From Sphingomonas japonica (GTDB lineage Bacteria; Pseudomonadota; Alphaproteobacteria; Sphingomonadales; Sphingomonadaceae), in assembly GCF_006346325.1 (NCBI RefSeq), contig NZ_VDYR01000001.1:1550001-1614000 (forward strand): a DNA stretch of 64,000 nucleotides, given 5' to 3'. The notes below the pieces were generated by a model. It made no database searches, was not told the origin of the DNA, and saw only the letters and a program-made list of their open reading frames with translations. A program made the translations under genes and the position numbers. Positions 1 through 64,000 of the stretch are shown piece after piece (positions within the stretch are counted from its first letter, which is position 1; each line of letters starts with the position of its first letter).

Positions 1-9
1 CAGGGAGGA

Positions 10-29
10 GACACGCCCGGGGGCGTGTC
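10..29. other. Perfect 9-bp hairpin at window edge
   Basis: GACACGCCC and GGGCGTGTC form a perfect inverted repeat with only two bases between the arms. It lies about 120 bp beyond the stop codon of the leftward cytochrome b561 gene. No T-tract follows on either strand, so a terminator role is unproven. I see no gene in bases 1-152. Confidence 0.3.
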
Positions 30-152
30 ACGCGATCCCGCGAAAGGGGGGACACGAAATCGCGCAACACCGATATAGGCGGGAAGTGTGACGGCTTCAA
101 GAATCGGTTCGTCGCATCTGGCGTACCGATTAACGCGGCGCCTCAGACGGCC

Positions 153-713
153 TCAGCGTGCGCCGGGCAGCATTCTGGCAAGCGTCCCGTCGCGCAGCAC
201 GAAATGATGCCGCAGCGCCGCGGCGACATGCAGCACGATCAGCGCGGCCATCAGCAAACCGAGCATTTCGTGGAGCTCGTGTCCGGCATCCCCCGCCGCG
301 GTGCCGACCGGGAGGTACGGGATATCGAACAATCCGAACCAGCTGAGCTCGCGGCGTTTCTCGGTCCCCGACACCATCAGCCAGCCGGTCAGCGGCAGTG
401 CGATGAGCAGGATGTAGAAGGCACCGTGGCTGATCCGCGCAGCGAGCCGCTGCCAACCTGGCAGCGTGGCTGGGGGCGGCGGCGCCGGATGCGCGATGCG
501 CCAGCCTGTGCGCGCGATGCTCAGCACCAGCACGGTGATGCCGATCGCCTTGTGGACCGGCATCTGATTGGGGATGCCGGCAAGCAGGCTTTCCCCGAAC
601 AGTCCGATCGCGACGTTGACAAGGACGAGCACCGCGATCGACCAGTGGAATGCGATGGCCCCGCCGGTATAGCGGCGCTGGATCGCATCCTGATGGTCGA
701 TCGCGGTGGTCAT
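153..713 (-). CDS. Cytochrome b561 family protein
   Basis: A 186-residue membrane diheme cytochrome of the b561 (CybB) type. These proteins sit in the inner membrane and pass electrons between the quinone pool and other carriers. Four hydrophobic helices are visible, with the expected haem-ligand histidines: His23 in helix 1 (AIAFHWSIAV), His54 (MPVHKAIG) and His residues in the third and fourth helices (HELHEML and VLHVAAALRHH). The length matches the family. It begins 5 bp after the SapC stop on the same strand and is probably co-transcribed with it. The physiological electron partner is not evident. Confidence 0.9.
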   Translation of the reverse strand: MTTAIDHQDAIQRRYTGGAIAFHWSIAVLVLVNVAIGLFGESLLAGIPNQMPVHKAIGITVLVLSIARTGWRIAHPAPPPPATLPGWQRLAARISHGAFYILLIALPLTGWLMVSGTEKRRELSWFGLFDIPYLPVGTAAGDAGHELHEMLGLLMAALIVLHVAAALRHHFVLRDGTLARMLPGAR

Positions 714-717
714 GGCA

Positions 718-1491
718 TCACACTCCGGCGCTGGGCTGCGGCAGCTTGCCCGAGCGCAGCTGCTTGCCGAACAGGTCGCGCATCAGGCTCAGCGAGAACA
801 GATGTGCATAGACCAGCGGCAGCATGCCCGACTGCACCATCTTGCGCAATTGATCGCCGCGCAGTTCGTTGACCTTCTTCTCGTCGATCATCTGGAAGCC
901 GCGATAGATGAACGGCTGCGGCGCATTGTCGGGCTGGATCGAGATTTCCCCGGCCATCAACAGATCCATCTCGCGGATCTCGCGCATGAACTGGCCGGTG
1001 CGCATGCCGGCCTGTTCGAATTGCTCTGCGAAGTTGAGGATGCCCTTGGTCAGCTCGGTCGGCTCGCCATTATCGAACAGCTTCTCGCCGTCCTCGAACG
1101 CGCCAATCGTGTCCGACGTCGGATCGAAGCACAGGCTGAGTTCGTCGCTGTCGGGACGCAGCTTGGCGAGCAGATAGGGATACCGGCGGATATAGGCAGG
1201 GATATAGACGTCGGTCTCCGTAGCCTTGCCCTCCTCGTCGAAGAACATGTTCATGCCTTCGTTCATCGCCATCAGCGCCAGCGGCACCGGATCGGCGCCG
1301 ACCGAGAAAATGATCGGCATGCGCCGCGCGATCATCGGGAACTCCTCGACGGTCACCGGTATCGCGTGCTGGGTCGCGAGGAACTTGGCGGTGTCGGAAC
1401 GGCGCACGCGATAGTCGCCATGCTGTGCGCTCGAAAGTGGTTCGAGCTTGTTGTAAAGCAAAGGAAGGCTGGTGGGGGCCGCGCTGGCCAT
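718..1491 (-). CDS. SapC family protein
   Basis: A 257-residue protein of the SapC family, common in sphingomonads and often found near TonB-dependent receptors; its biochemical role is unknown. No signal peptide or membrane helix is visible. The chosen ATG (residues MASAAPTSLPLLYNK) has GGAGAG six bases upstream, which is better than an in-frame TTG 24 bases further out. Recognisable stretches are YRVRRSDTAKFLATQHAIPV and MFFDEEGKA. The cytochrome b561 gene follows after 5 bp, and a FAD-linked oxidase gene lies 43 bp upstream, so all three may form one leftward operon. Confidence 0.75.
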   Translation of the reverse strand: MASAAPTSLPLLYNKLEPLSSAQHGDYRVRRSDTAKFLATQHAIPVTVEEFPMIARRMPIIFSVGADPVPLALMAMNEGMNMFFDEEGKATETDVYIPAYIRRYPYLLAKLRPDSDELSLCFDPTSDTIGAFEDGEKLFDNGEPTELTKGILNFAEQFEQAGMRTGQFMREIREMDLLMAGEISIQPDNAPQPFIYRGFQMIDEKKVNELRGDQLRKMVQSGMLPLVYAHLFSLSLMRDLFGKQLRSGKLPQPSAGV

Positions 1492-1534
1492 GATCGTCTC
1501 TCCAATCCCGGTCAATTAAGGGTTGCGTCGCGCC

Positions 1535-2977
1535 CTATTGATCGCAGCCCGGCTCTGCAAGGGCGACGAGCTTGCCAGGGTTCATGATCCCCAGCGGATC
1601 GAGCGCATGCTTGATCGCCCGGATCGCGCCCAGCCGCGCAGGCGGGCCGACCCGCTCCAGCTCGGCGCGCTTCATCTGCCCGATGCCGTGCTCGGCCGAA
1701 ATCGTGCCGCCCGCCGCGACGACCGCATCGTGGACGAAGCGGGTGATGCCGGGCGCGGCGTCGCGATACCAGGCCGCGGCATCGACGCCGTCCGGCGCAC
1801 GCACGTGAAAATGCACATTGCCGTCGCCGAGATGACCGAAGCCGCTGGCATGGGTGCCGGGAAAGCGTGCTTCGACCGCCCTCGCGGTCTCGACCAGAAA
1901 TCCGGGCATCGCGTCGACCGCGACCGCGATGTCATGCTGGACGGCAGGTCCGGCGGCGCGCTCCGCAGCCGACAAGCCGTCACGCAGCGCCCAGAACGCC
2001 TCGGCCTGGGCTTCGCTCGCGCCGATGGTTGCGTCCGCAATCCAGCCGCGCTCCAGCCCGAGCGCCAGTGCATCGGTCAGCACCACGCGCGGATCGCGAT
2101 CATCGTCACCGGCCGCCACTGCCTCGATCAGCACGTGCCAGGGGTGTGATCCCGCCAGCGGCGCACGCGCGTCGGGGATATTCCGCAGGACGCGCACCAG
2201 CGATTCGCCCGGCAGGATCTCGAAACTCTCGATTGCCGGGCCGTCGATCGCGCGCAGCAGGTCGAGCGCCACCGCAGGCGATTCGAGGCCCACCCATGCC
2301 ACCGCGCGATCGCGGATTGCGGGGACCAACTTCAATCGCGCGGCAGTGACGATGCCGAGCGTGCCTTCGGCGCCGACCAGCAGCTGGTCGAGATCGTAAC
2401 CGCGATTATCCTTTTTGAGCGCTGCCAGCCCGTCATAGATCGATCCGTCGGGCAGCACCGCCTCCAGCCCCATCACCAATGCCCGCATCGTGCCGTGACG
2501 CAGCACCTGCGTGCCCCCCGCATTGGTCGCCACCAGGCCGCCAATGGTCGCCGTGCCGCGTGCGCCGAGCGTCAGCGGGAAGCGCAGCCCTGCCCCTGCC
2601 GCGGCATCGTGCAGCGCCTGCAATATCACGCCTGCTTCGGCGGTCGCGCTGCGTCCCGTCCCAGACAATTCGCGAATCTGGTTCATGCGACGCAGCGATA
2701 TCAGCAACGCCGATCCGTCCGCAGGCGGCGTCGCGCCGCCGACCATCGATGTGTTGCCGCCCTGCGGCACCAGCGGCACGCGATGTTCGGCCGCCAGGGC
2801 AACGATCGCAGCAACTTCTCGTGTGGTCCGCGGTACCAGCATGGCGGGGCTCGCACCGTGATATCGTCCGCGCCAGTCGCCAAGCCACGGCGCGATGATC
2901 TGCGGGTCGGCGACGACCGAGGCGGCGCCGAATTGCGCGGCGACGGCGGCGATCAGGGACGACTGGTCTGGCGTCAT
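1535..2977 (-). CDS. FAD-binding 2-hydroxyacid dehydrogenase (GlcD / D-2-hydroxyglutarate dehydrogenase type)
   Basis: A 480-residue flavoprotein of the VAO/GlcD superfamily that oxidises D-2-hydroxyacids such as D-lactate, glycolate or D-2-hydroxyglutarate. The N-terminal FAD domain has the phosphate-binding stretch PQGGNTSMVGGATP (about residues 71-84) and ATIGGLVATNAGG. The C-terminal half has GFGHLGDGNVHFH and ISAEHGIGQMK, the signature that places histidines and glutamate at the active-site metal. It is full length, with no signal peptide. No strong ribosome-binding site precedes the ATG. The substrate cannot be fixed from sequence; D-2-hydroxyglutarate or D-lactate are the likeliest. 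Confidence 0.85.
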   Translation of the reverse strand: MTPDQSSLIAAVAAQFGAASVVADPQIIAPWLGDWRGRYHGASPAMLVPRTTREVAAIVALAAEHRVPLVPQGGNTSMVGGATPPADGSALLISLRRMNQIRELSGTGRSATAEAGVILQALHDAAAGAGLRFPLTLGARGTATIGGLVATNAGGTQVLRHGTMRALVMGLEAVLPDGSIYDGLAALKKDNRGYDLDQLLVGAEGTLGIVTAARLKLVPAIRDRAVAWVGLESPAVALDLLRAIDGPAIESFEILPGESLVRVLRNIPDARAPLAGSHPWHVLIEAVAAGDDDRDPRVVLTDALALGLERGWIADATIGASEAQAEAFWALRDGLSAAERAAGPAVQHDIAVAVDAMPGFLVETARAVEARFPGTHASGFGHLGDGNVHFHVRAPDGVDAAAWYRDAAPGITRFVHDAVVAAGGTISAEHGIGQMKRAELERVGPPARLGAIRAIKHALDPLGIMNPGKLVALAEPGCDQ

Positions 2978-3074
2978 GGCGGTACGGCGCCTATCATGCA
3001 GCGATGTTGCCTGCCACCGCTATGGTGGCGAATTCATCTGCCGTTCAAGCGCGTCACTGCATTCGGAACGCCGC

Positions 3075-3521
3075 ATGCTCTTGCTATTGACCAGTGCCGG
3101 AATGCTTGCCGCCGCGGTAACCCCGTGGCTACCGGTGCAGGTGCAGCAGCGTGCGCAGGTTCGGATGCATCAACGGATCGTCATTCGCGTGCCGCGATTG
3201 ACCGCGGCGCGGACGTCGATGGCCAACGCGCCGCTTCCGCCGATCCGTTGGGTAGAACGGGATACCGATCGCTGTATTGCCGCCTCCAGCCTCGCCGGAG
3301 CCGCGGTTACGCGTCCTGACAGTGTCGACCTTGTGTTGAGCGGGGGGCGGCGTCTGCGCGCCAACCTCGGCAGCGCCTGTCCCGCACTCGACTTCTACAA
3401 TGGCTTCTATCTGCGCCCGACAAGCGACGGCATGGTGTGCGCCCGGCGCGACGCGTTTCGATCGCGATCAGGCGGCGAATGTCGTATCGAGGCGTTTCGT
3501 GCCCTGGTGCCGGCGCGCTGA
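3075..3521 (+). CDS. Secreted cysteine-containing hypothetical protein (DUF6491-like pattern)
   Basis: A 148-residue protein. The start used is the ATG at 3075, which opens a hydrophobic leader (MLLLLTSAGMLAAAVTP); the open frame further upstream overlaps the divergent oxidase gene. The C-terminal half has four spaced cysteines in RCIAASS, SACPALDFYN, MVCARRDAF and GECRIEAF. This resembles small sphingomonad exported proteins with a C...CPxL...LC...C pattern (DUF6491-like). No catalytic motif is seen. The function is unknown, and the family link is by eye only. Confidence 0.55.
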   Translation: MLLLLTSAGMLAAAVTPWLPVQVQQRAQVRMHQRIVIRVPRLTAARTSMANAPLPPIRWVERDTDRCIAASSLAGAAVTRPDSVDLVLSGGRRLRANLGSACPALDFYNGFYLRPTSDGMVCARRDAFRSRSGGECRIEAFRALVPAR

Positions 3522-3558
3522 CCGGACAGGAGCCGGCCCCGCGTCGATCGGGCCAGCG

Positions 3559-3762
3559 TCAATAAGGGTTCCGGCGATCTTCGCGCCGCTCCCGGCGCGT
3601 TTCGCGTAATTCCTCGCGGGCGTCGCGGACATCGTCGCGATCGCCATAACGCTGCGCATCGCGAACGTCGCGGCGAGCTTCGCGGACGTCCTGCCGGGTG
3701 GTCGTGGCGCAAGCGGACAAGACCATTGCCGACGCGAGTGTGGCCAGAATGAGCGTACGCAT
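3559..3762 (-). CDS. Small highly charged lipoprotein
   Basis: A 67-residue protein. The ATG at 3762 has GGGAG eight bases upstream and gives the leader MRTLILATLASAMVLSAC, with a lipobox LSAC and cysteine at residue 18. The mature part is almost entirely Arg, Asp and Glu in repeated short units (REARRDVRDAQR, RDDVRDAREELRE), predicting a single charged helix or coiled coil. Such Arg/Glu-rich mini-lipoproteins are common in sphingomonads and have no known role. It converges with the preceding rightward gene and diverges from the helicase. Confidence 0.65.
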   Translation of the reverse strand: MRTLILATLASAMVLSACATTTRQDVREARRDVRDAQRYGDRDDVRDAREELRETRRERREDRRNPY

Positions 3763-3924
3763 ACTGTGTTCTCCCAAAGCTGCCGATCAAACGTCGGGCG
3801 CCGCGGATGGGTCCAATGCCGCGGTCGGCGGGTCCTCACGCGCGGCAGCTTGACATTTTACGGTAAATCCGCGAGCCAGCGCGGACCTGTGGCGTGAGTT
3901 TGCGCCCGATTTCCGGACATCTGT

Positions 3925-5445
3925 ATGAGCTTCGCCGATCTCGGCCTGTCTGACGAACTGCTGCGCGCCGTCGAAGAGTCGGGCTATACCGTCCCGACCC
4001 CGATCCAGGCGAGCGCGATTCCCAGCGTGCTGATGATGCGCGACCTGATCGCGATCGCGCAGACCGGGACCGGCAAGACCGCGTCGTTCGTGCTGCCGAT
4101 GATCGACATTCTGGCGCAGGGCCGCAGCCGCGCGCGCATGCCGCGTTCGCTGATCCTCGAGCCGACGCGCGAGCTGGCGGCGCAGGTCGCCGAGAACTTC
4201 GAGAAATACGGCAAGTATCACAAGCTCAGCATGGCGCTGCTGATCGGCGGCGTGTCGATGGGTGACCAGCTCGCCGCGCTGGAAAAGGGCGTCGACGTGC
4301 TGATCGCCACGCCCGGCCGGCTGATGGACCTGTTCGGCCGCGGCAAGATCATGCTCAACGGCTGCTCGCTGCTGGTCATCGACGAAGCGGACCGCATGCT
4401 CGACATGGGATTTATTCCCGATATCGAGGAAATCTGCACCAAGCTGCCCAAGGCCCGGCAGACCCTGCTGTTCTCGGCGACGATGCCGCCGCCGATCAAG
4501 AAGCTGGCGGACAAGTTCCTCGACAACCCCAAGTCGATCGAAGTCGCGCGCGCAGCTTCGACCAATGCCAACATCAAGCAATATCTGGTGCCGGTCGGAT
4601 CGAGCAACGCCGCCAAGCGCGACCGCCTGCGCGCGCTGCTCGGCCAGGAGGAAGTGCGCAACGCGATCATCTTCTGCAACCGCAAGACCACCGTGCGCGA
4701 ACTCAACAAGAGCCTGCGTCAGCACGGGTTCAAATCGGGCGAGATCCACGGCGACATGGATCAAGGGTCGCGCATCGCCGAGCTCGACCTGTTCAAGGCC
4801 GGGCATGTCGACATCCTCGTCGCCTCCGACGTCGCCGCGCGCGGGCTGGATATCAAGGGCGTCAGCCACGTCTTCAACTTCGACGCGCCGTGGCATCCCG
4901 ACGATTACGTCCACCGCATCGGCCGCACCGGCCGCGCAGGCGCTACCGGGATCGCCTACACCTTCGTCACGCCGGACGATGCCGAGAATATCGAGAATAT
5001 CGAGAAGCTGACCAGCCAAAAGATCGAGCGGATCGACGGCAGCGCGGGCTCGGACGATGCCCCGAGCAGCACGGGCAAGCGCCGCGGTCGCGCCAAGCCT
5101 GCCGCAAAGGCGGCGCCCTCCCCGGCCCCTCGTCCGGCCAAGTCTGAAACCGAACCGGCCGCGCCGTCCCCGCGTCGCTCGCGGGCGCGCAAGCCGAGCT
5201 TCGACAGCCCCGCCGCGGCCGAAGCACCGTCGGTCGCCGAAGCGAGTGCCACCCCCATCGAGGTATCGCAGCCATCGCCGCGCGAAGAGCGCGCTCCGCG
5301 CCGCGAGCGCGGCCCACGTCGCGATCGCGCCGCGCACGACGAACCGCGCGCTCGCCGCTCGCCGCAGCGCGCCGACGACGACGGGGCGGACGAGGGCTGG
5401 AACGGACCGGTGCCCTCGTTCCTTGACGTGACACTGGGCCGCTGA
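3925..5445 (+). CDS. DEAD-box ATP-dependent RNA helicase (RhlE-like)
   Basis: A 506-residue cytoplasmic RNA helicase that unwinds RNA using ATP, typically in ribosome assembly or mRNA turnover. All core motifs are present in order: Q motif (GYTVPTPIQ), motif I (AQTGTGKT), PTRELA, TPGR, DEAD (VIDEADRMLDMGF), SAT (FSATMP), HGDMDQGSR, ASDVAARGLDI and HRIGRTGR. After about residue 375 comes a low-complexity tail of roughly 130 residues rich in Ala, Pro, Arg and Glu (for example RREERAPRRERG-like stretches), the usual non-specific RNA-binding extension. The DUF1289 gene follows 9 bp downstream. Confidence 0.95.
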   Translation: MSFADLGLSDELLRAVEESGYTVPTPIQASAIPSVLMMRDLIAIAQTGTGKTASFVLPMIDILAQGRSRARMPRSLILEPTRELAAQVAENFEKYGKYHKLSMALLIGGVSMGDQLAALEKGVDVLIATPGRLMDLFGRGKIMLNGCSLLVIDEADRMLDMGFIPDIEEICTKLPKARQTLLFSATMPPPIKKLADKFLDNPKSIEVARAASTNANIKQYLVPVGSSNAAKRDRLRALLGQEEVRNAIIFCNRKTTVRELNKSLRQHGFKSGEIHGDMDQGSRIAELDLFKAGHVDILVASDVAARGLDIKGVSHVFNFDAPWHPDDYVHRIGRTGRAGATGIAYTFVTPDDAENIENIEKLTSQKIERIDGSAGSDDAPSSTGKRRGRAKPAAKAAPSPAPRPAKSETEPAAPSPRRSRARKPSFDSPAAAEAPSVAEASATPIEVSQPSPREERAPRRERGPRRDRAAHDEPRARRSPQRADDDGADEGWNGPVPSFLDVTLGR

Positions 5446-5454
5446 TCGCGCGCG

Positions 5455-5673
5455 ATGTCGGGCGCCGACGACGATTTCATCACTTTCGAGCCGGCCGCTA
5501 CGGTGCTGTCACCATGCGTCCTCGTCTGCGCGATCGACGCGGCGAGCGGCTGGTGTCTGGGCTGCGGACGCAGCGCCTCGGAGATTGCACAGTGGCCGTT
5601 CGCGAGCGATGCCGAACGGCAAGCGCTACTGGACCGGTTGCCTGAACGCCTGTGCCAACTCCAGTCCCGATAA
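5455..5673 (+). CDS. DUF1289 domain-containing protein
   Basis: A 72-residue protein with the DUF1289 signature SPCVLVCAID...GWCLGCGRS, which supplies Cys21, Cys25, Cys34 and Cys37 as a likely zinc or iron-sulfur site, followed by the conserved EIAQW. The molecular function is unknown. It starts 9 bp after the helicase stop without a clear ribosome-binding site, so translation may be coupled. Confidence 0.85.
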   Translation: MSGADDDFITFEPAATVLSPCVLVCAIDAASGWCLGCGRSASEIAQWPFASDAERQALLDRLPERLCQLQSR

Positions 5674-5733
5674 GATGAAAAGGATCGCTCAGACCTCTAT
5701 CGGCGGGTTTGCCGATCCGATCGAGGATGGCAG

Positions 5734-6768
5734 GTGAACCTGCCCCGCCGCCCCGTGCTCGCCGGAATCGCCGCATCCGTTGCCGGAGCCGTGCTGCCGC
5801 GCCACACGCTGGCCAGTCGTTCGGCACTCTCGAACCCACTGATTCTCCAGCGCGCCGATCCCCATATCTCGGCGCATGGCGGCCGATATTATTTCACGGC
5901 ATCCGTGCCGGAATATGATCGTATCGTACTGCGCAGCGCGCCGGGTATCGCCGGGCTTGCCGATGCTGCCGAGGCCGTCCTGTGGCGCCGCCCACAGCAA
6001 GGCCGGATGGCGGGGCATATCTGGGCGCCCGAATTTCACCGTGCAGGCGATCGCTGGCTGATCTATTTCGCAGCGGGCGACGGCGACGACGTGTTCCGCA
6101 TCCGCACCTATGTGCTGGCATGCGACGATGCCGACCCTGTCGCGGGGCGCTGGTCGCTTCTTGGGCAGTTCGAAACGCCCTGGGACAGCTTCACGCTCGA
6201 CGCCACCGTGTTCGACCATCGCGGCACGCGCTATGCCTGCTGGGCGCAGGCCGAGCCCGGCATCGCCACCAACAGCAATCTGTATCTCGCGCCGCTTACC
6301 ACTCCAACGACGCTGGCGGCACCGCCGGTACGACTGACTGTCCCCACGCTGCCGTGGGAAATCCAGGGTTTCAAGGTTGCAGAAGGTCCCGCACTGCTCG
6401 CGCGCGGCGGGCGGTTGTTCCTGACCTATTCGGCGAGCGCGACCGACGCGCGCTATTGCATGGGCATGCTTACCGCGCGCGACGACGCCGATATCATGGA
6501 CCCGGCGGCGTGGAGCAAGTCCCCGGTCCCGGTGTTCGCCAGCGCACCCGAGCACGGCGTTTACGGGCCCGGACACAATAGCTTCGTTGTCGATGACCGC
6601 GGCCGCGATCTGCTGGTCTACCACGCCCGCGATTATGCCGCGATCAAGGGTGATCCGCTGTACGACCCCAACCGCCATACGCGCGTGCAGCCGATCCGCT
6701 ATGCCGCCGACGGCACACCGGTGTTTGGGAAGCCATCGCGCAACGGGCCGATTGTCGGCACCGCCTAA
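5734..6768 (+). CDS. Glycoside hydrolase family 43 (arabinofuranosidase/xylosidase type)
   Basis: A 344-residue five-bladed beta-propeller glycosidase that removes arabinose or xylose side groups from plant polysaccharides. The GH43 catalytic triad is recognisable: Asp42 in QRADPHIS (base), Asp156 in TLDATVFDH (pKa modulator) and Glu217 in KVAEGPALL (acid). Other family stretches are HIWAPEFH and GPGHNSF. The N-terminus has a twin arginine before a hydrophobic run (PRRPVLAGIAASVAGAV), suggesting Tat export to the periplasm. It starts with GTG, with AGGA close upstream. It stands alone, with no other pentose genes adjacent. The substrate is inferred only. Confidence 0.85.
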   Translation: MNLPRRPVLAGIAASVAGAVLPRHTLASRSALSNPLILQRADPHISAHGGRYYFTASVPEYDRIVLRSAPGIAGLADAAEAVLWRRPQQGRMAGHIWAPEFHRAGDRWLIYFAAGDGDDVFRIRTYVLACDDADPVAGRWSLLGQFETPWDSFTLDATVFDHRGTRYACWAQAEPGIATNSNLYLAPLTTPTTLAAPPVRLTVPTLPWEIQGFKVAEGPALLARGGRLFLTYSASATDARYCMGMLTARDDADIMDPAAWSKSPVPVFASAPEHGVYGPGHNSFVVDDRGRDLLVYHARDYAAIKGDPLYDPNRHTRVQPIRYAADGTPVFGKPSRNGPIVGTA

Positions 6769-6880
6769 CCTACATCAACTGTTCGCCTTTTTTTGGCGAT
6801 CGGCGAAACCTCCCGCTGTCAGGGCACGTTAGCAGTCCTGACCGGCCGCCGCCTTCGCGCGGCCCAACGGAGACCCAGCC

Positions 6881-7525
6881 ATGGCGAAACCGCCCCCATC
6901 CCGCCCCTCCAGCGCGGCGATCGCTGCCGGGGCCGCAGCCGTCGCCGCGCTGGCCGGCGCAGCGTTATTGACGCGCAAGTCGCAGTCGCAGGGCAATGAC
7001 GATGACGCCCCAGGTCGCACTGCACGCACCGGTCGCTTCGGCGACTATGCCGTGGTCGGCAAGACCGTCACCATAGCCAAGCCCGATCGCGCCCAGCTGT
7101 TCGCATTCTGGCGCGATTTCGCGAACCTGCCGCGGTTCATGGAAAATCTGAAGTCGGTAGATCACATCGAAGGCAAACGGTCGCGCTGGACGATCACGGG
7201 ACCGGTCGGCGATGTCATCGTCGAGAGCGAGATTGCCGAAGAGCGTTCCGGCGAACTGATCGCCTGGCGCTCGGTCGAGGGATCGGGCGTCGATACCGAG
7301 GGCCGCGTAGCGTTTCGCGATGCGCCGGGTGGGCGCGGCACGCAGGTCGAGTTGATCGTCGCCTACAAGCCGCCGATGGGCCGCGCCGGGCAAGCCGTCG
7401 CCAAGCTGCTCCAGCGCGAACCCGCGCAGCAGGCCCGCCGCGATCTGCGCCGCTTCAAAAGCCTGATGGAGACCGGGGAGATCGCGACATCCGACAATCG
7501 GTTGAAGTTAGAGGGAGACGCCTGA
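6881..7525 (+). CDS. SRPBCC / polyketide cyclase-like protein
   Basis: A 214-residue protein with one N-terminal hydrophobic segment (residues about 11-30, Ala-rich) and a START/SRPBCC fold that typically binds a hydrophobic ligand in a helix-grip pocket. Family stretches are TIAKPDRAQLFAFWRDFANLPRF-type (about residues 62-85) and WTITGPVG. The stop codon overlaps the next ATG (TGATG), so it is translationally coupled to the alcohol dehydrogenase. The trio SRPBCC, ADH and SDR is frequent in alphaproteobacterial stress islands. The ligand is unknown. Confidence 0.8.
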   Translation: MAKPPPSRPSSAAIAAGAAAVAALAGAALLTRKSQSQGNDDDAPGRTARTGRFGDYAVVGKTVTIAKPDRAQLFAFWRDFANLPRFMENLKSVDHIEGKRSRWTITGPVGDVIVESEIAEERSGELIAWRSVEGSGVDTEGRVAFRDAPGGRGTQVELIVAYKPPMGRAGQAVAKLLQREPAQQARRDLRRFKSLMETGEIATSDNRLKLEGDA

Positions 7526-8709
7526 TGCGCGCACTCACGTTTCACGGCACGCAGGACGTTCGCGTCGATACCCATCCCGATCCCCAGATCATCAATCCGC
7601 GCGATGCGATCATCCAGGTGAGCTCGACCGCGATCTGCGGGTCGGACCTGCATCTCTACGACGGGGTGATCCCCGCGGTGATGAAGGGCGACATTCTGGG
7701 TCACGAATTCATGGGCCGCGTCGTCGAGGCCGGGCCGCATTCGACGCTGAAAAAGGGCCAGCGCGTCGTCGTGCCGTTCACCATTGCCTGCGGATCGTGT
7801 TTCTTCTGCTCCGAACAGCAATACAGCGCGTGCGACAATTCCAATCCGGTCGACAAGCGCGAAATGTCGGAAACGCTGTACGGCACGCCGATGAGCGGCC
7901 TGTTCGGCTATTCGCATCTCACCGGCGGCTATGCCGGCGGCCAGGCCGAATATGTCCGCGTGCCGTATAGCGACGTGGGGCCGATCGTCATCGAGGATGA
8001 CGGGCTCGACGACGACAAGGTGCTGTTTCTGTCGGACATCCTCCCCACCGGCTGGATGGCGGCGGAGAATGCCGAGATCGGCAGCGGCGATACCGTCGCG
8101 GTATGGGGTGCAGGTCCTGTGGGCCTGTTCGCGGCGCAGAGCGCGCTGATCCTCGGCGCATCGCGCGTGATCGTGATCGACCATTATCCGAACCGTCTCA
8201 GGCTGGCCAAGGGGCTGGGCTGCGACGTCGTGAACTTTCGCGAGACCGACGTGCGCGAGGCGTTGATGGAAATGACCGGGGGCATCGGACCCGACGCCGT
8301 GATCGATGCGGTCGGCATGGAAGCGCATGGCTTCTCGGCCGACAACATGCTCGACATCGCCAAGCAGAAGGTCGGCGTCGGTGCCGATCGCGCATCCGCG
8401 CTGAAGCAGGCCATCCTGGCGGTGCGCAAGGGCGGGCGCGTATCGATCCCCGGCGTCTATGGCGGCATGACTGACAAGTTCCCGCTGGGCGCGCTGATGG
8501 AAAAGGGTCTGACGGTCAGGACCGGGCAGACGCATGTGCAGAAATATTCGCACAAGCTGCTCGACATGATCGCCGACGGCACGATCGACACCACGTTCCT
8601 GATCTCGCACCGACTTCCGCTCGAGCAGGCGGCCGAGGGCTACAGGAATTTCAAGACCAAGCAGGACGAATTCACCAAGGTCGTCCTCAAACCCGGCATG
8701 GAGAAGTAA
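7525..8709 (+). CDS. Zinc-dependent alcohol dehydrogenase (formaldehyde dehydrogenase-like)
   Basis: A 394-residue medium-chain dehydrogenase/reductase. The catalytic zinc site is ICGSDLHLYDG with GHEFMGRV. The structural zinc loop is ACGSCFFCSEQQYSAC with four cysteines. The nucleotide-binding turn is WGAGPVGLFAAQ, followed by VIVIDHYPNRL, whose Asp favours NAD over NADP. The extra length and inserts resemble the glutathione-independent formaldehyde dehydrogenase branch. It overlaps the upstream gene by one base and is one base from the following SDR. The substrate is not determined. Confidence 0.88.
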   Translation: MRALTFHGTQDVRVDTHPDPQIINPRDAIIQVSSTAICGSDLHLYDGVIPAVMKGDILGHEFMGRVVEAGPHSTLKKGQRVVVPFTIACGSCFFCSEQQYSACDNSNPVDKREMSETLYGTPMSGLFGYSHLTGGYAGGQAEYVRVPYSDVGPIVIEDDGLDDDKVLFLSDILPTGWMAAENAEIGSGDTVAVWGAGPVGLFAAQSALILGASRVIVIDHYPNRLRLAKGLGCDVVNFRETDVREALMEMTGGIGPDAVIDAVGMEAHGFSADNMLDIAKQKVGVGADRASALKQAILAVRKGGRVSIPGVYGGMTDKFPLGALMEKGLTVRTGQTHVQKYSHKLLDMIADGTIDTTFLISHRLPLEQAAEGYRNFKTKQDEFTKVVLKPGMEK

Positions 8710-8710
8710 C

Positions 8711-9481
8711 ATGGCAAACAAGCTCGCCGTCATCACCGGCGCATCGACCGGCATCGGCCTCGAACTGGCCAAGATCGCCTCGCGCGAAGGGTATGATCTG
8801 GTCGTCGTCGCCGACGAGCCCCAGATCGATGCCGCCGCCGGGGGCTTGCAAAGCGGCAGCGGTAGTGTCGAGGCCGTGGAAGCCGACCTCGCCACCTTCG
8901 AAGGCAACGACCGGCTGCTCGCCGCGGTCGGCGGCCGTCCGATCGATGTGCTGATCGCCAATGCCGGACGCGGATTGGGCCATGCCTTTATCGATCAGTC
9001 GGCCGCCGAATGGCGCCGCGTCATCGATACCAACGTCACCGGCACCACCTATCTGCTGCAAAAGGTCGCGCAGAGCATGGCGACGCGCGGCGAGGGCCGT
9101 ATCCTGATCGTCGGATCGATCGCGGGGCTTATCCCCGGCAGCTTTCAGGCGGTGTATAACGGCACCAAAGCCTATCTCGACAGCTTCGCCTATGCGCTGC
9201 GCGACGAGCTGAAGGACAGCGGCGTCTCGATCACGGTGCTGATGCCTGGACCGACCGAAACCGACTTCTTCCGCCGGGCGGGCATGCTCGACACTCCGGT
9301 CGGCAAGGACGACAGCAAGGAGGATCCCGCCAAGACCGCCGCAAACGGGTGGAAGGCGATGATCGACGGGTCCGCGCACGTCGTGTCCGGGTTCAAGAAC
9401 AAGGTCCAGGCGGCGATGTCGCATCTGACACCCGACAGCGTCCTCGCCGGACAGCACCGCAAGATGGCCGAACCGGAATAA
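8711..9481 (+). CDS. Short-chain dehydrogenase/reductase
   Basis: A 256-residue SDR. The cofactor motif is ITGASTGIGLEL (residues 8-19), the structural motif is NAGRG, and the catalytic residues are Ser in IVGSIAG and Tyr/Lys in VYNGTKAY. It is the last gene of the SRPBCC-ADH-SDR operon, one base after the ADH stop. Its substrate is unknown; given the company, a carbonyl detoxification or redox-stress role is plausible but is inference. Confidence 0.87.
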   Translation: MANKLAVITGASTGIGLELAKIASREGYDLVVVADEPQIDAAAGGLQSGSGSVEAVEADLATFEGNDRLLAAVGGRPIDVLIANAGRGLGHAFIDQSAAEWRRVIDTNVTGTTYLLQKVAQSMATRGEGRILIVGSIAGLIPGSFQAVYNGTKAYLDSFAYALRDELKDSGVSITVLMPGPTETDFFRRAGMLDTPVGKDDSKEDPAKTAANGWKAMIDGSAHVVSGFKNKVQAAMSHLTPDSVLAGQHRKMAEPE

Positions 9482-9577
9482 CAGGGCCTTTTCGCCATTC
9501 CGTGACAGCGGGGGTACGGCGTCTTGCAGCGTGCGAAGACGTCCGGCCCCTGCCGCGCGGGGGAGACGCGTCGATTC

Positions 9578-10171
9578 TCAGTTCGCCGCCGCGACCTGCT
9601 GGTCCGCTCCGTAGAATTGCGGCAGCCAGTTACGCGTGACCAGCACTTCACCGCCCATCTTGGTAACCTCGAACAGCGCCGCGGCGAATTCGTCGGGGAC
9701 GCCGATACAGCCATGCGTGGCATAGCCCGCGTCGATCACGCTGCCATGGATCGCGACGCCGCCCCAGGTCAGCCGCTGCATGTACGGCATCGGCGCATTG
9801 TAGAGGTTCGAGATGTGGTCGCGCTTCTTCTGGAGAATCTTGAACGTGCCGGTCGGGGTAGGCTTGGAATCGGCGCCGTACAGAATGAAGGCGCGGCCGA
9901 TCTCCACGCCGCCGCGATAGACGTGCAGCTTCTCGGTCGCGAGATCGACGACGATGCGAACCGGCGCTCCGGCAGGTGCCCCGCTGTCGTCCCAGGCATA
10001 TTCGCCGTGCACCAGCGGCGTATCCGTCTCGAGGATGGTGGTGACGACCGGGCCCTTGTCCCCCACGCCTGCCGCCTGCGCGCCATCGGGTGCGCCGATC
10101 GCCAGCAGCGCCGCGCCGATCAGACCCAGCGTCGCGATACGGATGCGGCGGGCTGCGTTAACCAATGGCAT
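9578..10171 (-). CDS. L,D-transpeptidase (YkuD domain)
   Basis: A 197-residue periplasmic enzyme. L,D-transpeptidases cross-link peptidoglycan 3-3 or attach proteins to it through an active-site cysteine. A signal peptide is visible (about residues 1-33, ending GAQA). The YkuD core has VDLATEKLHVYRGG, PTPTGTFKI, IHGSVIDAGYATHGCI with the catalytic His and Cys, and VTRNWLP. GGGAGGA precedes the ATG by about seven bases. It is transcribed away from the rplJ leader. Confidence 0.9.
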   Translation of the reverse strand: MPLVNAARRIRIATLGLIGAALLAIGAPDGAQAAGVGDKGPVVTTILETDTPLVHGEYAWDDSGAPAGAPVRIVVDLATEKLHVYRGGVEIGRAFILYGADSKPTPTGTFKILQKKRDHISNLYNAPMPYMQRLTWGGVAIHGSVIDAGYATHGCIGVPDEFAAALFEVTKMGGEVLVTRNWLPQFYGADQQVAAAN

Positions 10172-10346
10172 CGATTCGTCCTCCCTGTCCGCACCGATAT
10201 GCTAACGCTTCACAGCCGTGAAAAGCCCCGGATTTCGGACGTTCCGTATCGGGACGGCGCGCTGTGCGTTAACCGGTGAGCGGGATCAGCATTCCAAGCA
10301 GGCCCGCCTGTCGATTAACCATTGCCGGACCACGCGACCGCCCGAC

Positions 10347-10374
10347 TTGACTAACCCCACCAATCGGCTATTGG
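10347..10374 (+). promoter_or_regulatory. Candidate sigma-70 promoter of rplJL
   Basis: TTGACT and TATTGG are separated by 16 bases, about 255 bp upstream of rplJ. This fits a housekeeping promoter with a long leader. The remaining part of the 10172-10630 gap is the leader RNA. The -10 element is weak, so this is tentative. Confidence 0.4.
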
Positions 10375-10409
10375 CCCGCGCTCGCATTGCCGGGGTTCGT
10401 CCCTTGCCG

Positions 10410-10610
10410 TGCACCGTCCGAGACAGTGGGTGGCCGGGATGTGCCCGGCCTTAATCTCCCACCGAGACGGGGAATGAGTTTCACCGCTGCTCGCCTCACG
10501 GCTTGCGCGGGTCACGCCGGAAAGTTCGGCGCTGACGATCATGCCCCTCGGACGAGGGAGCCGGGCAACCGCCCGACTTCCGACGTAACCGGGTCCTTCC
10601 TGACCGGAGG
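10410..10610 (+). promoter_or_regulatory. Candidate ribosomal protein L10 leader (autoregulatory RNA)
   Basis: This roughly 200-base untranslated stretch precedes rplJ. Its most obvious element is a two-tier hairpin at 10426-10462: GTGGG pairs with CCCAC, and inside it GGCCGGG pairs with CCCGGCC, with a one-sided bulge TTAATCT. Such a bulged stem is the kind of structure bound by L10-(L12)4 in known rplJ leaders to repress translation. A second GC-rich stem region follows before the ribosome-binding site GAGGAG. Assignment rests on position and this fold, not on a model search. Confidence 0.6.
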
Positions 10611-10630
10611 GCCATTTTGAGGAGACCGGC

Positions 10631-11146
10631 ATGGATCGTTCCCAGAAGACCGAAGCCGTTGCCGAGCTGAATCGCACCTTCAACGAGGTCGGCGTGGTGG
10701 TTGTCACCCGCAATCTCGGGATGACCGTCAAGCAATCGACGGACCTCCGCAACAAGATGCGGGCAGCCGGCGCGACCTACAGGGTCAGCAAGAACAGCCT
10801 CGCCCGGATCGCGCTCAAGGACACGTCCTATACGGGTCTCGACGACCTGTTGACGGGTCCGGTGGCACTCGGCACCTCGATCGATCCCGTGGCTGCGGCC
10901 AAGGTGATCAGCGATTTCGCCAAGACGAACGACAAGGTCGAGATCGTCGGCGGCGCAATGGGTAGCCAGGTGCTTGACGCGAACGGCATCAAGGCGCTCG
11001 CTGAACTGCCCTCGCTCGATGAACTGCGTGCCAAGATCGTGGGCCTCGTACAGGCGCCTGCGACCAAGCTCGCAACCATCACCCAGGCACCCGCGGCGCA
11101 GCTCGCCCGCGTGCTGTCGGCGTATAGCGAGAAGGAAGCCGCGTAA
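10631..11146 (+). CDS. rplJ: 50S ribosomal protein L10
   Basis: A 171-residue ribosomal protein L10, which anchors the L7/L12 dimers to the large-subunit stalk. Family stretches are MDRSQKTEAVAELN, GATYRVSKNSLARIA and LTGPVALG, with a C-terminal helix that carries the L12-binding region (residues about 140-171). It has the usual length and a strong GAGGAG ribosome-binding site. rplL follows after 56 bp, and expression is likely controlled by the leader upstream. Confidence 0.98.
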   Translation: MDRSQKTEAVAELNRTFNEVGVVVVTRNLGMTVKQSTDLRNKMRAAGATYRVSKNSLARIALKDTSYTGLDDLLTGPVALGTSIDPVAAAKVISDFAKTNDKVEIVGGAMGSQVLDANGIKALAELPSLDELRAKIVGLVQAPATKLATITQAPAAQLARVLSAYSEKEAA

Positions 11147-11202
11147 CCGCGCGGTTTTGCTGACCTACTTTCCTGATCCAACCGATTCTAGTGGAGAATA
11201 TC

Positions 11203-11583
11203 ATGGCTGACCTGAACAAGCTCGTCGATGCACTGAGCGAACTGACCGTCCTCGAAGCCGCCGAGCTGTCGAAGATGCTCGAAGAGAAGTGGGGCGTTTC
11301 GGCTGCTGCCGCGGTTGCGGCCGCACCGGCAGCCGGCGGCGCCGGCGGCGGTGCCGCTGCTGCCGAAGAGCAGACCGAATTCGACGTGATCCTGACCGGC
11401 GACGGCGGCAAGAAGATCAACGTCATTAAGGAAGTCCGCGCGATCACGTCGCTCGGCCTGACCGAAGCCAAGGCGCTGGTCGAGGGTGCGCCCAAGGCCG
11501 TCAAGGAAGGCGTTTCGAAGGACGAGGCCGAAAAGATCAAGGCCCAGCTCGAAGCCGCTGGCGCGACCGTCGAGGTCAAGTAA
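11203..11583 (+). CDS. rplL: 50S ribosomal protein L7/L12
   Basis: A 126-residue stalk protein that recruits translation factors to the ribosome. The N-terminal dimerisation domain ([20 protein letters not shown]) is followed by an Ala/Gly hinge around residues 38-55 and the C-terminal factor-binding domain with [20 protein letters not shown]. The ATG at 11203 is preferred over an in-frame GTG at 11191 because GGAG sits eight bases upstream and the protein then begins MADL as expected. It is the last gene before a strong terminator. Confidence 0.98.
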
Positions 11584-11624
11584 TCGGCCTCGCCCCGCCT
11601 GCTGGCGGGGATTGGTTGAACAAG

Positions 11625-11657
11625 AGGGGCGGTCCAGCGATGGACCGCCCCTTTTTC
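11625..11657 (+). terminator. Intrinsic terminator of rplJL
   Basis: AGGGGCGGTCCA and TGGACCGCCCCT form a 12-bp perfect stem around the loop GCGA, followed by TTTTTC. It lies about 40 bp after the rplL stop. A smaller hairpin CCCCGCC/GGCGGGG precedes it at about 11593. Confidence 0.9.
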
Positions 11658-11658
11658 G

Positions 11659-12933
11659 TTATTGTGCGGCGAAACCCTGCTCGGCGGCAATCGCCGCTAG
11701 TGCCGCCCGCTCCCACGGCATCGCCAGTCGCTCCTCGCCATAAGCGAGCGCATGTCCGGCGATGGACTGGGCCGCCTCGCCCATGACGGCAGGATCGCTG
11801 TCGCGCAGCGCCGCCACGCAGTGCACCACGCGCGCGAGCACTTCGAACATGGCAGCCCCATCGCGGACGATGGGGTCGAACAGCATTGCGAAGAGATCAT
11901 CAGCAGCCAACCGCGGCGCGAACACGCGATCATAGCAGGGCTGCTCCGCACCGCGCAGCGCCGCGCCATATTCGATCAGGGCGCGCAGCGCCGCGCCGAG
12001 CACTTCGATCGCAGTCCCGGGATCGTTGACCGCAGGCGACAATGCCCGTGACGCGATCTCGGACAGAACCACAAGTCCGAACCGCGGATCATGATCGAAC
12101 GCTCGGTTGCGATCGATCGAGAAACAGTCGCGCAGTTCCTCGCGCGCCGCGTCGCCCGGCGAAGGTTCGACGTAAAGAAGCGTCCGGTTCGGATGCACCA
12201 CCGACCCGGGAAGCAGCTGAAGATAGACGCGCAGGTCGTTGTCCTCGGCAATTTCCTGCAACGCTCCGCAGTCAATATGCGTGATTGGTCCCGTCCGCTC
12301 ATGCCGGATCGGGATAGCCCCCGGACCCGCCGAACGTTGCGGCAATGCCCCCAATCCCGGGCGGGCGCCCGCCTCGCGCAGCGCTTCGATCGTCGCCCTC
12401 TCCACGCGGTGAATGGTGTCTCCGACTCTCCCGAAACGTCCGAGCGCGTCGATCCAGCGCAGCAGCGCCAGGGTGATGAGTACCAGGACGACCAGCGTGG
12501 AAAAGAACAGCAACACGCGGCCGCGAGCGTCGTACACCCCTGCCGAAAGCCCGATGATCCCGACGATCGCGAACAAGAAACTGCCGACAAAGGTCGATAG
12601 CGCATTCTGCGCCACGGGGTCCGACAGTAACAGCTTGGTCGAGCGCGGCGTCGCGTTCGAAGTCGCCGATGCATAGGCTGACACCGCGATCGACAGCGAG
12701 AACGTCGTCACTGCGAGCATGCTCGATGCGATGATGTTGAGGAGGCTCTGTACCGATCCGGATGCCAGCGTCAGATCGGGCTGATACGGCAGATAGGGCG
12801 AGATGATGGCAGCGACGACTGCGACCGCCACTGCCGCAACGCTGAACAATACGGTGCGCAACCATACCTGCTTGCCCACCTGGCGCAGCAGCCAGCCGGT
12901 CCGGCCAATCAACGCGTTGCTGGTGCTTGCCAT
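11659..12933 (-). CDS. DUF2254 family membrane protein
   Basis: A 424-residue inner-membrane protein of the DUF2254 family, function unknown. Four hydrophobic helices occupy the first 165 residues (for example VLFSVAAVAVAVVAAIISP and VLLFFSTLVVLVLITLALL). The cytoplasmic C-terminal half contains the conserved IDRNRAFDHDPRFGLVVLSEIASRALSPAVNDPGTA region (around residue 280). The ATG has AGGG seven to ten bases upstream. It converges with rplL across the shared terminator region. Confidence 0.85.
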   Translation of the reverse strand: MASTSNALIGRTGWLLRQVGKQVWLRTVLFSVAAVAVAVVAAIISPYLPYQPDLTLASGSVQSLLNIIASSMLAVTTFSLSIAVSAYASATSNATPRSTKLLLSDPVAQNALSTFVGSFLFAIVGIIGLSAGVYDARGRVLLFFSTLVVLVLITLALLRWIDALGRFGRVGDTIHRVERATIEALREAGARPGLGALPQRSAGPGAIPIRHERTGPITHIDCGALQEIAEDNDLRVYLQLLPGSVVHPNRTLLYVEPSPGDAAREELRDCFSIDRNRAFDHDPRFGLVVLSEIASRALSPAVNDPGTAIEVLGAALRALIEYGAALRGAEQPCYDRVFAPRLAADDLFAMLFDPIVRDGAAMFEVLARVVHCVAALRDSDPAVMGEAAQSIAGHALAYGEERLAMPWERAALAAIAAEQGFAAQ

Positions 12934-12978
12934 CGCTTTCCCTACCCCGCGGCAAGGGCGGGGTCCAATGCGATAGGC

Positions 12979-14397
12979 TTATGGCACAGTCACCCGCTTG
13001 AACGTTGCGCCCTTCAACTCCGGCAGTGCCTTGAGCTGCGGTTCGACCGTCGCCAGATCGCCGACCACCACCAATGTCGCCTGGTCGATCGGCAGCGTCG
13101 CCTCTGCCGCCTGCGTCATCGCCTGCGGGGACACCGCCAGCACCGCCGGGACATAGTTCTGCAGCCAATTGTCGGGCAGCCCGAGGGCGTCGCGTTCGGC
13201 AAGTGTGCCGACCAGTGCGGGAGCGGTGGCGTTCTGGATCGCGAACAGCCCGGCAAGGTACCGCCCCATGCCGGTCGCTTCCTCGGCGGGCGGCGGCGTG
13301 GTCTGGAGCGTGCGCATCTCCTTGAACACTTCGCTGAGCGACGCGCCGGTCACCGCGGTGGTGACGTCGGCGTTGAACGTCCAGCGGCCGCCATAGGGCG
13401 TGTGGTCGTACGACGAGTAGGGCGAATAGGTGTAGCCCTTATCCTCGCGAATGTTGCGGGTGATGCGCGAGCTGAATGATCCGCCGAGCAGCGCGTCGGT
13501 GACGCGCAGCGGGATATCGCCGGTCGTGCCGGGAGCAGGCGCGGGATAGGCGATGCGCAGCGTCGTCTGCGGCGCGCCGGGGCGATCGACCAGCACAAGC
13601 TGCGGTCCCTTGACGGGGGTCGGCGGCAACATCCGCCGCTCCGCACCCGCTTTCCAGTCGCCGAATGCCGCCTCCACCGCGGCCTTGACCGACGCGGCAT
13701 CGAACTTGCCGGCGATGTAGAGCCGCGCGCGCTTCGCACCGAAATTGTCGGCATAGAAGCGCTTCACCTGATCGATCGTATAGCCGTCGAGCTTGGCCGC
13801 GCTTGGGAACAGCGAGCCATATGGATGCTGCGTCCCGTAATAGGTCCGGGCCAGCGCGGCGTCGGCCAGGCTGCCCGGATCAGCCAGGGCCTGTGCCAGC
13901 TGCCGCGACCAGTTGCCCTTCACACGCGCGAGCTCGCCCGCCGGAAACGCCGGACGACGCGCGACGTCGCCGACCAGCGCGATCGCGTCGGCGGCGTGTT
14001 CGGACAGCACGTTCATCGACACGCTGGTGACGTCGCCGCTCACCCCGGTCGAAAGCCCGCCGCCCATGTCGGCCGCGGCGGTCGCGATCGCCGCGGCATC
14101 GCGATTGCCCGCCGCCTGCTTCATCATGTCGGCAGTCAGGTCGGACAGCCACGTGTCGCCGCCTTCGTCGACCGCGCCGGCATAGATGCGCAGCGACACC
14201 ACCGTCTTCGGCGTGACGCCGTAGGGGATCAGCGTCACCTCCATGCCGTTGGCCAGCGTATAACTCTCATACGCCGGGACGTTGAACGGCTTTGGCTCGC
14301 CGATCGGCGGCGCGGGCGGGAATTGCTGCGCGATCGCCGGGGCAGCGATGCCTGCCAGCAACGCCGCGGCGAAAATCATGCGAAGGCTCGACATCAT
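12979..14397 (-). CDS. M16 family peptidase, non-catalytic partner
   Basis: A 472-residue periplasmic M16-family protein with a signal peptide (residues about 1-23, ending AIAQ). The inverted zinc motif HxxEH is absent: at the equivalent position (LSDLTADMM) Asp86, Ala89 and Asp90 replace His, Glu and His. The C-terminal half keeps the R/Y region (GGSFSSRITRNIREDKGYTY) that shapes the substrate pocket. It overlaps the catalytic M16 gene by four bases, so the two should be made together and pair as a heterodimer, as in mitochondrial processing peptidase. Confidence 0.9.
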   Translation of the reverse strand: MMSSLRMIFAAALLAGIAAPAIAQQFPPAPPIGEPKPFNVPAYESYTLANGMEVTLIPYGVTPKTVVSLRIYAGAVDEGGDTWLSDLTADMMKQAAGNRDAAAIATAAADMGGGLSTGVSGDVTSVSMNVLSEHAADAIALVGDVARRPAFPAGELARVKGNWSRQLAQALADPGSLADAALARTYYGTQHPYGSLFPSAAKLDGYTIDQVKRFYADNFGAKRARLYIAGKFDAASVKAAVEAAFGDWKAGAERRMLPPTPVKGPQLVLVDRPGAPQTTLRIAYPAPAPGTTGDIPLRVTDALLGGSFSSRITRNIREDKGYTYSPYSSYDHTPYGGRWTFNADVTTAVTGASLSEVFKEMRTLQTTPPPAEEATGMGRYLAGLFAIQNATAPALVGTLAERDALGLPDNWLQNYVPAVLAVSPQAMTQAAEATLPIDQATLVVVGDLATVEPQLKALPELKGATFKRVTVP

Positions 14398-15803
14398 TGT
14401 GCTCCCGCGGCGGCGGGTGCCGCGGCGCCCGGCTGGATGACGTGGATCGACCGGTTGGTCGGGCGCAGATATTCCTGTGCGGTCTTTTGAATCAGCGCGG
14501 GCGTGACCTTGGCGAACCCGTCCTCGATGCGGTTGATCGCCTGCGGATCGTCGTCGAACAGCGCATAGACCGCGAGCAGATCGATCAGCCCGACACGCCC
14601 CGGCCCGTCGACCGTGCTGTAGAGCGCCGAGCGCATCTTGGTCCGCGCGCGCTCGAGTTCGGCGGTGGCAACGGGCTTCGAGCGCAGATCCTCGACGACG
14701 CTGTCGACCAGCTTCGTGATCGCTTCATGGCCGATCGTGGGATCGTGCTGGAAGCTGAACGCCCACAGCATCGGCCCCTTGTAATTGAACATGTTGCCCA
14801 GCGCGTTGATACCACCATCGACCGATCCAGTGACGCCCTCCTCCTGCACCAGCTTGGCATGGAGACGGCTGTCGTCGCCCTGCACCAGCATCATGTCGAT
14901 CAGCCCCATCGCATACCATTCGGGGGTGCCGCGCGGCGGCACGTGATAGCCCGCCGAATAGCCGGGGCGCGGCGCGAGCTTGTCGACGCGGCTTTTGAAC
15001 TTGGCCTCGGTCTGGCGCGGTTCGGAGATATCGGGCTGCGCGACCTTGGGCTTGTTGGGCATCGCGCCGAAATATCTCTCGACCATTGCGCGCGTCGCCG
15101 CATAGTCGAGGTCGCCGGCGACGACGAGCACCGCGTTGGACGGCCGATAGTAGTTGTCGAAGAATTGCTTCGAATCCGCCACCGTCGCTGCTTCGAGCTG
15201 GTCGAGCTCGCCGTAGAAATTGTGCGCATTGTGCCAGTTGGTGTTGGCGAGCATCGGCAGGTCGATCCACGGCCAGCCGCCATAGGGCTGGTTGAGGACG
15301 TTGACCTTGACCTCGTTGGCGACGACGCCCTGCTGGTTCTTGAGGACCACATCGTCGATTACCGGCCGCGCCATGCGATCGGCTTCCAGCCACAGCAGCC
15401 GTTCGAGCGCGTTCGACGGCGTGATCTCGAAATAATTGGTGAAGTCGAACCGGGTCGAGCCGTTGTTGAGGCCGCCGACATTGGTGATGGTGGTGTCGAA
15501 TACGCCCTTGGGCGCGTTTGCCGATCCCTGGAACATCAGATGCTCGAACAGGTGGGCGAACCCGGTGCGGTCGCGCGGCTCGACGCGGAAACCGATACCG
15601 TAATAGACGCCGACCGTCACCGTCGGCGCCAGCGTGTCGCGCGACAGCACGACCTTGAGCCCGCTGGGCAGCGTGAAATACTGCATGTCGACTGCCAGCC
15701 GCGCCGCTGCGGCCTGCGCCTGCGGCGGATCCTTGGCGATCGCGGCCCCCGGCATCAGCGCCGCCGCGCCCGCCATCAACGCCAATCCAAGTCTCGCTCG
15801 CAT
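14394..15803 (-). CDS. M16 family zinc metallopeptidase, catalytic subunit
   Basis: A 469-residue periplasmic zinc peptidase. The inverted zinc motif is intact as HLFEH (His84, Glu87, His88) with a downstream Glu in VVANEVKVNVLNQPYGG. The start at 15803 is preferred over the ATG at 15818 because GGGGGAG lies six bases upstream and the product begins with a clean signal peptide (MRARLGLALMAGAAALMPGA). It is co-transcribed with the inactive partner. A heterodimeric pair of this kind has been characterised in Sphingomonas sp. A1. Substrates are probably short peptides or signal peptides. Confidence 0.92.
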   Translation of the reverse strand: MRARLGLALMAGAAALMPGAAIAKDPPQAQAAAARLAVDMQYFTLPSGLKVVLSRDTLAPTVTVGVYYGIGFRVEPRDRTGFAHLFEHLMFQGSANAPKGVFDTTITNVGGLNNGSTRFDFTNYFEITPSNALERLLWLEADRMARPVIDDVVLKNQQGVVANEVKVNVLNQPYGGWPWIDLPMLANTNWHNAHNFYGELDQLEAATVADSKQFFDNYYRPSNAVLVVAGDLDYAATRAMVERYFGAMPNKPKVAQPDISEPRQTEAKFKSRVDKLAPRPGYSAGYHVPPRGTPEWYAMGLIDMMLVQGDDSRLHAKLVQEEGVTGSVDGGINALGNMFNYKGPMLWAFSFQHDPTIGHEAITKLVDSVVEDLRSKPVATAELERARTKMRSALYSTVDGPGRVGLIDLLAVYALFDDDPQAINRIEDGFAKVTPALIQKTAQEYLRPTNRSIHVIQPGAAAPAAAGAQ

Positions 15804-15872
15804 CGCCGACTCCCCCATCGAACTGTGTTAGCGCGATGCTACAGCAACCAGTGAATCGTGCAACCGGATTGA

Positions 15873-17147
15873 CTATCCCGCCATGCGCAGCGGCGGTGCC
15901 GCAGGCGAGACGTGCTGCCGCGCCGCAAGCCGATCGAACATCCGCGGCTCGCCGTCGAACGGCAGCGGGCCGAGCCGGTCGCTCCCGCTGCGCTCGCGGC
16001 CGATCAGGAACGCCGCCGACGCGCGCTTGCCGGTGGTCAGCCCCGAACGGAAGCGAGCGCCGACGACCAGCAGCGGCACAAACACGCGGCGCTCGCCCGC
16101 TGCGACGGCGTGGATCATCGCCTTGGGAATGGTCAGCCCGGCGTCGAACCGACGCGACTCACCCGGCGCGAGCGCGAACGGATTGTGCGTGCGCGGATCG
16201 GGAATTTCGCCGAGCAGCGCGGCAATCTCGGCATCCTGCTGGGCATGCGCGGTGCGCAGGAATGCCGACAACAGGATGTGCTCGGCGCGCGCCTCGCCGC
16301 GGTTGGTGACGACGATCGAGAAATCGACGACGCCTTCGAGTATCGTCATGCCCGCGCGATGCGGAACCAGCGCGATATCGAGCGGAGCCGCCGCCGTGGC
16401 GGGTCGCGATGCCGGGGTCAGGAACGCGGGGGCCCGAGGCGCCGCCACTTCCGGAGAGGCGGATGGCGACGTTCGGGATGCGACCGGAATTGCCGGCGCA
16501 GCGATTGGCGGCTCCGGCTCGGCGATGACTGTTGTCTCCTCCTCCTCCGCTTCGTCGCTGCCGCGGCCGCGCTTGCGGGCAAAGGCAATGCCGCCGACCG
16601 CGACCAGCACCGCCGCGATCCCCAGCAGCCACGGCCAGCCACTGGCATCGTCGCGAGGTTCGGCCGCGGACCCTGTATCGGGCATCCCGGATTGCTGCGG
16701 CGGGAGTTCGGCGGACGGTTCGACCGGCGACGGCGCAGTGACCGGCGTGGCGGCGGGCTGATCGGAAACCGGAGCCTCGACCGGCGCAGTCTCGGTCGCG
16801 ACCGGATCGGCGGTTGCAGCGCGGCGATCCGGTGCGGGTGTCGCACGCGGGGGCGCGGTCGCGCGCGGTGGCACGACCACCACCGGGTCCGCCGCCGTTG
16901 CAGGCGCCTGCTCCACAGGCGTGGGCGAAGGCGTCGGCGCTGGCGCTGGAGTCGGCGCTGGCGTGCTGCCGCTTCCCGATGGCAGCGAATAGGTGATCGG
17001 CGGCGTGATGCGGCTTGGCTGCGGCGTCGGTGTAGGGGTTGGCGTGATGCCCGGGATCACCTGCGCCCGAGCGGGGGCGGCCGCGCAGAACGCCGATGAC
17101 GCCAACAGGACGGCGGTGATTCTTCGTAAGTCGCGGGAACGATGCAT
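15873..17147 (-). CDS. Proline-rich secreted/membrane protein of unknown function
   Basis: A 424-residue protein. The ATG at 17147 opens a signal peptide (ITAVLLASSAFCAAAPARA). Residues about 30-160 are low-complexity Pro/Thr/Ala repeats (TPTPTPTPQP, APTPAPAPTPSPTP). A single membrane helix follows (WPWLLGIAAVLVAVGGIAFA, about residues 170-190) with a basic stop sequence RKRGRG, then an acidic linker. The last 140 residues are a compact domain (VVDFSIVVTNRGEARAEHIL, FALAPGESRRFDAGL) that looks like an immunoglobulin-like beta-sandwich. The topology suggests a periplasmic proline-rich arm and a cytoplasmic folded domain. I do not recognise a named family. Confidence 0.6.
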   Translation of the reverse strand: MHRSRDLRRITAVLLASSAFCAAAPARAQVIPGITPTPTPTPQPSRITPPITYSLPSGSGSTPAPTPAPAPTPSPTPVEQAPATAADPVVVVPPRATAPPRATPAPDRRAATADPVATETAPVEAPVSDQPAATPVTAPSPVEPSAELPPQQSGMPDTGSAAEPRDDASGWPWLLGIAAVLVAVGGIAFARKRGRGSDEAEEEETTVIAEPEPPIAAPAIPVASRTSPSASPEVAAPRAPAFLTPASRPATAAAPLDIALVPHRAGMTILEGVVDFSIVVTNRGEARAEHILLSAFLRTAHAQQDAEIAALLGEIPDPRTHNPFALAPGESRRFDAGLTIPKAMIHAVAAGERRVFVPLLVVGARFRSGLTTGKRASAAFLIGRERSGSDRLGPLPFDGEPRMFDRLAARQHVSPAAPPLRMAG

Positions 17148-17305
17148 CCTCGCGCCATACTGCCCGGCGCGGCAAAGCCCTTGCGCGATCTTCGACGATG
17201 CGATGGACCGAGCAAATCGAGCGCCAATCCGAAGCTGCGGCGGCGGATGTCGACACCGACGCCCTGCTCGACTAGCCGGGACGCGGATATCTTGCGGAGC
17301 GCATC

Positions 17306-17884
17306 TTGGCCCGAACCCAGGCCGCCGATTTCGAACAACGCCAGGCAGCGATCGTCGATCGCGCTGCACGGCTGTTCGCGGGATCAGGATTTCGCGGCAC
17401 CTCGATCGCCGACATCGCCGCCGCGTGCGAGACGTCCAAATCGCTGATCTATCATTATTATCCGTCCAAGGAGGACGTGCTGTATGCGGTGATGGCGTCG
17501 CATGTCGATCAACTGGTCGATGACGTTGCGGCGGTGCGCGCTTCGACGGAGGGGGCGACGGGACGGTTGCGGCTGCTGCTCCAGAAATTCATGGCGCATT
17601 ATGTCGGTGCCGCCGACCGGCAGAAAGTCCTGCTCAACGAACTCGCCAACCTGCCGCCGGAGCGCCGCCGGACGATCGTCGCCAAACAGCGCGGGATCGT
17701 CGAAGCAGTGCGGGCGCTGCTGATCGAGATCGACCCAATGCTCGCCGCCGATCGGGCAACGGCGCAGACCATGCTGCTGTTCGGTGCGATCAACTGGACC
17801 CACACCTGGTTCGATCCTGCCGGCGCGCTGAGTGCCGACGCGATCGCCGATATGGCGCTGGAGATGGTGGCCAAGCCGGGCTGA
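17306..17884 (+). CDS. TetR family transcriptional regulator (PaaR type)
   Basis: A 192-residue TetR repressor. The N-terminal helix-turn-helix is clear (AARLFAGSGFRGTSIADIAA, SKSLIYHYYPSKEDVLYAVM). The C-terminal domain should bind an effector, by analogy phenylacetyl-CoA. It begins with TTG, supported by GGAG six bases upstream; no better ATG exists in frame. It converges with paaE, 16 bp away, so it is the obvious local regulator of the phenylacetate genes. The likely target is the palindrome between paaA and paaZ. The link is by context. Confidence 0.8.
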   Translation: MARTQAADFEQRQAAIVDRAARLFAGSGFRGTSIADIAAACETSKSLIYHYYPSKEDVLYAVMASHVDQLVDDVAAVRASTEGATGRLRLLLQKFMAHYVGAADRQKVLLNELANLPPERRRTIVAKQRGIVEAVRALLIEIDPMLAADRATAQTMLLFGAINWTHTWFDPAGALSADAIADMALEMVAKPG

Positions 17885-17900
17885 ACGGCGGCAGTTCAGG

Positions 17901-18977
17901 CTATGCGTCGTAATCCAGCGCGACATCGTCGGTCAGCGGCACTGCCTGGCACGTCAGCACATATCCGGCCGCGACTTCCTCGGCACTCAACCCGTAATTG
18001 GCCTGCATCGAGACCTCGCCTGCCACCACCTGCGCGCGGCAGGTAGCGCAGACCCCGGCCTTGCACGCGAAAGGCGCCGGCAGTCCCGCAGCGCGCGCGT
18101 TCTCAAGAATGCTGCCCTTGTCAGGATCGAAGCGCAGCGTGCGCCTGCGCCCGTCGAGCGTCACCTGCACGGTGCGCCCCGCCGCCTCGGCCTGCGCGGC
18201 GCGGGCATGCGCCAGCTGCTCGGCGGTCTGCGGTCCGGCGGTGAAGCGTTCGATCAGGATGCGCTCGGCCGGGACCCCCGCCCCGCGCAGTCCCGCCTCG
18301 ACTGCGTCCATCATCGGTCCGGGACCGCAGATGAACGCTGCATCGATCCGCGCCGGATCGACCAGCCCCGCCAGCACGTCGCCGACCTTGGCCGCGTCGA
18401 GCCGCCCGTTGAACAAGGCGACGTCCTCCTCCTCGTCCTCGAGGAAGTGGTGAACCACCAGCCGGTCGAGATACCGATCCTTCAGCGCGGCGATTTCCTC
18501 CAGGAACAGGATGCCGGCCGAGTGGCGATTGCCGTAGAGCAAGGTGAAGCGGCTGAGCGGCTCGGTGGCGAGCGCGGTCTTGAGCAGCGACAGGATCGGC
18601 GTGATCCCCGACCCGCCGGCAAACCCGACATAGTCGCGCGCAGCCGCGACGTCGAAGCGCCAGGTGAAGCTGCCATGCGGCGCCATCACCTCGATCTGCT
18701 GGCCCGCGGCAAGCGCAGCATTTGCCCAGGTCGAGAACCGCCCGCCGGCGATCGACTTGATCGCGACGCGCAGCTCGCCCTCGTGCGGGGCGACGCACAC
18801 CGAATAGTTGCGGCGCAATTCCTCACCGTCGATTTCGGCGCGCAGCGTGACATGCTGGCCCGCACGAAATGAAAAATGCTGCGCAGCATTTTCGGGTACG
18901 GCGAAGCGCACGGACACGGCATCATCGGTCTCGCGCCGGACTTCGGCGATGGTCAGGCGGTGGAACTGGTCGGACAT
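17901..18977 (-). CDS. paaE: 1,2-phenylacetyl-CoA epoxidase reductase subunit PaaE
   Basis: A 358-residue iron-sulfur flavoprotein reductase that delivers electrons from NADPH to the PaaA di-iron centre. The FAD domain has RRNYSVCVAP, and the nucleotide domain has GFAGGSGITPILSLLK and FICGPGPMMDAV. The C-terminal plant-type 2Fe-2S site is CKAGVCATC plus Cys in VLTCQAVP. The ATG at 18977 has GAGGGG just upstream; an alternative ATG at 18995 would overlap paaD. It is the last gene of the leftward paaABCDE operon. Confidence 0.93.
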   Translation of the reverse strand: MSDQFHRLTIAEVRRETDDAVSVRFAVPENAAQHFSFRAGQHVTLRAEIDGEELRRNYSVCVAPHEGELRVAIKSIAGGRFSTWANAALAAGQQIEVMAPHGSFTWRFDVAAARDYVGFAGGSGITPILSLLKTALATEPLSRFTLLYGNRHSAGILFLEEIAALKDRYLDRLVVHHFLEDEEEDVALFNGRLDAAKVGDVLAGLVDPARIDAAFICGPGPMMDAVEAGLRGAGVPAERILIERFTAGPQTAEQLAHARAAQAEAAGRTVQVTLDGRRRTLRFDPDKGSILENARAAGLPAPFACKAGVCATCRAQVVAGEVSMQANYGLSAEEVAAGYVLTCQAVPLTDDVALDYDA

Positions 18978-18985
18978 CCCGCCCC

Positions 18986-19441
18986 TCAATGACATTTGAA
19001 ACGGTCGAACGGCTCGGCACAGGTCCGGCAGCGCCACAGCGCCTTGCACGGCGTCGATCCAAATCGGCTGACCTCGACCGTGTCGATCGATCCGCACTGC
19101 GGACAGGTCGCGGTCGGCGCAGTCGAAGGCGGGGCGATGCCGTATGCCGCCAGCTTGGCGCGCCCCGCCTCGGTGATCCAGTCGGTGCTCCACGCGGGGG
19201 CCAGTATCGTTTCGATGCCGACGCCGCGCATTCCCGCCGCGTCGAGCGCGTCGCGCACCGACTGCTCGATCGCCAGCGTCGCCGGACAGCCGCTATACGT
19301 CGGCGTCAGTAGCACGCGTCCGCCCCGCACCCCGCGCACGATGCCAAGGTCGACCACCGATACCGCCGGGATCTCGGGATCGGGAACATCGGCAAGGACC
19401 GCCAGCACCGCGGCTTCGTCGATTGCTTCAGCCGTCACCAT
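18986..19441 (-). CDS. paaD: 1,2-phenylacetyl-CoA epoxidase accessory subunit PaaD
   Basis: A 151-residue protein of the MIP18/DUF59-like family with a C-terminal zinc ribbon (CPQCGSIDT and CRTCAEPFDRFKC). PaaD is needed for maturation of the epoxidase iron-sulfur components rather than for catalysis. The N-terminal half has the typical DPEIPAVSVVDLGIV and TPTYSGCPAT. It overlaps paaC by seven bases, and paaE starts nine bases after its stop. Confidence 0.93.
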   Translation of the reverse strand: MVTAEAIDEAAVLAVLADVPDPEIPAVSVVDLGIVRGVRGGRVLLTPTYSGCPATLAIEQSVRDALDAAGMRGVGIETILAPAWSTDWITEAGRAKLAAYGIAPPSTAPTATCPQCGSIDTVEVSRFGSTPCKALWRCRTCAEPFDRFKCH

Positions 19442-20280
19442 GTCGCGTCGGGATAGCTGCGCGGCAGATGCTGCATCACTGCCAGCAGATGCCCGAGATG
19501 CTCGCTATGGTGTCCCTTGCGCCCGCCGACCACCGCGCGCGGCAGTTCGGGAACAGGAATGGTCGCCTCGTCCAGTACCGCCTGCAGCCGGGCGTCGAAT
19601 GCGGGACGCAGCGCTGCGCGGTCGGCAGCGATGCCGGCCGCGACCATCCGTTCCTCGATCGCATCCATCGCGAACAGTTCGTCGACGAAGCGCCAGTGCC
19701 AGTCGAACCCGTCGATCATGCGCGCCCGGCTCTCGTCGGTGCCGTCACCCAGCCGGATCACCCAGTCGGCCGACAGGTCGGCATGATAGCGCACTTCCTT
19801 GACGCCCTTTGCCGCGATCGCCGCGATCTGCGGGTCGGCCGATGCGGTCAGCGCGTCGAGCAGCAGCACGTGCGCGGTGGAGAACAGGAACTGCCGCGCC
19901 ATCGTCCGCGCGAAGTCGCCGTTGGGCTGCTCGACCATCACGCAATTGCGGAACTGCAGCACGTCGCGCCGGAACGCCAGCGCATCGGCGTCGCGCCCCG
20001 CCCCCTCGACGCTGGCGGCGTGATCGAGAAACAGTGTCGCCTGCCCGATCAGGTCGAGGCCGATATTGGCGAGGCTGAGATCGACCTCGAGCGCAGGCGC
20101 ATGCCCGCACCATTCGCTCAGCCGCTGGCCAAGAATGAGCGCGTCGTCGCCCAGGCGCAGGAGATAGTCGAAATGCGCATCACGGTGGTCGTCGGCGACG
20201 GGCGCATCGAATGTGCCCGCATGCGACGCACGGTCGGCGCGCGCCTCGTCCTGCGGCTGGATGGTCGGCAGCGACGGCAT
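19435..20280 (-). CDS. paaC: 1,2-phenylacetyl-CoA epoxidase subunit PaaC
   Basis: A 281-residue structural subunit that forms the heterodimer core with PaaA. It has the ferritin-like helical fold but lacks the di-iron ligands. Recognisable stretches are YLLRLGDDALILGQRLSEW, ANIGLDLIGQA and GVKEVRYHADLSADWVIRLG. The ATG at 20280 shares one base with the paaB stop (TGATG), a normal coupled start. The N-terminal extension of about 25 residues before DAPVADDHRD is longer than in the Escherichia coli protein. Confidence 0.94.
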   Translation of the reverse strand: MPSLPTIQPQDEARADRASHAGTFDAPVADDHRDAHFDYLLRLGDDALILGQRLSEWCGHAPALEVDLSLANIGLDLIGQATLFLDHAASVEGAGRDADALAFRRDVLQFRNCVMVEQPNGDFARTMARQFLFSTAHVLLLDALTASADPQIAAIAAKGVKEVRYHADLSADWVIRLGDGTDESRARMIDGFDWHWRFVDELFAMDAIEERMVAAGIAADRAALRPAFDARLQAVLDEATIPVPELPRAVVGGRKGHHSEHLGHLLAVMQHLPRSYPDATW

Positions 20281-20567
20281 CAGATATGCTTCACGCCGTC
20301 GGGAATCTGGTAAAAGGTCGGGTGGCGATAGACCTTGTCCTCGGCAGGCGCGAACATCGGGCCCGCCTGATCGGGATCGGACGCGACGATGTCGGCGGAA
20401 CGCACGACCCAAAGGCTGACGCCCTCCATCCGCCGGGTGTAGACGTCGCGTGCATGACGCACCGCCAGTTCGCCGTCGGGCGCATGGACCGACCCGACAT
20501 GGCGGTGGCTCAAGCCACCCTTCGAGCGCAGGAACACTTCCCACAGCGGCCAGTCGGGCTGGCTCAC
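20280..20567 (-). CDS. paaB: 1,2-phenylacetyl-CoA epoxidase subunit PaaB
   Basis: A 95-residue subunit that bridges PaaAC dimers into the active epoxidase. The whole protein matches the family ([38 protein letters not shown]). The start is GTG at 20567, giving a GTGA overlap with the paaA stop; AGGA lies inside the end of paaA. A longer open frame upstream runs antiframe through paaA and is not used. Confidence 0.93.
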
Positions 20568-21556
20568 GCGGCGATCCTCGCGGCGCGCTTGGCCGCATGC
20601 GCATCGGCGGCTTCGCGCACCCACGCGCCGTCCTGCCATGCCTGGCGCCGCGCCGCCATCCGCTCCTTGGCAACCGGTCCCTCGCCGCGCACCACCGCGT
20701 AGAATTCGTCCCAGTCGATCGCGCCGAAATCATAGCCTTGCTTGTCCGCATTCCACGCAAGGTCGGGATCGGGCACGCTCAGCCCCAGGAACTCTGCCTG
20801 CGGTACGGTGATATCGACGAATTTCTGGCGCAGCGCGTCGTTGGTGTCGCGCTTGATCCGCCAGCGCATAGACTGCGCGGTATTGGGCGAATTGTCGTCG
20901 GGCGGGCCGAACATCATCAGCGACGGCCACCACCAGCGATCGAGCGCGTCTTGCGCCATCGCCTTCTGCTCGGGAGTACCCCCTGCCAGTACGGTCATGA
21001 TCTCATAGCCCTGGCGCTGGTGGAAACTCTCTTCCTTGCACACCTTGACCATCGCGCGGGCGTAGGGGCCATAGGATGTGCGCTGCAACGGCACCTGGTT
21101 CATGATCGCCGCACCGTCGACCAGCCAGCCGATCGCGCCCATGTCGGCCCAGGTCAGCGTGGGATAGTTGAAGATCGTCGAATATTTGGCTTTCCCGGCA
21201 AGCAGCGCCTCGGTCATCTGATCGCGGCTGGTGCCCAGCGTCTCGGCCGCGCAGTAGAGATACAGGCCGTGCCCGGCCTCGTCCTGGACCTTGGCGAGCA
21301 GCACCGCCTTGCGCCGCAGCGACGGCGCGCGGGTTATCCAGTTGCCCTCGGGAAGCATGCCGACGATCTCGGAATGCGCGTGCTGCGAGATCTGGCGCAC
21401 CAATGTTTTGCGATACGCCTCGGGCATCCAGTCCTTGGGCTCGATGAATTCGTCGGCGGCGACGCGCGCCTCGAACGCTTCGAGCAGGGCCGGGTCTTCC
21501 TGACCGATCGGTACCGGCGCTTTCGGGTCGTTCTTGCCAAGTTCAGTGGTGTACAT
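20564..21556 (-). CDS. paaA: 1,2-phenylacetyl-CoA epoxidase catalytic subunit PaaA
   Basis: A 330-residue di-iron oxygenase subunit that turns phenylacetyl-CoA into the ring 1,2-epoxide, the committed oxygen-dependent step of the phenylacetate pathway. The two ExxH ligand pairs are seen in [10 protein letters not shown] and EESFHQRQG. The ATG at 21556 gives [10 protein letters not shown] and has GCAGGAG upstream; an in-frame start 30 bases further out lacks support. It is the first gene of the paaABCDE operon and diverges from paaZ across the palindromic site at 21586-21611. Confidence 0.95.
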
Positions 21557-21585
21557 CTGCACTCTCCTGCGGCAGCGATCGTACA

Positions 21586-21611
21586 ATTAATCGACCGATC
21601 GGTCAATGAAT
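21586..21611. promoter_or_regulatory. Candidate PaaR operator between paaA and paaZ
   Basis: A 26-bp imperfect palindrome centred at 21598/21599. The central 12 bp GACCGATCGGTC (21593-21604) are perfectly symmetric, and the flanks ATTAAT and AATGAAT continue the symmetry with only two mismatched pairs. The core resembles ACCGnnCGGT-type sites of TetR-family PaaR regulators. It is the only such site in the 94-bp divergent gap, so it could control both operons. Confidence 0.7.
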
Positions 21612-21650
21612 CGCCTTGCGAGTCTCGCTGCGTCCCGGCATCCTCAACCG

Positions 21651-23693
21651 ATGCAGCCCCAACCAATCTCTATCGTCAAAAGTTTCGCCGAGGGTCGCTG
21701 GCACACGCCCGCCGCCAATCTGCAATCCGTCGCCTCTGCACTGACCGGGGCCGTCGTTGCGCAGACCAGCAGCGATGGGCTCGATTTCGGCGCGATGGTC
21801 AGCTTCGCGCGGCGCGTCGGCGGCCCCGCCTTGCGCGCCATGACGTTCCGCGAACGCGCGGCGATGCTCAAGGCGCTGGCGCAGGCGGTAATGGCACGCA
21901 AGGAAGAGCTTTACGCACTAGCTGTAGCGACCGGCGCGACGCGCAGCGACAATGCCATCGATATCGAGGGCGGTGCGGGCACGCTGTTCTCCTACGCATC
22001 GAAAGGGCGGCGCGAGCTGCCCGACGACCAGTTGTGGATCGACGGCGAACCCGAACCGCTCGGGCGCGGCGGCAGTTTCGTTGGCCAGCACGTCCTGAGC
22101 CCGCGCCACGGCGTCGCGGTCCACATCAATGCCTTCAACTTTCCGGTATGGGGCATGCTCGAAAAGCTTGGCCCCACCTGGCTCGCCGGGATGCCCGCGA
22201 TCGTCAAGCCGGCGCAGGCCACCGGCTATGTCTCGGAAGCGTGCGTGCAGCTATTGCTCGACACCGGGTTGCTGCCGGAAGGCGCGCTGCAACTGGTGTC
22301 GGGTTCGGCCGGTGACCTGCTCGACCATCTCGGCGGACAGGACGTCGTCGCCTTCACCGGATCGGCGGCAACCGCGCAGAAGCTGCAGAACCATTCGGTG
22401 ATCGCGCGCGAGGCGGTGCGCTTCACTGCCGAGCGCGATTCGCTGAATGCCTCGATCCTGGGCCCTGACGCCGAGCCGGGCAGCCCTGAATTTGACCTGT
22501 TCGTGCGCGAGGTGGTGCGCGAGATGACCGTCAAGGCCGGCCAGAAATGCACCGCGATCCGCCGCGCGCTCGTCCCGTCGTCGCTGATCGACGACGTTCA
22601 GGATGCAGTGTCGGCCCGGCTCGCGAAGATCGTCGTCGGCGATCCCGCCGTCGAGGGCGTGCGCATGGGCGCGCTGGTCAGCCGCGCCCAGCGCGACGAT
22701 GTCCGCGCGCGCGTGACCGAGCTGGCGGCCGAGGCACGGCTGGTGCACGGTTCATTGAGCGATGTCGCATTGACCGGCGACGGCCTCGAAAGCGGCGCGT
22801 TCCTGTCGCCGCTGCTGCTGCGCGCCGACGACCCCGGCAGCGCCAGCCTGATCCACGAGGTCGAGGCGTTCGGACCGGTCGCAACGCTGATGCCGTATCG
22901 CGACCTCGACGACGCGGTCATGCTCGCCAATCGCGGCAAGGGATCGCTGGTGATGTCGGTGTTCACGCACGATGCCGCGGTCGCGCGCGACGTCACGCTC
23001 GGCGCCGGAGCATTCCACGGCCGCATCCTCCTTGCCGACCGCGACAGCGCCGGGGAATCGACTGGGCACGGCTCGCCGCTGCCGGTGCTCGTCCACGGCG
23101 GCCCCGGCCGTGCAGGCGGCGGCGAGGAGCTTGGCGGGCTGCGCGGGGTCAAGCATTACATGCAGCGCACCGCGCTCCAGGGTAGCCCGGCATTGCTGTC
23201 GAAAGTGGTGCGCCAACAGCTTCCCGGCGCCCCGATCGTTGAGGGCGACCGCCATCCCTTCCGCCTGACCTTTACCGAGATCGAGCCCGGCTACAGCGTC
23301 CGCACTGCGCCGCGTACCGTGACGCTTGCCGACATCGAGCAGTTCGCGCATTTCACCGGCGACACCTTCTACGCGCATATGGACGAGGAGGCCGCGACCG
23401 CAAATCCGCTGTTCGGCGGGCGCGTCGCGCATGGCTATCTCATCCTCGCCTTCGCCGCCGGGCTGTTCGTCGATCCCGCCCCCGGCCCGGTGCTCGCCAA
23501 TTACGGGCTCGAGAACCTGCGCTTCGTCCAGCCCCTCAAGCCTGGTGAAGCCATGCAGGCGGTGCTGACGTGCAAGTCGAAAGTGCTCAAGACCGACGAA
23601 ATGGGCGAAGTGCGCTGGAACGTGCGGGTGACCAATCAGGACGGCGACCTTGTGGCGACCTACGACCTGCTGACGATGAACGCGCTGGTTTGA
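21651..23693 (+). CDS. paaZ: Bifunctional oxepin-CoA hydrolase / 3-oxo-5,6-dehydrosuberyl-CoA semialdehyde dehydrogenase PaaZ
   Basis: A 680-residue fusion enzyme. Residues about 1-530 are an aldehyde dehydrogenase (catalytic Cys in VKAGQKCTAIRR, substrate and cofactor stretches INAFNFPVWG and VAFTGSAATA). Residues about 545-680 are a MaoC-like hot-dog hydratase (HFTGDTFYAHMDEEAA, GGRVAHGYLIL) that opens the oxepin ring. The ATG at 21651 is chosen because it gives a normal N-terminus; an ATG at 21606 lies inside the palindrome. No good ribosome-binding site is seen for either. It is transcribed divergently from paaA. Confidence 0.94.
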   Translation: MQPQPISIVKSFAEGRWHTPAANLQSVASALTGAVVAQTSSDGLDFGAMVSFARRVGGPALRAMTFRERAAMLKALAQAVMARKEELYALAVATGATRSDNAIDIEGGAGTLFSYASKGRRELPDDQLWIDGEPEPLGRGGSFVGQHVLSPRHGVAVHINAFNFPVWGMLEKLGPTWLAGMPAIVKPAQATGYVSEACVQLLLDTGLLPEGALQLVSGSAGDLLDHLGGQDVVAFTGSAATAQKLQNHSVIAREAVRFTAERDSLNASILGPDAEPGSPEFDLFVREVVREMTVKAGQKCTAIRRALVPSSLIDDVQDAVSARLAKIVVGDPAVEGVRMGALVSRAQRDDVRARVTELAAEARLVHGSLSDVALTGDGLESGAFLSPLLLRADDPGSASLIHEVEAFGPVATLMPYRDLDDAVMLANRGKGSLVMSVFTHDAAVARDVTLGAGAFHGRILLADRDSAGESTGHGSPLPVLVHGGPGRAGGGEELGGLRGVKHYMQRTALQGSPALLSKVVRQQLPGAPIVEGDRHPFRLTFTEIEPGYSVRTAPRTVTLADIEQFAHFTGDTFYAHMDEEAATANPLFGGRVAHGYLILAFAAGLFVDPAPGPVLANYGLENLRFVQPLKPGEAMQAVLTCKSKVLKTDEMGEVRWNVRVTNQDGDLVATYDLLTMNALV

Positions 23694-23742
23694 GCGCAAG
23701 CGCCGGGATGGCAAGGATGCGGCTTGCGGTTATCATTGCGAG

Positions 23743-24261
23743 ATGTCGATGCGCACCGCCAAGCCGCTTGCCGCACGTCGCCTGTCCTCGCCGATCGGCA
23801 CGCTGACGCTGGTCGCGCGCGATGCCGGGCTGGCGGCAGTGCTGTGGCCCGACGACGCTCCGACGCGGGTTCCGCTCGGCGCGATGGACGACGCCGCGGA
23901 CCATCCGATCCTCGATCTGGCCGAAGCGCAACTCACCGAATATTTCCGCGGCGAGCGCACCGAATTCACCGTGCCGCTCGACTTCGCCGGCACCGCGTTC
24001 CAGCGGCAGGTCTGGGCGGCGCTGCTGACCATTCCGTTCGGCCAGACGCGCAGCTACGCAGCCATCGCCGCGCAGATCGGCCGCCCCACCGCCACCCGCG
24101 CGGTCGGTGCCGCCAATGGGCGCAACCCGATCTCGATCCTCGCGCCGTGCCACCGCGTGATCGGCGCGAGCGGAAAGCTCACCGGCTTTGCCGGCGGGCT
24201 TGGCGTCAAGAAATGGCTGCTCGCTCACGAAAGCAGCGACGCTACATTCGCGTCAGGATGA
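23743..24261 (+). CDS. ogt: Methylated-DNA--[protein]-cysteine S-methyltransferase
   Basis: A 172-residue suicide DNA-repair protein that takes the methyl group from O6-methylguanine onto its own cysteine. The acceptor site is PCHRVIG. The helix-turn-helix region is FQRQVWAALLTIPFGQTRSYAAIA, and the asparagine hinge is GAANGRNPI. The short N-terminal domain fits the Ogt subfamily. Its last 20 bases overlap the 3' end of the convergent alpha-galactosidase gene. Confidence 0.93.
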   Translation: MSMRTAKPLAARRLSSPIGTLTLVARDAGLAAVLWPDDAPTRVPLGAMDDAADHPILDLAEAQLTEYFRGERTEFTVPLDFAGTAFQRQVWAALLTIPFGQTRSYAAIAAQIGRPTATRAVGAANGRNPISILAPCHRVIGASGKLTGFAGGLGVKKWLLAHESSDATFASG

Positions 24262-26476
24262 AGCCCATCCCCTGGAAATCGCCGCGCAGCGTCACGTCGA
24301 CGCCGTGGTTCATCCAGTATGCGCCGCTGGCGTTGACCGGCACAGTCGCCGGCAGCGCCGCGCCGTCCATCATCTCGATCCGATATTGCGCGTCAGCGTC
24401 GAGCCCGCGCAGCTGGATCGCCGACATCGTGTCGAGCTTGTGCGTCGATCCGACCAATGTGAACAGCGCCGCCTGGCTGCGGTCGGCCGCGACGTAGAGG
24501 TTGCTCCAGCGCGCATCCGCATCGTTGGCGCGATTGAGGCGATAGAGGTCGCCGCGCTGCACCGTCTCGCGGATCTGCTTGTACGCATAGACATAGCGCT
24601 TCGCGATCGTGAAATCGATCTCCTGCCAGTCGTTCAGGTCGGTGCCGATGCCGAGCCCGCCCTGCATCGCCGACAGGAAGCGGAACGCCAGCGTCGTCTG
24701 GCGCTGGTTGACCCAGTTCGGGCTGTCGGTGACCCACGCCATCATCGCGCCGGGGGCATAGGCCTGGGTAAAGCCGTCCTGGATCTGCATGCGATCGAAC
24801 GGGTCGGTATTGTCCGACGGCCACACCTGATCGGTGCGCGCCATGATGCCAAGATCGACGCGCCCGCCGCCGCCCGAACAGCTTTCGATCTCGATCGTCG
24901 GATGGCGCTTTCGCAGCTCGTCGACGATGTAATAGAGATTGTGGACATAGGCGACGTACAGCGTCTGCTGATCATCGACCTCCGCATCCGGCCAGCCGGG
25001 CTCGGACCAGTTGCGGTTATAGTCCCATTTCAGAAAGGCGATGTCGTTCTCGCGCAGCAGCTTGTCGAGCGCGGCAAGGACGTAATCGCGCACGTCGGTG
25101 CGCGCGAGATTGAGCACTAGCTGGTTGCGCCCCTGCGTCTGCGGGCGTCCGTCGAACTGCATCACCCATTCGGGATGGGCGCGGAACAGGTCGCTATCGG
25201 GATTGATCATCTCGGGCTCGACCCACAGCCCGAAATCCATGCCGAGCGCCTTCACCCGGTCGATCAACGGGGTAAGGCCCTCGGGAAACTTGGTGGGGTT
25301 CACCGCCCAGTCTCCCAGCCCTGCGCTGTCGTTGTTGCGCGCGCCGAACCAGCCGTCGTCCATCACGAAGCGCTCGACGCCCAGCGTCGCGGCGCGCTCC
25401 GCGAGCGCGATCTGGTCGGCCGCGTTGACGTCGAACTCGGTCGCTTCCCAGCTATTGTAGAGGATCTTGCGCAGCGGCACCGCACGCTCGGTCTTGCGGC
25501 CTTCGGATTCCAGCCCGTCATGCTTGGGCAGGATTTCCTGCCGCTGGAACCGATGGAAGATGCGCGACGCCTCCCCCATCCCGACATCCGAATAGCCCAC
25601 GTAGAAGGTCGGGGTCAGCAGCTTAGCGCCCGGCTGCAGGCGATAGGCGAAGTCGAACGGATTGTAGCCGCCGACGATGCGGATGCGCCCGGTCACGTCC
25701 TGGTCGAGGGTGATCCGCCACGATCCGCTCCACGCCAGCGCGCCGATCCAGGCCGGGCCGCTTTCCTCGGTGGTGTTGGCGCGGGTGATCGCGAACCACG
25801 GATTGTTCTGACTGCCGGTCGATCCGCGGCGGCTTTCGAGCACGGTCGAACCGGGCTTGAGCGCGCGCTGCTGCAACGTCCATTCCGCCGCCCAGCGCCC
25901 GGTCGAATAGTGGAGTTGATAGTCGTTGGCGACCGGGAGGGTGTAGCCTGCCGCCGCCGCTTGATCGACGCGGACGTCGGCAGTGCCCTTGTTCTCGATC
26001 ACCGCCGAGCGACCGATCACGCCGGTGTCGCGATCGATCCGATAGCGCAGCGTAACTTCCAGCGGCCGGTCGATATCCGAAAGCAAGACGCGGATTTCGT
26101 CGCCGTCGATTTCGTGGCTGCGATAGTTGAGCACCAGATCGCGGTTGCCGTCCGGGTAGCTGACCTTGAGCGCCGGTTCGGCATAGAGGCCCCCGCCCTG
26201 CCCGGCATATTCCTGCGGCACGATATTGGTGACGACGTCGAAGCCGCTATGCCCCGACAGTTCGGGCGCCTCGAGCGGGTCGCCTTTGTGCAGCCTTTTG
26301 CCCCAGTAGACCGATTGCAGCATGCCGCTGGCATTGATCTTGAACGCGTAGGTGACGTCGGCGCCGTCGAGGCGGAAGATGCGCGTTCCGGCATCGTAGC
26401 TGGCCTGTGCGAGCGCCGCACCCGGGCTCAGCAGCGCGCTTGCTGCCGCCAGTGCCTGCCAATGTCGTCGCTTCAT
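24242..26476 (-). CDS. Alpha-galactosidase, glycoside hydrolase family 36
   Basis: A 744-residue periplasmic enzyme that releases D-galactose from alpha-1,6-galactosides such as melibiose, raffinose or galactomannan side chains. Catalytic residues are Asp485 in FLKWDYNRN (nucleophile) and Asp555 in WPSDNTDPFDR (acid/base). Other GH36 stretches are FVMDDGWFG and ESCSGGGGRVD. The ATG at 26476 has GGAGGGG upstream and starts a signal peptide (MKRRHWQALAAASALLSPGAALA). It diverges from the TonB-dependent receptor; a TATCATACAT motif sits 15 bp upstream. Confidence 0.94.
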   Translation of the reverse strand: MKRRHWQALAAASALLSPGAALAQASYDAGTRIFRLDGADVTYAFKINASGMLQSVYWGKRLHKGDPLEAPELSGHSGFDVVTNIVPQEYAGQGGGLYAEPALKVSYPDGNRDLVLNYRSHEIDGDEIRVLLSDIDRPLEVTLRYRIDRDTGVIGRSAVIENKGTADVRVDQAAAAGYTLPVANDYQLHYSTGRWAAEWTLQQRALKPGSTVLESRRGSTGSQNNPWFAITRANTTEESGPAWIGALAWSGSWRITLDQDVTGRIRIVGGYNPFDFAYRLQPGAKLLTPTFYVGYSDVGMGEASRIFHRFQRQEILPKHDGLESEGRKTERAVPLRKILYNSWEATEFDVNAADQIALAERAATLGVERFVMDDGWFGARNNDSAGLGDWAVNPTKFPEGLTPLIDRVKALGMDFGLWVEPEMINPDSDLFRAHPEWVMQFDGRPQTQGRNQLVLNLARTDVRDYVLAALDKLLRENDIAFLKWDYNRNWSEPGWPDAEVDDQQTLYVAYVHNLYYIVDELRKRHPTIEIESCSGGGGRVDLGIMARTDQVWPSDNTDPFDRMQIQDGFTQAYAPGAMMAWVTDSPNWVNQRQTTLAFRFLSAMQGGLGIGTDLNDWQEIDFTIAKRYVYAYKQIRETVQRGDLYRLNRANDADARWSNLYVAADRSQAALFTLVGSTHKLDTMSAIQLRGLDADAQYRIEMMDGAALPATVPVNASGAYWMNHGVDVTLRGDFQGMGFILTRM

Positions 26477-26484
26477 CGACCCCT

Positions 26485-26503
26485 CCGTCTTATCATACAT
26501 AAA
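26485..26503. promoter_or_regulatory. TATCATA motif upstream of alpha-galactosidase
   Basis: TATCATACATAAA at 26491-26503 resembles the right half of the AT-rich palindromes at 26594 and 35971 (TATCATATTTA). The other half is poorly conserved. It lies in the divergent gap, just upstream of the alpha-galactosidase ribosome-binding site. Confidence 0.4.
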
Positions 26504-26593
26504 TGAACCCCACATCGCTCGGCATCGCGGAGTTTGGCGCTAGCTAACGCTTAGCTCGACGCATGTCGCCAAAAAAGTCACTCGACAAGGTCG

Positions 26594-26612
26594 ATTTAAT
26601 ATCATATTTAAT
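26594..26612. promoter_or_regulatory. Candidate GntR-family operator upstream of the TonB-dependent receptor
   Basis: ATTTAATATCATATTTAAT is a 19-bp palindrome with a single central C and one mismatched pair. It lies 39 bp before the receptor ATG. A closely related 19-bp palindrome precedes the GntR gene and the sugar ABC operon, which suggests one regulator for both units. Confidence 0.6.
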
Positions 26613-26650
26613 CTGCAAGCGGGAGAGGCCGCGGATCAAGGAGGGGAACC

Positions 26651-29419
26651 ATGAGCATGACGAACGCACGCAGTCTGGCCATTTTGCTCGCAGGGGTCAC
26701 GACGCTTGCCTGGGTGGCCCCCGCCGCCGCGCAGACGACCGATCCGTTGCAGACTTCCGACGACTCCTCTGCCGATCCGGCGCTCGACCAGGAAGGCGAA
26801 GAAATCGTCGTCACCGGCATCCGCGCCAGCCTCGAGAACGCGCTCGATATCAAGCGCGACGCGATCGGCGTGGTGGATGCCATTTCCGCCGAGGACATCG
26901 GCGATTTCCCCGATGCCAACATCGCCGAGTCGCTGCAGCGCATCTCCGGCGTGTCGATCGACCGCGTCAACGGCGAGGGCCGCGGCATCACCGTTCGCGG
27001 ACTGGGGCCGGAATTCAACACGGTGCTGCTCAACAACCGCCTGCTGTCGACCGAGGTCGGCGGACGCTCCTTTTCGTTCGACATCCTCTCGTCCGAACTG
27101 ATCAGCGGCGCCGAAGTCTATAAATCGTCCGAAGCGCGGCTGCAGGAAGGCGGCATCGGTTCGACCGTGATCCTGCGCACCGCGCGCCCGACCGATCGCG
27201 CCGGCACCCATTTCGCGGGCAGCGCCGCCGGTCGCCACGACAGTACGTCGGAAGAGATCACGCCGTTCCTGTCGGGCGTGCTCAGCCATAGCAACGCCGA
27301 TCGGACGTTCGGCGTGCTGGTCAGCGCGGTCTACGACAAGCGCAATTTCAACCTGACCAACATCTCGACCGATGGCTGGATCATCGACCAGACGATCGAC
27401 ACCGACGGCGACGGCGCGACCGACACCAGCGGCGTGTCGCTGCCCCGCACGCTCAACTTCACCGCCACCGACAGCAGCCGCGAGCGGATTGGCGGCACCT
27501 TCGCGCTCGACTGGGTGTTCTCCGACCAGCTCAAATTCACGATGGACGCGCTCTATACCCAGCAAAAGGTGGCGAGCCGCACCAACCAGCTCGGCTATTA
27601 TGTCGATCCCGCCCGGATCACCGATGCCACGGTCAACGCCAATGGCACCGCGACCGAATTCACGGTGCTGCCCGCGACTGCTAATGCCGGGCTGGCGTCG
27701 GACAATATCGTATCGACCGCGCCGCAGGATGCCCGCACCTATCAGATCGGCGGCAACTTCACCTGGACGCCAAATGACGAACTGACGGTCGTCGTCGATG
27801 GCGCGCATTCGAACTCGCGAGATGCGGCCGACCAGCTGTTCTACGTGGTCGGCACGCGTCAGGTCGGCGTCACCCCAACCTTCATCCTCGACGGCCCCGG
27901 CGGGCTGCCGACGATGACCAACGTGCTTCCCGCAAACGACCGTTCGCGTCCCCTGCTGCATTGCTGTTCGGAACGCGGCGGCCGCAACGGCGACACCACC
28001 AACCAGGCGACGGTCGACGCGACCTGGGACATCGACGGGCTGCTCGACAAGCTGCAGGGCGGCGTGCTGTTCACCAATCGCAAGAAGATCAGCATCGTTC
28101 GCGAATCGCCCGAGCCGCTCGGCTGCTTCTATTGCGGCTATCTCGCCGAAGCGCCGGGATCGCTGTTCAGCGATTTCAGCGCCGACGTACTCGGCCGTCC
28201 GATGACGTGGCTCGATTACGACCGCGACGCGCTGGTCGCCTATTACGGGTCGGACGCCGCGGTTTCGCAGGTCGGCGACGAAAGCCAGGCGGCGATCGAC
28301 GCGCGCAACCGCTTCCTCGCCGTCTATCGCGGGAACAATAACAGCCTCGATCCGATCGATCGCGAGCGCGGGTCGGGCACGGTGCGCGAGAATACCTTCG
28401 CCGCGTATCTGCAGGCGTCGTTCGAGGGTGATTTCGGCGGCAGCCGGTGGACGGCAATGGCGGGCGGGCGCGTCATCCACACCGACCTGCACGCCACCGG
28501 TTATTCGGTGACCTTGCTCGACATCATCCAGAACCCCGCCGATCCGACCGCGGCGGTTCCGGTCTACAGCCCGACCATCCCGGTCGATGCCGACAACAGC
28601 TACACCTATTTCCTGCCGACGCTCAATTTCCGGCTCAACATCACCGAGGATCTGGTGTTCCGCCTCGCCGGATCGCGCACGCTGACCCGGCCGACGCTGA
28701 GCCGCCTGGGGCTGTCGCAGGACTTCGTGTTCCGCCCGCCCAACTCGAATACGGTGAGCGGCGGCAATCCGTTCCTGAAGCCCTTCCTGGCGTGGAATGC
28801 CGATGCCGGGGTCGACTATTATCTCAACCGGTCGAGCTATGTCAGCATCAACGGTTTCTACAAGAAGCTGCAGAACTTCATCATTTCGGGCCAGCAGCCG
28901 GAGGAGTATTTCGGCCTGACCTTCATCGCCAACCGCCCCTACAACGCCCAGAACGGCGAGGTATACGGGCTCGAGGCAGCGGTGCAGACGACGTTCGACT
29001 TCCTGCCCGCACCGTTCGACGGCTTCGGGGTCTCCGCCAACTATACCAAGGTCGAAAGCTCGATCCGGTTCGATCCGTCGCTCAGCAACCAGACGTTCAA
29101 TGTCGAGGGGCTGTCGGATTCGGCCAACCTGATCGCCTTCTATGAAAAGGGGCTGTTCCAGTTCCGCGCCGCGTACAACTGGCGCGACGGCTTCCTGCGC
29201 CAGACCTTCGGGCCGCAGAGCCAGCCGGAGAATATCGGCGCGTACAGCCAGGTCGACCTGAGCGGCAGCATCAAGATCAACAACCAGCTGTCGTTCTTCG
29301 GCGAAGTCCTCAACCTCACCAACGAGAAGTTCCGCAGCTTCTCGCGCTTCGAGGAGCGGCTGATCACGCTGTCGGACCAGGGACGCCGCATCACCGCCGG
29401 GCTGCGCGCCAGCTTCTGA
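26651..29419 (+). CDS. TonB-dependent receptor (carbohydrate-associated)
   Basis: A 922-residue outer-membrane transporter. A signal peptide (to about residue 28, VAPAAAQ) is followed by a TonB box (EEIVVTG), the plug domain (IAESLQRISGVSIDRVNGEG, ITVRGLGPEFNTVLLNNR) and a long beta-barrel ending GLRASF, the usual C-terminal aromatic signature. GGAGGGG lies upstream of the ATG. Beside an alpha-galactosidase, an epimerase and a sugar operon, it most likely imports an alpha-galactoside oligosaccharide, energised by TonB-ExbBD. The exact ligand is inference. Confidence 0.93.
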   Translation: MSMTNARSLAILLAGVTTLAWVAPAAAQTTDPLQTSDDSSADPALDQEGEEIVVTGIRASLENALDIKRDAIGVVDAISAEDIGDFPDANIAESLQRISGVSIDRVNGEGRGITVRGLGPEFNTVLLNNRLLSTEVGGRSFSFDILSSELISGAEVYKSSEARLQEGGIGSTVILRTARPTDRAGTHFAGSAAGRHDSTSEEITPFLSGVLSHSNADRTFGVLVSAVYDKRNFNLTNISTDGWIIDQTIDTDGDGATDTSGVSLPRTLNFTATDSSRERIGGTFALDWVFSDQLKFTMDALYTQQKVASRTNQLGYYVDPARITDATVNANGTATEFTVLPATANAGLASDNIVSTAPQDARTYQIGGNFTWTPNDELTVVVDGAHSNSRDAADQLFYVVGTRQVGVTPTFILDGPGGLPTMTNVLPANDRSRPLLHCCSERGGRNGDTTNQATVDATWDIDGLLDKLQGGVLFTNRKKISIVRESPEPLGCFYCGYLAEAPGSLFSDFSADVLGRPMTWLDYDRDALVAYYGSDAAVSQVGDESQAAIDARNRFLAVYRGNNNSLDPIDRERGSGTVRENTFAAYLQASFEGDFGGSRWTAMAGGRVIHTDLHATGYSVTLLDIIQNPADPTAAVPVYSPTIPVDADNSYTYFLPTLNFRLNITEDLVFRLAGSRTLTRPTLSRLGLSQDFVFRPPNSNTVSGGNPFLKPFLAWNADAGVDYYLNRSSYVSINGFYKKLQNFIISGQQPEEYFGLTFIANRPYNAQNGEVYGLEAAVQTTFDFLPAPFDGFGVSANYTKVESSIRFDPSLSNQTFNVEGLSDSANLIAFYEKGLFQFRAAYNWRDGFLRQTFGPQSQPENIGAYSQVDLSGSIKINNQLSFFGEVLNLTNEKFRSFSRFEERLITLSDQGRRITAGLRASF

Positions 29420-29432
29420 TCGAATAAGGGGG

Positions 29433-29466
29433 ACGGTCGCGGCTGAAGGGTCGCGGCCGTTTATTT
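29433..29466 (+). terminator. Possible terminator after the TonB-dependent receptor
   Basis: ACGGTCGCG and CGCGGCCGT pair over 9 bp with one G-U pair and a 10-base loop, followed by TTATTT. It sits between the receptor stop and the epimerase start, so the epimerase may be expressed partly by read-through or from its own promoter. Confidence 0.5.
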
Positions 29467-29488
29467 CGTGAGCAGAAGGCAACAGGCG

Positions 29489-30535
29489 ATGGTGGTGGTG
29501 CGCAGCCGATCGATCGCCTTGCCAAACGGCACCGATGCACAGCTGTTCACCCTAGGTGCCGGGACAGGGCTGACCGTCACCCTGTCCGATCTCGGCGCCA
29601 CGCTGATCGCGATCTCGGCGCCCGACCGTGACGGCGGTGTCGACAATGTCCTGCTCGGATCACACGATCTCGCCGATTATCCGGTCGCCGGTTCGGCGCG
29701 GTCGCATCATTATCTCGGCGCGACCTGCGGGCGCTTCGCCAATCGCATCGCCGGCGCACGCTTCGTGCTCGACGGCCACGAATATCGGGTCGCCGCCAAT
29801 GATCCGCCGCACCATCTCCATGGAGGAGTTGTCGGGTTCGACGCGCTCCGGTGGAATGCACAGCTCGTCACCGATGGCGTGACGATGCAGTTGGAGAGCG
29901 CCGACGGCGACCAGGGCTTTCCCGGCACGCTGACCGTGCAGGCGACGTTCCGCATCATCGACGGCGACACGCTGGAGATCGCGTACGAAGCGACAAGCGA
30001 CCGGCCGACCCACGTCAACCTCACCAGCCACGGCTATTTCAACCTGGCCGGACGTGACAGCATAACGGCCGCCGACCACCTGCTGACGATCGCTGCCGAC
30101 CGCTATCTGCCGATCGCCCCCGATGCGATCCCGCTCGGTACGCTCGAGCCGGTTGTCGGCACGCCGTTCGACTTTCGCACACCGCGCGCGATCGGCGAGC
30201 GGATCGACGCCGATCATCCCCAGATCGAGGCAGGCGACGGTTACAACCACTGCTTCGCACTCGATACGCCGCGTCTCGACCGCACCAGCGCAGTGCTCAG
30301 CCATCGCGGCAGCGGCCGGCGCATGGCAATCGCGACCAGCGTGCCGGGGCTGCAACTCTATAGCGGCAACGCACTGCCAGACGACGGTCTCGCCCGCGGC
30401 CGCCGCAGCGGCGTCGCGATCGAAGCGCAGCATTTTCCCGATACGCCCAATCGTCCGGGCTTTCCGGCCACGCGGCTCGATCCCGGCGAGACGTGGCGTT
30501 CGGTCACTCGGCTGACGTTCAGCGCCGACGGGTGA
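29489..30535 (+). CDS. galM: Aldose 1-epimerase (galactose mutarotase)
   Basis: A 348-residue cytoplasmic mutarotase that interconverts alpha and beta anomers of galactose or other aldoses. Family motifs are GATCGRFANRI, HHLHGG (catalytic His), THVNLTSHGYFNLAG (second His) and a late Glu region (RSGVAIEAQHFPD). No signal peptide is visible. The ATG at 29489 is preferred over the GTG at 29468. It fits the neighbourhood, because galactose oxidation needs the beta anomer. Confidence 0.9.
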   Translation: MVVVRSRSIALPNGTDAQLFTLGAGTGLTVTLSDLGATLIAISAPDRDGGVDNVLLGSHDLADYPVAGSARSHHYLGATCGRFANRIAGARFVLDGHEYRVAANDPPHHLHGGVVGFDALRWNAQLVTDGVTMQLESADGDQGFPGTLTVQATFRIIDGDTLEIAYEATSDRPTHVNLTSHGYFNLAGRDSITAADHLLTIAADRYLPIAPDAIPLGTLEPVVGTPFDFRTPRAIGERIDADHPQIEAGDGYNHCFALDTPRLDRTSAVLSHRGSGRRMAIATSVPGLQLYSGNALPDDGLARGRRSGVAIEAQHFPDTPNRPGFPATRLDPGETWRSVTRLTFSADG

Positions 30536-30574
30536 GCGCTTCCAGGTCCAGTGCTCTTAGCTCTCCGCAAGGTC

Positions 30575-31276
30575 CTAAAGCCAGCCCATCCGCCCGCCAT
30601 CTGTGACGACGTCCTCGCCGGTGATGAAGCGCGCCGCGTCCGACGCCAGGAACCACGCCAGTTCGGCGACATCCTCGGGCCGACCAATATCGGCTGGGTC
30701 GATCACTTCCTTGCCGGCTGCGATATTGGGGCTGGCGTGCAGCATCGCCGTGTCGATCGCGCCGGGCAGGATCGCGTTGCAGCGGATGCCGAGCGGCTTG
30801 CCCTCGATCGCGGTCGAGCGCGTGAGGCTGACCAGCGCCGCCTTCGACGCGGCATAGGATGCGACGTCGGGCGAAGTGCGCCGCGCATGTACCGAGGCGA
30901 TGTTGACGATCGCGCCGCCCGGTCGCATCGCCGCCAGCGCGCGGCCCGACAGCAGCGCAGGGGCGACGAGGTTGACCGCCAGCAGCCGCTGCCAGTCGTC
31001 GGCGCGATGCTCGGCAAGCGGTTTGAAGATCATCATCCCGGCGACGTTGACGAGCATGTCGATCCGTCCCAGCCGATCGAGCGCAGCATCGAACGCGTCG
31101 GCCACCTGCGCGGCATCACTCAGGTCGGCCGGAAGTATCAGCGCATCGGATACCGGCTCGGGAAAATCACGGTCGATCAGCGCCAGCTGCACGCCGCCCG
31201 CGGCGAACCGGCGCGCGACGGCTCCGCCGATCCCGCCTGCGGCGCCGGTGATCAGCGCGACGCACTCGCTCACCAT
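30575..31276 (-). CDS. Short-chain dehydrogenase (candidate galactose dehydrogenase)
   Basis: A 233-residue SDR. The cofactor motif is ITGAAGGIGGAV, followed by LALIDRD (Asp favouring NAD). The catalytic residues are Ser in VNIASVHA and Tyr/Lys in ASYAASKAAL. The ATG at 31276 overlaps the dgoD stop by seven bases and has GGGAG nine bases upstream, so it is the last gene of the ABC-dgoD operon. Being beside a D-galactonate dehydratase, oxidation of D-galactose to galactonolactone is the most economical guess; specificity is not proven. Confidence 0.8.
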   Translation of the reverse strand: MVSECVALITGAAGGIGGAVARRFAAGGVQLALIDRDFPEPVSDALILPADLSDAAQVADAFDAALDRLGRIDMLVNVAGMMIFKPLAEHRADDWQRLLAVNLVAPALLSGRALAAMRPGGAIVNIASVHARRTSPDVASYAASKAALVSLTRSTAIEGKPLGIRCNAILPGAIDTAMLHASPNIAAGKEVIDPADIGRPEDVAELAWFLASDAARFITGEDVVTDGGRMGWL

Positions 31277-32415
31277 TCGCGCAGGCTCCCGTCGCGCCCG
31301 CGCCACACCGGATTGCGCCAGCGATGTGGGCTTGCCGCCGCCTCGCGCACGCGCGCCTCGTCGATGTCGATGCCCAGCCCCGGCCCGTCGAGCGCGGCGA
31401 CCGACCCCTGCGTCACCGCCAATACTTCGGGGTTGGAGACATAGGTGAGCAGGTCGGCATCGGCCTGGTTGTAATGGATGCCGAGCGATATCTCCTGAAT
31501 GACGAAATTGGGCGACACGGCGCTGACCTGAAGACACGCCGCCAGCGCCAGCGGGCCGAGCGGGCAATGCGGGGCGAACGCGACATCGTAGGTCTCGGCC
31601 ATCGCGGCGATGCGGCGGCATTCGGAAATGCCGCCGGCATGGCTCAAGTCCGGCTGGGCGATGTCGATCGCCCCCAGTTCGAAGAAGCGCCGGAAATCCC
31701 AGCGGCTGTAGAGCCGCTCCCCGAGCGCGATCGGCACGCCGGTGCCTTGCGTGATCTGCGCGATCGCCTCGGGCTGCTCGCTCAGCAGCACTTCCTCGAC
31801 GAACAGCGGGCGGTGCGGGGCGAGTGCGTGGACCAGCTGGCGCGCCATCGGACGATGCACGCGGCCGTGGAAATCGATGCCCACGTCGATGCCGGTCGCG
31901 CGAACCGTTTCGAGCCGCTCGACCGCGGCGTCGACCGCGGCCGGGCTGTCGAGCCAGTCCATGTCCTCGGTACCGTTCATCTTGACCGCATCGAAGCCCT
32001 GTTCGCGCCGAGCTGCGGCAGCTTCGGCGACGTCGCCCGGCCGGTCGCCGCCGATCCAGGCATAGACGCGCAGCCGGTCGCGCACGCGCCCGCCGAGCAG
32101 GTCGGCGACCGGCACGCCGAGCCGCCGGCCCTTGAGGTCCCACAGCGCCTGGTCGATCCCCGACAGCGCCGACATCAGTACCGGCCCGCCACGATAGAAT
32201 CCCATGCGGTAGAGCAGCTGCCAGATATCCTCGATGCGTCCGGCGGGCAGCCCGGTGATGCGATCGCGCGCCGCCTCCATCGCGCCGGCGACGGCTTCGG
32301 CATGACCCTCGAGGCTTGCCTCGCCCCAGCCGACCGCGCCATCGTCGGTCTCGATCCGGACGAACAGCCAGCGAGGCGCCACGATGAAGGTTTCGAGGCG
32401 GGCGATCTTATCCAT
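31270..32415 (-). CDS. dgoD: D-galactonate dehydratase
   Basis: A 381-residue enolase-superfamily enzyme that dehydrates D-galactonate to 2-keto-3-deoxygalactonate (De Ley-Doudoroff route). It is collinear with Escherichia coli DgoD throughout. The metal ligands are Asp181, Glu207 or its neighbour Glu208, and Glu233 (in GERLYSRWDF). The catalytic histidines are His183 (DFHGR) and His283 (APHCPLG). One oddity is EEV where the family usually has EEP. The ATG at 32415 overlaps the permease gene by eight bases. Confidence 0.92.
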   Translation of the reverse strand: MDKIARLETFIVAPRWLFVRIETDDGAVGWGEASLEGHAEAVAGAMEAARDRITGLPAGRIEDIWQLLYRMGFYRGGPVLMSALSGIDQALWDLKGRRLGVPVADLLGGRVRDRLRVYAWIGGDRPGDVAEAAAARREQGFDAVKMNGTEDMDWLDSPAAVDAAVERLETVRATGIDVGIDFHGRVHRPMARQLVHALAPHRPLFVEEVLLSEQPEAIAQITQGTGVPIALGERLYSRWDFRRFFELGAIDIAQPDLSHAGGISECRRIAAMAETYDVAFAPHCPLGPLALAACLQVSAVSPNFVIQEISLGIHYNQADADLLTYVSNPEVLAVTQGSVAALDGPGLGIDIDEARVREAAASPHRWRNPVWRGRDGSLREW

Positions 32416-33418
32416 GCGGTTCCTCGCGCTTGGGGGCGGGTTGGGATGTCGGCGCGCGCGGGCGGACGAGAAAGCCCAGGCTTCCCAGCGTTCCGGTCTG
32501 GCGCATCCGATCGATGATGACCGCGACCAGCAGGATGCCGCCGCGCACGACATATTGGTAGAAGGTGGGGACGTTGAGCAGGTTGAGCGCGTTCTGCGCC
32601 GCGCCCATGATCAGCACGCCGATCACCACCCCTGCGATGGTCCCGACCCCGCCTGCCAGCGACACGCCGCCGAGCACGCAGGCCGAGATCACCGCGAGTT
32701 CGAGCCCGATGCTGGTGTTGGGCTGGCCGCTGGTGATGCGCGCGGCGAGGATGATCCCGGCAAGCCCGGCGACCAGGCCCTGCGCGACGAACACCAGGAT
32801 GCGCACCCGCGTTACCGGCACGCCTGCCAGCCGCGCCGCTTCGGGATTGCCGCCGATGGCGAGGATGTTGCGCCCGAACACCGTACGGTTGAGGACGAAG
32901 CCGAACAGCGCGAAGCTGCACAGCATCACCCAGATCGGATAGTTGAGCCCGAGAAACGCGCCCGATCCCAGTTCGTAGAAGCGCTCTGCCGGGATCGCGA
33001 CCGATTCCCCGCCCGACGCGAGGAAGGCCAGCCCGCGCACGATCTCCATCATCGCCAGCGTCACGATCAGCGAATTGACCTGCAGCCGGGCGACGACGAC
33101 GCCGTTGACGAAGCCGACCGCCGCGCCCCCGAGCAGTCCCGCGACCACGCCAAGCAGCACGCTGCCGCTATTCGCGATCACCACTGCCGCCAGCACGCCC
33201 GACAAGGCCACCGTCGATCCGACCGACAGATCGACTTCACGCATCGCCAGTACCAGCATCATCGTCGCCGCGATCGTCCCGACCAGCGTAACCGACAGCA
33301 GCAGGCCGCGCAGGTTCCGGGGTCCGAGAAAATCGGGAACGAACAGCGACAGTGCGAAGACCAGGACGAGCAACGCGGCAAGCGGCGCGAGCCGGCGCAG
33401 GAGAGCGGACGAGGTCAT
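32408..33418 (-). CDS. Sugar ABC transporter permease (AraH/RbsC type)
   Basis: A 336-residue inner-membrane permease of the CUT2 family, with about 8-10 hydrophobic helices. Family stretches are REVDLSVGSTVALSGVLAA, VNSLIVTLAMMEIVRGLAF, FGRNILAIGGNPEAARLAGV (the loop that contacts the ATPase) and GGVSLAGGVGTIAGVVIG. It overlaps the ATPase gene by four bases and dgoD by eight bases. With the neighbouring binding protein and ATPase it forms an arabinose/galactose-type importer. Confidence 0.92.
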   Translation of the reverse strand: MTSSALLRRLAPLAALLVLVFALSLFVPDFLGPRNLRGLLLSVTLVGTIAATMMLVLAMREVDLSVGSTVALSGVLAAVVIANSGSVLLGVVAGLLGGAAVGFVNGVVVARLQVNSLIVTLAMMEIVRGLAFLASGGESVAIPAERFYELGSGAFLGLNYPIWVMLCSFALFGFVLNRTVFGRNILAIGGNPEAARLAGVPVTRVRILVFVAQGLVAGLAGIILAARITSGQPNTSIGLELAVISACVLGGVSLAGGVGTIAGVVIGVLIMGAAQNALNLLNVPTFYQYVVRGGILLVAVIIDRMRQTGTLGSLGFLVRPRAPTSQPAPKREEPHG

Positions 33419-34926
33419 AAAGCGTTCTCGATCGATCGTACGGGTTCGGGAAGCGCCAGCCGCAGCACACGGTCTGGCGACAAGTCGGCGCGCGCGACGA
33501 CGCCGGAGATCGCACCGTCGCGCATGACGATGACGCGGTCGGCGAGACCCAGCACTTCGGCGAGGTCGCTCGACGCGAAGACGACGGTGCCGCCGCGCTC
33601 GGCAAAGCCGAACAGCTGGTCGTACAGTTCACTGCGCGCGCCGACGTCGATTCCGCGCGTCGGTTCGTCGAGCAGCAGGATATCGGACCCGGCGAACAGC
33701 CAGCGCGCCAGGATCGCCTTTTGCTGGTTGCCTCCCGACAGGCTGGCGATTGCGGTTTCGGCGCTGGCGGTTCGGATCCCAAGCTCGGCGATCTGCGCCG
33801 CCGCAGCTTCGCGTTCCGCGCGGGGGCTTGTCCATGCCGAACCGCTGCCAAGGTTGCGCCACGCGAGCGCGATATTTTCGCACACCGACGCGCGTGGGAC
33901 GATCGCCTGGTCCTTGCGGTCCTCGGGCGCGAGTGCCAGCCCGGCGGCGATCGCGGCGCGCGGATCGCCCGGGGCGATGGCGTTCCCGTGTGCCGACACG
34001 GTCCCGGCGGTGGGATGCTCGGCGCCGAAGAGAAGGCGGAACAGCTCGGTCCGCCCCGCCCCCACCAGTCCGAACAGCCCGACGACCTCGCCGCGATGCA
34101 CCGACAGCGTAGCCGGTGCCGATAGGCCCTTCCCCGTCAGGCCATCGACCCGAAGTGCGGCTCTGCCGGTCGTGCGCGGGCGATAACGATAGATATCGGC
34201 AACCTCGCGCCCGGCCATCGCGGTGATGAGCCGCGCCTCATCGGCCGGACCGACATTCGCAGCATCAAGCACATGCCGCCCGTCGCGCAGCACCGTCGCG
34301 GTGTCGGCGAGTGCGAACACTTCCTCCATGCGGTGGCTGACGTAAAGGATCGCGCAGCCCTGATCGCGCAGTTCGCGGATGATCGCCATCAGCCGCTCGG
34401 TCTCGCGCGTGCTCAGCGAACTGGTCGGCTCGTCGAAGGCGAGGATGCGCGCGTTGCGCAGCAAGGCGCGGCCGATCTCGATCATCTGGCGCTGGCCGAT
34501 CGACAGGTCGCGCACGCGCGTCGCTGGATCGATCGCCTCGCCGAGCCGATCGAGCACGGCGCGTGCGCGATCGTGGAGCGCCCGGCGGTCGAGCAGTCCC
34601 CCGCGTACCGGCAACGCGCCGAGCATCAGGTTCTCCGCGACGCTCAGGTCGGGGGCGAGCTGCAGTTCCTGGTGAATGATCGCGACGCCCGCCGCCTGGC
34701 TGTCGCGCGGCGAGGCGAACTCGGCGGGGCGACCATCGATGGCGATGCCGCCCGAATCGGGGCGATATTCGCCGGCGAGAATCTTGAGCAGCGTCGATTT
34801 GCCCGCACCATTCTCGCCGATCAGCGCGCGGACCTCGCCTGCGCCGACGGCAAAATCGATGCGGTCGAGCGCCAGCACGCCGGGAAAGCGCTTGGTGACG
34901 CCGCGATATTCGATCAGCGCGGTCAT
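33415..34926 (-). CDS. Sugar ABC transporter ATP-binding protein (AraG/MglA type)
   Basis: A 503-residue tandem ATPase of the CUT2 family. The first half has Walker A GENGAGKST, signature LSIGQRQMIEIGRAL and Walker B ILAFDEPTSSL. The second half has a degenerate Walker A (GLVGAGRTE), signature LSGGNQQKAILARWL and Walker B ILLLDEPTRGID, as in AraG and MglA. It overlaps both neighbours by four bases, so the three transporter genes are translationally coupled. Confidence 0.94.
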   Translation of the reverse strand: MTALIEYRGVTKRFPGVLALDRIDFAVGAGEVRALIGENGAGKSTLLKILAGEYRPDSGGIAIDGRPAEFASPRDSQAAGVAIIHQELQLAPDLSVAENLMLGALPVRGGLLDRRALHDRARAVLDRLGEAIDPATRVRDLSIGQRQMIEIGRALLRNARILAFDEPTSSLSTRETERLMAIIRELRDQGCAILYVSHRMEEVFALADTATVLRDGRHVLDAANVGPADEARLITAMAGREVADIYRYRPRTTGRAALRVDGLTGKGLSAPATLSVHRGEVVGLFGLVGAGRTELFRLLFGAEHPTAGTVSAHGNAIAPGDPRAAIAAGLALAPEDRKDQAIVPRASVCENIALAWRNLGSGSAWTSPRAEREAAAAQIAELGIRTASAETAIASLSGGNQQKAILARWLFAGSDILLLDEPTRGIDVGARSELYDQLFGFAERGGTVVFASSDLAEVLGLADRVIVMRDGAISGVVARADLSPDRVLRLALPEPVRSIENAL

Positions 34927-35915
34927 GCCGCTTCCCGCGCGAGCACGGCGCGGAAATTGCCGCGATCGATCAGGATGCCGGGGGTCAGCGTTTCCGCCGG
35001 AGGGCGCAGGCCTTGCGTGATCCAGCGATACATCGCGGCGCTGGTATCATATCCGTGGCGCCGCGCGCTCAGCAGCACTGACGCGAGAAAACCGGTCGGG
35101 TGCGGGCGTTCGAGCTCGGCGATCGCCGCCTGCGACCCGCCGATGCCGACCCCGATCACCTGGCGGGCGCCCAGCCGCAATCCCTCGGCTGCGCGCACTC
35201 CGCCGACTACGGTCTCGTCGTTCAACCCCAGGATGATCCAGTTGGTAACGCCGCCCGAGCGAGTCAGCACCGGCGCCGCCGCAGTGAACGCGCCCTCGGT
35301 ATCCGTCGTGCGCTGCGGCGCGTCGAAGATGCGCGCTTGCGGCACGCCGCCCGCGACCAGCGCGCGCACCGCACCCATCGTGCGGTCGCGCCCGGTCTCG
35401 AGACTGTCGTGCGCGATCCGCAGAACGCCAAGCGTGTCGAGACTCCAGCCGCGCCGCTTCGCCTCGGCCAGCGCCGCCTCCCCTGCGGTCGCACCGATCG
35501 CGACGGCGGAGATGCCGACATGCGGAATACTCGCGATCGGTGCCCCTCTGGGACCGGTCAGGCGATCGTCGACCGACAGGATCTTCATCCCGGTGCGCGC
35601 CCCGAAGCCGGCAATCGCCGGCCCAAGCCGCGGATCGGGCGCGCAGATCACCAGGCCTTGCGCATAACGGGCGTAGAGCGTGCCCAACGCCGCCAGCACG
35701 CGGTCGCCATCCTCGCCACCGATCCGCAGCAAATCGAAACCGAGCGCGTGCGCCGCGCGTCCGGCGAACGCCCATTCGTCCTGGAACCACTGCACTTCGG
35801 GCATTTTCACGACGAAGCCGATGCGGATGCCGTCGGCGGCGCCCGCGCAGCCGCCGAGCATGGCAATGCTGGAGAGCGACGTGCCGATCAGCACGCCCCG
35901 CCGCGTCACGCCCAT
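34923..35915 (-). CDS. Sugar ABC transporter substrate-binding lipoprotein (AraF-like)
   Basis: A 330-residue periplasmic binding protein. The ATG at 35915 has GGGGAGGA upstream. The leader MGVTRRGVLIGTSLSSIAML ends in a lipobox LGGC, so it is predicted to be membrane-anchored, which is unusual for a Gram-negative AraF. The mature domain begins IRIGFVVKMPEVQWFQDEW, like AraF, and has LGLNDETVVGGVRAAE near the C-terminal lobe. It is the first gene of the operon AraF-AraG-AraH-dgoD-SDR. The ligand is L-arabinose or D-galactose by homology; context favours D-galactose. Confidence 0.9.
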   Translation of the reverse strand: MGVTRRGVLIGTSLSSIAMLGGCAGAADGIRIGFVVKMPEVQWFQDEWAFAGRAAHALGFDLLRIGGEDGDRVLAALGTLYARYAQGLVICAPDPRLGPAIAGFGARTGMKILSVDDRLTGPRGAPIASIPHVGISAVAIGATAGEAALAEAKRRGWSLDTLGVLRIAHDSLETGRDRTMGAVRALVAGGVPQARIFDAPQRTTDTEGAFTAAAPVLTRSGGVTNWIILGLNDETVVGGVRAAEGLRLGARQVIGVGIGGSQAAIAELERPHPTGFLASVLLSARRHGYDTSAAMYRWITQGLRPPAETLTPGILIDRGNFRAVLAREAA

Positions 35916-35970
35916 TCGAGAATCCTCCCCTTTCTTGATCGCCATCATGCGGGATCGATCGACATTCGTC

Positions 35971-35989
35971 AATTTATATCATATTTATT
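35971..35989. promoter_or_regulatory. Candidate GntR-family operator between the ABC operon and its regulator
   Basis: AATTTATATCATATTTATT is a 19-bp imperfect palindrome around a central C. It lies in the 149-bp divergent gap between the sugar ABC operon and the GntR gene and shares the ATATCATATTTA core with the site at 26594. The position suits repression of the operon and autoregulation. Confidence 0.65.
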
Positions 35990-36064
35990 ATCGGATAGAA
36001 GATGCTGGAGGCGGGTGATCGTACGGGCTACCGTCGCAGCGCCCGGCCGGGTAGGACAGACGCG

Positions 36065-36811
36065 ATGGATGTTGCAACCAAGGCGACGCGCCCGACGCCC
36101 CCCGACGACGGCCGCAACCTGACCGGGCGGATCGTCGAGGATCTCGGCCGCTCGATCGTGACCGAGACATTTCGGCCCGGCGTCGCTTTTCCGACCGAGG
36201 CCGAGCTGTGCCTGCGCTATCAGGCCAGCCGTCCGGTGGTGCGCGAAGCCGTCAAGATGCTGACCGCCAAGGGCCTGCTGCTCGCCCGCAAGCGTGCCGG
36301 GACGGTGGTGCAGCCCGAGGACAGCTGGAACCTGTTCGATCCCGACGTACTCAGCTGGATGCTGCAACGCGATTTCTCTATCGACCTGCTGATCGACTTT
36401 ACCGAGATCCGTATGTCGATCGAGCCGCGCGCCGCCACCCTCGCCGCACACAGCGCCGACGGGCCGCAGCGCCGCGCGATCCTCGAGGCGATCGATCGCA
36501 TGGTCGAGGCCGAACATGCCGATACCGATGCGCTCGACGCCGACATCGCGTTCCATATCGCCGTGCTCAATGCCAGCAACAACCGCTTCATGCGGCAGTT
36601 CACCGACCTGATCGAAACGACGCTGCGCTACTCGATCCGGCGAACCAACGAATATAAGGGCGTGTCGCGGGCGAGCGCGCGCGATCACAAGAAAGTCGCC
36701 GACGCGATTATCGGCGGCAATGCCGACGGCGCGGCGACGACGATGCGCGACCTGATCCAGGGCGCGCTCGAACTGTTGCTCGCTGCCGGTCGCCACCCGC
36801 CGCGGCCCTAA
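36065..36811 (+). CDS. GntR/FadR-family transcriptional regulator
   Basis: A 248-residue regulator. The winged helix-turn-helix (residues about 20-85) has FPTEAELCLRYQASRPVVREAVKMLTAKGLL. The C-terminal FCD effector domain has metal-ligand positions in DADIAFHIAVLNASNNRF and ARDHKKVADAI. FCD regulators bind sugar acids or other carboxylates; with dgoD next door, galactonate is a reasonable effector, as for DgoR. It is transcribed divergently from the ABC operon, and candidate operators lie upstream and at three other local promoters. Confidence 0.9.
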   Translation: MDVATKATRPTPPDDGRNLTGRIVEDLGRSIVTETFRPGVAFPTEAELCLRYQASRPVVREAVKMLTAKGLLLARKRAGTVVQPEDSWNLFDPDVLSWMLQRDFSIDLLIDFTEIRMSIEPRAATLAAHSADGPQRRAILEAIDRMVEAEHADTDALDADIAFHIAVLNASNNRFMRQFTDLIETTLRYSIRRTNEYKGVSRASARDHKKVADAIIGGNADGAATTMRDLIQGALELLLAAGRHPPRP

Positions 36812-36814
36812 AGC

Positions 36815-39043
36815 TCAAGGCTCGCCGCAGCGCGTCGTCGGCTCGGGAACGTGTGCGACGGGTATCGATGCGGGGCGCTTCTCGCCCGGACGATAGCTCG
36901 GCAGCTTCGCGACTTCGGCGGCATCGAGCAGCACCGGGCGCATCTGTCCGGCAGCGTACAGCGCGGCCTGGTCATCGAAATGCGGCGAGGCCGGGTCGCC
37001 GCTCTCGCCGCCTGCCGACACCGCCCAGGCGCGGGTCTTGGCGCCGAACTCGACCACGGCGACGAAGCTGTTGCCGCTGGTGCCATAGGCGCAGCGCTGC
37101 CCCTGCGGCCACTCTACCCCGAACGCGGCGAGCGAGCCGAAATTGCCCGAGGTGAAGCCGACCGGAAAGCTGGGCCGGCCGTCGTCGAACCGCGGTGCGA
37201 TCGCCCCGTCCAACCGCTGGAAGCGATTGACCCGTCCCCAGGCGACGCGCCACCCGCCCCAGTCGCGCTGTATCCGCGCGAGCGCGGTATCGAGCGCGTC
37301 GAGCCGCGCCGCATCGGTGGTGCGCTCGTCCCAATATTGGAACAGCGGCATCGATGCCGCCGCCGCCTTCGGCCCTTCCTGCTCCCACAATGCCTCGCCC
37401 CACATCACCGCCAGCGTGGTCGCCTCCGAAGTCGTCGACCAGCGCTTGTCCCAGCTATCGAGCATCGCGACCGGGCCGGCCAGCCGCGCGCGGCGCGGAT
37501 CGGCGGCGGGCAGCGCATCGAACCCGCGCTTGAGCCATGGCACCTGCGTTTCGAACAGCGGCAGCGCCGGATCATAGGCGAGGCGCTGCAACCCGCCGGG
37601 CGTCAGCGCGTCGTCGGCGGCGAGCATCCGCGTCGCGTGGATACCGCGCGGATTTTCCCCCTCCTGATCCATGTAGCGCGGATAGGCGCTGGCATTTGGG
37701 CTGGAGCGGCCAGCTACCGACCACGGCCAGTTGTTCGAATTGGCGACCCAGCCCGATGCCGGCCGCACGACGCTTGGCAGCGTGTTCAGCGGATGCAGTC
37801 CCTTCCAGTCGGTCGCCGGATCGCTGCCGTCGACCGGCTTGCGATAGTCGAAGCGGTCGTCGCGCACCGGCACGAACTGCGGATGCAGATAGCCAATCGA
37901 TCCATCGGCGGCGGCGACAATGGTGTTGTTCGAGGAGTTGGCCTTGCGATCCGATATGTCGACGAACGCATCGATCGTCGCCGCCTTGGTACGCAGGAAC
38001 GATTGCTCGAGCGCGGCACGCGGCGAATCGAGCATCGCCACCGCGATCAGCTTGCCGCCCTCGCGCCGGATGATCGGCCCGTGATGCGTCGCCAGCGTCG
38101 TGAAGCTGCGCTGAGCCAGCGAACCGTCGGATTGCCGCACGCGCACCACGATCGGGCGCTCCTCGACGCCGCGCCATTCGCTGCCATAGCGATATTCGAG
38201 CCGACCGCCGCGGTGTGCCACCGTCTCTGTGAACTCGTCGATATTGTCGACGCCGCTCGACGTGTGCATCCAGCCGAGCCGCGGATTGAACCCCTGATAG
38301 ACGAAGAACTGCCCCCAGGTCGATGCGCCATAGACGTCGAGGCCGGCGTCGCTCGTCACCTGCGCTTCGGAGCGGAAATAGAAGGACGTGTGCGGGTTGA
38401 TCAGCAGCAGCGCCTTGCCGTCGCGGGTGCGCGGCGCAGCGATGGCGATGCCGTTCGACCCCTGCGGCTCGCGCATCCGCCAGCGATCGGCCGACGCGAC
38501 CTGCACGCGGCCATCACCGTACAACTCCGCTAGCGCCCTGAGGTCGATGCCGCGTTCGATATCGCCGCCGATGCTGCCTTCGGAGAAGGCCAGCGCCATC
38601 CACGGCTCGAACCGTGTCAGCACGCGGGGGCGCACGTCGCGGTGCGTCGCCAGATAGTGGTTCAGGCCGCCTGCCCATGCGTCCATCAGCGTGCGCAGCC
38701 ACGGCGGCGATGCGGCATAGTCGCGGCGCAGATCGGCTTCGTCGATATACAGCCGCTGGCGCACGTCCTGCCACAAAGCGGTCTCGCCCTCGGCCTCGGC
38801 CAGCCGCCCCAGCGCGACCAGATAGTTGCGTTCGATCCGGGGAAAATCGTCCTCCGCCTGGGCATAGATCATCCCGAACACCGCATCGGCGTCGCTCTGC
38901 CCGTGGACATGTGCGATGCCGCGTGCGTCGCGTGCGATCGTCACGCGCGCGGCATGGTCGGGGGTTTGCGGAGCGGCGGCGAGCGGCGGCGCGACCGCGC
39001 CCAGCAGCACGATCACGGCACCGGCATTGCTTCGAAACCCCAT
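36815..39043 (-). CDS. Penicillin acylase family protein
   Basis: A 742-residue periplasmic N-terminal-nucleophile amidase precursor. A signal peptide (residues 1-24) and an alpha-chain region (GIAHVHGQSDADAVFGMIYAQAEDDF) are followed by the cleavage site and beta-chain nucleophile Ser196 in QGSNGIAIA. Other family stretches are LINPHTSFYF and VDNIDEFTE. Members cleave acyl amides such as beta-lactam side chains, acyl-homoserine lactones or cyclic imides. It diverges from the M24 gene across an AT-rich motif related to those of the sugar genes. The substrate is unknown. Confidence 0.88.
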   Translation of the reverse strand: MGFRSNAGAVIVLLGAVAPPLAAAPQTPDHAARVTIARDARGIAHVHGQSDADAVFGMIYAQAEDDFPRIERNYLVALGRLAEAEGETALWQDVRQRLYIDEADLRRDYAASPPWLRTLMDAWAGGLNHYLATHRDVRPRVLTRFEPWMALAFSEGSIGGDIERGIDLRALAELYGDGRVQVASADRWRMREPQGSNGIAIAAPRTRDGKALLLINPHTSFYFRSEAQVTSDAGLDVYGASTWGQFFVYQGFNPRLGWMHTSSGVDNIDEFTETVAHRGGRLEYRYGSEWRGVEERPIVVRVRQSDGSLAQRSFTTLATHHGPIIRREGGKLIAVAMLDSPRAALEQSFLRTKAATIDAFVDISDRKANSSNNTIVAAADGSIGYLHPQFVPVRDDRFDYRKPVDGSDPATDWKGLHPLNTLPSVVRPASGWVANSNNWPWSVAGRSSPNASAYPRYMDQEGENPRGIHATRMLAADDALTPGGLQRLAYDPALPLFETQVPWLKRGFDALPAADPRRARLAGPVAMLDSWDKRWSTTSEATTLAVMWGEALWEQEGPKAAAASMPLFQYWDERTTDAARLDALDTALARIQRDWGGWRVAWGRVNRFQRLDGAIAPRFDDGRPSFPVGFTSGNFGSLAAFGVEWPQGQRCAYGTSGNSFVAVVEFGAKTRAWAVSAGGESGDPASPHFDDQAALYAAGQMRPVLLDAAEVAKLPSYRPGEKRPASIPVAHVPEPTTRCGEP

Positions 39044-39070
39044 CGCACGCTCCCCTTCCAGCTTGCCACC

Positions 39071-39089
39071 CGTTTAAGTCATATATATT
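39071..39089. promoter_or_regulatory. TCATATATATT motif between acylase and M24 genes
   Basis: GTCATATATATT (39078-39089) matches TATCATATTTATT of the 35971 site at 10 of 13 aligned positions; the left half is less conserved. It lies in the 77-bp divergent gap, a natural place for control of both genes by the same GntR-type regulator. Confidence 0.4.
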
Positions 39090-39120
39090 CGATCGCGCAA
39101 CGCCAGGATTGGAGAAAGCC

Positions 39121-40479
39121 ATGCGCGTCGTTCATCGCCCGATCGCCATTCCCGACTTCGGGGTGATCGATCCGCCGCCCGCACTGAACGCGAGCATCTA
39201 TCGCGAGCGTTGTCGCCGTGCGTTCGCCGCGGCGCAAGCCGATTGGCTGATAGTCTATGCCGATCGCGAGCATTTCGCGAACATCCTGTTCCTGTCGGGA
39301 TTCGAACCGCGGTTCGAAGAGGCGTTGCTGCTGCTCGGCAAGGACGATCGCACCATTCTGATCACCGGCAACGAATGCGTGCCCTACGCAGACGTCTCGC
39401 CGCTGCCGGAACTCGAGGTGTGGCTGGCGCAGACGATGAGCCTGCTCGGCCAGGATCGCAGCCAGGCGCCGCGCCTGACCGACGTGCTGCGCGACTGCGG
39501 CATTTCGGGAAGCGACAGTGTCGCGCTGGTCGGCTGGAAATATCTCGGCGCCGATGAATGGGAGGAAGGCCCGGCGCCGTCGTTCGTCCCCGCCGCCTAT
39601 GTCGCCGCGCTCGATCGGGTGGCAGGCAGCGTCATCGACCGCAGCGACATCCTGCTCCATCCCGAGACCGGGCAGCGCTCGATCATCGACGCCGACCAGA
39701 TCGCAGTGTTCGAAGCCGCCGCCGCGCGCGGCTCTGAAATGGTCTGGGCGATCGTGACGGGCACGCAGCCGGGCGAGCGCGAGAGCGATGCCGCCGCACG
39801 GTTCGGCTATCGCGGCATGCCGTTCAACGTCCACACCATGCTGACCAGCGGCGGCCCGCGCGAAGGCAGCGTCAACGGCCTGAAAAGTCCGGGACAGCGC
39901 CGCATCGCCAGGGGCGACGGCATTTCCACCGCGGTGGGACTATGCGGCGGGCTGACCGCGCGCGCCGGACTGGTGACCGACGAGGATGCCGAATTCGTCA
40001 CCGTCGCCAGCGGCTATTTCGCCGCGATCGCTCAATGGTATGCGGCCGCCGATATCGATGTTCCGGGCGGCGAGATCCACGATCGCGTCACCGGCCATCT
40101 CGCCGACGCCGGGCTGCGCTCGCTGCTCAATCCCGGCCATCTGACCGGACATGAGGAATGGTCGCACACGCCAATCCGGCCCGGTTCCTCCGATCGTATC
40201 CGATCGGGAATGCATATGCAGGTCGACATCATCCCGACGCCGATGCGCGACGGCTGGGCGCTCAATTGCGAAGACAGCGTGGTGTTCGCCGACGCCGCAT
40301 TGCGCAGCGAGCTTGCCGAGCGGCATCCGCAGATGTGGGGCCGGATGCAGGCGCGCCGCAGCTTCATGCGCGATACGCTGGGGATCGCCGTGTCCGAATC
40401 GGTATTGCCGCTGTCGTCGGTGCCGGCATGCCTCGCGCCGCTGTGGCTGAGGAGCGATTGCCTGCTGGCGGTGGAATAA
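39121..40479 (+). CDS. M24 family metallopeptidase-like protein (Xaa-Pro aminopeptidase/creatinase fold)
   Basis: A 452-residue protein. The N-terminal creatinase-type domain (ADWLIVYADREHFANILFLSGFEPRFEEALLLL) precedes a pita-bread domain (about residues 200-430). Some metal-site positions look present (HLTGHEEWSH, QVDIIPTP, NCEDSVVFAD), but the usual first Asp pair is not obvious in GDGISTAVGLCGGLTARAGL, so activity may be altered. The ATG has GGAG(A) upstream. It pairs divergently with the acylase gene. Its role in the sugar region is unclear. Confidence 0.78.
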   Translation: MRVVHRPIAIPDFGVIDPPPALNASIYRERCRRAFAAAQADWLIVYADREHFANILFLSGFEPRFEEALLLLGKDDRTILITGNECVPYADVSPLPELEVWLAQTMSLLGQDRSQAPRLTDVLRDCGISGSDSVALVGWKYLGADEWEEGPAPSFVPAAYVAALDRVAGSVIDRSDILLHPETGQRSIIDADQIAVFEAAAARGSEMVWAIVTGTQPGERESDAAARFGYRGMPFNVHTMLTSGGPREGSVNGLKSPGQRRIARGDGISTAVGLCGGLTARAGLVTDEDAEFVTVASGYFAAIAQWYAAADIDVPGGEIHDRVTGHLADAGLRSLLNPGHLTGHEEWSHTPIRPGSSDRIRSGMHMQVDIIPTPMRDGWALNCEDSVVFADAALRSELAERHPQMWGRMQARRSFMRDTLGIAVSESVLPLSSVPACLAPLWLRSDCLLAVE

Positions 40480-40496
40480 GCGCTACTCCAGCCCCC

Positions 40497-40522
40497 GCTC
40501 CGTTCGTTTCGAGCGGAGCTTT
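40497..40522 (+). terminator. Weak terminator after the M24 gene
   Basis: GCTCCGTTCG and CGAGCGGAGC form a 10-bp stem with one G-T wobble and a TTT loop, followed by TTT. It lies between two convergent genes. Confidence 0.4.
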
Positions 40523-40543
40523 GGCTCGGCGGTACCCGCCACC

Positions 40544-41299
40544 CTACACGCCGCCGGCGACCACCTCGCGTCCCTGCCCTTCCAGCGCCTTCGTCACCGC
40601 GGCGACGCACGCATCGGCCTTGTCCGGATCGGTCGAGCGCACCACGAAGTTCGCGCCGACCTTGCCGTCACGAAAGAACGGATAGCTGCCGATCGATACG
40701 CCCTCCTGCGCGCGTTCGGCATCGCGCAGCAGGTCGGCGACCTCGCTTTCGGCGACCCAGCAGCCGATCGTGCGGCTGACTACCGGCAACCCGCCCTCGA
40801 GCGTACCGGTCAGCGCGTCGAGCATGCCGGCGGTGATGTGCGGAACCCCCGCCAGAATGAACAGATTGCCGATGCGGATGCCCGGCGCACCCGACAGGCG
40901 ATTCTCGATCAGGTCGGCGCCTGCAGGCACCCGCGCCATGCGCAGCCGCGCCTCGGTCAGCCCGCCGCGCGTCTCGTAGTGGCGTTCGAGGATGGCGCGC
41001 GCCTGCGGATGCACCACGACCTCGACACCAAGCGCCGCGGCGATCGCATCGACGGTGATGTCGTCATGCGTCGGCCCGATCCCGCCCGTGGTGAAGCAAT
41101 AGTCGTTGCGCGCCCGCAGCGCGTCCACCGCCTCGACGATCGCCTCCTGCCGGTCGGCCACCACCCGCACTTCGGCGAGGCGGATGCCCTGGACGTTGAG
41201 CCAGCTCGCGAGCTGCGCGACATTCTTGTCCTGCGTGCGCCCGGACAGGATTTCGTCGCCGATGACGACAAGCGCGGCGGTCCAGATGCGATCGGTCAT
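40544..41299 (-). CDS. CinA N-terminal-type competence/damage-inducible protein (molybdopterin-binding fold)
   Basis: A 251-residue protein with the MoaB/MogA-like fold of the CinA N-terminal domain (VIGDEILSGRTQDKN, TTGGIGPTHDDIT, ILAGVPHI). It lacks the C-terminal nicotinamide-nucleotide amidase domain of full-length CinA, as is common in alphaproteobacteria. Full-length CinA proteins can have ADP-ribose pyrophosphatase activity; whether this short form does is not shown. It diverges from map, with 65 bp between the starts. Confidence 0.88.
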   Translation of the reverse strand: MTDRIWTAALVVIGDEILSGRTQDKNVAQLASWLNVQGIRLAEVRVVADRQEAIVEAVDALRARNDYCFTTGGIGPTHDDITVDAIAAALGVEVVVHPQARAILERHYETRGGLTEARLRMARVPAGADLIENRLSGAPGIRIGNLFILAGVPHITAGMLDALTGTLEGGLPVVSRTIGCWVAESEVADLLRDAERAQEGVSIGSYPFFRDGKVGANFVVRSTDPDKADACVAAVTKALEGQGREVVAGGV

Positions 41300-41364
41300 G
41301 CCTGCTGCGATAGCCCAAGGCACGGCCCTCGCAAAGCCGCCCTTCGCACGTTATATCGGCCATC

Positions 41365-42195
41365 ATGACCGATTATGTGACCGTGACTTCCGACGCGCCG
41401 ACCACTCGCACCGGCGCAATCAAGCTGCATCCGCGCGCCGATTTCGAGGGTATGCATCGCGCGGGCAGGCTGGCGGCCGAAGTGCTCGACGCGCTGGTCC
41501 CACATGTCGTCCCCGGCGTGACCACCGGCGAGCTCGACGCGATCGCATTCGGCGTGATGCAGTCGGCAGGCGCGGTTCCGGCGACGCTCGGCTATCGCGG
41601 CTATACCCACGCCAGCTGCATCTCGATCAACCATGTCGTGTGCCACGGTATCCCGTCCGAGCGCACGCTTAAGGACGGCGACATCGTCAATATCGACGTG
41701 ACCCCGTTGCTCGACGGCTGGCACGGCGATTCGAGCCGGATGTATCTGGTCGGCGATGTCAGCATCAAGGCGCGGCGGCTGGTCGACGTCACGTATGAAT
41801 GCCTGATGCTCGGCATCGAACAGGCGCGGCCGGGCAACACGATGGGCGACGTCGCGCATGCGATCCAGCGCCATGCCGAGAAGCATCGCTATGGCGTGGT
41901 CCGCGATTTCTGCGGGCATGGCCTGGGGCGGCTGTTTCACGACGCGCCCGAAGTCGTGCATGTCGGCAAGCCGGGCACCGGCCCCGAGCTCAAGCCCGGC
42001 ATGTTCTTCACGATCGAACCGATGGTCAATATCGGGCGGCCCGACGTCAAGCTGCTCGACGATGGCTGGACGGCGGTGACGCGCGACCGGTCGCTGTCGG
42101 CGCAGTTCGAGCATTCGGTGGGGATCACCGAGGATGGCTGCGAGATTTTCACGCTCAGTCCCGGCGGGTTCGATCGGCCCCCTTACGCCGCCTGA
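41365..42195 (+). CDS. map: Type I methionine aminopeptidase
   Basis: A 276-residue enzyme that removes the initiator methionine from nascent proteins. The five metal ligands of the M24A family are in place: Asp in DIVNIDVTPLLDGWHGD (two Asp), His in CGHGLGRLFHDAPEV, Glu in FFTIEPMV and Glu in SAQFEHSVGIT. Upstream YRGYTHASCISINHVVCHGIP is also typical. Length is normal with a short N-terminal extension. Confidence 0.96.
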   Translation: MTDYVTVTSDAPTTRTGAIKLHPRADFEGMHRAGRLAAEVLDALVPHVVPGVTTGELDAIAFGVMQSAGAVPATLGYRGYTHASCISINHVVCHGIPSERTLKDGDIVNIDVTPLLDGWHGDSSRMYLVGDVSIKARRLVDVTYECLMLGIEQARPGNTMGDVAHAIQRHAEKHRYGVVRDFCGHGLGRLFHDAPEVVHVGKPGTGPELKPGMFFTIEPMVNIGRPDVKLLDDGWTAVTRDRSLSAQFEHSVGITEDGCEIFTLSPGGFDRPPYAA

Positions 42196-42272
42196 CCGCC
42201 GGGATACGAGGGGGCTTCCGCTGCGCCTGATTGGCGCTACCATCGCGACCGGGAAGAAGAGGGTCGCGTATC

Positions 42273-42914
42273 ATGGGGTATCAATTTTTCATCCTGCCCG
42301 TGCTGGCAGTGCTGGCTGTCGGCTGCGCCAAACAGCCGGGCCCGCTACCGATCGAAAGCGCCAGCGGCGTCGACAGCCCCGCCCCCGACTGGCGCAGCGT
42401 CGCGACGCAGACCGACCGCGACCGCTTGCGACGCTGGCGCGATGCCTGGATGACGGCGCTGCCCGCCGCGCGTTCCGCGAACAGCGGTGCAGTCGCCCGC
42501 GAGGGTGCGCTTTTCCAGCCAGACAACGCGTTGCCCGGCGCGATGCCGCCCGCCGGCGACTATCGCTGCCGCGTGTTCAAGCTAGGCGGCGCAGGCACGG
42601 CGATGCGCGATTTCACCGCCTATCCGTATTTCGATTGCCGCGTCGATGACGAGGGCGACGTCAAGAGCTTCTACAAGCTGACCGGGTCGCAACGGCCGAT
42701 CGGGCATCTGTTCAGCGACGGCGGATCGCGCGCGGTGTTCCTCGGCACGCTGATGCTCGGCGACGAACAGACCGCGCTCGAATATGGCCGCGACGACCAG
42801 CGCGACATGGCGGGCTTCGTCGAGCGCGTCGGCGAGCGGCGCTGGCGCATGGCGCTGCCCTGGCCCAAGTTCGAATCCCAGCTCGACGTGGTGGAGCTGG
42901 TGCCGGCGGCATGA
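42273..42914 (+). CDS. DUF4893 family lipoprotein
   Basis: A 213-residue exported protein. The leader (FFILPVLAVLAVGC) has a lipobox-like AVGC at about residue 16. The mature part has TDRDRLRRWRDAW, YRCRVFKLG and YPYFDCRVDDEG, the pattern of DUF4893 proteins found mainly in sphingomonads. Function is unknown. The stop overlaps the start of the M20 gene by four bases (ATGA), so the two are coupled. Confidence 0.7.
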   Translation: MGYQFFILPVLAVLAVGCAKQPGPLPIESASGVDSPAPDWRSVATQTDRDRLRRWRDAWMTALPAARSANSGAVAREGALFQPDNALPGAMPPAGDYRCRVFKLGGAGTAMRDFTAYPYFDCRVDDEGDVKSFYKLTGSQRPIGHLFSDGGSRAVFLGTLMLGDEQTALEYGRDDQRDMAGFVERVGERRWRMALPWPKFESQLDVVELVPAA

Positions 42915-44218
42915 TCAACGCCGCCCTGCTAGCCTCCGCGCTCCTGATCGCCACTCCGGCCAGCGCCGACCCGGTGCGCGATGCTACGGTTGCGAGGTTG
43001 CCCGAGCTGATCGAGCTGTACCGTCATCTCCATGCACACCCCGAGCTTAGCGGCGCCGAAGTCGAGACCGCCAAGCGGATGGCCAGCGAAGCCAGGACAT
43101 TGGGATTCTCGATCACCGAAAAGGTCGGCGGCACCGGCGTCGTCGCGGTGCTGGAGAACGGCCCGGGGCCCGTCCTGCTGATCCGCGCCGACATGGATGC
43201 GCTGCCGGTGACCGAGGACACGGGGCTGCCGTTCGCTTCCAAAGTCCGCGCGACGACCGAGGAGGGGATCGAAAGCGGGGTGATGCACGCCTGCGGTCAC
43301 GACACCCATATGGCGAGCTGGGTGGGGACGCTCGCCAACCTTGCGGCGATGAAAGACCGCTGGTCAGGGACGATCGTGGCGATCGCGCAGCCCGCCGAGG
43401 AACGCGGCAAGGGCGCCAAGGCGATGCTCGACGACGGCCTCTACTCGCGCTTCCCCAAGCCCACGCACGCCCTCGCCTTTCACGACAGCGCCGGGCTGCC
43501 GGCTGGGACGATCGGGGTGCATGCCGGCTACACGCTGGCCAACGTCGATTCGGTCGATATCGTCGTGCGCGGCGTCGGCGGGCACGGCGCGTATCCGGCG
43601 ACCACCAAGGATCCGGTAGTGCTGGGCGCCAGGATCGTTATGGCGCTGCAGACGCTGGTTTCGCGTGAGGTCGATCCGCAATCGCCAGCGGTCGTCACCG
43701 TCGGCAGCTTTCGCGCCGGATCGAAGCACAATATCATCGCCGACGAGGCTGTGCTGCTGCTGACCGTGCGCAGCTATACCGACGCGGTGCGCAAGCAGTT
43801 GCTCGACGGCATCGCCCGGATCGCGCGCGGCGAGGCGATCGCGGCCGGCATTCCCGAAGACCGCATGCCGGTAGTGACCGTCAAGGACGAGTTCACGCCA
43901 TCGACGTACAACACGCCGCAGCTGAGCGAGACGATGCGGGCGGTGTTCGCTGCGCGCTTCGGCGACGCGCGCGTGGTCGATCCGGGGGCGGTGATGGGCG
44001 GCGAGGATTTCGGCCGCTTCCATCTTGCCGACCCGTCGATCGAGAGCCTGATGCTGTGGGTCGGCGGCGTGCCGCAAGCCAAGTGGCAGACTGCACAGAA
44101 AGACGGCTCAGCGCTGCCGTCGCTGCATAGTGCGAAGTGGGCCCCCGACGCCGAAACGGTGGTTGCCACAGCTACCGAGGCGATGACCGCCGCAGCGCTC
44201 GAGGTCCTGAAACGATAG
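42911..44218 (+). CDS. M20 family amidohydrolase (secreted)
   Basis: A 435-residue zinc amidohydrolase of the hippuricase/IAA-amino-acid hydrolase type, which cleaves N-acyl amino acids. A signal peptide (to about residue 20, TPASA) is followed by LYRHLHAHPELSG, LLIRADMDALPVTE and MHACGHDTHMA (Cys/His/His metal site), QPAEERGKGA (Glu pair) and VMGGEDFGRF. It overlaps the DUF4893 lipoprotein gene by four bases. Confidence 0.92.
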   Translation: MINAALLASALLIATPASADPVRDATVARLPELIELYRHLHAHPELSGAEVETAKRMASEARTLGFSITEKVGGTGVVAVLENGPGPVLLIRADMDALPVTEDTGLPFASKVRATTEEGIESGVMHACGHDTHMASWVGTLANLAAMKDRWSGTIVAIAQPAEERGKGAKAMLDDGLYSRFPKPTHALAFHDSAGLPAGTIGVHAGYTLANVDSVDIVVRGVGGHGAYPATTKDPVVLGARIVMALQTLVSREVDPQSPAVVTVGSFRAGSKHNIIADEAVLLLTVRSYTDAVRKQLLDGIARIARGEAIAAGIPEDRMPVVTVKDEFTPSTYNTPQLSETMRAVFAARFGDARVVDPGAVMGGEDFGRFHLADPSIESLMLWVGGVPQAKWQTAQKDGSALPSLHSAKWAPDAETVVATATEAMTAAALEVLKR

Positions 44219-44228
44219 AGGCGGCGAG

Positions 44229-44254
44229 GTCACCCCTGCGACGTGCCGGGGTGA
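44229..44254. other. Hairpin between convergent genes
   Basis: GTCACCCC and GGGGTGAC form a perfect 8-bp stem 10 bp after the M20 stop. There is no T-tract, so it may only slow transcription or mark the 3' end. Confidence 0.3.
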
Positions 44255-44263
44255 CGATCCGCG

Positions 44264-44527
44264 TCAAGCGTCCTGCTGACGTTCGCTTTCCTCGTGATAG
44301 CCCGAGGAGGGGTGCGGCTCGTCGCCACCCGGGCGCGTGTTCGACGGCGGATCGGATGCATCCATCGATTCGTCGAGCGCGCGGTCGAGCACCGCGTCCT
44401 CGTCGTCCGGATCGCGCTCCACTCGCTTCTCGATCCTGCGATCGGTACCGGCGTCGCCTGCGGGATCGGGCGGGGCCACGGAAAGGCTGTCCATCGCCCT
44501 GTCGTCGATTGGGTTGGTGTCGGTCAT
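44264..44527 (-). CDS. Small acidic hypothetical protein
   Basis: An 87-residue protein, strongly acidic and probably disordered (KRVERDPDDEDAVLDRALDE, DASDPPSNTRPGGDEP). The ATG at 44527 has GAGGAG eight bases upstream, which supports translation. No signal, helix or known domain is visible. It lies just after the terminator of the Bax-inhibitor gene, so it has its own promoter. Function is unknown. Confidence 0.6.
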   Translation of the reverse strand: MTDTNPIDDRAMDSLSVAPPDPAGDAGTDRRIEKRVERDPDDEDAVLDRALDESMDASDPPSNTRPGGDEPHPSSGYHEESERQQDA

Positions 44528-44581
44528 GGCAAAACTCCTCATCCGCGATCAACGGGCGATCGCGTGCGCCGTTCCCAAACG

Positions 44582-44612
44582 AAAAAGGGCCCGGCGATCA
44601 GACGCCGGGCCC
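44582..44612 (-). terminator. Intrinsic terminator of the Bax-inhibitor-1 gene
   Basis: GGGCCCGGCG and CGCCGGGCCC form a 10-bp perfect stem with a six-base loop. On the minus strand it is followed by five T. It lies 27 bp after the stop codon. Confidence 0.85.
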
Positions 44613-44638
44613 TTCGATCTCGGGATTGCGAGACGCGA

Positions 44639-45382
44639 TCAGTCGCGGCTGCCGAGGAACGACAGCAGGAACTGAAACATGTTGACGAAGTCGAGATACA
44701 GCGACAACGCGCCCATGATCACGGCCTTGCCCATCATGTCGGTACCGGCGACGTGGCTGTACATCAGCTTGATCCGCTGCGTGTCATAGGCGGTTAGCCC
44801 CGCGAACAGCAGCACGCCAATCGCGCTGATCACCAGGCTCATCGTTCCCGACTGGAACCACAGGTTGAGCAGGCTGGCGACGATGATACCGACCAGGCCC
44901 ATGATCAGGAAGGTGCCGAACGCCTGCAGGTTGCGCTTGGTGGTGTAGCCATAGAGCGACAGCGACAGGAACGCTGCGGCGGTCGCGAAGAAGGTGATCG
45001 CGATCGACGACCCGGTATAGACCAGGAAGATCGTCGACATCGACAGGCCCATCACACCGGCAAAAGCCCAGAAGATCATCTGCGCCGCGCCGGTCGACAG
45101 GCGGTTGATGCCAAAGCTCAGCACCATAACGAACGCCAGCGGCGACAGCATGATGATGTATTTGAGGATGCCGCCGCTCATGAACACGGCCGCGGCCGGC
45201 GACGAGGTGCCGCCCATCGAGAACAGCAGCGCAACGATGCCCGTCAGCAGCACGCCCGACGCCATATAGTTGTAGACAGAAAGCATGTAGGACCGGAGCC
45301 CCGCGTCATACGCGACCGAGCGCGTATCGGCGCCCGTCGCAAAGGGCGCGGCGGTCGTCCGGGGGTCTGACCAGTTAGCCAT
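44639..45382 (-). CDS. Bax inhibitor-1 / YccA family membrane protein
   Basis: A 247-residue inner-membrane protein with seven hydrophobic helices (for example YMASGVLLTGIVALLF, MIFWAFAGVMGLSMSTIFLV, ISAIGVLLFAGLTAYDTQRI). The conserved C-terminal Asp in AYDTQRIK is part of the pH/calcium-sensing di-aspartyl latch of this family. In bacteria it is linked to membrane-protein quality control (FtsH in E. coli). A strong ribosome-binding site AAAGGAG precedes the ATG. Confidence 0.92.
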   Translation of the reverse strand: MANWSDPRTTAAPFATGADTRSVAYDAGLRSYMLSVYNYMASGVLLTGIVALLFSMGGTSSPAAAVFMSGGILKYIIMLSPLAFVMVLSFGINRLSTGAAQMIFWAFAGVMGLSMSTIFLVYTGSSIAITFFATAAAFLSLSLYGYTTKRNLQAFGTFLIMGLVGIIVASLLNLWFQSGTMSLVISAIGVLLFAGLTAYDTQRIKLMYSHVAGTDMMGKAVIMGALSLYLDFVNMFQFLLSFLGSRD

Positions 45383-45497
45383 CGAAAACTCCTTTGCCCG
45401 GCACTTCGCCGGATAGGCCGAATATCGCCCCTGCCCCCCGGTTTTTCAAGCGAAACCGGTGGGCAGTCTTTGTAACAAAGGGTAACGCGGCATTGAC

Positions 45498-46031
45498 ATG
45501 CATCGCCTGTTCGTCGCGCTTCGGCCTCCGCCCGACATCCGCGCCCGCCTGATCGCGGCAATGGGCGACGTGCCCGGCGCGCGCTGGCAGGACGACGAGC
45601 AGCTTCACATCACGCTGCGCTTCGTCGGCGAAGTCGATGCGCGGACAGCCGACGATATAACGGTTGCGCTGGCGGCAGTTCGGTTTCCGAAAATCGTCGT
45701 CGCGCTTAATGGCGTCGGCACCTTTACCAAGCGCAGCCGCGTCAACGCGATCTGGGCAGGCGTGGCGCCGCACGACGCGCTGGCGGCGCTGCACCGCAAG
45801 ATCGATCATGCGATCGTGCGAGCCGGCCAGCCGCCCGAGCGGCGCGCCTACCTCCCGCACATCACGCTCGCCCGGCTCGGCGCGAGCGCAGGACCGAGCG
45901 AGCGCTTCGTCGCCGAGCACACTGCGATGACCAGCGCGCCGTTCGCGCTCGAACATTTCACGCTGTTCGAAAGCCATCTTGGCAGCGACGGCGCACGATA
46001 TGTCCCGATCGAGCGCTATCCGCTGGGTTGA
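45498..46031 (+). CDS. thpR: RNA 2',3'-cyclic phosphodiesterase
   Basis: A 177-residue 2H phosphoesterase that hydrolyses 2',3'-cyclic phosphate ends. Both HxTx motifs are present: LHITLRFVGE (about residues 36-45) and PHITLARLG (about 119-127). The N-terminus MHRLFVALRPP is typical of LigT/ThpR. Its last 16 bases overlap the 3' end of the convergent methyltransferase gene. Confidence 0.92.
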   Translation: MHRLFVALRPPPDIRARLIAAMGDVPGARWQDDEQLHITLRFVGEVDARTADDITVALAAVRFPKIVVALNGVGTFTKRSRVNAIWAGVAPHDALAALHRKIDHAIVRAGQPPERRAYLPHITLARLGASAGPSERFVAEHTAMTSAPFALEHFTLFESHLGSDGARYVPIERYPLG

Positions 46032-46606
46032 GCCGCATCCGCGCGCTCGGGCACGCGCCACAGATAGATCTTGCCGAGCAGCGACCCGCCGATCACCGCC
46101 TCGGGCTCCCATCCGTCGATATCGTGATAATAGCCGACGACGCGCGATCCCGGCGCCAATTCCGCGCGCAGCTTGGGCGCGAGCCGGTCGTTGATCGATG
46201 GCCACAGGAACAGCGTGACGACGCTGACACCGGACAGGTCGGCGTTGAAGATGTCGCCCTCTTCGAAGGTCACTCGATCGGCGACCCCGGCGGCGGCGGC
46301 ATTGGCGCGTGCGACCGCGACCAGCCGGGGTTCGAGTTCGATACCGCGCCCGCGCGCGCCGTAGCGGCGCGCCGCGGCGATCGGCACGCGGCCGTCGCCC
46401 GAGCCGAGATCGAGCACGGTGTCCGCCGCCGTCACCTTGGCAAGGTCGAGCATCTTGACGACGACGCCCTCCGGCGTCGGCTGGTAGCCGATATCGGGCT
46501 TGCGTTCGGGCCGCGCGGACGCATCGGCGCCGGGCGGAAGCGCCGGCAGCGGCCAGGCGCAATTTGCGAGCAACAGCGCGCACGCCAGTATCGCCATGTG
46601 TCGCAT
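46016..46606 (-). CDS. Class I SAM-dependent methyltransferase with lipoprotein leader
   Basis: A 196-residue protein. The SAM-binding motif I is VLDLGSGDGRVPIAAA, with GRGIELEPRLVAVARANA (acidic loop) and FEEGDIFN following. The start at 46606 has GGGGA upstream and gives MRHMAILACALLLANC, a signal peptide with lipobox LANC. That predicts a periplasmic lipoprotein, an odd location for a SAM-dependent enzyme. Related leader-bearing methyltransferases are widespread but have no assigned substrate. Confidence 0.82.
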   Translation of the reverse strand: MRHMAILACALLLANCAWPLPALPPGADASARPERKPDIGYQPTPEGVVVKMLDLAKVTAADTVLDLGSGDGRVPIAAARRYGARGRGIELEPRLVAVARANAAAAGVADRVTFEEGDIFNADLSGVSVVTLFLWPSINDRLAPKLRAELAPGSRVVGYYHDIDGWEPEAVIGGSLLGKIYLWRVPERADAAQPSG

Positions 46607-46720
46607 CCGCAATCCCCAGCCGCCAATGGATCACAATACCCGCCGATATGGCGCCGTCCCGATCCGTGGATCGAGGATGAGCGATTTCACAAGGCGTTGA
46701 AAGACCCGAGCTACGGAATC
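46607..46720. other. Intergenic stretch, nothing recognised
   Basis: This is the proximal part of an 886-bp gap without a convincing protein gene. It should contain the promoter of the leftward methyltransferase gene; no clear -35/-10 pair was found. Confidence 0.4.
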
Positions 46721-46752
46721 AAAAAAGGGGACCGACATTGCTGTCGGTCCCC
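46721..46752 (-). terminator. Strong leftward terminator with no known upstream gene
   Basis: GGGGACCGACA and TGTCGGTCCCC form an 11-bp perfect stem. On the minus strand the loop is the tetraloop GCAA, and the stem is followed by six T. It terminates leftward transcription coming from 46.75-47.5 kb, where no convincing protein gene is visible. Confidence 0.85.
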
Positions 46753-47211
46753 GTGTCGCCAGCTCCCGGTCGCGCACATCCTTGCGGATCATCGCGCCCT
46801 GGTGTCGGCGGCAGCACCCGGGTCGCACCGGCGAGGGCGACGATCCGAATGTTCGGTCACCGGGATGGACGGCTCGGCGCGGTGACGCGCGGCGCATTCC
46901 ATCCTCGGCGGCCAGCAGTTCCGGGCAAGCCCTTCGCTGCCTTGTGGCCGCGACGCGAATCCGGTCTTCCGAAGAAAAGCGCATTCCGCCCGATCGGCCA
47001 CCCGATACACGCCGAAGCGCCGATCGGTCTGGGCTCCGTCCCTGCTCCACCATCCCGCCACTGTCCTTGCAGAGCAGCGGCGATCGGCGGTGGCAGTTCC
47101 TTCGCCCGAACTGTCCCGACGCGGTTTCCATATAGGCGCCACCGTCCGAACAATCCTGTATCCCGCGGATTTCCTCAACTTTCGCCGGATCCGTCCGCCG
47201 TCTACAGATAG
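46753..47211 (-). ncRNA. Candidate untranslated transcript ending at the 46721-46752 terminator
   Basis: The presence of a strong terminator implies a leftward RNA here. Open frames in this stretch are Arg/Ser/Pro-rich and show no protein-like pattern. I looked for tmRNA tag sequence, RNase P core motifs and the SRP RNA tetraloop and found none, so the RNA, if real, is unassigned. The 5' end is unknown and the boundaries are nominal. Confidence 0.3.
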
Positions 47212-47226
47212 GATGGTGTCACCATC
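47212..47226. repeat. Perfect 15-bp palindrome (odd centre)
   Basis: GATGGTG-T-CACCATC, in the gap between the unassigned leftward terminator and the glycine-zipper genes. It is a possible regulator site. Confidence 0.5.
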
Positions 47227-47314
47227 GACGAGTCGCGCCAAGCACGAAATCGACCCCGCGGCCTGTGGATAGCGTGAATATCGGGGACGAACCCCGTCGC
47301 TGGTCGTGCGTCGC

Positions 47315-47332
47315 CGCCGGATATATCCGGCG
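47315..47332. repeat. Perfect 18-bp palindrome
   Basis: CGCCGGATATATCCGGCG is perfectly self-complementary and lies about 160 bp upstream of the first glycine-zipper gene. It may be an operator or a short hairpin. A TGTGGATAG sequence, one base from a DnaA box, is at 47264-47272. Nothing else is recognised in the 47227-47493 gap. Confidence 0.5.
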
Positions 47333-47493
47333 ATGCGGGCGCGAGCTAAATCTTCGGTCTGCTCACCGCCTTTTCCCCATGCGCTCTCAATAGCTTGCGC
47401 GGCACGACCCGAGCCTGTCGGTTCGTTCATGCAACCCGCGGGCAGGATGCTCGTTACGCTTCCGACGATTCAACCGAGTGAATGGAGTATATC

Positions 47494-47811
47494 ATGCGTA
47501 ACCTCATGTTGATGGCGGCAGCAGCGTCGCTCGCGGTGCCGGTCGCAATGGCCGTACCGACCGACAAGGCGGAAGCAGCTGCGCAGAAGCACAAGCGCTA
47601 TAAATACCGCGAGTGGAAAGGGCGCGACGGCCGTCGCTATTGCCGCAAGCCCGACGGAACCACCGGCTTGGTGGTAGGCGGCGTCGCAGGCGCGCTTGCC
47701 GGACGGGCGATCGACACCCGCGGCGATCGCACCTTGGGTACGCTGCTGGGTGCCGGTGCCGGCGCGCTCGCCGGACGCACGATCGAGCGCGAAGGCAGCG
47801 GCTGCCGCTGA
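47494..47811 (+). CDS. Glycine-zipper 2TM domain protein 1
   Basis: A 105-residue exported protein. The leader MRNLMLMAAAASLAVPVAMA is a signal peptide. The C-terminal half is a glycine-zipper pair (TGLVVGGVAGALAGRAID, LGTLLGAGAGALAGRTIE) of the Rickettsia 17 kDa surface antigen type, which inserts in membranes. The motif YCRKPDGTTG before the zipper is shared with the next gene. GGAG precedes the ATG. Envelope-structural role is inferred. Confidence 0.8.
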   Translation: MRNLMLMAAAASLAVPVAMAVPTDKAEAAAQKHKRYKYREWKGRDGRRYCRKPDGTTGLVVGGVAGALAGRAIDTRGDRTLGTLLGAGAGALAGRTIEREGSGCR

Positions 47812-47818
47812 CGACAAT

Positions 47819-47845
47819 GGGGCGGGTCGCTGATCCGCCCCTTTT
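47819..47845 (+). terminator. Terminator between the glycine-zipper genes
   Basis: GGGGCGG and CCGCCCC form a 7-bp stem with a nine-base loop followed by TTTT, eight bases after the first stop codon. Confidence 0.75.
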
Positions 47846-47866
47846 CACAGGTTCAACAGGAGGAAG

Positions 47867-48256
47867 ATGATGCGTAAGGCAGCAATGATTCTCGGCGCGA
47901 CGGCGATGCTGTCGCTGGGTGCATGTTCGCAATATGGCGGTGCCGGCGGCGGCTTGTTCGGCGGTCTCGGCGGCGGTGGCGATCCGTATTATGCCGACCA
48001 ATATTATCGCGACGGGCCGAACTACCAGACGCGCCGTCTCGGCCGCAACGACCAGGTCTTCCGCGGTCGCGACAACCGCTATTACTGCAAGCGCGACGAC
48101 GGGTCGACCGGCCTGATCGTCGGTGCGATCGCCGGCGGCGTGCTCGGCAACATCATCGCGCCGGGCGGATCGAAGACGCTCGGGTCGCTGATCGGCGGCG
48201 CTGGTGGCGCGATCGCGGGCGAGCAGATCGACAGGGGTGATGTGCAGTGCCGGTAA
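47867..48256 (+). CDS. Glycine-zipper 2TM domain lipoprotein 2
   Basis: A 129-residue lipoprotein. The leader MMRKAAMILGATAMLSLGAC has a lipobox LGAC at Cys20. A Gly/Tyr-rich linker (GGAGGGLFGGLGGGGDPYY) precedes YYCKRDDGSTGLIVGAIAGG and a second zipper segment, matching the upstream paralogue. AGGAGG is seven bases before the ATG. The osmC-family gene starts inside its last codons. Confidence 0.82.
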   Translation: MMRKAAMILGATAMLSLGACSQYGGAGGGLFGGLGGGGDPYYADQYYRDGPNYQTRRLGRNDQVFRGRDNRYYCKRDDGSTGLIVGAIAGGVLGNIIAPGGSKTLGSLIGGAGGAIAGEQIDRGDVQCR

Positions 48257-48675
48257 ACACCGGGTCGGCGCGGTATGAAGGGCTGGGCAAGGCCGGGGTC
48301 GGTCATGTCTCGACAGGGTCGGGCGCGTTATCCGACCAGCCTTATGGATTTGGGACCCGGTTCGGCGACGAACCGGGGACCAATCCCGAGGAGCTGATCG
48401 CCGCGGCCCACGCATCGTGCTTCACGATGGCACTGAGCTTCGCGCTCGATGCGGCCGGGTACAAGGACGGCACGCTCGACACGAGCGCAAAGGTGACGCT
48501 CGACAAGGACGGAGACGGGTTCAAGGTGACGCGCTCCGCATTGACGCTGAAAGCTCGGGTCGCCGGGATCGATGCGGCTGAATTCGAGAAGATCGCGCTC
48601 GATGCCAAGGCGAACTGCCCGATCTCCAAACTGCTCAACACCGACATCACGCTCGAGCATAGCCTCGAGACGTAA
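48247..48675 (+). CDS. OsmC family peroxiredoxin
   Basis: A 142-residue OsmC/Ohr-fold protein that reduces organic hydroperoxides through two cysteines, seen in AAAHASCFTMALS and KANCPISKLL. The N-terminal pattern GSARYEGLGKAGVGHVST and SGAL is typical of OsmC. The start is GTG at 48247, overlapping the end of the glycine-zipper gene by 10 bases, so it is coupled to it. Confidence 0.92.
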   Translation: MPVNTGSARYEGLGKAGVGHVSTGSGALSDQPYGFGTRFGDEPGTNPEELIAAAHASCFTMALSFALDAAGYKDGTLDTSAKVTLDKDGDGFKVTRSALTLKARVAGIDAAEFEKIALDAKANCPISKLLNTDITLEHSLET

Positions 48676-48718
48676 CGTCGAAAATGCGGCGTTAACCGGG
48701 AGCGTGTAGGCGCGAAGC

Positions 48719-49900
48719 ATGCTTCGTGTCCTCACGCTCTCGACGCTGTTCCCGGACGCGACGCGGCCCAATTTCGGGATCTTCGTCGAGCGGCAAACAA
48801 AGGGCCTGGCGGCACGCCCGGATGTCGAGCTGCGCGTGGTCGCGCCGGTCGGATTGCCGCCCTTCCCGCTCTCGCTCGGACACCGACATCGCATTCTCGC
48901 CAGTCTGCCGTTTGCCGAGCAGTGGCGCGGCTTGACCGTGACACGGCCGCGCTTCGCCGCCATCCCCGCCACTGCGGGGCGATTTCACACGGCGATGCTG
49001 GTGCGGGCATTGCTCCCGCATCTGGAACGTCTGCGGGGTTCGTTCGCATTCGACATCATCGATGCCGAGTTCTTCTTTCCCGACGGGCCCGCCGCGATCG
49101 CGCTGGGGCGGCATTTCGGTGTGCCGGTATCGATCAAGGCGCGCGGCGCCGACATCCATTATTGGGGAACCCGTCCTGCGACTGCCCCGCAAGTCCGGAA
49201 CGCCGCGCGGGCAGCCGGCGGAGTGCTTGCGGTATCGGAGGCATTGCGCGCCGATATCGCTGCGCTCGGCGTCGATGCAGCCGGTATCCGCGTCCACCGC
49301 ACCGGAGTCGATCTCGACCGGTTCGCGCCGGGGAACCGCACGGCGCTCAAGGAAGCAATCGGCGTCTCCGGTCCGCTCGTGGCGTCGATCGGCGCGCTGA
49401 TCCCGCGCAAGGGTCACGCGATCGTCATCGACGCGGTCGCCAAACTGCCGGGCGTGCAGCTTCACATCGCCGGCGAAGGCCCGGAGCGCGGCAAATTGGC
49501 GGCGCAGATCGCTTGGCTCGGCATCGGAGATCGCGTGCGGCTGCTGGGATCGGTGGCGCACGAGGCGCTGCCGACGCTGCTCGCCGCGGCCGACGTGATG
49601 GCGCTGGCATCGGCGTCGGAAGGTCTCGCCAACGCCTGGGTCGAGGCGCTGGCGTGCGGAACGCCGATCGTGATCACCGCGGCCGGCGGCGCTGCCGAAC
49701 TGGTCGATCGCCCTGCCGCCGGGCGGATCGTGGCGCGCGATGCCGGGGCGTTTGCGGATGCGATCGGCGCGTTGCTGTCAGCACCGCCCGCCGCCGCCGA
49801 TGTCCGGGAGGCGGCGATGCCCTTCACCTGGCAGGCCAATAGCGACGCGCTGTTCGCGCATCTGAGCTCGATCGTCGCGAACGCTCAGTCTAGCGGGTAA
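48719..49900 (+). CDS. Glycosyltransferase family 4
   Basis: A 393-residue GT-B glycosyltransferase. The N-terminal domain has LFPDATRPNFGIFVERQ and SIKARGADIHYWG; the C-terminal donor domain has GALIPRKGHAIVIDAVAKL, IAGEGPERG and SEGLANAWVEALACGTPIV (EX7E motif). It resembles transferases that act on polysaccharides or teichuronic-type polymers. The acceptor is unknown and no exopolysaccharide genes are adjacent. Confidence 0.88.
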   Translation: MLRVLTLSTLFPDATRPNFGIFVERQTKGLAARPDVELRVVAPVGLPPFPLSLGHRHRILASLPFAEQWRGLTVTRPRFAAIPATAGRFHTAMLVRALLPHLERLRGSFAFDIIDAEFFFPDGPAAIALGRHFGVPVSIKARGADIHYWGTRPATAPQVRNAARAAGGVLAVSEALRADIAALGVDAAGIRVHRTGVDLDRFAPGNRTALKEAIGVSGPLVASIGALIPRKGHAIVIDAVAKLPGVQLHIAGEGPERGKLAAQIAWLGIGDRVRLLGSVAHEALPTLLAAADVMALASASEGLANAWVEALACGTPIVITAAGGAAELVDRPAAGRIVARDAGAFADAIGALLSAPPAAADVREAAMPFTWQANSDALFAHLSSIVANAQSSG

Positions 49901-50259
49901 AGTGCGGCGGCGATCCAGCGCAGTTCGGCGCGCAGCACACCCCAGGCGCGCGCAGCGGCGCGGCTGTCCATGAATTCGAGCCCGATGCCGCGCGCGTCGA
50001 GCGCCTCGATAAGCGCGCGCGGCGGACGACGCATACTGCTGCCGGTTCCGAGCAGGATGAACTCGGGCGCAGGATCGATCGCGAGCAGCGGCGCCAGTGC
50101 CTCGATACCGAGCTCGGCAAGCGGCGGCGGACTCCACGCATCGGCGCGGAGAGGCGTGATCGTCAGCCCTTCATAGACGCCGTCATCGACTTTGAACCCC
50201 CGCCCGACGATCGCGGCGATCAGCGGGCCTTCGCTCGGCCCCGCCTTATCGATCCGCAT
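49885..50259 (-). CDS. Mth938-like domain protein (NDUFAF3-like)
   Basis: A 124-residue protein of the Mth938/DUF498 family (FKVDDGVYEGLTITP, APEFILLGTGSSMRRPP). In alphaproteobacteria it is regularly placed after secF; the eukaryotic homologue NDUFAF3 assists complex I assembly. The ATG shares one base with the secF stop (TGATG). Its 3' end overlaps the convergent glycosyltransferase by 16 bases. Confidence 0.88.
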   Translation of the reverse strand: MRIDKAGPSEGPLIAAIVGRGFKVDDGVYEGLTITPLRADAWSPPPLAELGIEALAPLLAIDPAPEFILLGTGSSMRRPPRALIEALDARGIGLEFMDSRAAARAWGVLRAELRWIAAALYPLD

Positions 50260-51224
50260 CAGGGAAGATCTTTGGCCGCCACGCGCTCGGCGCCATGCGG
50301 GTTGACGTCCTTCGGCACGAAGCTGTCGGGCTTCAGCTTCAGCCAAAGCAGGATCGCCGCGGAGACATAGACCGACGAGAAGGTGCCGATAACGATGCCG
50401 AGGAGCATCGCCGCGGTGAAACCGAAGATCACTTCCGGCCCCAGTACCAGCAGGATCGCCAGAGTGATGCCGATCGACAGCGACGTGACGACGGTGCGCG
50501 ACAGCGTTTCGTTGATCGACAGGTCGAGGATCGAAACGATGTCCATCTTACGGTATTTGCGCAGATTCTCGCGGATGCGGTCATAGACGACGATGGTGTC
50601 GTTCAAGGAATAGCCGATGATCGTCAGGATCGCGGCGACGATGTTGAGATCGAATTCGAGTTGGGTGATCGCGAAGAACCCCAGCGTCAGCACGACATCG
50701 TGGAATAGCGCGAAGAGCGCGCCAACGCCGAACTGCCATTCGAACCGGAACCAGACGTACAGTGCGATCGCCGCCATCGCCAGCGCGAGGCTGATCGCGC
50801 CGGTGCGGAACAGTTCCTCGCTGACCTTGCTCGAGACGCTCTGGACGCCGCCGATGGTCGCGCCGGGATAAGTCGTCTCGATCATCGAACGCAGCTTGAC
50901 CGCGGCCTGGTTGGCGGCATCGACGCCGCCCTCAGGCACCGGCGTGCGGATGCCGATTTCCTGCGGCGAGCCGAATTGCTGAATCGTCGCTTCGCCGAAG
51001 CCCAGCGCCTCGACGCGTTCGCGCACTTCGTCCTGCGACACCGGCTGCGCGAAGGTCACGCGCAGGCTCTGCCCGCCGACGAAATCGATGCCGAGGTTGA
51101 ACCCCATCACGAAGCACAAAACTATGCTGGCGCCGAGCATCAGCAGCGACGTGACCATCGCCACCACCCGATATTTGAGGAACGGGATGTTGGTATGGTC
51201 GGGAACCAGTTTCAGCGGACGCAT
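50259..51224 (-). CDS. secF: Protein translocase subunit SecF
   Basis: A 321-residue inner-membrane component of the SecDF complex, which uses the proton motive force to finish protein export. Six helices surround a periplasmic domain. Family stretches are MGFNLGIDFVGGQSLRV and IGYSLNDTIVVYDRIREN. secD precedes it by 11 bp. Confidence 0.96.
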   Translation of the reverse strand: MRPLKLVPDHTNIPFLKYRVVAMVTSLLMLGASIVLCFVMGFNLGIDFVGGQSLRVTFAQPVSQDEVRERVEALGFGEATIQQFGSPQEIGIRTPVPEGGVDAANQAAVKLRSMIETTYPGATIGGVQSVSSKVSEELFRTGAISLALAMAAIALYVWFRFEWQFGVGALFALFHDVVLTLGFFAITQLEFDLNIVAAILTIIGYSLNDTIVVYDRIRENLRKYRKMDIVSILDLSINETLSRTVVTSLSIGITLAILLVLGPEVIFGFTAAMLLGIVIGTFSSVYVSAAILLWLKLKPDSFVPKDVNPHGAERVAAKDLP

Positions 51225-51235
51225 GGATCAGGGCC

Positions 51236-52834
51236 TCAGATGTGCAGCGTCTTGGGACGGCTGCGCTTGAGATAGTCGGCGACCAGCAGGCGCGTGAAGG
51301 TGACGCCGGTGAATACCGAGGTGACGATGCCGATCGCCAGCACTACCGCAAAGCCGCGGATCGGACCGGAGCCGAACACGAACATGATCGCCGCCGAGAT
51401 GACGTTGGTGATGTTAGCGTCGAAGATCGCGGTCGACGCTTCCTTGTAGCCGAACTCGACCGCCTGGATCGCACCGCGCGGTCTGCGCAATTCCTCCCGG
51501 ATGCGTTCGTTGATGAGCACGTTCGCATCGACCGCCGCGCCGATCGTCAACACGAAGCCGGCAATGCCGGGCAGAGTCAGTGTCGCGTTGAAGAAGCCCA
51601 TGATGCCAAGGATCATCACCGCGTTCACCAGCAGCGCCAGCGTCGTGTAGACCCCGAATCGCAGATAGGTGACGATCATGAAGACCATCAGCGCGACCGA
51701 TGCTACCACGCCGGCGAGCACGCCCGATTGGATCGATTCGGCGCCGAGTTCGGCGGAGATCGAACTTTCCTGAACCACCTTGAGCGCAACCGGCAGCTTG
51801 CCCGAGCGCAGTGCGATCGCGAGGCTGTTGGCGCTCTCGACGGTGAAGCCGCCCTGGATGGTGGCGGCGCCGCCGAGGATCGGTTCGTTGATATTGGGGG
51901 CCGAGATGACCTCGTCATCGACGATGATCGCGAACGGGCGACCGGCATTTTCCTGCGTCACGCGTGCAAACCGCCGACCGCCTTCGGAGTTGAAGGTGAT
52001 CGCGACCATCGGCTGGCCGTTCTGCGGATCGAATTCCTGACGCGCGTCGGTAAGCTGGTCGCCCGACAGGATCGTCGCGCGCTTGACCGCGATCGGCCCG
52101 CCGCCCTCGGCATAGGGCAGGATCTGGCTGCCGATCGGCGCGCGGCCGGCAGCGACTTCCTGCGGATTGGCATTGACGTCGACCAGCTTGAATTCAAGCC
52201 GTGCGGTGCGGCCGAGCAGTGCCTTCAAGGCTTCGGGATCTTCGAGCCCCGGCACCTGCACGACAATGCGGTTGCCGCCTTCGCGGATGATCGTCGGTTC
52301 GCGCGTGCCGAGTTCGTCGATGCGATTGCGCACCACCTCGGTCGCATCGCCCATCGCCTGCTCGATCGCCTGGTTGATCCCGGCCTCGGTCTGGGTCAGC
52401 ACGAAGCGCGTCGAATCGACGACCTCGATATTCCATTCGCGCTGGCCGGTCAGACCGGCGCCGCTGCCGGTTACCGACAGCAGCCGTTCGCGAGCGGCAT
52501 CGACCTGCGCGGCGTCGCGCACCAGAAAGCTCAGGCGTCCGCCGCGGGTCGAGATGTCGCCGATGGCGATGCGCGGCGTGGCGCGGCGCATTTCCGACGC
52601 GACCGTCTCGCGCATCGCTTCCAGCCGGGTTTCGGCGACGTCGGCGGTGTCGGCTTCGAGCAGGATGTAGCTGCCCCCGGCGAGATCGAGGCCGAGGTTG
52701 ATCTTTGGCGCGGTAACCCACGCCGGCAGCTGGCGCGTGACCGAGGCAGGCAGGAAGCTGGGGATCGCGAGCAGGAAGCAGGCGGCGATCGTGAGCCAGA
52801 CCGCCCAGACCTTCCAGCGGGGAAAGTCGAGCAT
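51236..52834 (-). CDS. secD: Protein translocase subunit SecD
   Basis: A 532-residue inner-membrane partner of SecF. It has one N-terminal helix, a large periplasmic region starting LGLDLAGGSYILLEAD, and five C-terminal helices with IGAAVDANVLINERIREELR, containing the conserved Asp and Arg of proton transport. It shares one base with the yajC stop (TGATG). Confidence 0.96.
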   Translation of the reverse strand: MLDFPRWKVWAVWLTIAACFLLAIPSFLPASVTRQLPAWVTAPKINLGLDLAGGSYILLEADTADVAETRLEAMRETVASEMRRATPRIAIGDISTRGGRLSFLVRDAAQVDAARERLLSVTGSGAGLTGQREWNIEVVDSTRFVLTQTEAGINQAIEQAMGDATEVVRNRIDELGTREPTIIREGGNRIVVQVPGLEDPEALKALLGRTARLEFKLVDVNANPQEVAAGRAPIGSQILPYAEGGGPIAVKRATILSGDQLTDARQEFDPQNGQPMVAITFNSEGGRRFARVTQENAGRPFAIIVDDEVISAPNINEPILGGAATIQGGFTVESANSLAIALRSGKLPVALKVVQESSISAELGAESIQSGVLAGVVASVALMVFMIVTYLRFGVYTTLALLVNAVMILGIMGFFNATLTLPGIAGFVLTIGAAVDANVLINERIREELRRPRGAIQAVEFGYKEASTAIFDANITNVISAAIMFVFGSGPIRGFAVVLAIGIVTSVFTGVTFTRLLVADYLKRSRPKTLHI

Positions 52835-53172
52835 CAGTCGTTCGCTGGCTTGCCGCCGCCGAGCGGCGTCACTTCGGACACGGTGCCCTTGAGCACCTTG
52901 ACCTTGACGTTGGGGGCCAGCTCGACCTCGAACACCGTATCCTCAACGCGCGAAATCTTGCCGACCAGCCCGCCGCCGGTGACGACGCTGTCGCCCTTCT
53001 TGGCATTGGCGATAGCGTTCTGAAGCGTCTTCATCCGCTTCGACTGCGGCCGGATCATCAGGAAGTAGAAGGCGACGAAGATGAGGACGAGCGGCGCGAT
53101 CGAGATGATCGAGGCGAGGCCGCTATCGGCGCTCGCGGCCCCTGCGGTCTGGGCGAAAGCTGTGCTGATCAT
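52834..53172 (-). CDS. yajC: Preprotein translocase subunit YajC
   Basis: A 112-residue single-helix inner-membrane protein. The helix (IISIAPLVLIFVAFYFLMIRPQ) is followed by KRMKTLQNAIANAKKGDSVVTGGGLVGKI, the YajC signature. It is the first gene of yajC-secD-secF-Mth938. Confidence 0.95.
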   Translation of the reverse strand: MISTAFAQTAGAASADSGLASIISIAPLVLIFVAFYFLMIRPQSKRMKTLQNAIANAKKGDSVVTGGGLVGKISRVEDTVFEVELAPNVKVKVLKGTVSEVTPLGGGKPAND

Positions 53173-53324
53173 GGTTCCCGGATGCCTGAAATGGCGGGGC
53201 GGAGCGCCCCATCGTTCAAGCCGGGCGCGCTATCACGCGCTGGCCAAGGGTGCAACCATAGCGCTGGCGCGGCACACGCCCCCTTGCCTCCCCCGCCCGA
53301 TCGCCGTACACGCGCGCCCTTGGT

Positions 53325-53401
53325 CGGGGCGTAGCGCAGCCTGGTAGCGCATCACACTGGGGGTGTGGGGGTCGCAGGTTCGAATCCTGTCGCCCCGACC
53401 A
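53325..53401 (+). tRNA. tRNA-Pro(GGG)
   Basis: A complete cloverleaf: acceptor CGGGGCG/CGCCCCG, D arm GCGC/GCGC, anticodon stem TCACA/TGTGG with loop CTGGGGG (anticodon GGG), T arm GCAGG-TTCGAAT-CCTGT, discriminator A and encoded CCA at the 3' end. It decodes CCC/CCU proline codons. Confidence 0.97.
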
Positions 53402-53552
53402 GATTTTCCATTCTTTAGAGATGTTTTGGCGAGGGCTGCTGGCCCCGTCGGCGATTGGCGCGCCGTTGCCGGATTAGAACATACCGCAAACAAACGCTTT
53501 CCTACAGCTAACCTTATAGGTTATCTGCTCGTTGCGAGTCGGGGAGAGTGGC

Positions 53553-54092
53553 ATGAATATCGACGAACTGATCGACGAGGTGATCGATCGCGAAGGCGGG
53601 TTTGTTGATCATCCGGCGGACCGTGGCGGCGCGACGCGCTTCGGCATCACGCAGGCGGTCGCAAGGGCGCACGGCTTTGTTGGGTCGATGCCGGCATTTC
53701 CGCGCGAGGCGGCGGTGGCGATCTATCGGCAGCGCTATTGGATCGCGCCCCGCTTTTACCAGGTCGCCGAACAGGCGCCCGACATCGCCGCAGAACTGTT
53801 CGATACCGGCATCAACATGGGCCCGTCGGTCGCGACCGGTTTCCTGCAGAGGGCGCTCAACGCGCTCAATCGCGGCGCGCGCGATTATCCCGACCTGACG
53901 CTCGATGGCGTGATCGGCCCGCGAACGCTGGCTGCACTCGGCGGGTTCCTGGCGACCCGGGGGGATGCCGGCGAGACGGTGCTGCTCAAGGCGATCGAAG
54001 CGCTGCAAGGCGAGCGCTATCTTCGCCTTGCCGAACAGCGGCCGGCCAACGAGGCGTTTCTCTACGGCTGGCTCGCCAACCGGATCGGTTAG
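53553..54092 (+). CDS. Endolysin, glycoside hydrolase family 108 (N-acetylmuramidase)
   Basis: A 179-residue peptidoglycan hydrolase of phage type. The catalytic Glu is in DREGGFVDHPADRGGATRFGIT (Glu about residue 14), followed by YRQRYW and DTGINMGPSVATGFLQRALN; a C-terminal peptidoglycan-binding 3 segment has LDGVIGPRTLAAL. GGGGAGAG precedes the ATG. No signal peptide is seen, which agrees with holin-dependent release. It is 151 bp after tRNA-Pro and 47 bp before the holin gene. Confidence 0.9.
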   Translation: MNIDELIDEVIDREGGFVDHPADRGGATRFGITQAVARAHGFVGSMPAFPREAAVAIYRQRYWIAPRFYQVAEQAPDIAAELFDTGINMGPSVATGFLQRALNALNRGARDYPDLTLDGVIGPRTLAALGGFLATRGDAGETVLLKAIEALQGERYLRLAEQRPANEAFLYGWLANRIG

Positions 54093-54139
54093 GTGCGTCG
54101 TCCCAGTTTGTGCAACTTCCTACCGGCGAAGGACACCGT

Positions 54140-54553
54140 ATGAGCATCATCGAAGGCATAGTCGGACCGATCGCCGGACTGATCGACAAGATCATCCCCG
54201 ATCCCAAGGCGCGCGACGCCGCCAAGCTGGAATTGCTCAAGCTGCAGGGCAGCCAGGAAATGGAGGGGCTTCGCACGCAGTTGTCGGCGATCGTCGCCGA
54301 GGCGCAGTCGGCCGATCCGTGGACCAGCCGGGCGCGGCCGAGTTTCCTGTACGTGATGTACGCCCTGCTGCTGTGGTCGATCCCGATGGGGCTGATCGGC
54401 GCGGCGTCGCCCGACATGGGCGCGGCGATCGCGCGCGGTATGACCGCATATCTGCGCGGCATTCCCGAAGAGCTCTACGCGCTCTTCGGGACGGGGTATC
54501 TCGGCTATACCGCGGCGCGGGCGTGGGGGAAGGCGAAGGGCGTCGAGCGGTAG
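54140..54553 (+). CDS. Holin of the 3TM family
   Basis: A 137-residue protein. Its N-terminal helix (GIVGPIAGLIDKIIPDPKARDAAK) precedes SADPWTSRARPSFLYVMYALLLW, the hallmark of 3TM-type phage holins, and two further hydrophobic stretches. It forms the membrane lesion that lets the upstream endolysin reach the wall. The pair stands without other phage genes in the window. Confidence 0.82.
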   Translation: MSIIEGIVGPIAGLIDKIIPDPKARDAAKLELLKLQGSQEMEGLRTQLSAIVAEAQSADPWTSRARPSFLYVMYALLLWSIPMGLIGAASPDMGAAIARGMTAYLRGIPEELYALFGTGYLGYTAARAWGKAKGVER

Positions 54554-54556
54554 GGT

Positions 54557-56032
54557 TCAATCCGCCGCATCGAGCCAGCCGCCAGCGAATCCCAGCCTCC
54601 TGAGCCCGCGCACGACATGCGGGTTCCTGCGCATCACCTTCCACACCAGTTCGCTGCGGTGATTCTCGAGCATCAGCAGGATCGGGCCCTGGTCGATGCC
54701 GAGATGGTCGTTCGCCACCCAGCCGGTCCGCGGATCGACGGTGCCGTCGCGATTGGGGGTGTCGGCGAAGGTGAAGCTGGGGTTGAACGCGTCCTTGAAG
54801 CCATATCGCGTGTAGAGCCGCTCGCCATATTGCGCCCGCATCGCCATCAGCGCGGACAGCGTCTCCTGCGGCGCGAAAGGGATCGAGCCGCCGGGCGCGG
54901 TGGGCACGATGGTGCCGTCGTCGATGACGTCGAACGGGCTGACCCCGCGCGCCGAATAGCCCATGAAGGTGCGTTCGCGGCCATTGACGGTTGCCTTGCG
55001 ATAGCCGGGGCCATCGGATGCGGTCCAGCCCCAGATGCTGCCCGAATAGCCGGTCCAGCGGTTGGGATTGTCGGCGCCATATGCCTGTTGCGACAGCGTG
55101 GCGCGGCGGCTGTTCTCGAAATAATCGATGCCCTTGGCAGCCATATAGGCGTCCTGGATGCCGCGGAAATCGACCCAGACGTGCGAATATTGATGCCCGA
55201 AAAGCGGCTCGAACGTCAGATGTTCCTGCCGGTAATAGGTGCCCCAGTCGCTTTCCAGCCGCTGTGCCCAGCCGCGATCCCATGCCGCCTTGTCGATCGC
55301 ATGGCTCGGCGATCCCGCGGCGAGGATATAGACCAGCATGCCTTCATTATAGCCGACCCAGTCGTGCGTCTCGAAGCCGCGCTCCGGCTTCCAGCCCATC
55401 GTGATCGCCTCGCCATTCTCGGAATTGCGCGACGGCTCGCCGGTATTCTTGCGCTGGGCCCAGGTCCAGTCGACGCGCGCGTAGATCGCCTCGGCAAGGG
55501 CGCGGATGCGTGCCTCGGTCGGGGTGTCGGCGTCGTAGAAGCTCTGTGCGAACAGGATGCCGCCGAGCAGCAGCGTGGTGTCGACGGTCGACAGCTCGGT
55601 GTTCTTGTAGCGGCGGCCTTTGTTGTCGAGGAAGTGGTAGAAAAAGCCCTTGTGCCCGCCCATCCCGGTCTCGGCCCCGCCCTGGGGCAGGTCGTGATAG
55701 AATTGCATGCAGGCAAGCGTGCGCTTCGCGGCCTCGTCGCGCGTGACATAGCCGCGATCGACGCCGACGCCGTAGGCGGTGAGCGCGAAGCCGGTCGCGG
55801 CGATGCTGGAAAACGGATTGGACGGCCAGCGATCGGGCGCGAGGCAGGTGTCCGGGGTGGTGGTGTCCCAGAAATAGGCAAAGGTGCGGCGCGAGAGATC
55901 GTCGGCGAAGGCGTCTTGCTGCGCGGGGGAGTAGGTCGTCGTGCCGGCGGTTGGTTCGGAGCGCAGCGTTGGCGTGCAACTGGCAAGGGTGACGCTGGCC
56001 AGCGCCGCGGCGGCAATCGAACGGAACTTCAC
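54557..56032 (-). CDS. Glucoamylase-family lipoprotein (GH144-like beta-1,2-glucanase)
   Basis: A 491-residue lipoprotein (leader ending VTLASC, Cys19). The mature protein is an alpha/alpha barrel of the PF10091 glycoamylase family: RRTFAYFWDTT, GMGGHKGFFYHFLD, STVDTTLLLGGILFAQ, FGHQYSHVWVDFR, YSGSIWGWTASDGPGY. Characterised relatives (GH144) are endo-beta-1,2-glucanases. It is 81 bp downstream of a TonB-dependent receptor on the same strand, a typical importer-plus-enzyme pair. The substrate is inferred, not shown. Confidence 0.82.
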   Translation of the reverse strand: MKFRSIAAAALASVTLASCTPTLRSEPTAGTTTYSPAQQDAFADDLSRRTFAYFWDTTTPDTCLAPDRWPSNPFSSIAATGFALTAYGVGVDRGYVTRDEAAKRTLACMQFYHDLPQGGAETGMGGHKGFFYHFLDNKGRRYKNTELSTVDTTLLLGGILFAQSFYDADTPTEARIRALAEAIYARVDWTWAQRKNTGEPSRNSENGEAITMGWKPERGFETHDWVGYNEGMLVYILAAGSPSHAIDKAAWDRGWAQRLESDWGTYYRQEHLTFEPLFGHQYSHVWVDFRGIQDAYMAAKGIDYFENSRRATLSQQAYGADNPNRWTGYSGSIWGWTASDGPGYRKATVNGRERTFMGYSARGVSPFDVIDDGTIVPTAPGGSIPFAPQETLSALMAMRAQYGERLYTRYGFKDAFNPSFTFADTPNRDGTVDPRTGWVANDHLGIDQGPILLMLENHRSELVWKVMRRNPHVVRGLRRLGFAGGWLDAAD

Positions 56033-56113
56033 GCAGACATCTCCCGGGTGACTGCGAGAAGCGATGGCGCTGCCCGCCGGTCACCCGGGCGACGGGCAGC
56101 GCTCTCGATATGG

Positions 56114-59100
56114 CTAGAAGCTGAACCCGGCCGACACCTTGATCGTACGCGGCGGATTGCCGCCAGTATCGAAGCCGTTCTGCTCGCCGAAGATTGTTGG
56201 CGAACCGTCGTCGCGTGAATCGTCGGCGGGGTTGCCATTGTAATTGATGTAATTGCGATCGTTGAACAGGTTGATGATGTCGACGCGGAAGCGGATCTGG
56301 GTTTCGTCGGAGATGAAGCCCAATGGAATGTACTTCGTGACGGCCAGATCCATTTGGCGGCGGCCCCAGCGATCGCCGTTACCCTCTGCCTCGGTGCCGA
56401 CCAGTATGCGTTCGAACGGAGCAAAGCCCTGGTTGATAAAACCCTTGAGGAACGGCGGCGATTCGAGGGTGAACTTGGCAGACAGCGACAAGTCGATCGG
56501 CAGATCAACGCTGCCTGCAGCAACGAAGCGATGCCGCGGCACGCCCGACGAACGCAGCACCGGATAATCCTCGATCGACGGGAAATCGAGCGAGAAGGTC
56601 TCGCCAAATGCCCGGTTCTCCTCGGCTTGGGTATAGGTGTAGGTCGCGTCGATGCTCCACGGCGAAGCCACGGTGTACCGCTTGACGAGCTTTACGTAAG
56701 CGGCGTCGGAACTCGTTTCCAACCCGTTGTCGCCGATGATGATCGAACCGAACCCCGGAGGCGCGAAGCCGAACGGCGAATTGGGAGCCGCGCCCGGTTC
56801 GAAGAAATTGCCATCGGGCCGGCGATTCCCGAGCAGATAGACGAAGCCGTCGCGGCTTTCGATGTGGGTGTAGCCGACTTCCAGATCGACCGGATCGAAC
56901 CGGGTTTTCAGCCCCAGGCTGAACTGATCCGAATAGGGCACCTTGAGGTCGTTGTTGATGAAGCGCAGCTCGCGACCGCCGCCCGACGCATTGGCGGCAA
57001 GCTGGTCGCGGCCTTCCTGGGTCAGATAGATCGGATCGAACGGAAGGCAGGTCGCACCGGGGTCGCATTCGTTGAGCGGATCGTCGGTGATGAAGTTGAA
57101 CGTCCGGGTCGGAAACGCGCCGGTGCTGGTTTCCTGCTGGAGGAAATCGAACTGGTTGCGATCGTACGAGCGGCCATAGCCGCCGAACACGATGAAACGG
57201 GCATCCGCGTCGAGTTCGTAGCTGAACCCGATGCGCGGCTGGAACGCGCCCAGGAACACCTCGCGCTCGTTGCCGGTCGAGATATAGTCGTTGATGTCGT
57301 AATCGGCATTGACGAGGTTCGGGTAGTTTTCCGGCGAGACCGCGGCAAGCGCGTCGGCGGGGTGCGCGTAATTGAGGAATGCCGGAGTGCGTTCGTAATC
57401 CCAGCGGATGCCGAGGTTGAGCGTCAGCCGTTCGGTGACGTCCCAGTCATCCTGAACATAGACGCCGAACTGGAAATTGTCGGACCGTACCACCGGGCTG
57501 CCCGATGGCCCGAGCGCGCCGAACTGCACGCGGTATGGGATCGTGTCGTTGAACGTGCCGTCGCCGAACAGGTCGCTGTTGTAGGTGTAGAGCGGGTTGA
57601 AGTTGTTCTGTTCGACCGAATTGAGCTGGATCCAGCTGGCCTTGGCGCCCAACTTGATCGTGTGACCATCGAACCCGGTATAGGTGAAATCGTCCTGGAC
57701 GGTGGTGCCCTTTTGCCCCTTGTCCTGGAAATTGCTGCTGCCGCCGATGCGGAACAGATCAGCGCGGGTGATGACGAGATTGCCCTCGTCGTTGATGTTC
57801 GACCGGGTCGTTTGAAACAGCGACGCATTGCCGAATTCGGCCGGGGTCGGGTTCCATTTCACATCCTGGTACGAAACCTTGAGGTCGTTGACCCAGGTCT
57901 CTCCAGTATGCTCCCAGCGGAACGTGCCGCGCAGTTCCTCGGTATCGACCAGCGAGCGGGTCGAGGCGGCGGCGATGCCGTTGTTGAGATTTTCGCCGGT
58001 TTCCTTGCGGTACTTCACCGACACTTCGAACAGGTCGTTGTCGGTCGGCACAAGGTCGATCTTGCCGAAATACAGGTCTTCGTTGAAGCTGCGGTTGGTG
58101 CTGCCGAAGATGCCCTGATATTCAGCCGGGATCGAGGCGACGGTGCGGTTGTCGCCGGGGAAGATGTCGACAGGCACCTGCTGGCGCTTGCCTTCGTAGG
58201 TGACGAAGAAATGGGCGAGATCGCGGATGATCGGCCCGCCGAGCGCGCCGCCGAACTGCATGTCCTGCGTCTCGATCTTGCTCGCGCCGGGCTGGAACTC
58301 GCTGGGGCGCAGCGCACGGAAATCCTGGTTGGTGAAGTCGATGAAGCCTTCGCCGTGGAATTCGTTGGTGCCCGATTTGGTGACGGCGGTGATCGCCACC
58401 GACGACACCTGATCGAACTCGGCCTTGTAGTTCGAGCTGATGACCTTGTACTCGCCGACCGCGAGCTGCGGGAACGGATTGCCCTGCGTCGAGTCCTGTC
58501 CGGTGATGCCGTTTTGAAGGACGTAATCCTTCTGGCTGACACCATCGATGAACACGTTGACCGAGTTGGAACGCTGCGCGCCGCCCTGGATGCGCGAATT
58601 ACCGTTCGAGGCGGTAACAAACGCTACCCCCGGTGCCAGGTCGGCGAAGGCGAGGAAGTTGCGGTTGTTCTGCGGCAACTGCTCGATCAGGCGCTGTGAG
58701 ATGGTGGTGCCGACCTCGCCGCCGTCGAGCGTGACGAGGCGGTTGGCGGTGACGATGATCTCGCCCTCGGCAGCGACGTCCGTGACGCTCGCTTCGGAAG
58801 CGGCCTCGGCTGCGGCATCGAGGTCGGCGTCGCTGGTCGCGGGAGCCGGCGTAGCGGCCGCGGAGAAATCGAAATCGAGCTGCGCTGCCTGGCCAACGGT
58901 AAGCGTGATGACGTCGGTCTGGCGGCTGCCGGTGGGAAGCACGATCTCGAGGCGGTACTGGCCGGGGCGCAGCGACGCGAAGTTATAGCTGCCGTCGGCG
59001 CCGACGGAGGACGTGCGGCGGATGCCCGAATTCTGATCGACGGCGATGACCTGCGTCGCCTGGCCGCCCTCGCCTGCGGTGATCGTGCCCCGGATCGAAG

Positions 59101-59221
59101 CAGTCGATTGCTGGGCGGCAGCGGGCGTGATCGCGACCGCGCCGATCGCGGTGCCGAGCAGCAGCGCGGCGGCGGCGCGGATCGTGCGGCGAGTGCGACG
59201 GAGCTGGAGTTGGTGAGCCAT
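56114..59221 (-). CDS. TonB-dependent receptor with carboxypeptidase-like regulatory domain (Oar type)
   Basis: A 1035-residue outer-membrane protein. After a signal peptide (AIGAVAITPAAAQ) comes a beta-sandwich regulatory domain (residues about 35-120: STASIRGTITAGEGG, YNFASLRPGQYRLE), a TonB-interaction region (EGEIIVTANRLV), an Oar-like plug (RSNSVNVFIDGVSQKDYVLQ, VTKSGTNEFHGEGF) and a barrel ending VSAGFSF. The ATG has AGGGGA upstream. It heads an operon with the GH144-like lipoprotein, so it probably imports a beta-glucan fragment. Confidence 0.92.
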   Translation of the reverse strand: MAHQLQLRRTRRTIRAAAALLLGTAIGAVAITPAAAQQSTASIRGTITAGEGGQATQVIAVDQNSGIRRTSSVGADGSYNFASLRPGQYRLEIVLPTGSRQTDVITLTVGQAAQLDFDFSAAATPAPATSDADLDAAAEAASEASVTDVAAEGEIIVTANRLVTLDGGEVGTTISQRLIEQLPQNNRNFLAFADLAPGVAFVTASNGNSRIQGGAQRSNSVNVFIDGVSQKDYVLQNGITGQDSTQGNPFPQLAVGEYKVISSNYKAEFDQVSSVAITAVTKSGTNEFHGEGFIDFTNQDFRALRPSEFQPGASKIETQDMQFGGALGGPIIRDLAHFFVTYEGKRQQVPVDIFPGDNRTVASIPAEYQGIFGSTNRSFNEDLYFGKIDLVPTDNDLFEVSVKYRKETGENLNNGIAAASTRSLVDTEELRGTFRWEHTGETWVNDLKVSYQDVKWNPTPAEFGNASLFQTTRSNINDEGNLVITRADLFRIGGSSNFQDKGQKGTTVQDDFTYTGFDGHTIKLGAKASWIQLNSVEQNNFNPLYTYNSDLFGDGTFNDTIPYRVQFGALGPSGSPVVRSDNFQFGVYVQDDWDVTERLTLNLGIRWDYERTPAFLNYAHPADALAAVSPENYPNLVNADYDINDYISTGNEREVFLGAFQPRIGFSYELDADARFIVFGGYGRSYDRNQFDFLQQETSTGAFPTRTFNFITDDPLNECDPGATCLPFDPIYLTQEGRDQLAANASGGGRELRFINNDLKVPYSDQFSLGLKTRFDPVDLEVGYTHIESRDGFVYLLGNRRPDGNFFEPGAAPNSPFGFAPPGFGSIIIGDNGLETSSDAAYVKLVKRYTVASPWSIDATYTYTQAEENRAFGETFSLDFPSIEDYPVLRSSGVPRHRFVAAGSVDLPIDLSLSAKFTLESPPFLKGFINQGFAPFERILVGTEAEGNGDRWGRRQMDLAVTKYIPLGFISDETQIRFRVDIINLFNDRNYINYNGNPADDSRDDGSPTIFGEQNGFDTGGNPPRTIKVSAGFSF

Positions 59222-59308
59222 TTCAGTGGATTCCCCTGGGAAAAACGGCACCTTGGCGGTGCTCGCAGTCGTGAAGGACGGCGATATGCCCCGCGTCAAG
59301 CACATCGA

Positions 59309-59322
59309 TGTAACCGGTTCAA
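59309..59322. promoter_or_regulatory. LacI-family-type operator upstream of the TonB receptor
   Basis: TGTAACCGGTTCAA contains the perfect core AACCGGTT with TG/CA-type flanks, the form bound by LacI-family sugar regulators. It lies 88 bp upstream of the receptor ATG. No LacI gene is in the window, so the regulator is elsewhere. The rest of the 59222-59497 gap shows no other clear element. Confidence 0.65.
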
Positions 59323-59497
59323 TCGCCAGTCGGCCCCCTGCCCGATATTGATCGGGCGACGTTGCCGATCGGCAACAGGCGCGGTTACGTAGCGGAAATG
59401 CCCCGCCTACCCGATTGTTTCAGGACAGGATCGATCTGCGCACGAAGTTGTGCGGGCTGTGGCTATTGCGCAACTATTGTCGTGCGTGAGGACTGTT

Positions 59498-60814
59498 TCA
59501 GCGCTGATAGGCCTTGGGCAGCGCGCCTTCCTTGGGATCGAGGTAGCGCTGACGCAGCCGGGTCTGGCGGTTCTCGAGCGGTTGTTCGACGCCGTCGATG
59601 AATACCGCCGTCGCCGCCGTGCCGATCTCGAGCGGGTCCCCGTCCCAGATCACCACGTCGCCGCGACGTCCCGGCGCCAGAGAGCCGAATTCGGCGCCCA
59701 TCCCCATCACCTGCGCGGGAAGGGAAGTGATCGCCGCAAACGCTTCGCCCCAACTGAGACCGGCAGCGCCGGGGATGCGCCCGAGCGCAACGAGGTTGCC
59801 GGCATATTGCTTGGCATAGCGTGCCTGGCGCGCATCCTCGTCGTTGATCATGCCAAGCGCGGTCGTGACGCCCGCCGCCTTGAGGCGGCCCATGTTCGAT
59901 TGCGTCGCTGCGAGTTGTTCGAAACTGGCGGGCAGATCGGCGAGCGCGCTGGCGATCACCGGGACACCCGCGGCGGCGATCTGCGGCGCCACCGTCCACG
60001 CTTCGGTAGCGCCGACCAGTACCGGCTCGATCGCGTCGAATTCGCGCATCAGGTCGAGCAGGCTGAGGATGTCGGCGGCGCGCTCGACATGGACGAGCAG
60101 CGGAACGCGGCCTTCGAGCACCGGTACCAGCGCCTCGGCATCGGCGCGGGTGAGCAGCGCCTGCTTGCCGCGATCAAGGAACGACGCCGGATCGCGCGCA
60201 TAGGCCTGCGCCTCGAACAGGGCATTGCGCAGCTGGACGATCAGCGCGGCGCGGCTGCCGCCGGCCTCGCGCGCGCCATCCTCGCCGAACTCGAGAAACT
60301 GGAAGGCGCGCGGCATCGTCACCGCGGCCATGTCGTCGCCAAGATCGATCACCGCCCCCTGCCCGGCGAAGATCGAACTTCCGACCTGCGGCGCGACGAT
60401 CGCGCGGGTCACGCCCTCTGCGCGGTTGATCGCGATCGGGGTCGCGCGCGGATTGACCACCGGCGCGACGTCGATCGCGGCATTGAACGGCGATCCGTTG
60501 GCGAAGGCGTCGTTGGTGGGATTGACCGCGTCGACCTCGACGATGCCGAGCCGCGAGAAACCGGCGACGATGCCCGGCGACACCCATTTGCCCGCGGCAT
60601 CGATCGTGCGCATCCCGGTCGGCACCGCCACGCCGGTCCCCGCAGCGACGACACGTCCGCCGCGGATGACGACGGTGCCGCCATCGACCGGACCGGAGCC
60701 GTCGCCAACGACCAGCCGGGCATTGGTGATCGCAACGTCCTGTGCAGAAGCCGGGACGGAAGCAAGCGACGCCGCGCCCAAGAACGCAAACGGGGCGAGC
60801 AGCAATCGCTTCAC
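59498..60814 (-). CDS. Amidohydrolase-family protein lacking metal ligands
   Basis: A 438-residue exported protein (signal peptide to about residue 24, VPASAQ). It keeps the amidohydrolase frame (KWVSPGIVAGFSRLG, GSLAPGRRGDVVIWDGDPLE), but the first metal motif HxH is replaced by Phe86 and Arg88. The later His-His and final Asp positions also appear altered (LVGATEAW, GMINDEDA). It overlaps its intact paralogue by four bases. It may be a non-catalytic partner of that enzyme, or have another function. Confidence 0.85.
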   Translation of the reverse strand: MKRLLLAPFAFLGAASLASVPASAQDVAITNARLVVGDGSGPVDGGTVVIRGGRVVAAGTGVAVPTGMRTIDAAGKWVSPGIVAGFSRLGIVEVDAVNPTNDAFANGSPFNAAIDVAPVVNPRATPIAINRAEGVTRAIVAPQVGSSIFAGQGAVIDLGDDMAAVTMPRAFQFLEFGEDGAREAGGSRAALIVQLRNALFEAQAYARDPASFLDRGKQALLTRADAEALVPVLEGRVPLLVHVERAADILSLLDLMREFDAIEPVLVGATEAWTVAPQIAAAGVPVIASALADLPASFEQLAATQSNMGRLKAAGVTTALGMINDEDARQARYAKQYAGNLVALGRIPGAAGLSWGEAFAAITSLPAQVMGMGAEFGSLAPGRRGDVVIWDGDPLEIGTAATAVFIDGVEQPLENRQTRLRQRYLDPKEGALPKAYQR

Positions 60815-62247
60815 TTCACATCCCCTTCGCCGGGCTGGCCAAGTTCGAAATCGGACACCGGCCGTAAGCGCGGATCATTGGCGTCGTAAAGCAACGCGCC
60901 GTCGATCCAGACGCGTTCGGGGCGGGTATAGACGCTGAACGGATCGCCGTTCCACAGCACGACATCGGCCATCTTGCCAGGCTTGAGGCTGCCGGTCTGT
61001 GCTTCGATGCCCAGCGCGCGCGCCGGGTTGATCGCCAGCCAGCGCCACGCCTGTTGTTTCGTCATGGCCATCCCGGCGCGATTGGCGGCGGCAAGCACCT
61101 TGGCCACTTCCTGGTTCAAGCGCTGGATACCGTTGGCGTCGTCGGAATGGATCATCGCGCACGCGCCCTCCTTTTCGAGGATGGCGAGATTCTCGGTGAT
61201 CGCGTCGTAGCTTTCCATCTTGAAGCCGTACCAGTCGGCCCACACCGCCGAGCACACGCCGTTGGCCTTCAAAAGGTCCGCGATCTTGTAGCTTTCGACG
61301 GCGTGGTGGAAGGCGGTGACCTTGTAGCCGAACTCCTTGGCCATATCCATGACGACCGCCATCTCGTCGGCGCGATAGCAGTGGTTGTGGACGAGGATGT
61401 CGCCCGCCAGCACGCCGCGCAGCGTGTCCATGCCGATGTCGCGCGATGGGGCGCTGCCCTCGCCATCCTCTTCATATTTGTCCCATTTGGACTTGTATTC
61501 CTGTGCCTTGGCCCAGGTCGCGCGATCGACCGCGACATTGCCCATCCGCGTCGAGGGCTGGCGTCCCTTGCTGCCATAGACGCGCTTGGGATTCTCGCCG
61601 CACGCCATCTTGAGGCCGTACGGCGCGCCGGGGAACTTCATGCCCTGCATCGTGCGCGCATAGACGTTCTTGAGCGTCACCGAGCGTCCGCCCATCAGGT
61701 TCGCCGACCCCGGCAGGATCTGAAGCGTCGTCACGCCGCCATTGGTCAGCGCGCGCGCGAAGCCGGGATCCTGCGGCCAGACGCTGTGCTCGGCCCAGAC
61801 ATCGGCGGTGATCGGCGAGGTCGCTTCGTTACCGTCGGACAGCGCATCGACGCCGGGCGACGGATAGTCGCCGAGATGACTGTGGACGTCGATGATACCG
61901 GGCGTCACCCATTTGCCCTGGCCGTCGATCACGTCGGCACCGTCGGCGGCGATCGCCTGGCCCACCTCGACGATGCGGCCGTCGCGGAACAGCACCGCGC
62001 CGTTGTCGATGCGCGCGCCCTCGCCATCGAGGATGGTGACGTTGGTGATCAGTGTGGGACGGCCCGGATAGGGCTTGTAGGTCGAGGGATAGGGATTGCG
62101 ATCGTAGCGGCGATCCGCGGCGTCGCTGCTCGATGAACGCGCGTCGGTGGTAGCTCCTGCGCTGGCGGAGGCAGGCTCAACGTCGCTGGTGGCGCACCCG
62201 GCCAATGCTGCGGCAAAAGCCGCGAACAACATGCAATTTCGGATCAC
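60811..62247 (-). CDS. Amidohydrolase lipoprotein with intact metal site
   Basis: A 478-residue predicted lipoprotein (leader MIRNCMLFAAFAAALAGC, lipobox LAGC). Metal ligands are present: His122 and His124 in IIDVHSHLG, then HNHC, FHHAVES and the final Asp in MIHSDDANG. The C-terminal composite domain has GSLKPGKMADVVLWNGDPF. It belongs to the imidazolonepropionase-like/secreted prolidase-type amidohydrolases of proteobacteria. It is translated just ahead of the ligand-less paralogue, so the two may form a complex. Substrate unknown. Confidence 0.9.
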   Translation of the reverse strand: MIRNCMLFAAFAAALAGCATSDVEPASASAGATTDARSSSSDAADRRYDRNPYPSTYKPYPGRPTLITNVTILDGEGARIDNGAVLFRDGRIVEVGQAIAADGADVIDGQGKWVTPGIIDVHSHLGDYPSPGVDALSDGNEATSPITADVWAEHSVWPQDPGFARALTNGGVTTLQILPGSANLMGGRSVTLKNVYARTMQGMKFPGAPYGLKMACGENPKRVYGSKGRQPSTRMGNVAVDRATWAKAQEYKSKWDKYEEDGEGSAPSRDIGMDTLRGVLAGDILVHNHCYRADEMAVVMDMAKEFGYKVTAFHHAVESYKIADLLKANGVCSAVWADWYGFKMESYDAITENLAILEKEGACAMIHSDDANGIQRLNQEVAKVLAAANRAGMAMTKQQAWRWLAINPARALGIEAQTGSLKPGKMADVVLWNGDPFSVYTRPERVWIDGALLYDANDPRLRPVSDFELGQPGEGDVK

Positions 62248-62310
62248 CCTGTCCCCCGATCGATTCGCCCCGATCCTACCCGGTGCAAGCGACGGCGCAA
62301 TCGACGATCA

Positions 62311-62380
62311 CATGTCCTTGCGTCAGGGGTGCTTGACATGGCAATGCGTCCATGACATTTGGTCATGGAAACATGACATG
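62311..62380. promoter_or_regulatory. Cluster of CATGAC/GTCATG sites with candidate promoter
   Basis: CATGAC-ATTTG-GTCATG (62351-62367) is a perfect inverted repeat, followed by a third copy CATGACATG (62372-62380). CATGTC (62311) and GACATG (62335) make another pair. TTGACA (62333-62338) could serve as a -35 element. The XRE gene starts 9 bp after the last copy, so autoregulation is likely. Confidence 0.6.
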
Positions 62381-62388
62381 ATGAGATA

Positions 62389-62598
62389 GTGGAAAACCGG
62401 CTGAAGATACTGCGCGCCGAGCGCGACTGGAGCCAGGCCGAGCTGGGCGGGCATCTCGGCGTGTCGCGCCAGGCGGTTAACGCGATCGAGACGGGAAAAT
62501 ACGATCCGTCGCTGCCGCTCGCTTTCCGCATCGCGCGCTTGTTCGGTCAGCCGATCGAGGAGATTTTCGATGATGGGGGCAGCGATGGAACGGCCTGA
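62389..62598 (+). CDS. Small XRE-family transcriptional regulator
   Basis: A 69-residue single-domain helix-turn-helix protein (LKILRAERDWSQAELGGHLGVSRQAVNAIETGKYDPSL), of the short YozG-like group. It begins with GTG. The last 29 bases overlap the next gene. These pairs of a short XRE protein and a membrane protein occur widely; the repeats just upstream are its probable binding sites. Confidence 0.9.
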   Translation: MENRLKILRAERDWSQAELGGHLGVSRQAVNAIETGKYDPSLPLAFRIARLFGQPIEEIFDDGGSDGTA

Positions 62599-63007
62599 AG
62601 TCAGCGATGGCGAGCGCGCATTCATCGCCAAGCGACGGCGGTTGCGGATCATCATCGGCGCGCTGCTCGGGCTTGGCCTCGTATTGGGCATCGCCACGGG
62701 GATCGACAGCGCGCGGATCGGCAGCGGCGGCGCGATCTCGCCGGGTGTAGCGGTGATTGGGGTGATCGTGATGCTGGCAGGGGTGCTTGGCGGATCCTGG
62801 TTCTATTTCCGCGAGATCGACGAACTCGACCTGCGCGACAACCTGATCGCGGCGACCGTCGGCCTGTATTTCTACGCGCTGGTCTATCCCTGCTGGTACG
62901 CCTTGTCGCGCGGCGGGATCGCGCCGAAGACGAATCCCGAGATGATTTTCGTCGCGACGCTGGTCGTCGTCACCCTGACCTATTTCTGGAAGCGCTGGCG
63001 ACCGTGA
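62570..63007 (+). CDS. Four-helix membrane protein of unknown function
   Basis: A 145-residue inner-membrane protein with four hydrophobic segments (LRIIIGALLGLGLVLGIAT, VAVIGVIVMLAGVLGGSWFY, LIAATVGLYFYALVYPCW, MIFVATLVVVTLTYFW). The ATG at 62570 has GAGGAG seven bases upstream, inside the regulator gene. Coupled to the XRE regulator. I do not recognise a named family. Confidence 0.75.
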   Translation: MMGAAMERPEVSDGERAFIAKRRRLRIIIGALLGLGLVLGIATGIDSARIGSGGAISPGVAVIGVIVMLAGVLGGSWFYFREIDELDLRDNLIAATVGLYFYALVYPCWYALSRGGIAPKTNPEMIFVATLVVVTLTYFWKRWRP

Positions 63008-63033
63008 TCGCAGCCATTCGAAAGGAAGCTGAC

Positions 63034-63945
63034 ATGAAGACGTTCTTGCTGACCGCCTTTGCCGCGCTCGCGCTGGCCGGACCGCCCGCCGCGATCGCGC
63101 AAACCGCGCCCGCGCCGACACCGGCCCCGGCGGCCGTCGATGCCGATCCTGCCCTGTGGGTAGTCAAGGACGACGACACGACGATCTATCTGTTCGGCAC
63201 CGTCCATGTGCTCAAGCCCGGCTTGAGCTGGTTCGACGAGGGGGTGAAAAAGGCATTCGACGCGAGCGATCAACTGGTGCTCGAAATGGTGCCGCCGCCC
63301 GATGCCGTAGCGGGCCCGGCGATGATGAAGATCGCCAGCAACCCGACCGGGCCCGCGCTGAGCGACAAACTCCCCGCCGACCTCAAGGCGAAATATGAAA
63401 AGGCGATGACCGACAACGGCGTACCGGTCGCTGCGTTCGAGCGGATGGATCCATGGTTCCCGGGCCTCATGCTGTCGCTTATCCCGCTGCAGAAGCTGGG
63501 CTATTCCCCCGACACCGGGGCCGAGCGCGTGCTGATGAAGGCAGCCGAGGCGGCCAACAAGCCGATCTCGGGCGTCGAGACGTTCGACGAGCAGCTGGGC
63601 TTTTTCGACACGCTACCCGAACCCGCGCAGATCGGCTTCCTGCGCTCGACGATCGATAGCCTGCCGCGCGTGCAAAGCGTGTTCGATTCGATGGTCGTTC
63701 ACTGGAGCGCGGGCGATCCCGACGCCCTGGGCAAGGTGATGAACGAGGAACTGCGCGAGACGCCCGAGGTCGGCAAAGTGCTGTTGTCCGATCGCAACGC
63801 GCGCTGGGCCGACTGGATCGACACGCGGCTCGACACGCCGGGCAAGGTGTTCATGGCGGTCGGCGCGGGGCATCTTGCCGGACCGGATTCGGTGCAGGTG
63901 TGGCTCGGCAAGCGCGACCTGAAAGCGACCCGGGTCGCCTATTGA
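63034..63945 (+). CDS. TraB/GumN family protein
   Basis: A 303-residue exported protein (signal peptide to about residue 22, PPAAIAQ) of the TraB/PrgY/GumN family, an EreA-like fold with proposed metalloprotease activity. The two glycine-histidine motifs are LFGTVHVLKPG near the start and VGAGHLAGPDSV near the end. It starts 27 bp after the membrane-protein gene, with AGGAAG upstream. Role unknown; the GumN name comes from xanthan clusters, of which none is present. Confidence 0.85.
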   Translation: MKTFLLTAFAALALAGPPAAIAQTAPAPTPAPAAVDADPALWVVKDDDTTIYLFGTVHVLKPGLSWFDEGVKKAFDASDQLVLEMVPPPDAVAGPAMMKIASNPTGPALSDKLPADLKAKYEKAMTDNGVPVAAFERMDPWFPGLMLSLIPLQKLGYSPDTGAERVLMKAAEAANKPISGVETFDEQLGFFDTLPEPAQIGFLRSTIDSLPRVQSVFDSMVVHWSAGDPDALGKVMNEELRETPEVGKVLLSDRNARWADWIDTRLDTPGKVFMAVGAGHLAGPDSVQVWLGKRDLKATRVAY

Positions 63946-63962
63946 GCGGTCAGGCGAAGCGG

Positions 63963-63983
63963 CCCGGAGCGTAGGGCTCCGGG
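63963..63983 (+). terminator. Possible terminator hairpin after the TraB/GumN gene
   Basis: CCCGGAGC and GCTCCGGG form an 8-bp perfect stem with a five-base loop. Only TCAAT follows, so termination would be weak. Confidence 0.35.
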
Positions 63984-64000
63984 TCAATATGCGCGACCGG

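Follow-up and report, generated by a model that had tools for sequence, protein, structure and literature searches.

A conserved AT-rich word points to a probable local GntR/FadR regulon for galactoside use in Sphingomonas

The closest described relative of the system considered here is DgoR of Escherichia coli, which has been characterized as a repressor and whose C-terminal domain is available as PDB entry 7c7e (PMC12288454); docking has in addition yielded a set of D-galactonate contacts for this protein (PMC7674646). Sites of the FadR subfamily, those of DgoR included, are described as A/T-rich, with GT and AC lying 3 nt apart (GT-N3-AC) (PMC4494728). Proteobacterial FadR-subfamily regulons have been reported with A/T-rich sites in divergent promoters and, in some cases (HypR, HutC), with TonB receptors among their members, one of them in Sphingomonadales (PMC5343134), features shared by the locus presented below. 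The terms 'galact' and 'DgoR' are absent from the main text of PMC5343134, as is 'Sphingo' from that of PMC4494728, and the accessible part of PMC9123166 holds nothing bearing on the site. A search by title and abstract opening, with RegPrecise and most subscription journals outside its scope, found no publication on the present regulon.

As in E. coli, a GntR/FadR regulator adjoins a galactonate dehydratase gene at our locus, which lies in a 64-kb stretch of DNA (the window). The gene set around it is one for alpha-galactoside uptake and oxidative galactose catabolism via galactonate, and comprises:

24242-26476, minus strand: GH36 alpha-galactosidase (PF02065, PF16875, PF16874)
26651-29419, plus strand: TonB-dependent receptor (TIGR01782, 629.8 bits; cut-off 310)
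29468-30535, plus strand: aldose 1-epimerase (PF01263; PRK11055, 291 bits; cut-off 240)
30575-31273, minus strand: SDR dehydrogenase, probably a sugar 1-dehydrogenase (best PRK07231, 173 bits, under the cut-off of 215)
31270-32415, minus strand: galactonate dehydratase (PRK14017, 577 bits; cut-off 311)
32408-33418, minus strand: AraH-like sugar permease (PRK11285, 441.5 bits; cut-off 378)
33415-34926, minus strand: AraG-like sugar ABC ATPase (PRK11288, 675.8 bits, just under the cut-off of 689)
34923-35918, minus strand: periplasmic sugar-binding protein (PF00532)
36065-36811, plus strand: GntR/FadR (FCD) regulator (PF00392, PF07729; best PDB match 7c7e)
36815-39043, minus strand: acylase of the penicillin/cephalosporin acylase family (PF01804; best PDB match 1keh, 1.3e-42)
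39121-40479, plus strand: M24-like protein (Creatinase_N below cut-off, 20.6 versus 22 bits)

Reading leftward from 35918, one operon carries the sugar-binding protein, ATPase, permease, galactonate dehydratase and SDR genes in that order; the probable specificity of the SDR enzyme is drawn from this context. Homologues of the M24-like protein bear the source names M24 metallopeptidase or Xaa-Pro aminopeptidase. In contrast to the E. coli dgo operon, the regulon proposed here also covers the TonB receptor, GH36, the ABC importer and the acylase and M24-like genes, with the kinase and aldolase encoded away from the cluster.

The regulator joins a GntR winged helix (PF00392, 54.4 bits; cut-off 27) to an FCD domain (PF07729, 83.3 bits; cut-off 24.3) and matches 7c7e at 1.9e-30. 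The DgoR metal ligands D146/H150/H195 are kept as D160/H164/H208, and the arginines R102 and R179 of the docked pocket (PMC7674646) are conserved. The two proteins nevertheless share only 32% identity, and because just five of the 11 docked galactonate contacts are identical, the other six differing, we class the protein as DgoR-like rather than as DgoR.

In a window whose G+C is 61-69% (2-kb steps), four AT-rich words were read directly where the initial annotation had placed them, before the genes that it had named:

26594-26612, plus strand: putative strong operator at the TonB-receptor promoter, ATTTAATATCATATTTAAT, with the 17-mer TTAATATCATATTTAAT at 26596-26612
35971-35989, plus strand: putative strong operator in the interval that separates gntR from the leftward ABC-galactonate dehydratase-SDR operon, AATTTATATCATATTTATT, with its 17-mer at 35973-35989
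39073-39089, plus strand: putative full operator in the acylase/M24-like intergenic region, TTTAAGTCATATATATT, with 0 mismatches to the consensus TTWAWRTCATAYWTAWT
26485-26505, plus strand: putative weak site at the alpha-galactosidase start, CCGTCTTATCATACATAAATG, read as a weak operator, a -10 box, or both

The words at 26594 and 35971 had been called palindromes about a central C. About that C, one of nine pairs is mismatched in the former and two of nine in the latter, so that the words are near-palindromes of approximate symmetry. Nor do the 48 sites collected from relatives (see below) support a strictly palindromic reading: symmetry about an RT-CAT-AY axis (0.641) barely exceeds that about the central C (0.630), and palindrome-type covariation between the halves was not found (G6 with C12 in 3 of 48 sites). 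The RT-CAT-AY core has the GT-N3-AC spacing, but its outer bases vary: over the 48 sites, R is A 26 times and G 22 times, and Y is T 37 times and C 11 times. The remaining two words, TATCATACATAAA at 26491-26503 and GTCATATATATT at 39078-39089, had been taken for half-sites. The one at 26491 is a real but weak word with four mismatches and a good right half; the word at 39078 turns out to be the right part of a full site, since 39073 is a 0-mismatch place for TTWAWRTCATAYWTAWT. A second palindrome nearby, AGCTAA-CGC-TTAGCT at 26542-26556, was discarded, both of its arms occurring together in no relative's GH36 or receptor upstream region.

Inspection of the genome indicates that these words are rare. 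With up to three mismatches, TTTAATATCATATTTAWT occurs at only the two strong places in the window (at one of them on both strands), has no match in 100 shuffles of the window, and is confined to the 26594 and 35971 places across the 2.86 Mb of genome scanned by pattern. The 17-mer consensus TTWAWRTCATAYWTAWT, broadened using relatives, is found with 0 mismatches at exactly three genome places, 26596, 35973 and 39073 in window coordinates; the remaining five rows, all with three mismatches, comprise three other places and two reverse-strand readings of the strong sites, and the reversed-pattern control gave five matches. The right-hand 12-mer RTCATAYWTAWW, a pattern composed only after the sites were known, has 0-mismatch matches at exactly four places, the four noted sites, against one for its reversed control. 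The shuffles and the near-uniqueness of the words in 2.86 Mb rule out chance AT-rich sequence, and the words stand out from their surroundings as had been claimed; the random genome-wide occurrence that had been named as the outcome speaking against a regulon was not seen in the pattern search, the exact words lying only in the cluster. Two window matches with three mismatches, at 17448 and at 47488 (the latter in a start-codon region), were dropped.

Comparison with relatives extends this picture. A search of 295 genomes of the genus for close orthologues of the regulator (66-79% identity) yielded 19 genomes besides the window's own; with two named genomes (L082 and L086) added, the stretches around the regulator were compared in 21 relatives, and the seven named relatives found are all Sphingomonas. 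Every one of the 21 stretches holds at least one site with three or fewer mismatches. Taking the best consensus match within about 280 bp around each gene start, we found the word with at most two mismatches at 11 of 11 sugar-binding protein starts and 15 of 15 TonB receptor starts (14 genomes, L035 and L040 being one), and with at most three at 14 of 14 GH36 starts (in L075, L077, L082 and L086 the site is common to GH36 and the receptor) and 9 of 9 M24-like starts. For these four gene classes together the word is thus upstream in 49 of 49 rows, a count inflated by sister genomes such as L035/L076, L066/L068 and L071/L072; its orientation is constant within each class, which suggests that the asymmetry of the site matters. 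Of the 9 rows in which galactonate dehydratase is the first gene of an operon of its own, 6 have the word with three or fewer mismatches; in L036, L037 and L038, whose stretches show no ABC genes, the word before this gene has 4, 5 and 4 mismatches, respectively, and the word lies near the start of GH2 genes. The control set, drawn from genes further along the operons, comprised 20 SDR, 15 epimerase and 11 ATPase rows together with 11 rows of galactonate dehydratase located behind ABC genes; none of these 57 rows carries the word, all showing six or more mismatches.

The word also tracks the regulator gene across genomes. The four best genome matches in relative G005 (one or two mismatches) all fall inside the same cluster. 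Six same-genus genomes with a close regulator orthologue have 23 matches at two or fewer mismatches (control, 5), and 31 without one have 30 (control, 31); over these 37 genomes the difference gives a one-sided p of 0.0003, or 0.0007 when the window's own genome is left out, values uncorrected for relatedness. Because of their high background, 24 genomes of other families were excluded from this test.

A matrix built solely from 48 distinct sites of relatives, the window excluded, ranks 35971 (38.9 bits), 26594 (36.8) and 39071 (30.1) at the top of the window, followed by 26485 (12.9); since the matrix sites had first been picked with the consensus, this ranking is not fully independent. The relatives' own 48 sites score 18.5-37.7 bits. 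For 200 column-shuffled matrices the best place in the window averages 14.1 bits and reaches at most 27.9, so that the three strong sites, and not the fourth, rise above the shuffles. Individual columns of the word reach 2.3 bits, and none of the four columns that flank it on either side exceeds 0.35. The upstream region of E. coli dgoR has no match to this matrix (best 7.7 bits), and the DgoR operator word IR1 (PMC12288454) is unlike the word here.

The recurrence of one word at the same genes in related species very probably marks the binding site of the cluster's regulator. We consider it likely that the sites are operators of the GntR/FadR protein at 36065 and that this protein acts as a local repressor of the galactoside cluster, released by a sugar acid. 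The regulon drawn in the initial annotation gains strong support from sequence comparison, through quantities computed directly: the conserved sites, the empty downstream controls, the near-unique words, the co-occurrence with the regulator gene, and the displaced gene pairs described below. The finding holds in substance and describes an unexceptional kind of system, a local regulon in which a GntR/FadR protein would act at conserved operators. It offers a testable regulon, with operator positions at base level, for outer-membrane uptake and oxidative galactoside catabolism in Sphingomonas, through which a single small protein of the FadR type would connect a TonB receptor with its inner-membrane importer and enzymes.

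How the protein might act is suggested by three candidate promoters that overlap the strong sites:

26582-26610, plus strand: predicted receptor promoter, TCGACA at 26582-26587, 17 bp, TATTTA at 26605-26610 inside the operator
35959-35987, plus strand: predicted gntR promoter, TCGACA at 35959-35964, 17 bp, TATTTA at 35982-35987 inside the operator
35944-35972, minus strand: predicted ABC-operon promoter, TTGACG, 17 bp, CATGAT, its -35 overlapping the operator edge

At the ABC operon one promoter was found (0.2 expected); the stricter consensus scan found nothing at the receptor or the acylase/M24 region. In a pattern scan for TNGACA-type pairs, run without a random control, 12 of 15 receptor rows have TNGACA 15-18 bp ahead of a hexamer (TATTTA, TATTTG or TACTTA) that falls within the site; the spacing in 8 of these 12 is short, at 15 bp, and that in the window is 17 bp. 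A pair of this type points toward gntR in 6 of 12 rows. DgoR sites of GT-N3-AC-type spacing also overlap promoters (PMC12288454, PMC4494728). The simplest reading of this overlap is occlusion of RNA polymerase combined with autoregulation: a regulator dimer would cover the -10 elements of the receptor and gntR promoters, the ABC operon's -35 and the promoter region of the acylase/M24 pair, thereby repressing these transcription units and its own gene, until a pathway sugar acid, of which galactonate is the most likely, releases it from the DNA.

The site before the alpha-galactosidase gene occupies a separate place in this scheme. Its 12.9 bits compare with 18.5 for the weakest of the relatives' 48 sites; no other place in the 64 kb reaches its score, the strong sites and their reverse readings aside, and this result holds with GH36 sites removed from the matrix. 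In 2000 shuffles of the surrounding 112 bp, the score was attained 18 times. Four of five divergent GH36/receptor regions, those of the window, L082, L086 and L075, have a weak TATCATACA word close to the start of GH36 (12.9, 13.4, 7.5 and 7.4 bits), at 109, 110, 112 and 99 bp, respectively, from the strong site; in the fifth, L077, the best second word is 140 bp off, with a different sequence and 10.8 bits. On the minus strand, that of GH36, the weak word includes TATGAT, and the 26485 site may serve as the -10 box of GH36, as a weak operator, or as both.

The distances in four of these five regions could speak for a variant in which the same regulator loops between the weak and strong alpha-galactosidase/receptor sites, or activates some of the promoters instead of repressing them. 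The low scores of the weak words (7.4-13.4 bits), the 140-bp second word of other sequence in L077 and the 99-bp distance, which breaks the phasing, argue against looping, and the coverage of -10- and -35-like elements suits occlusion, as does the repressor role of DgoR (PMC12288454); we regard activation or looping as quite unlikely. Overlap with promoter elements could also mean that the word is itself a conserved AT-rich -10 region rather than an operator, given that -10-like hexamers overlap it in 12 of 15 receptor and 6 of 10 M24 rows and that the weak GH36 word holds TATGAT on the GH36 strand. A promoter element, however, would hardly be limited to three (17-mer) or four (12-mer) occurrences in a promoter-rich genome, nor would it follow the regulator gene from genome to genome; moreover, no -35/-10 pair runs along the motif strand in 11 of 14 GH36 and 6 of 12 binding-protein rows, making this explanation highly improbable.

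An equally small probability attaches to binding of the word by another transcription factor encoded elsewhere. A candidate is a 54% paralogue of the regulator at 2.438 Mb, divergent from a symporter-galactonokinase-aldolase operon; it belongs to the same family, and its own divergent promoter carries an AT-rich word related to that of the cluster, which scores 17.9 bits with the matrix. That word, TTGATTTATAAGATTTATTGC, nevertheless differs in its core and fails the 17-mer search at three or fewer mismatches. Across the genus the matches follow the orthologue of the linked regulator, and a close paralogue (66% or more) is missing in 7 of the 20 genomes that carry the regulator, all seven of which have the cluster sites. 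The paralogue, with its own related word, would offer an example of how operators diverge when sister regulators part.

The only galactonokinase-family match in the genome, at 2.435 Mb, sits beside this paralogue, an aldolase and a sodium:solute symporter. In G005 the cluster word lies 12 bp before the galactonokinase ORF, and G101 shows the same arrangement (G005 and G101, 20.4 bits); in the remaining 18 regulator-carrying genomes, no kinase stretch scores above 9.7. Both genomes are among the seven without a close paralogue, and a handover of the kinase to the present regulator in such genomes was considered. It is not a rule, since five of the seven have no kinase site within the roughly 1.5 kb scanned on each side, leaving kinase sites in 2 of 20 genomes. 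In L066 and L077 the binding-protein gene and gntR are separated by lactonase-family genes; at the lactonase-family genes of the window's own genome (2.30-2.31 Mb), the best word within the examined stretches has six mismatches. GH2, galactonokinase and lactonase-family neighbours fit galactoside and galactose use.

The acylase/M24 pair is where the regulon may yet surprise; its putative operator persists even when the pair is displaced. One tentative and rather unlikely reading is that the regulon serves galactose conjugates with an amide-linked group rather than plain alpha-galactosides; the receptor would import the conjugate, GH36 would free galactose, and the acylase and M24-like protein would open the amide part. 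If true, this would constitute a catabolic route, so far undescribed, that acts on N-acylated galactosides. The proposed tie to galactoside use gives a clue to what the acylase and the M24-like protein do. A close M24-like gene is missing in 8 of the 21 relatives. As a held-out test, the 12 genomes whose compared stretches had no M24-like gene were searched at E 1e-60, revealing the gene in four and its absence in eight. The site lies between the acylase and M24-like genes in all four held-out pairs (34.9, 30.0, 25.2 and 20.4 bits). The pairs of L114 and L116 occupy the usual place just past the compared stretch, that of G075 lies about 9 kb away, and in G016 the site is kept though the pair is on another contig than the regulator gene.

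A paralogue of the GntR/FadR regulator encoded at 36065, with 54% identity to it, lies elsewhere in the S. japonica genome (2432000-2446000, stretch L031), where it is divergent from a symporter-galactonokinase-aldolase operon. Measured against the cluster matrix, which was built from 48 distinct sites of relatives, the AT-rich word upstream of this paralogue (5754-5774 of L031) reaches 17.9 bits; its core is unlike that of the cluster word, and similar-looking AT-rich words accompany some members of the paralogue's group in other genomes. Of 21 galactonokinase loci whose upstream regions were inspected, 11 have a TRTCNTAYAA-type word directly ahead of the match (L094, L096, L098-L100, L103, L105-L107, L109 and L110). 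This word resembles the TTGTAGTACAA core of IR1, an operator word of E. coli DgoR given in PMC12288454; a further regulator of the FadR type may bind it as its operator.

Three further features lie within or to the left of the galactoside cluster:

26542-26556, second palindrome, AGCTAA-CGC-TTAGCT, between the GH36 alpha-galactosidase and TonB receptor promoters
26582-26594, TCGACAAGGTCGA, 5-bp stem flagged as terminator-like on both strands
21606-23693, bifunctional protein of phenylacetate degradation, PaaZ-type (999 bits with TIGR02278), left of the cluster

The second palindrome was sought at the corresponding place in relatives, and none has both of its arms there. The stem overlaps the receptor -35 element and the edge of the strong predicted operator, and is probably incidental. 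None of the 17-mer and 12-mer sites in the genome falls close to the PaaZ-type gene.

The M24-like protein (39121-40479) belongs to a large group: of 7996 candidates scored, 2693 are homologues at E 0.001. The Pfam M24 model misses most of the 120 homologues listed of these 2693, and relatives named among the listed matches include Mesorhizobium, Rhizobium and Pantoea. Finally, GH2 genes adjoin cluster-type sites in the related stretches L036, L037 and L038, which suggests beta-galactosides among the substrates there.
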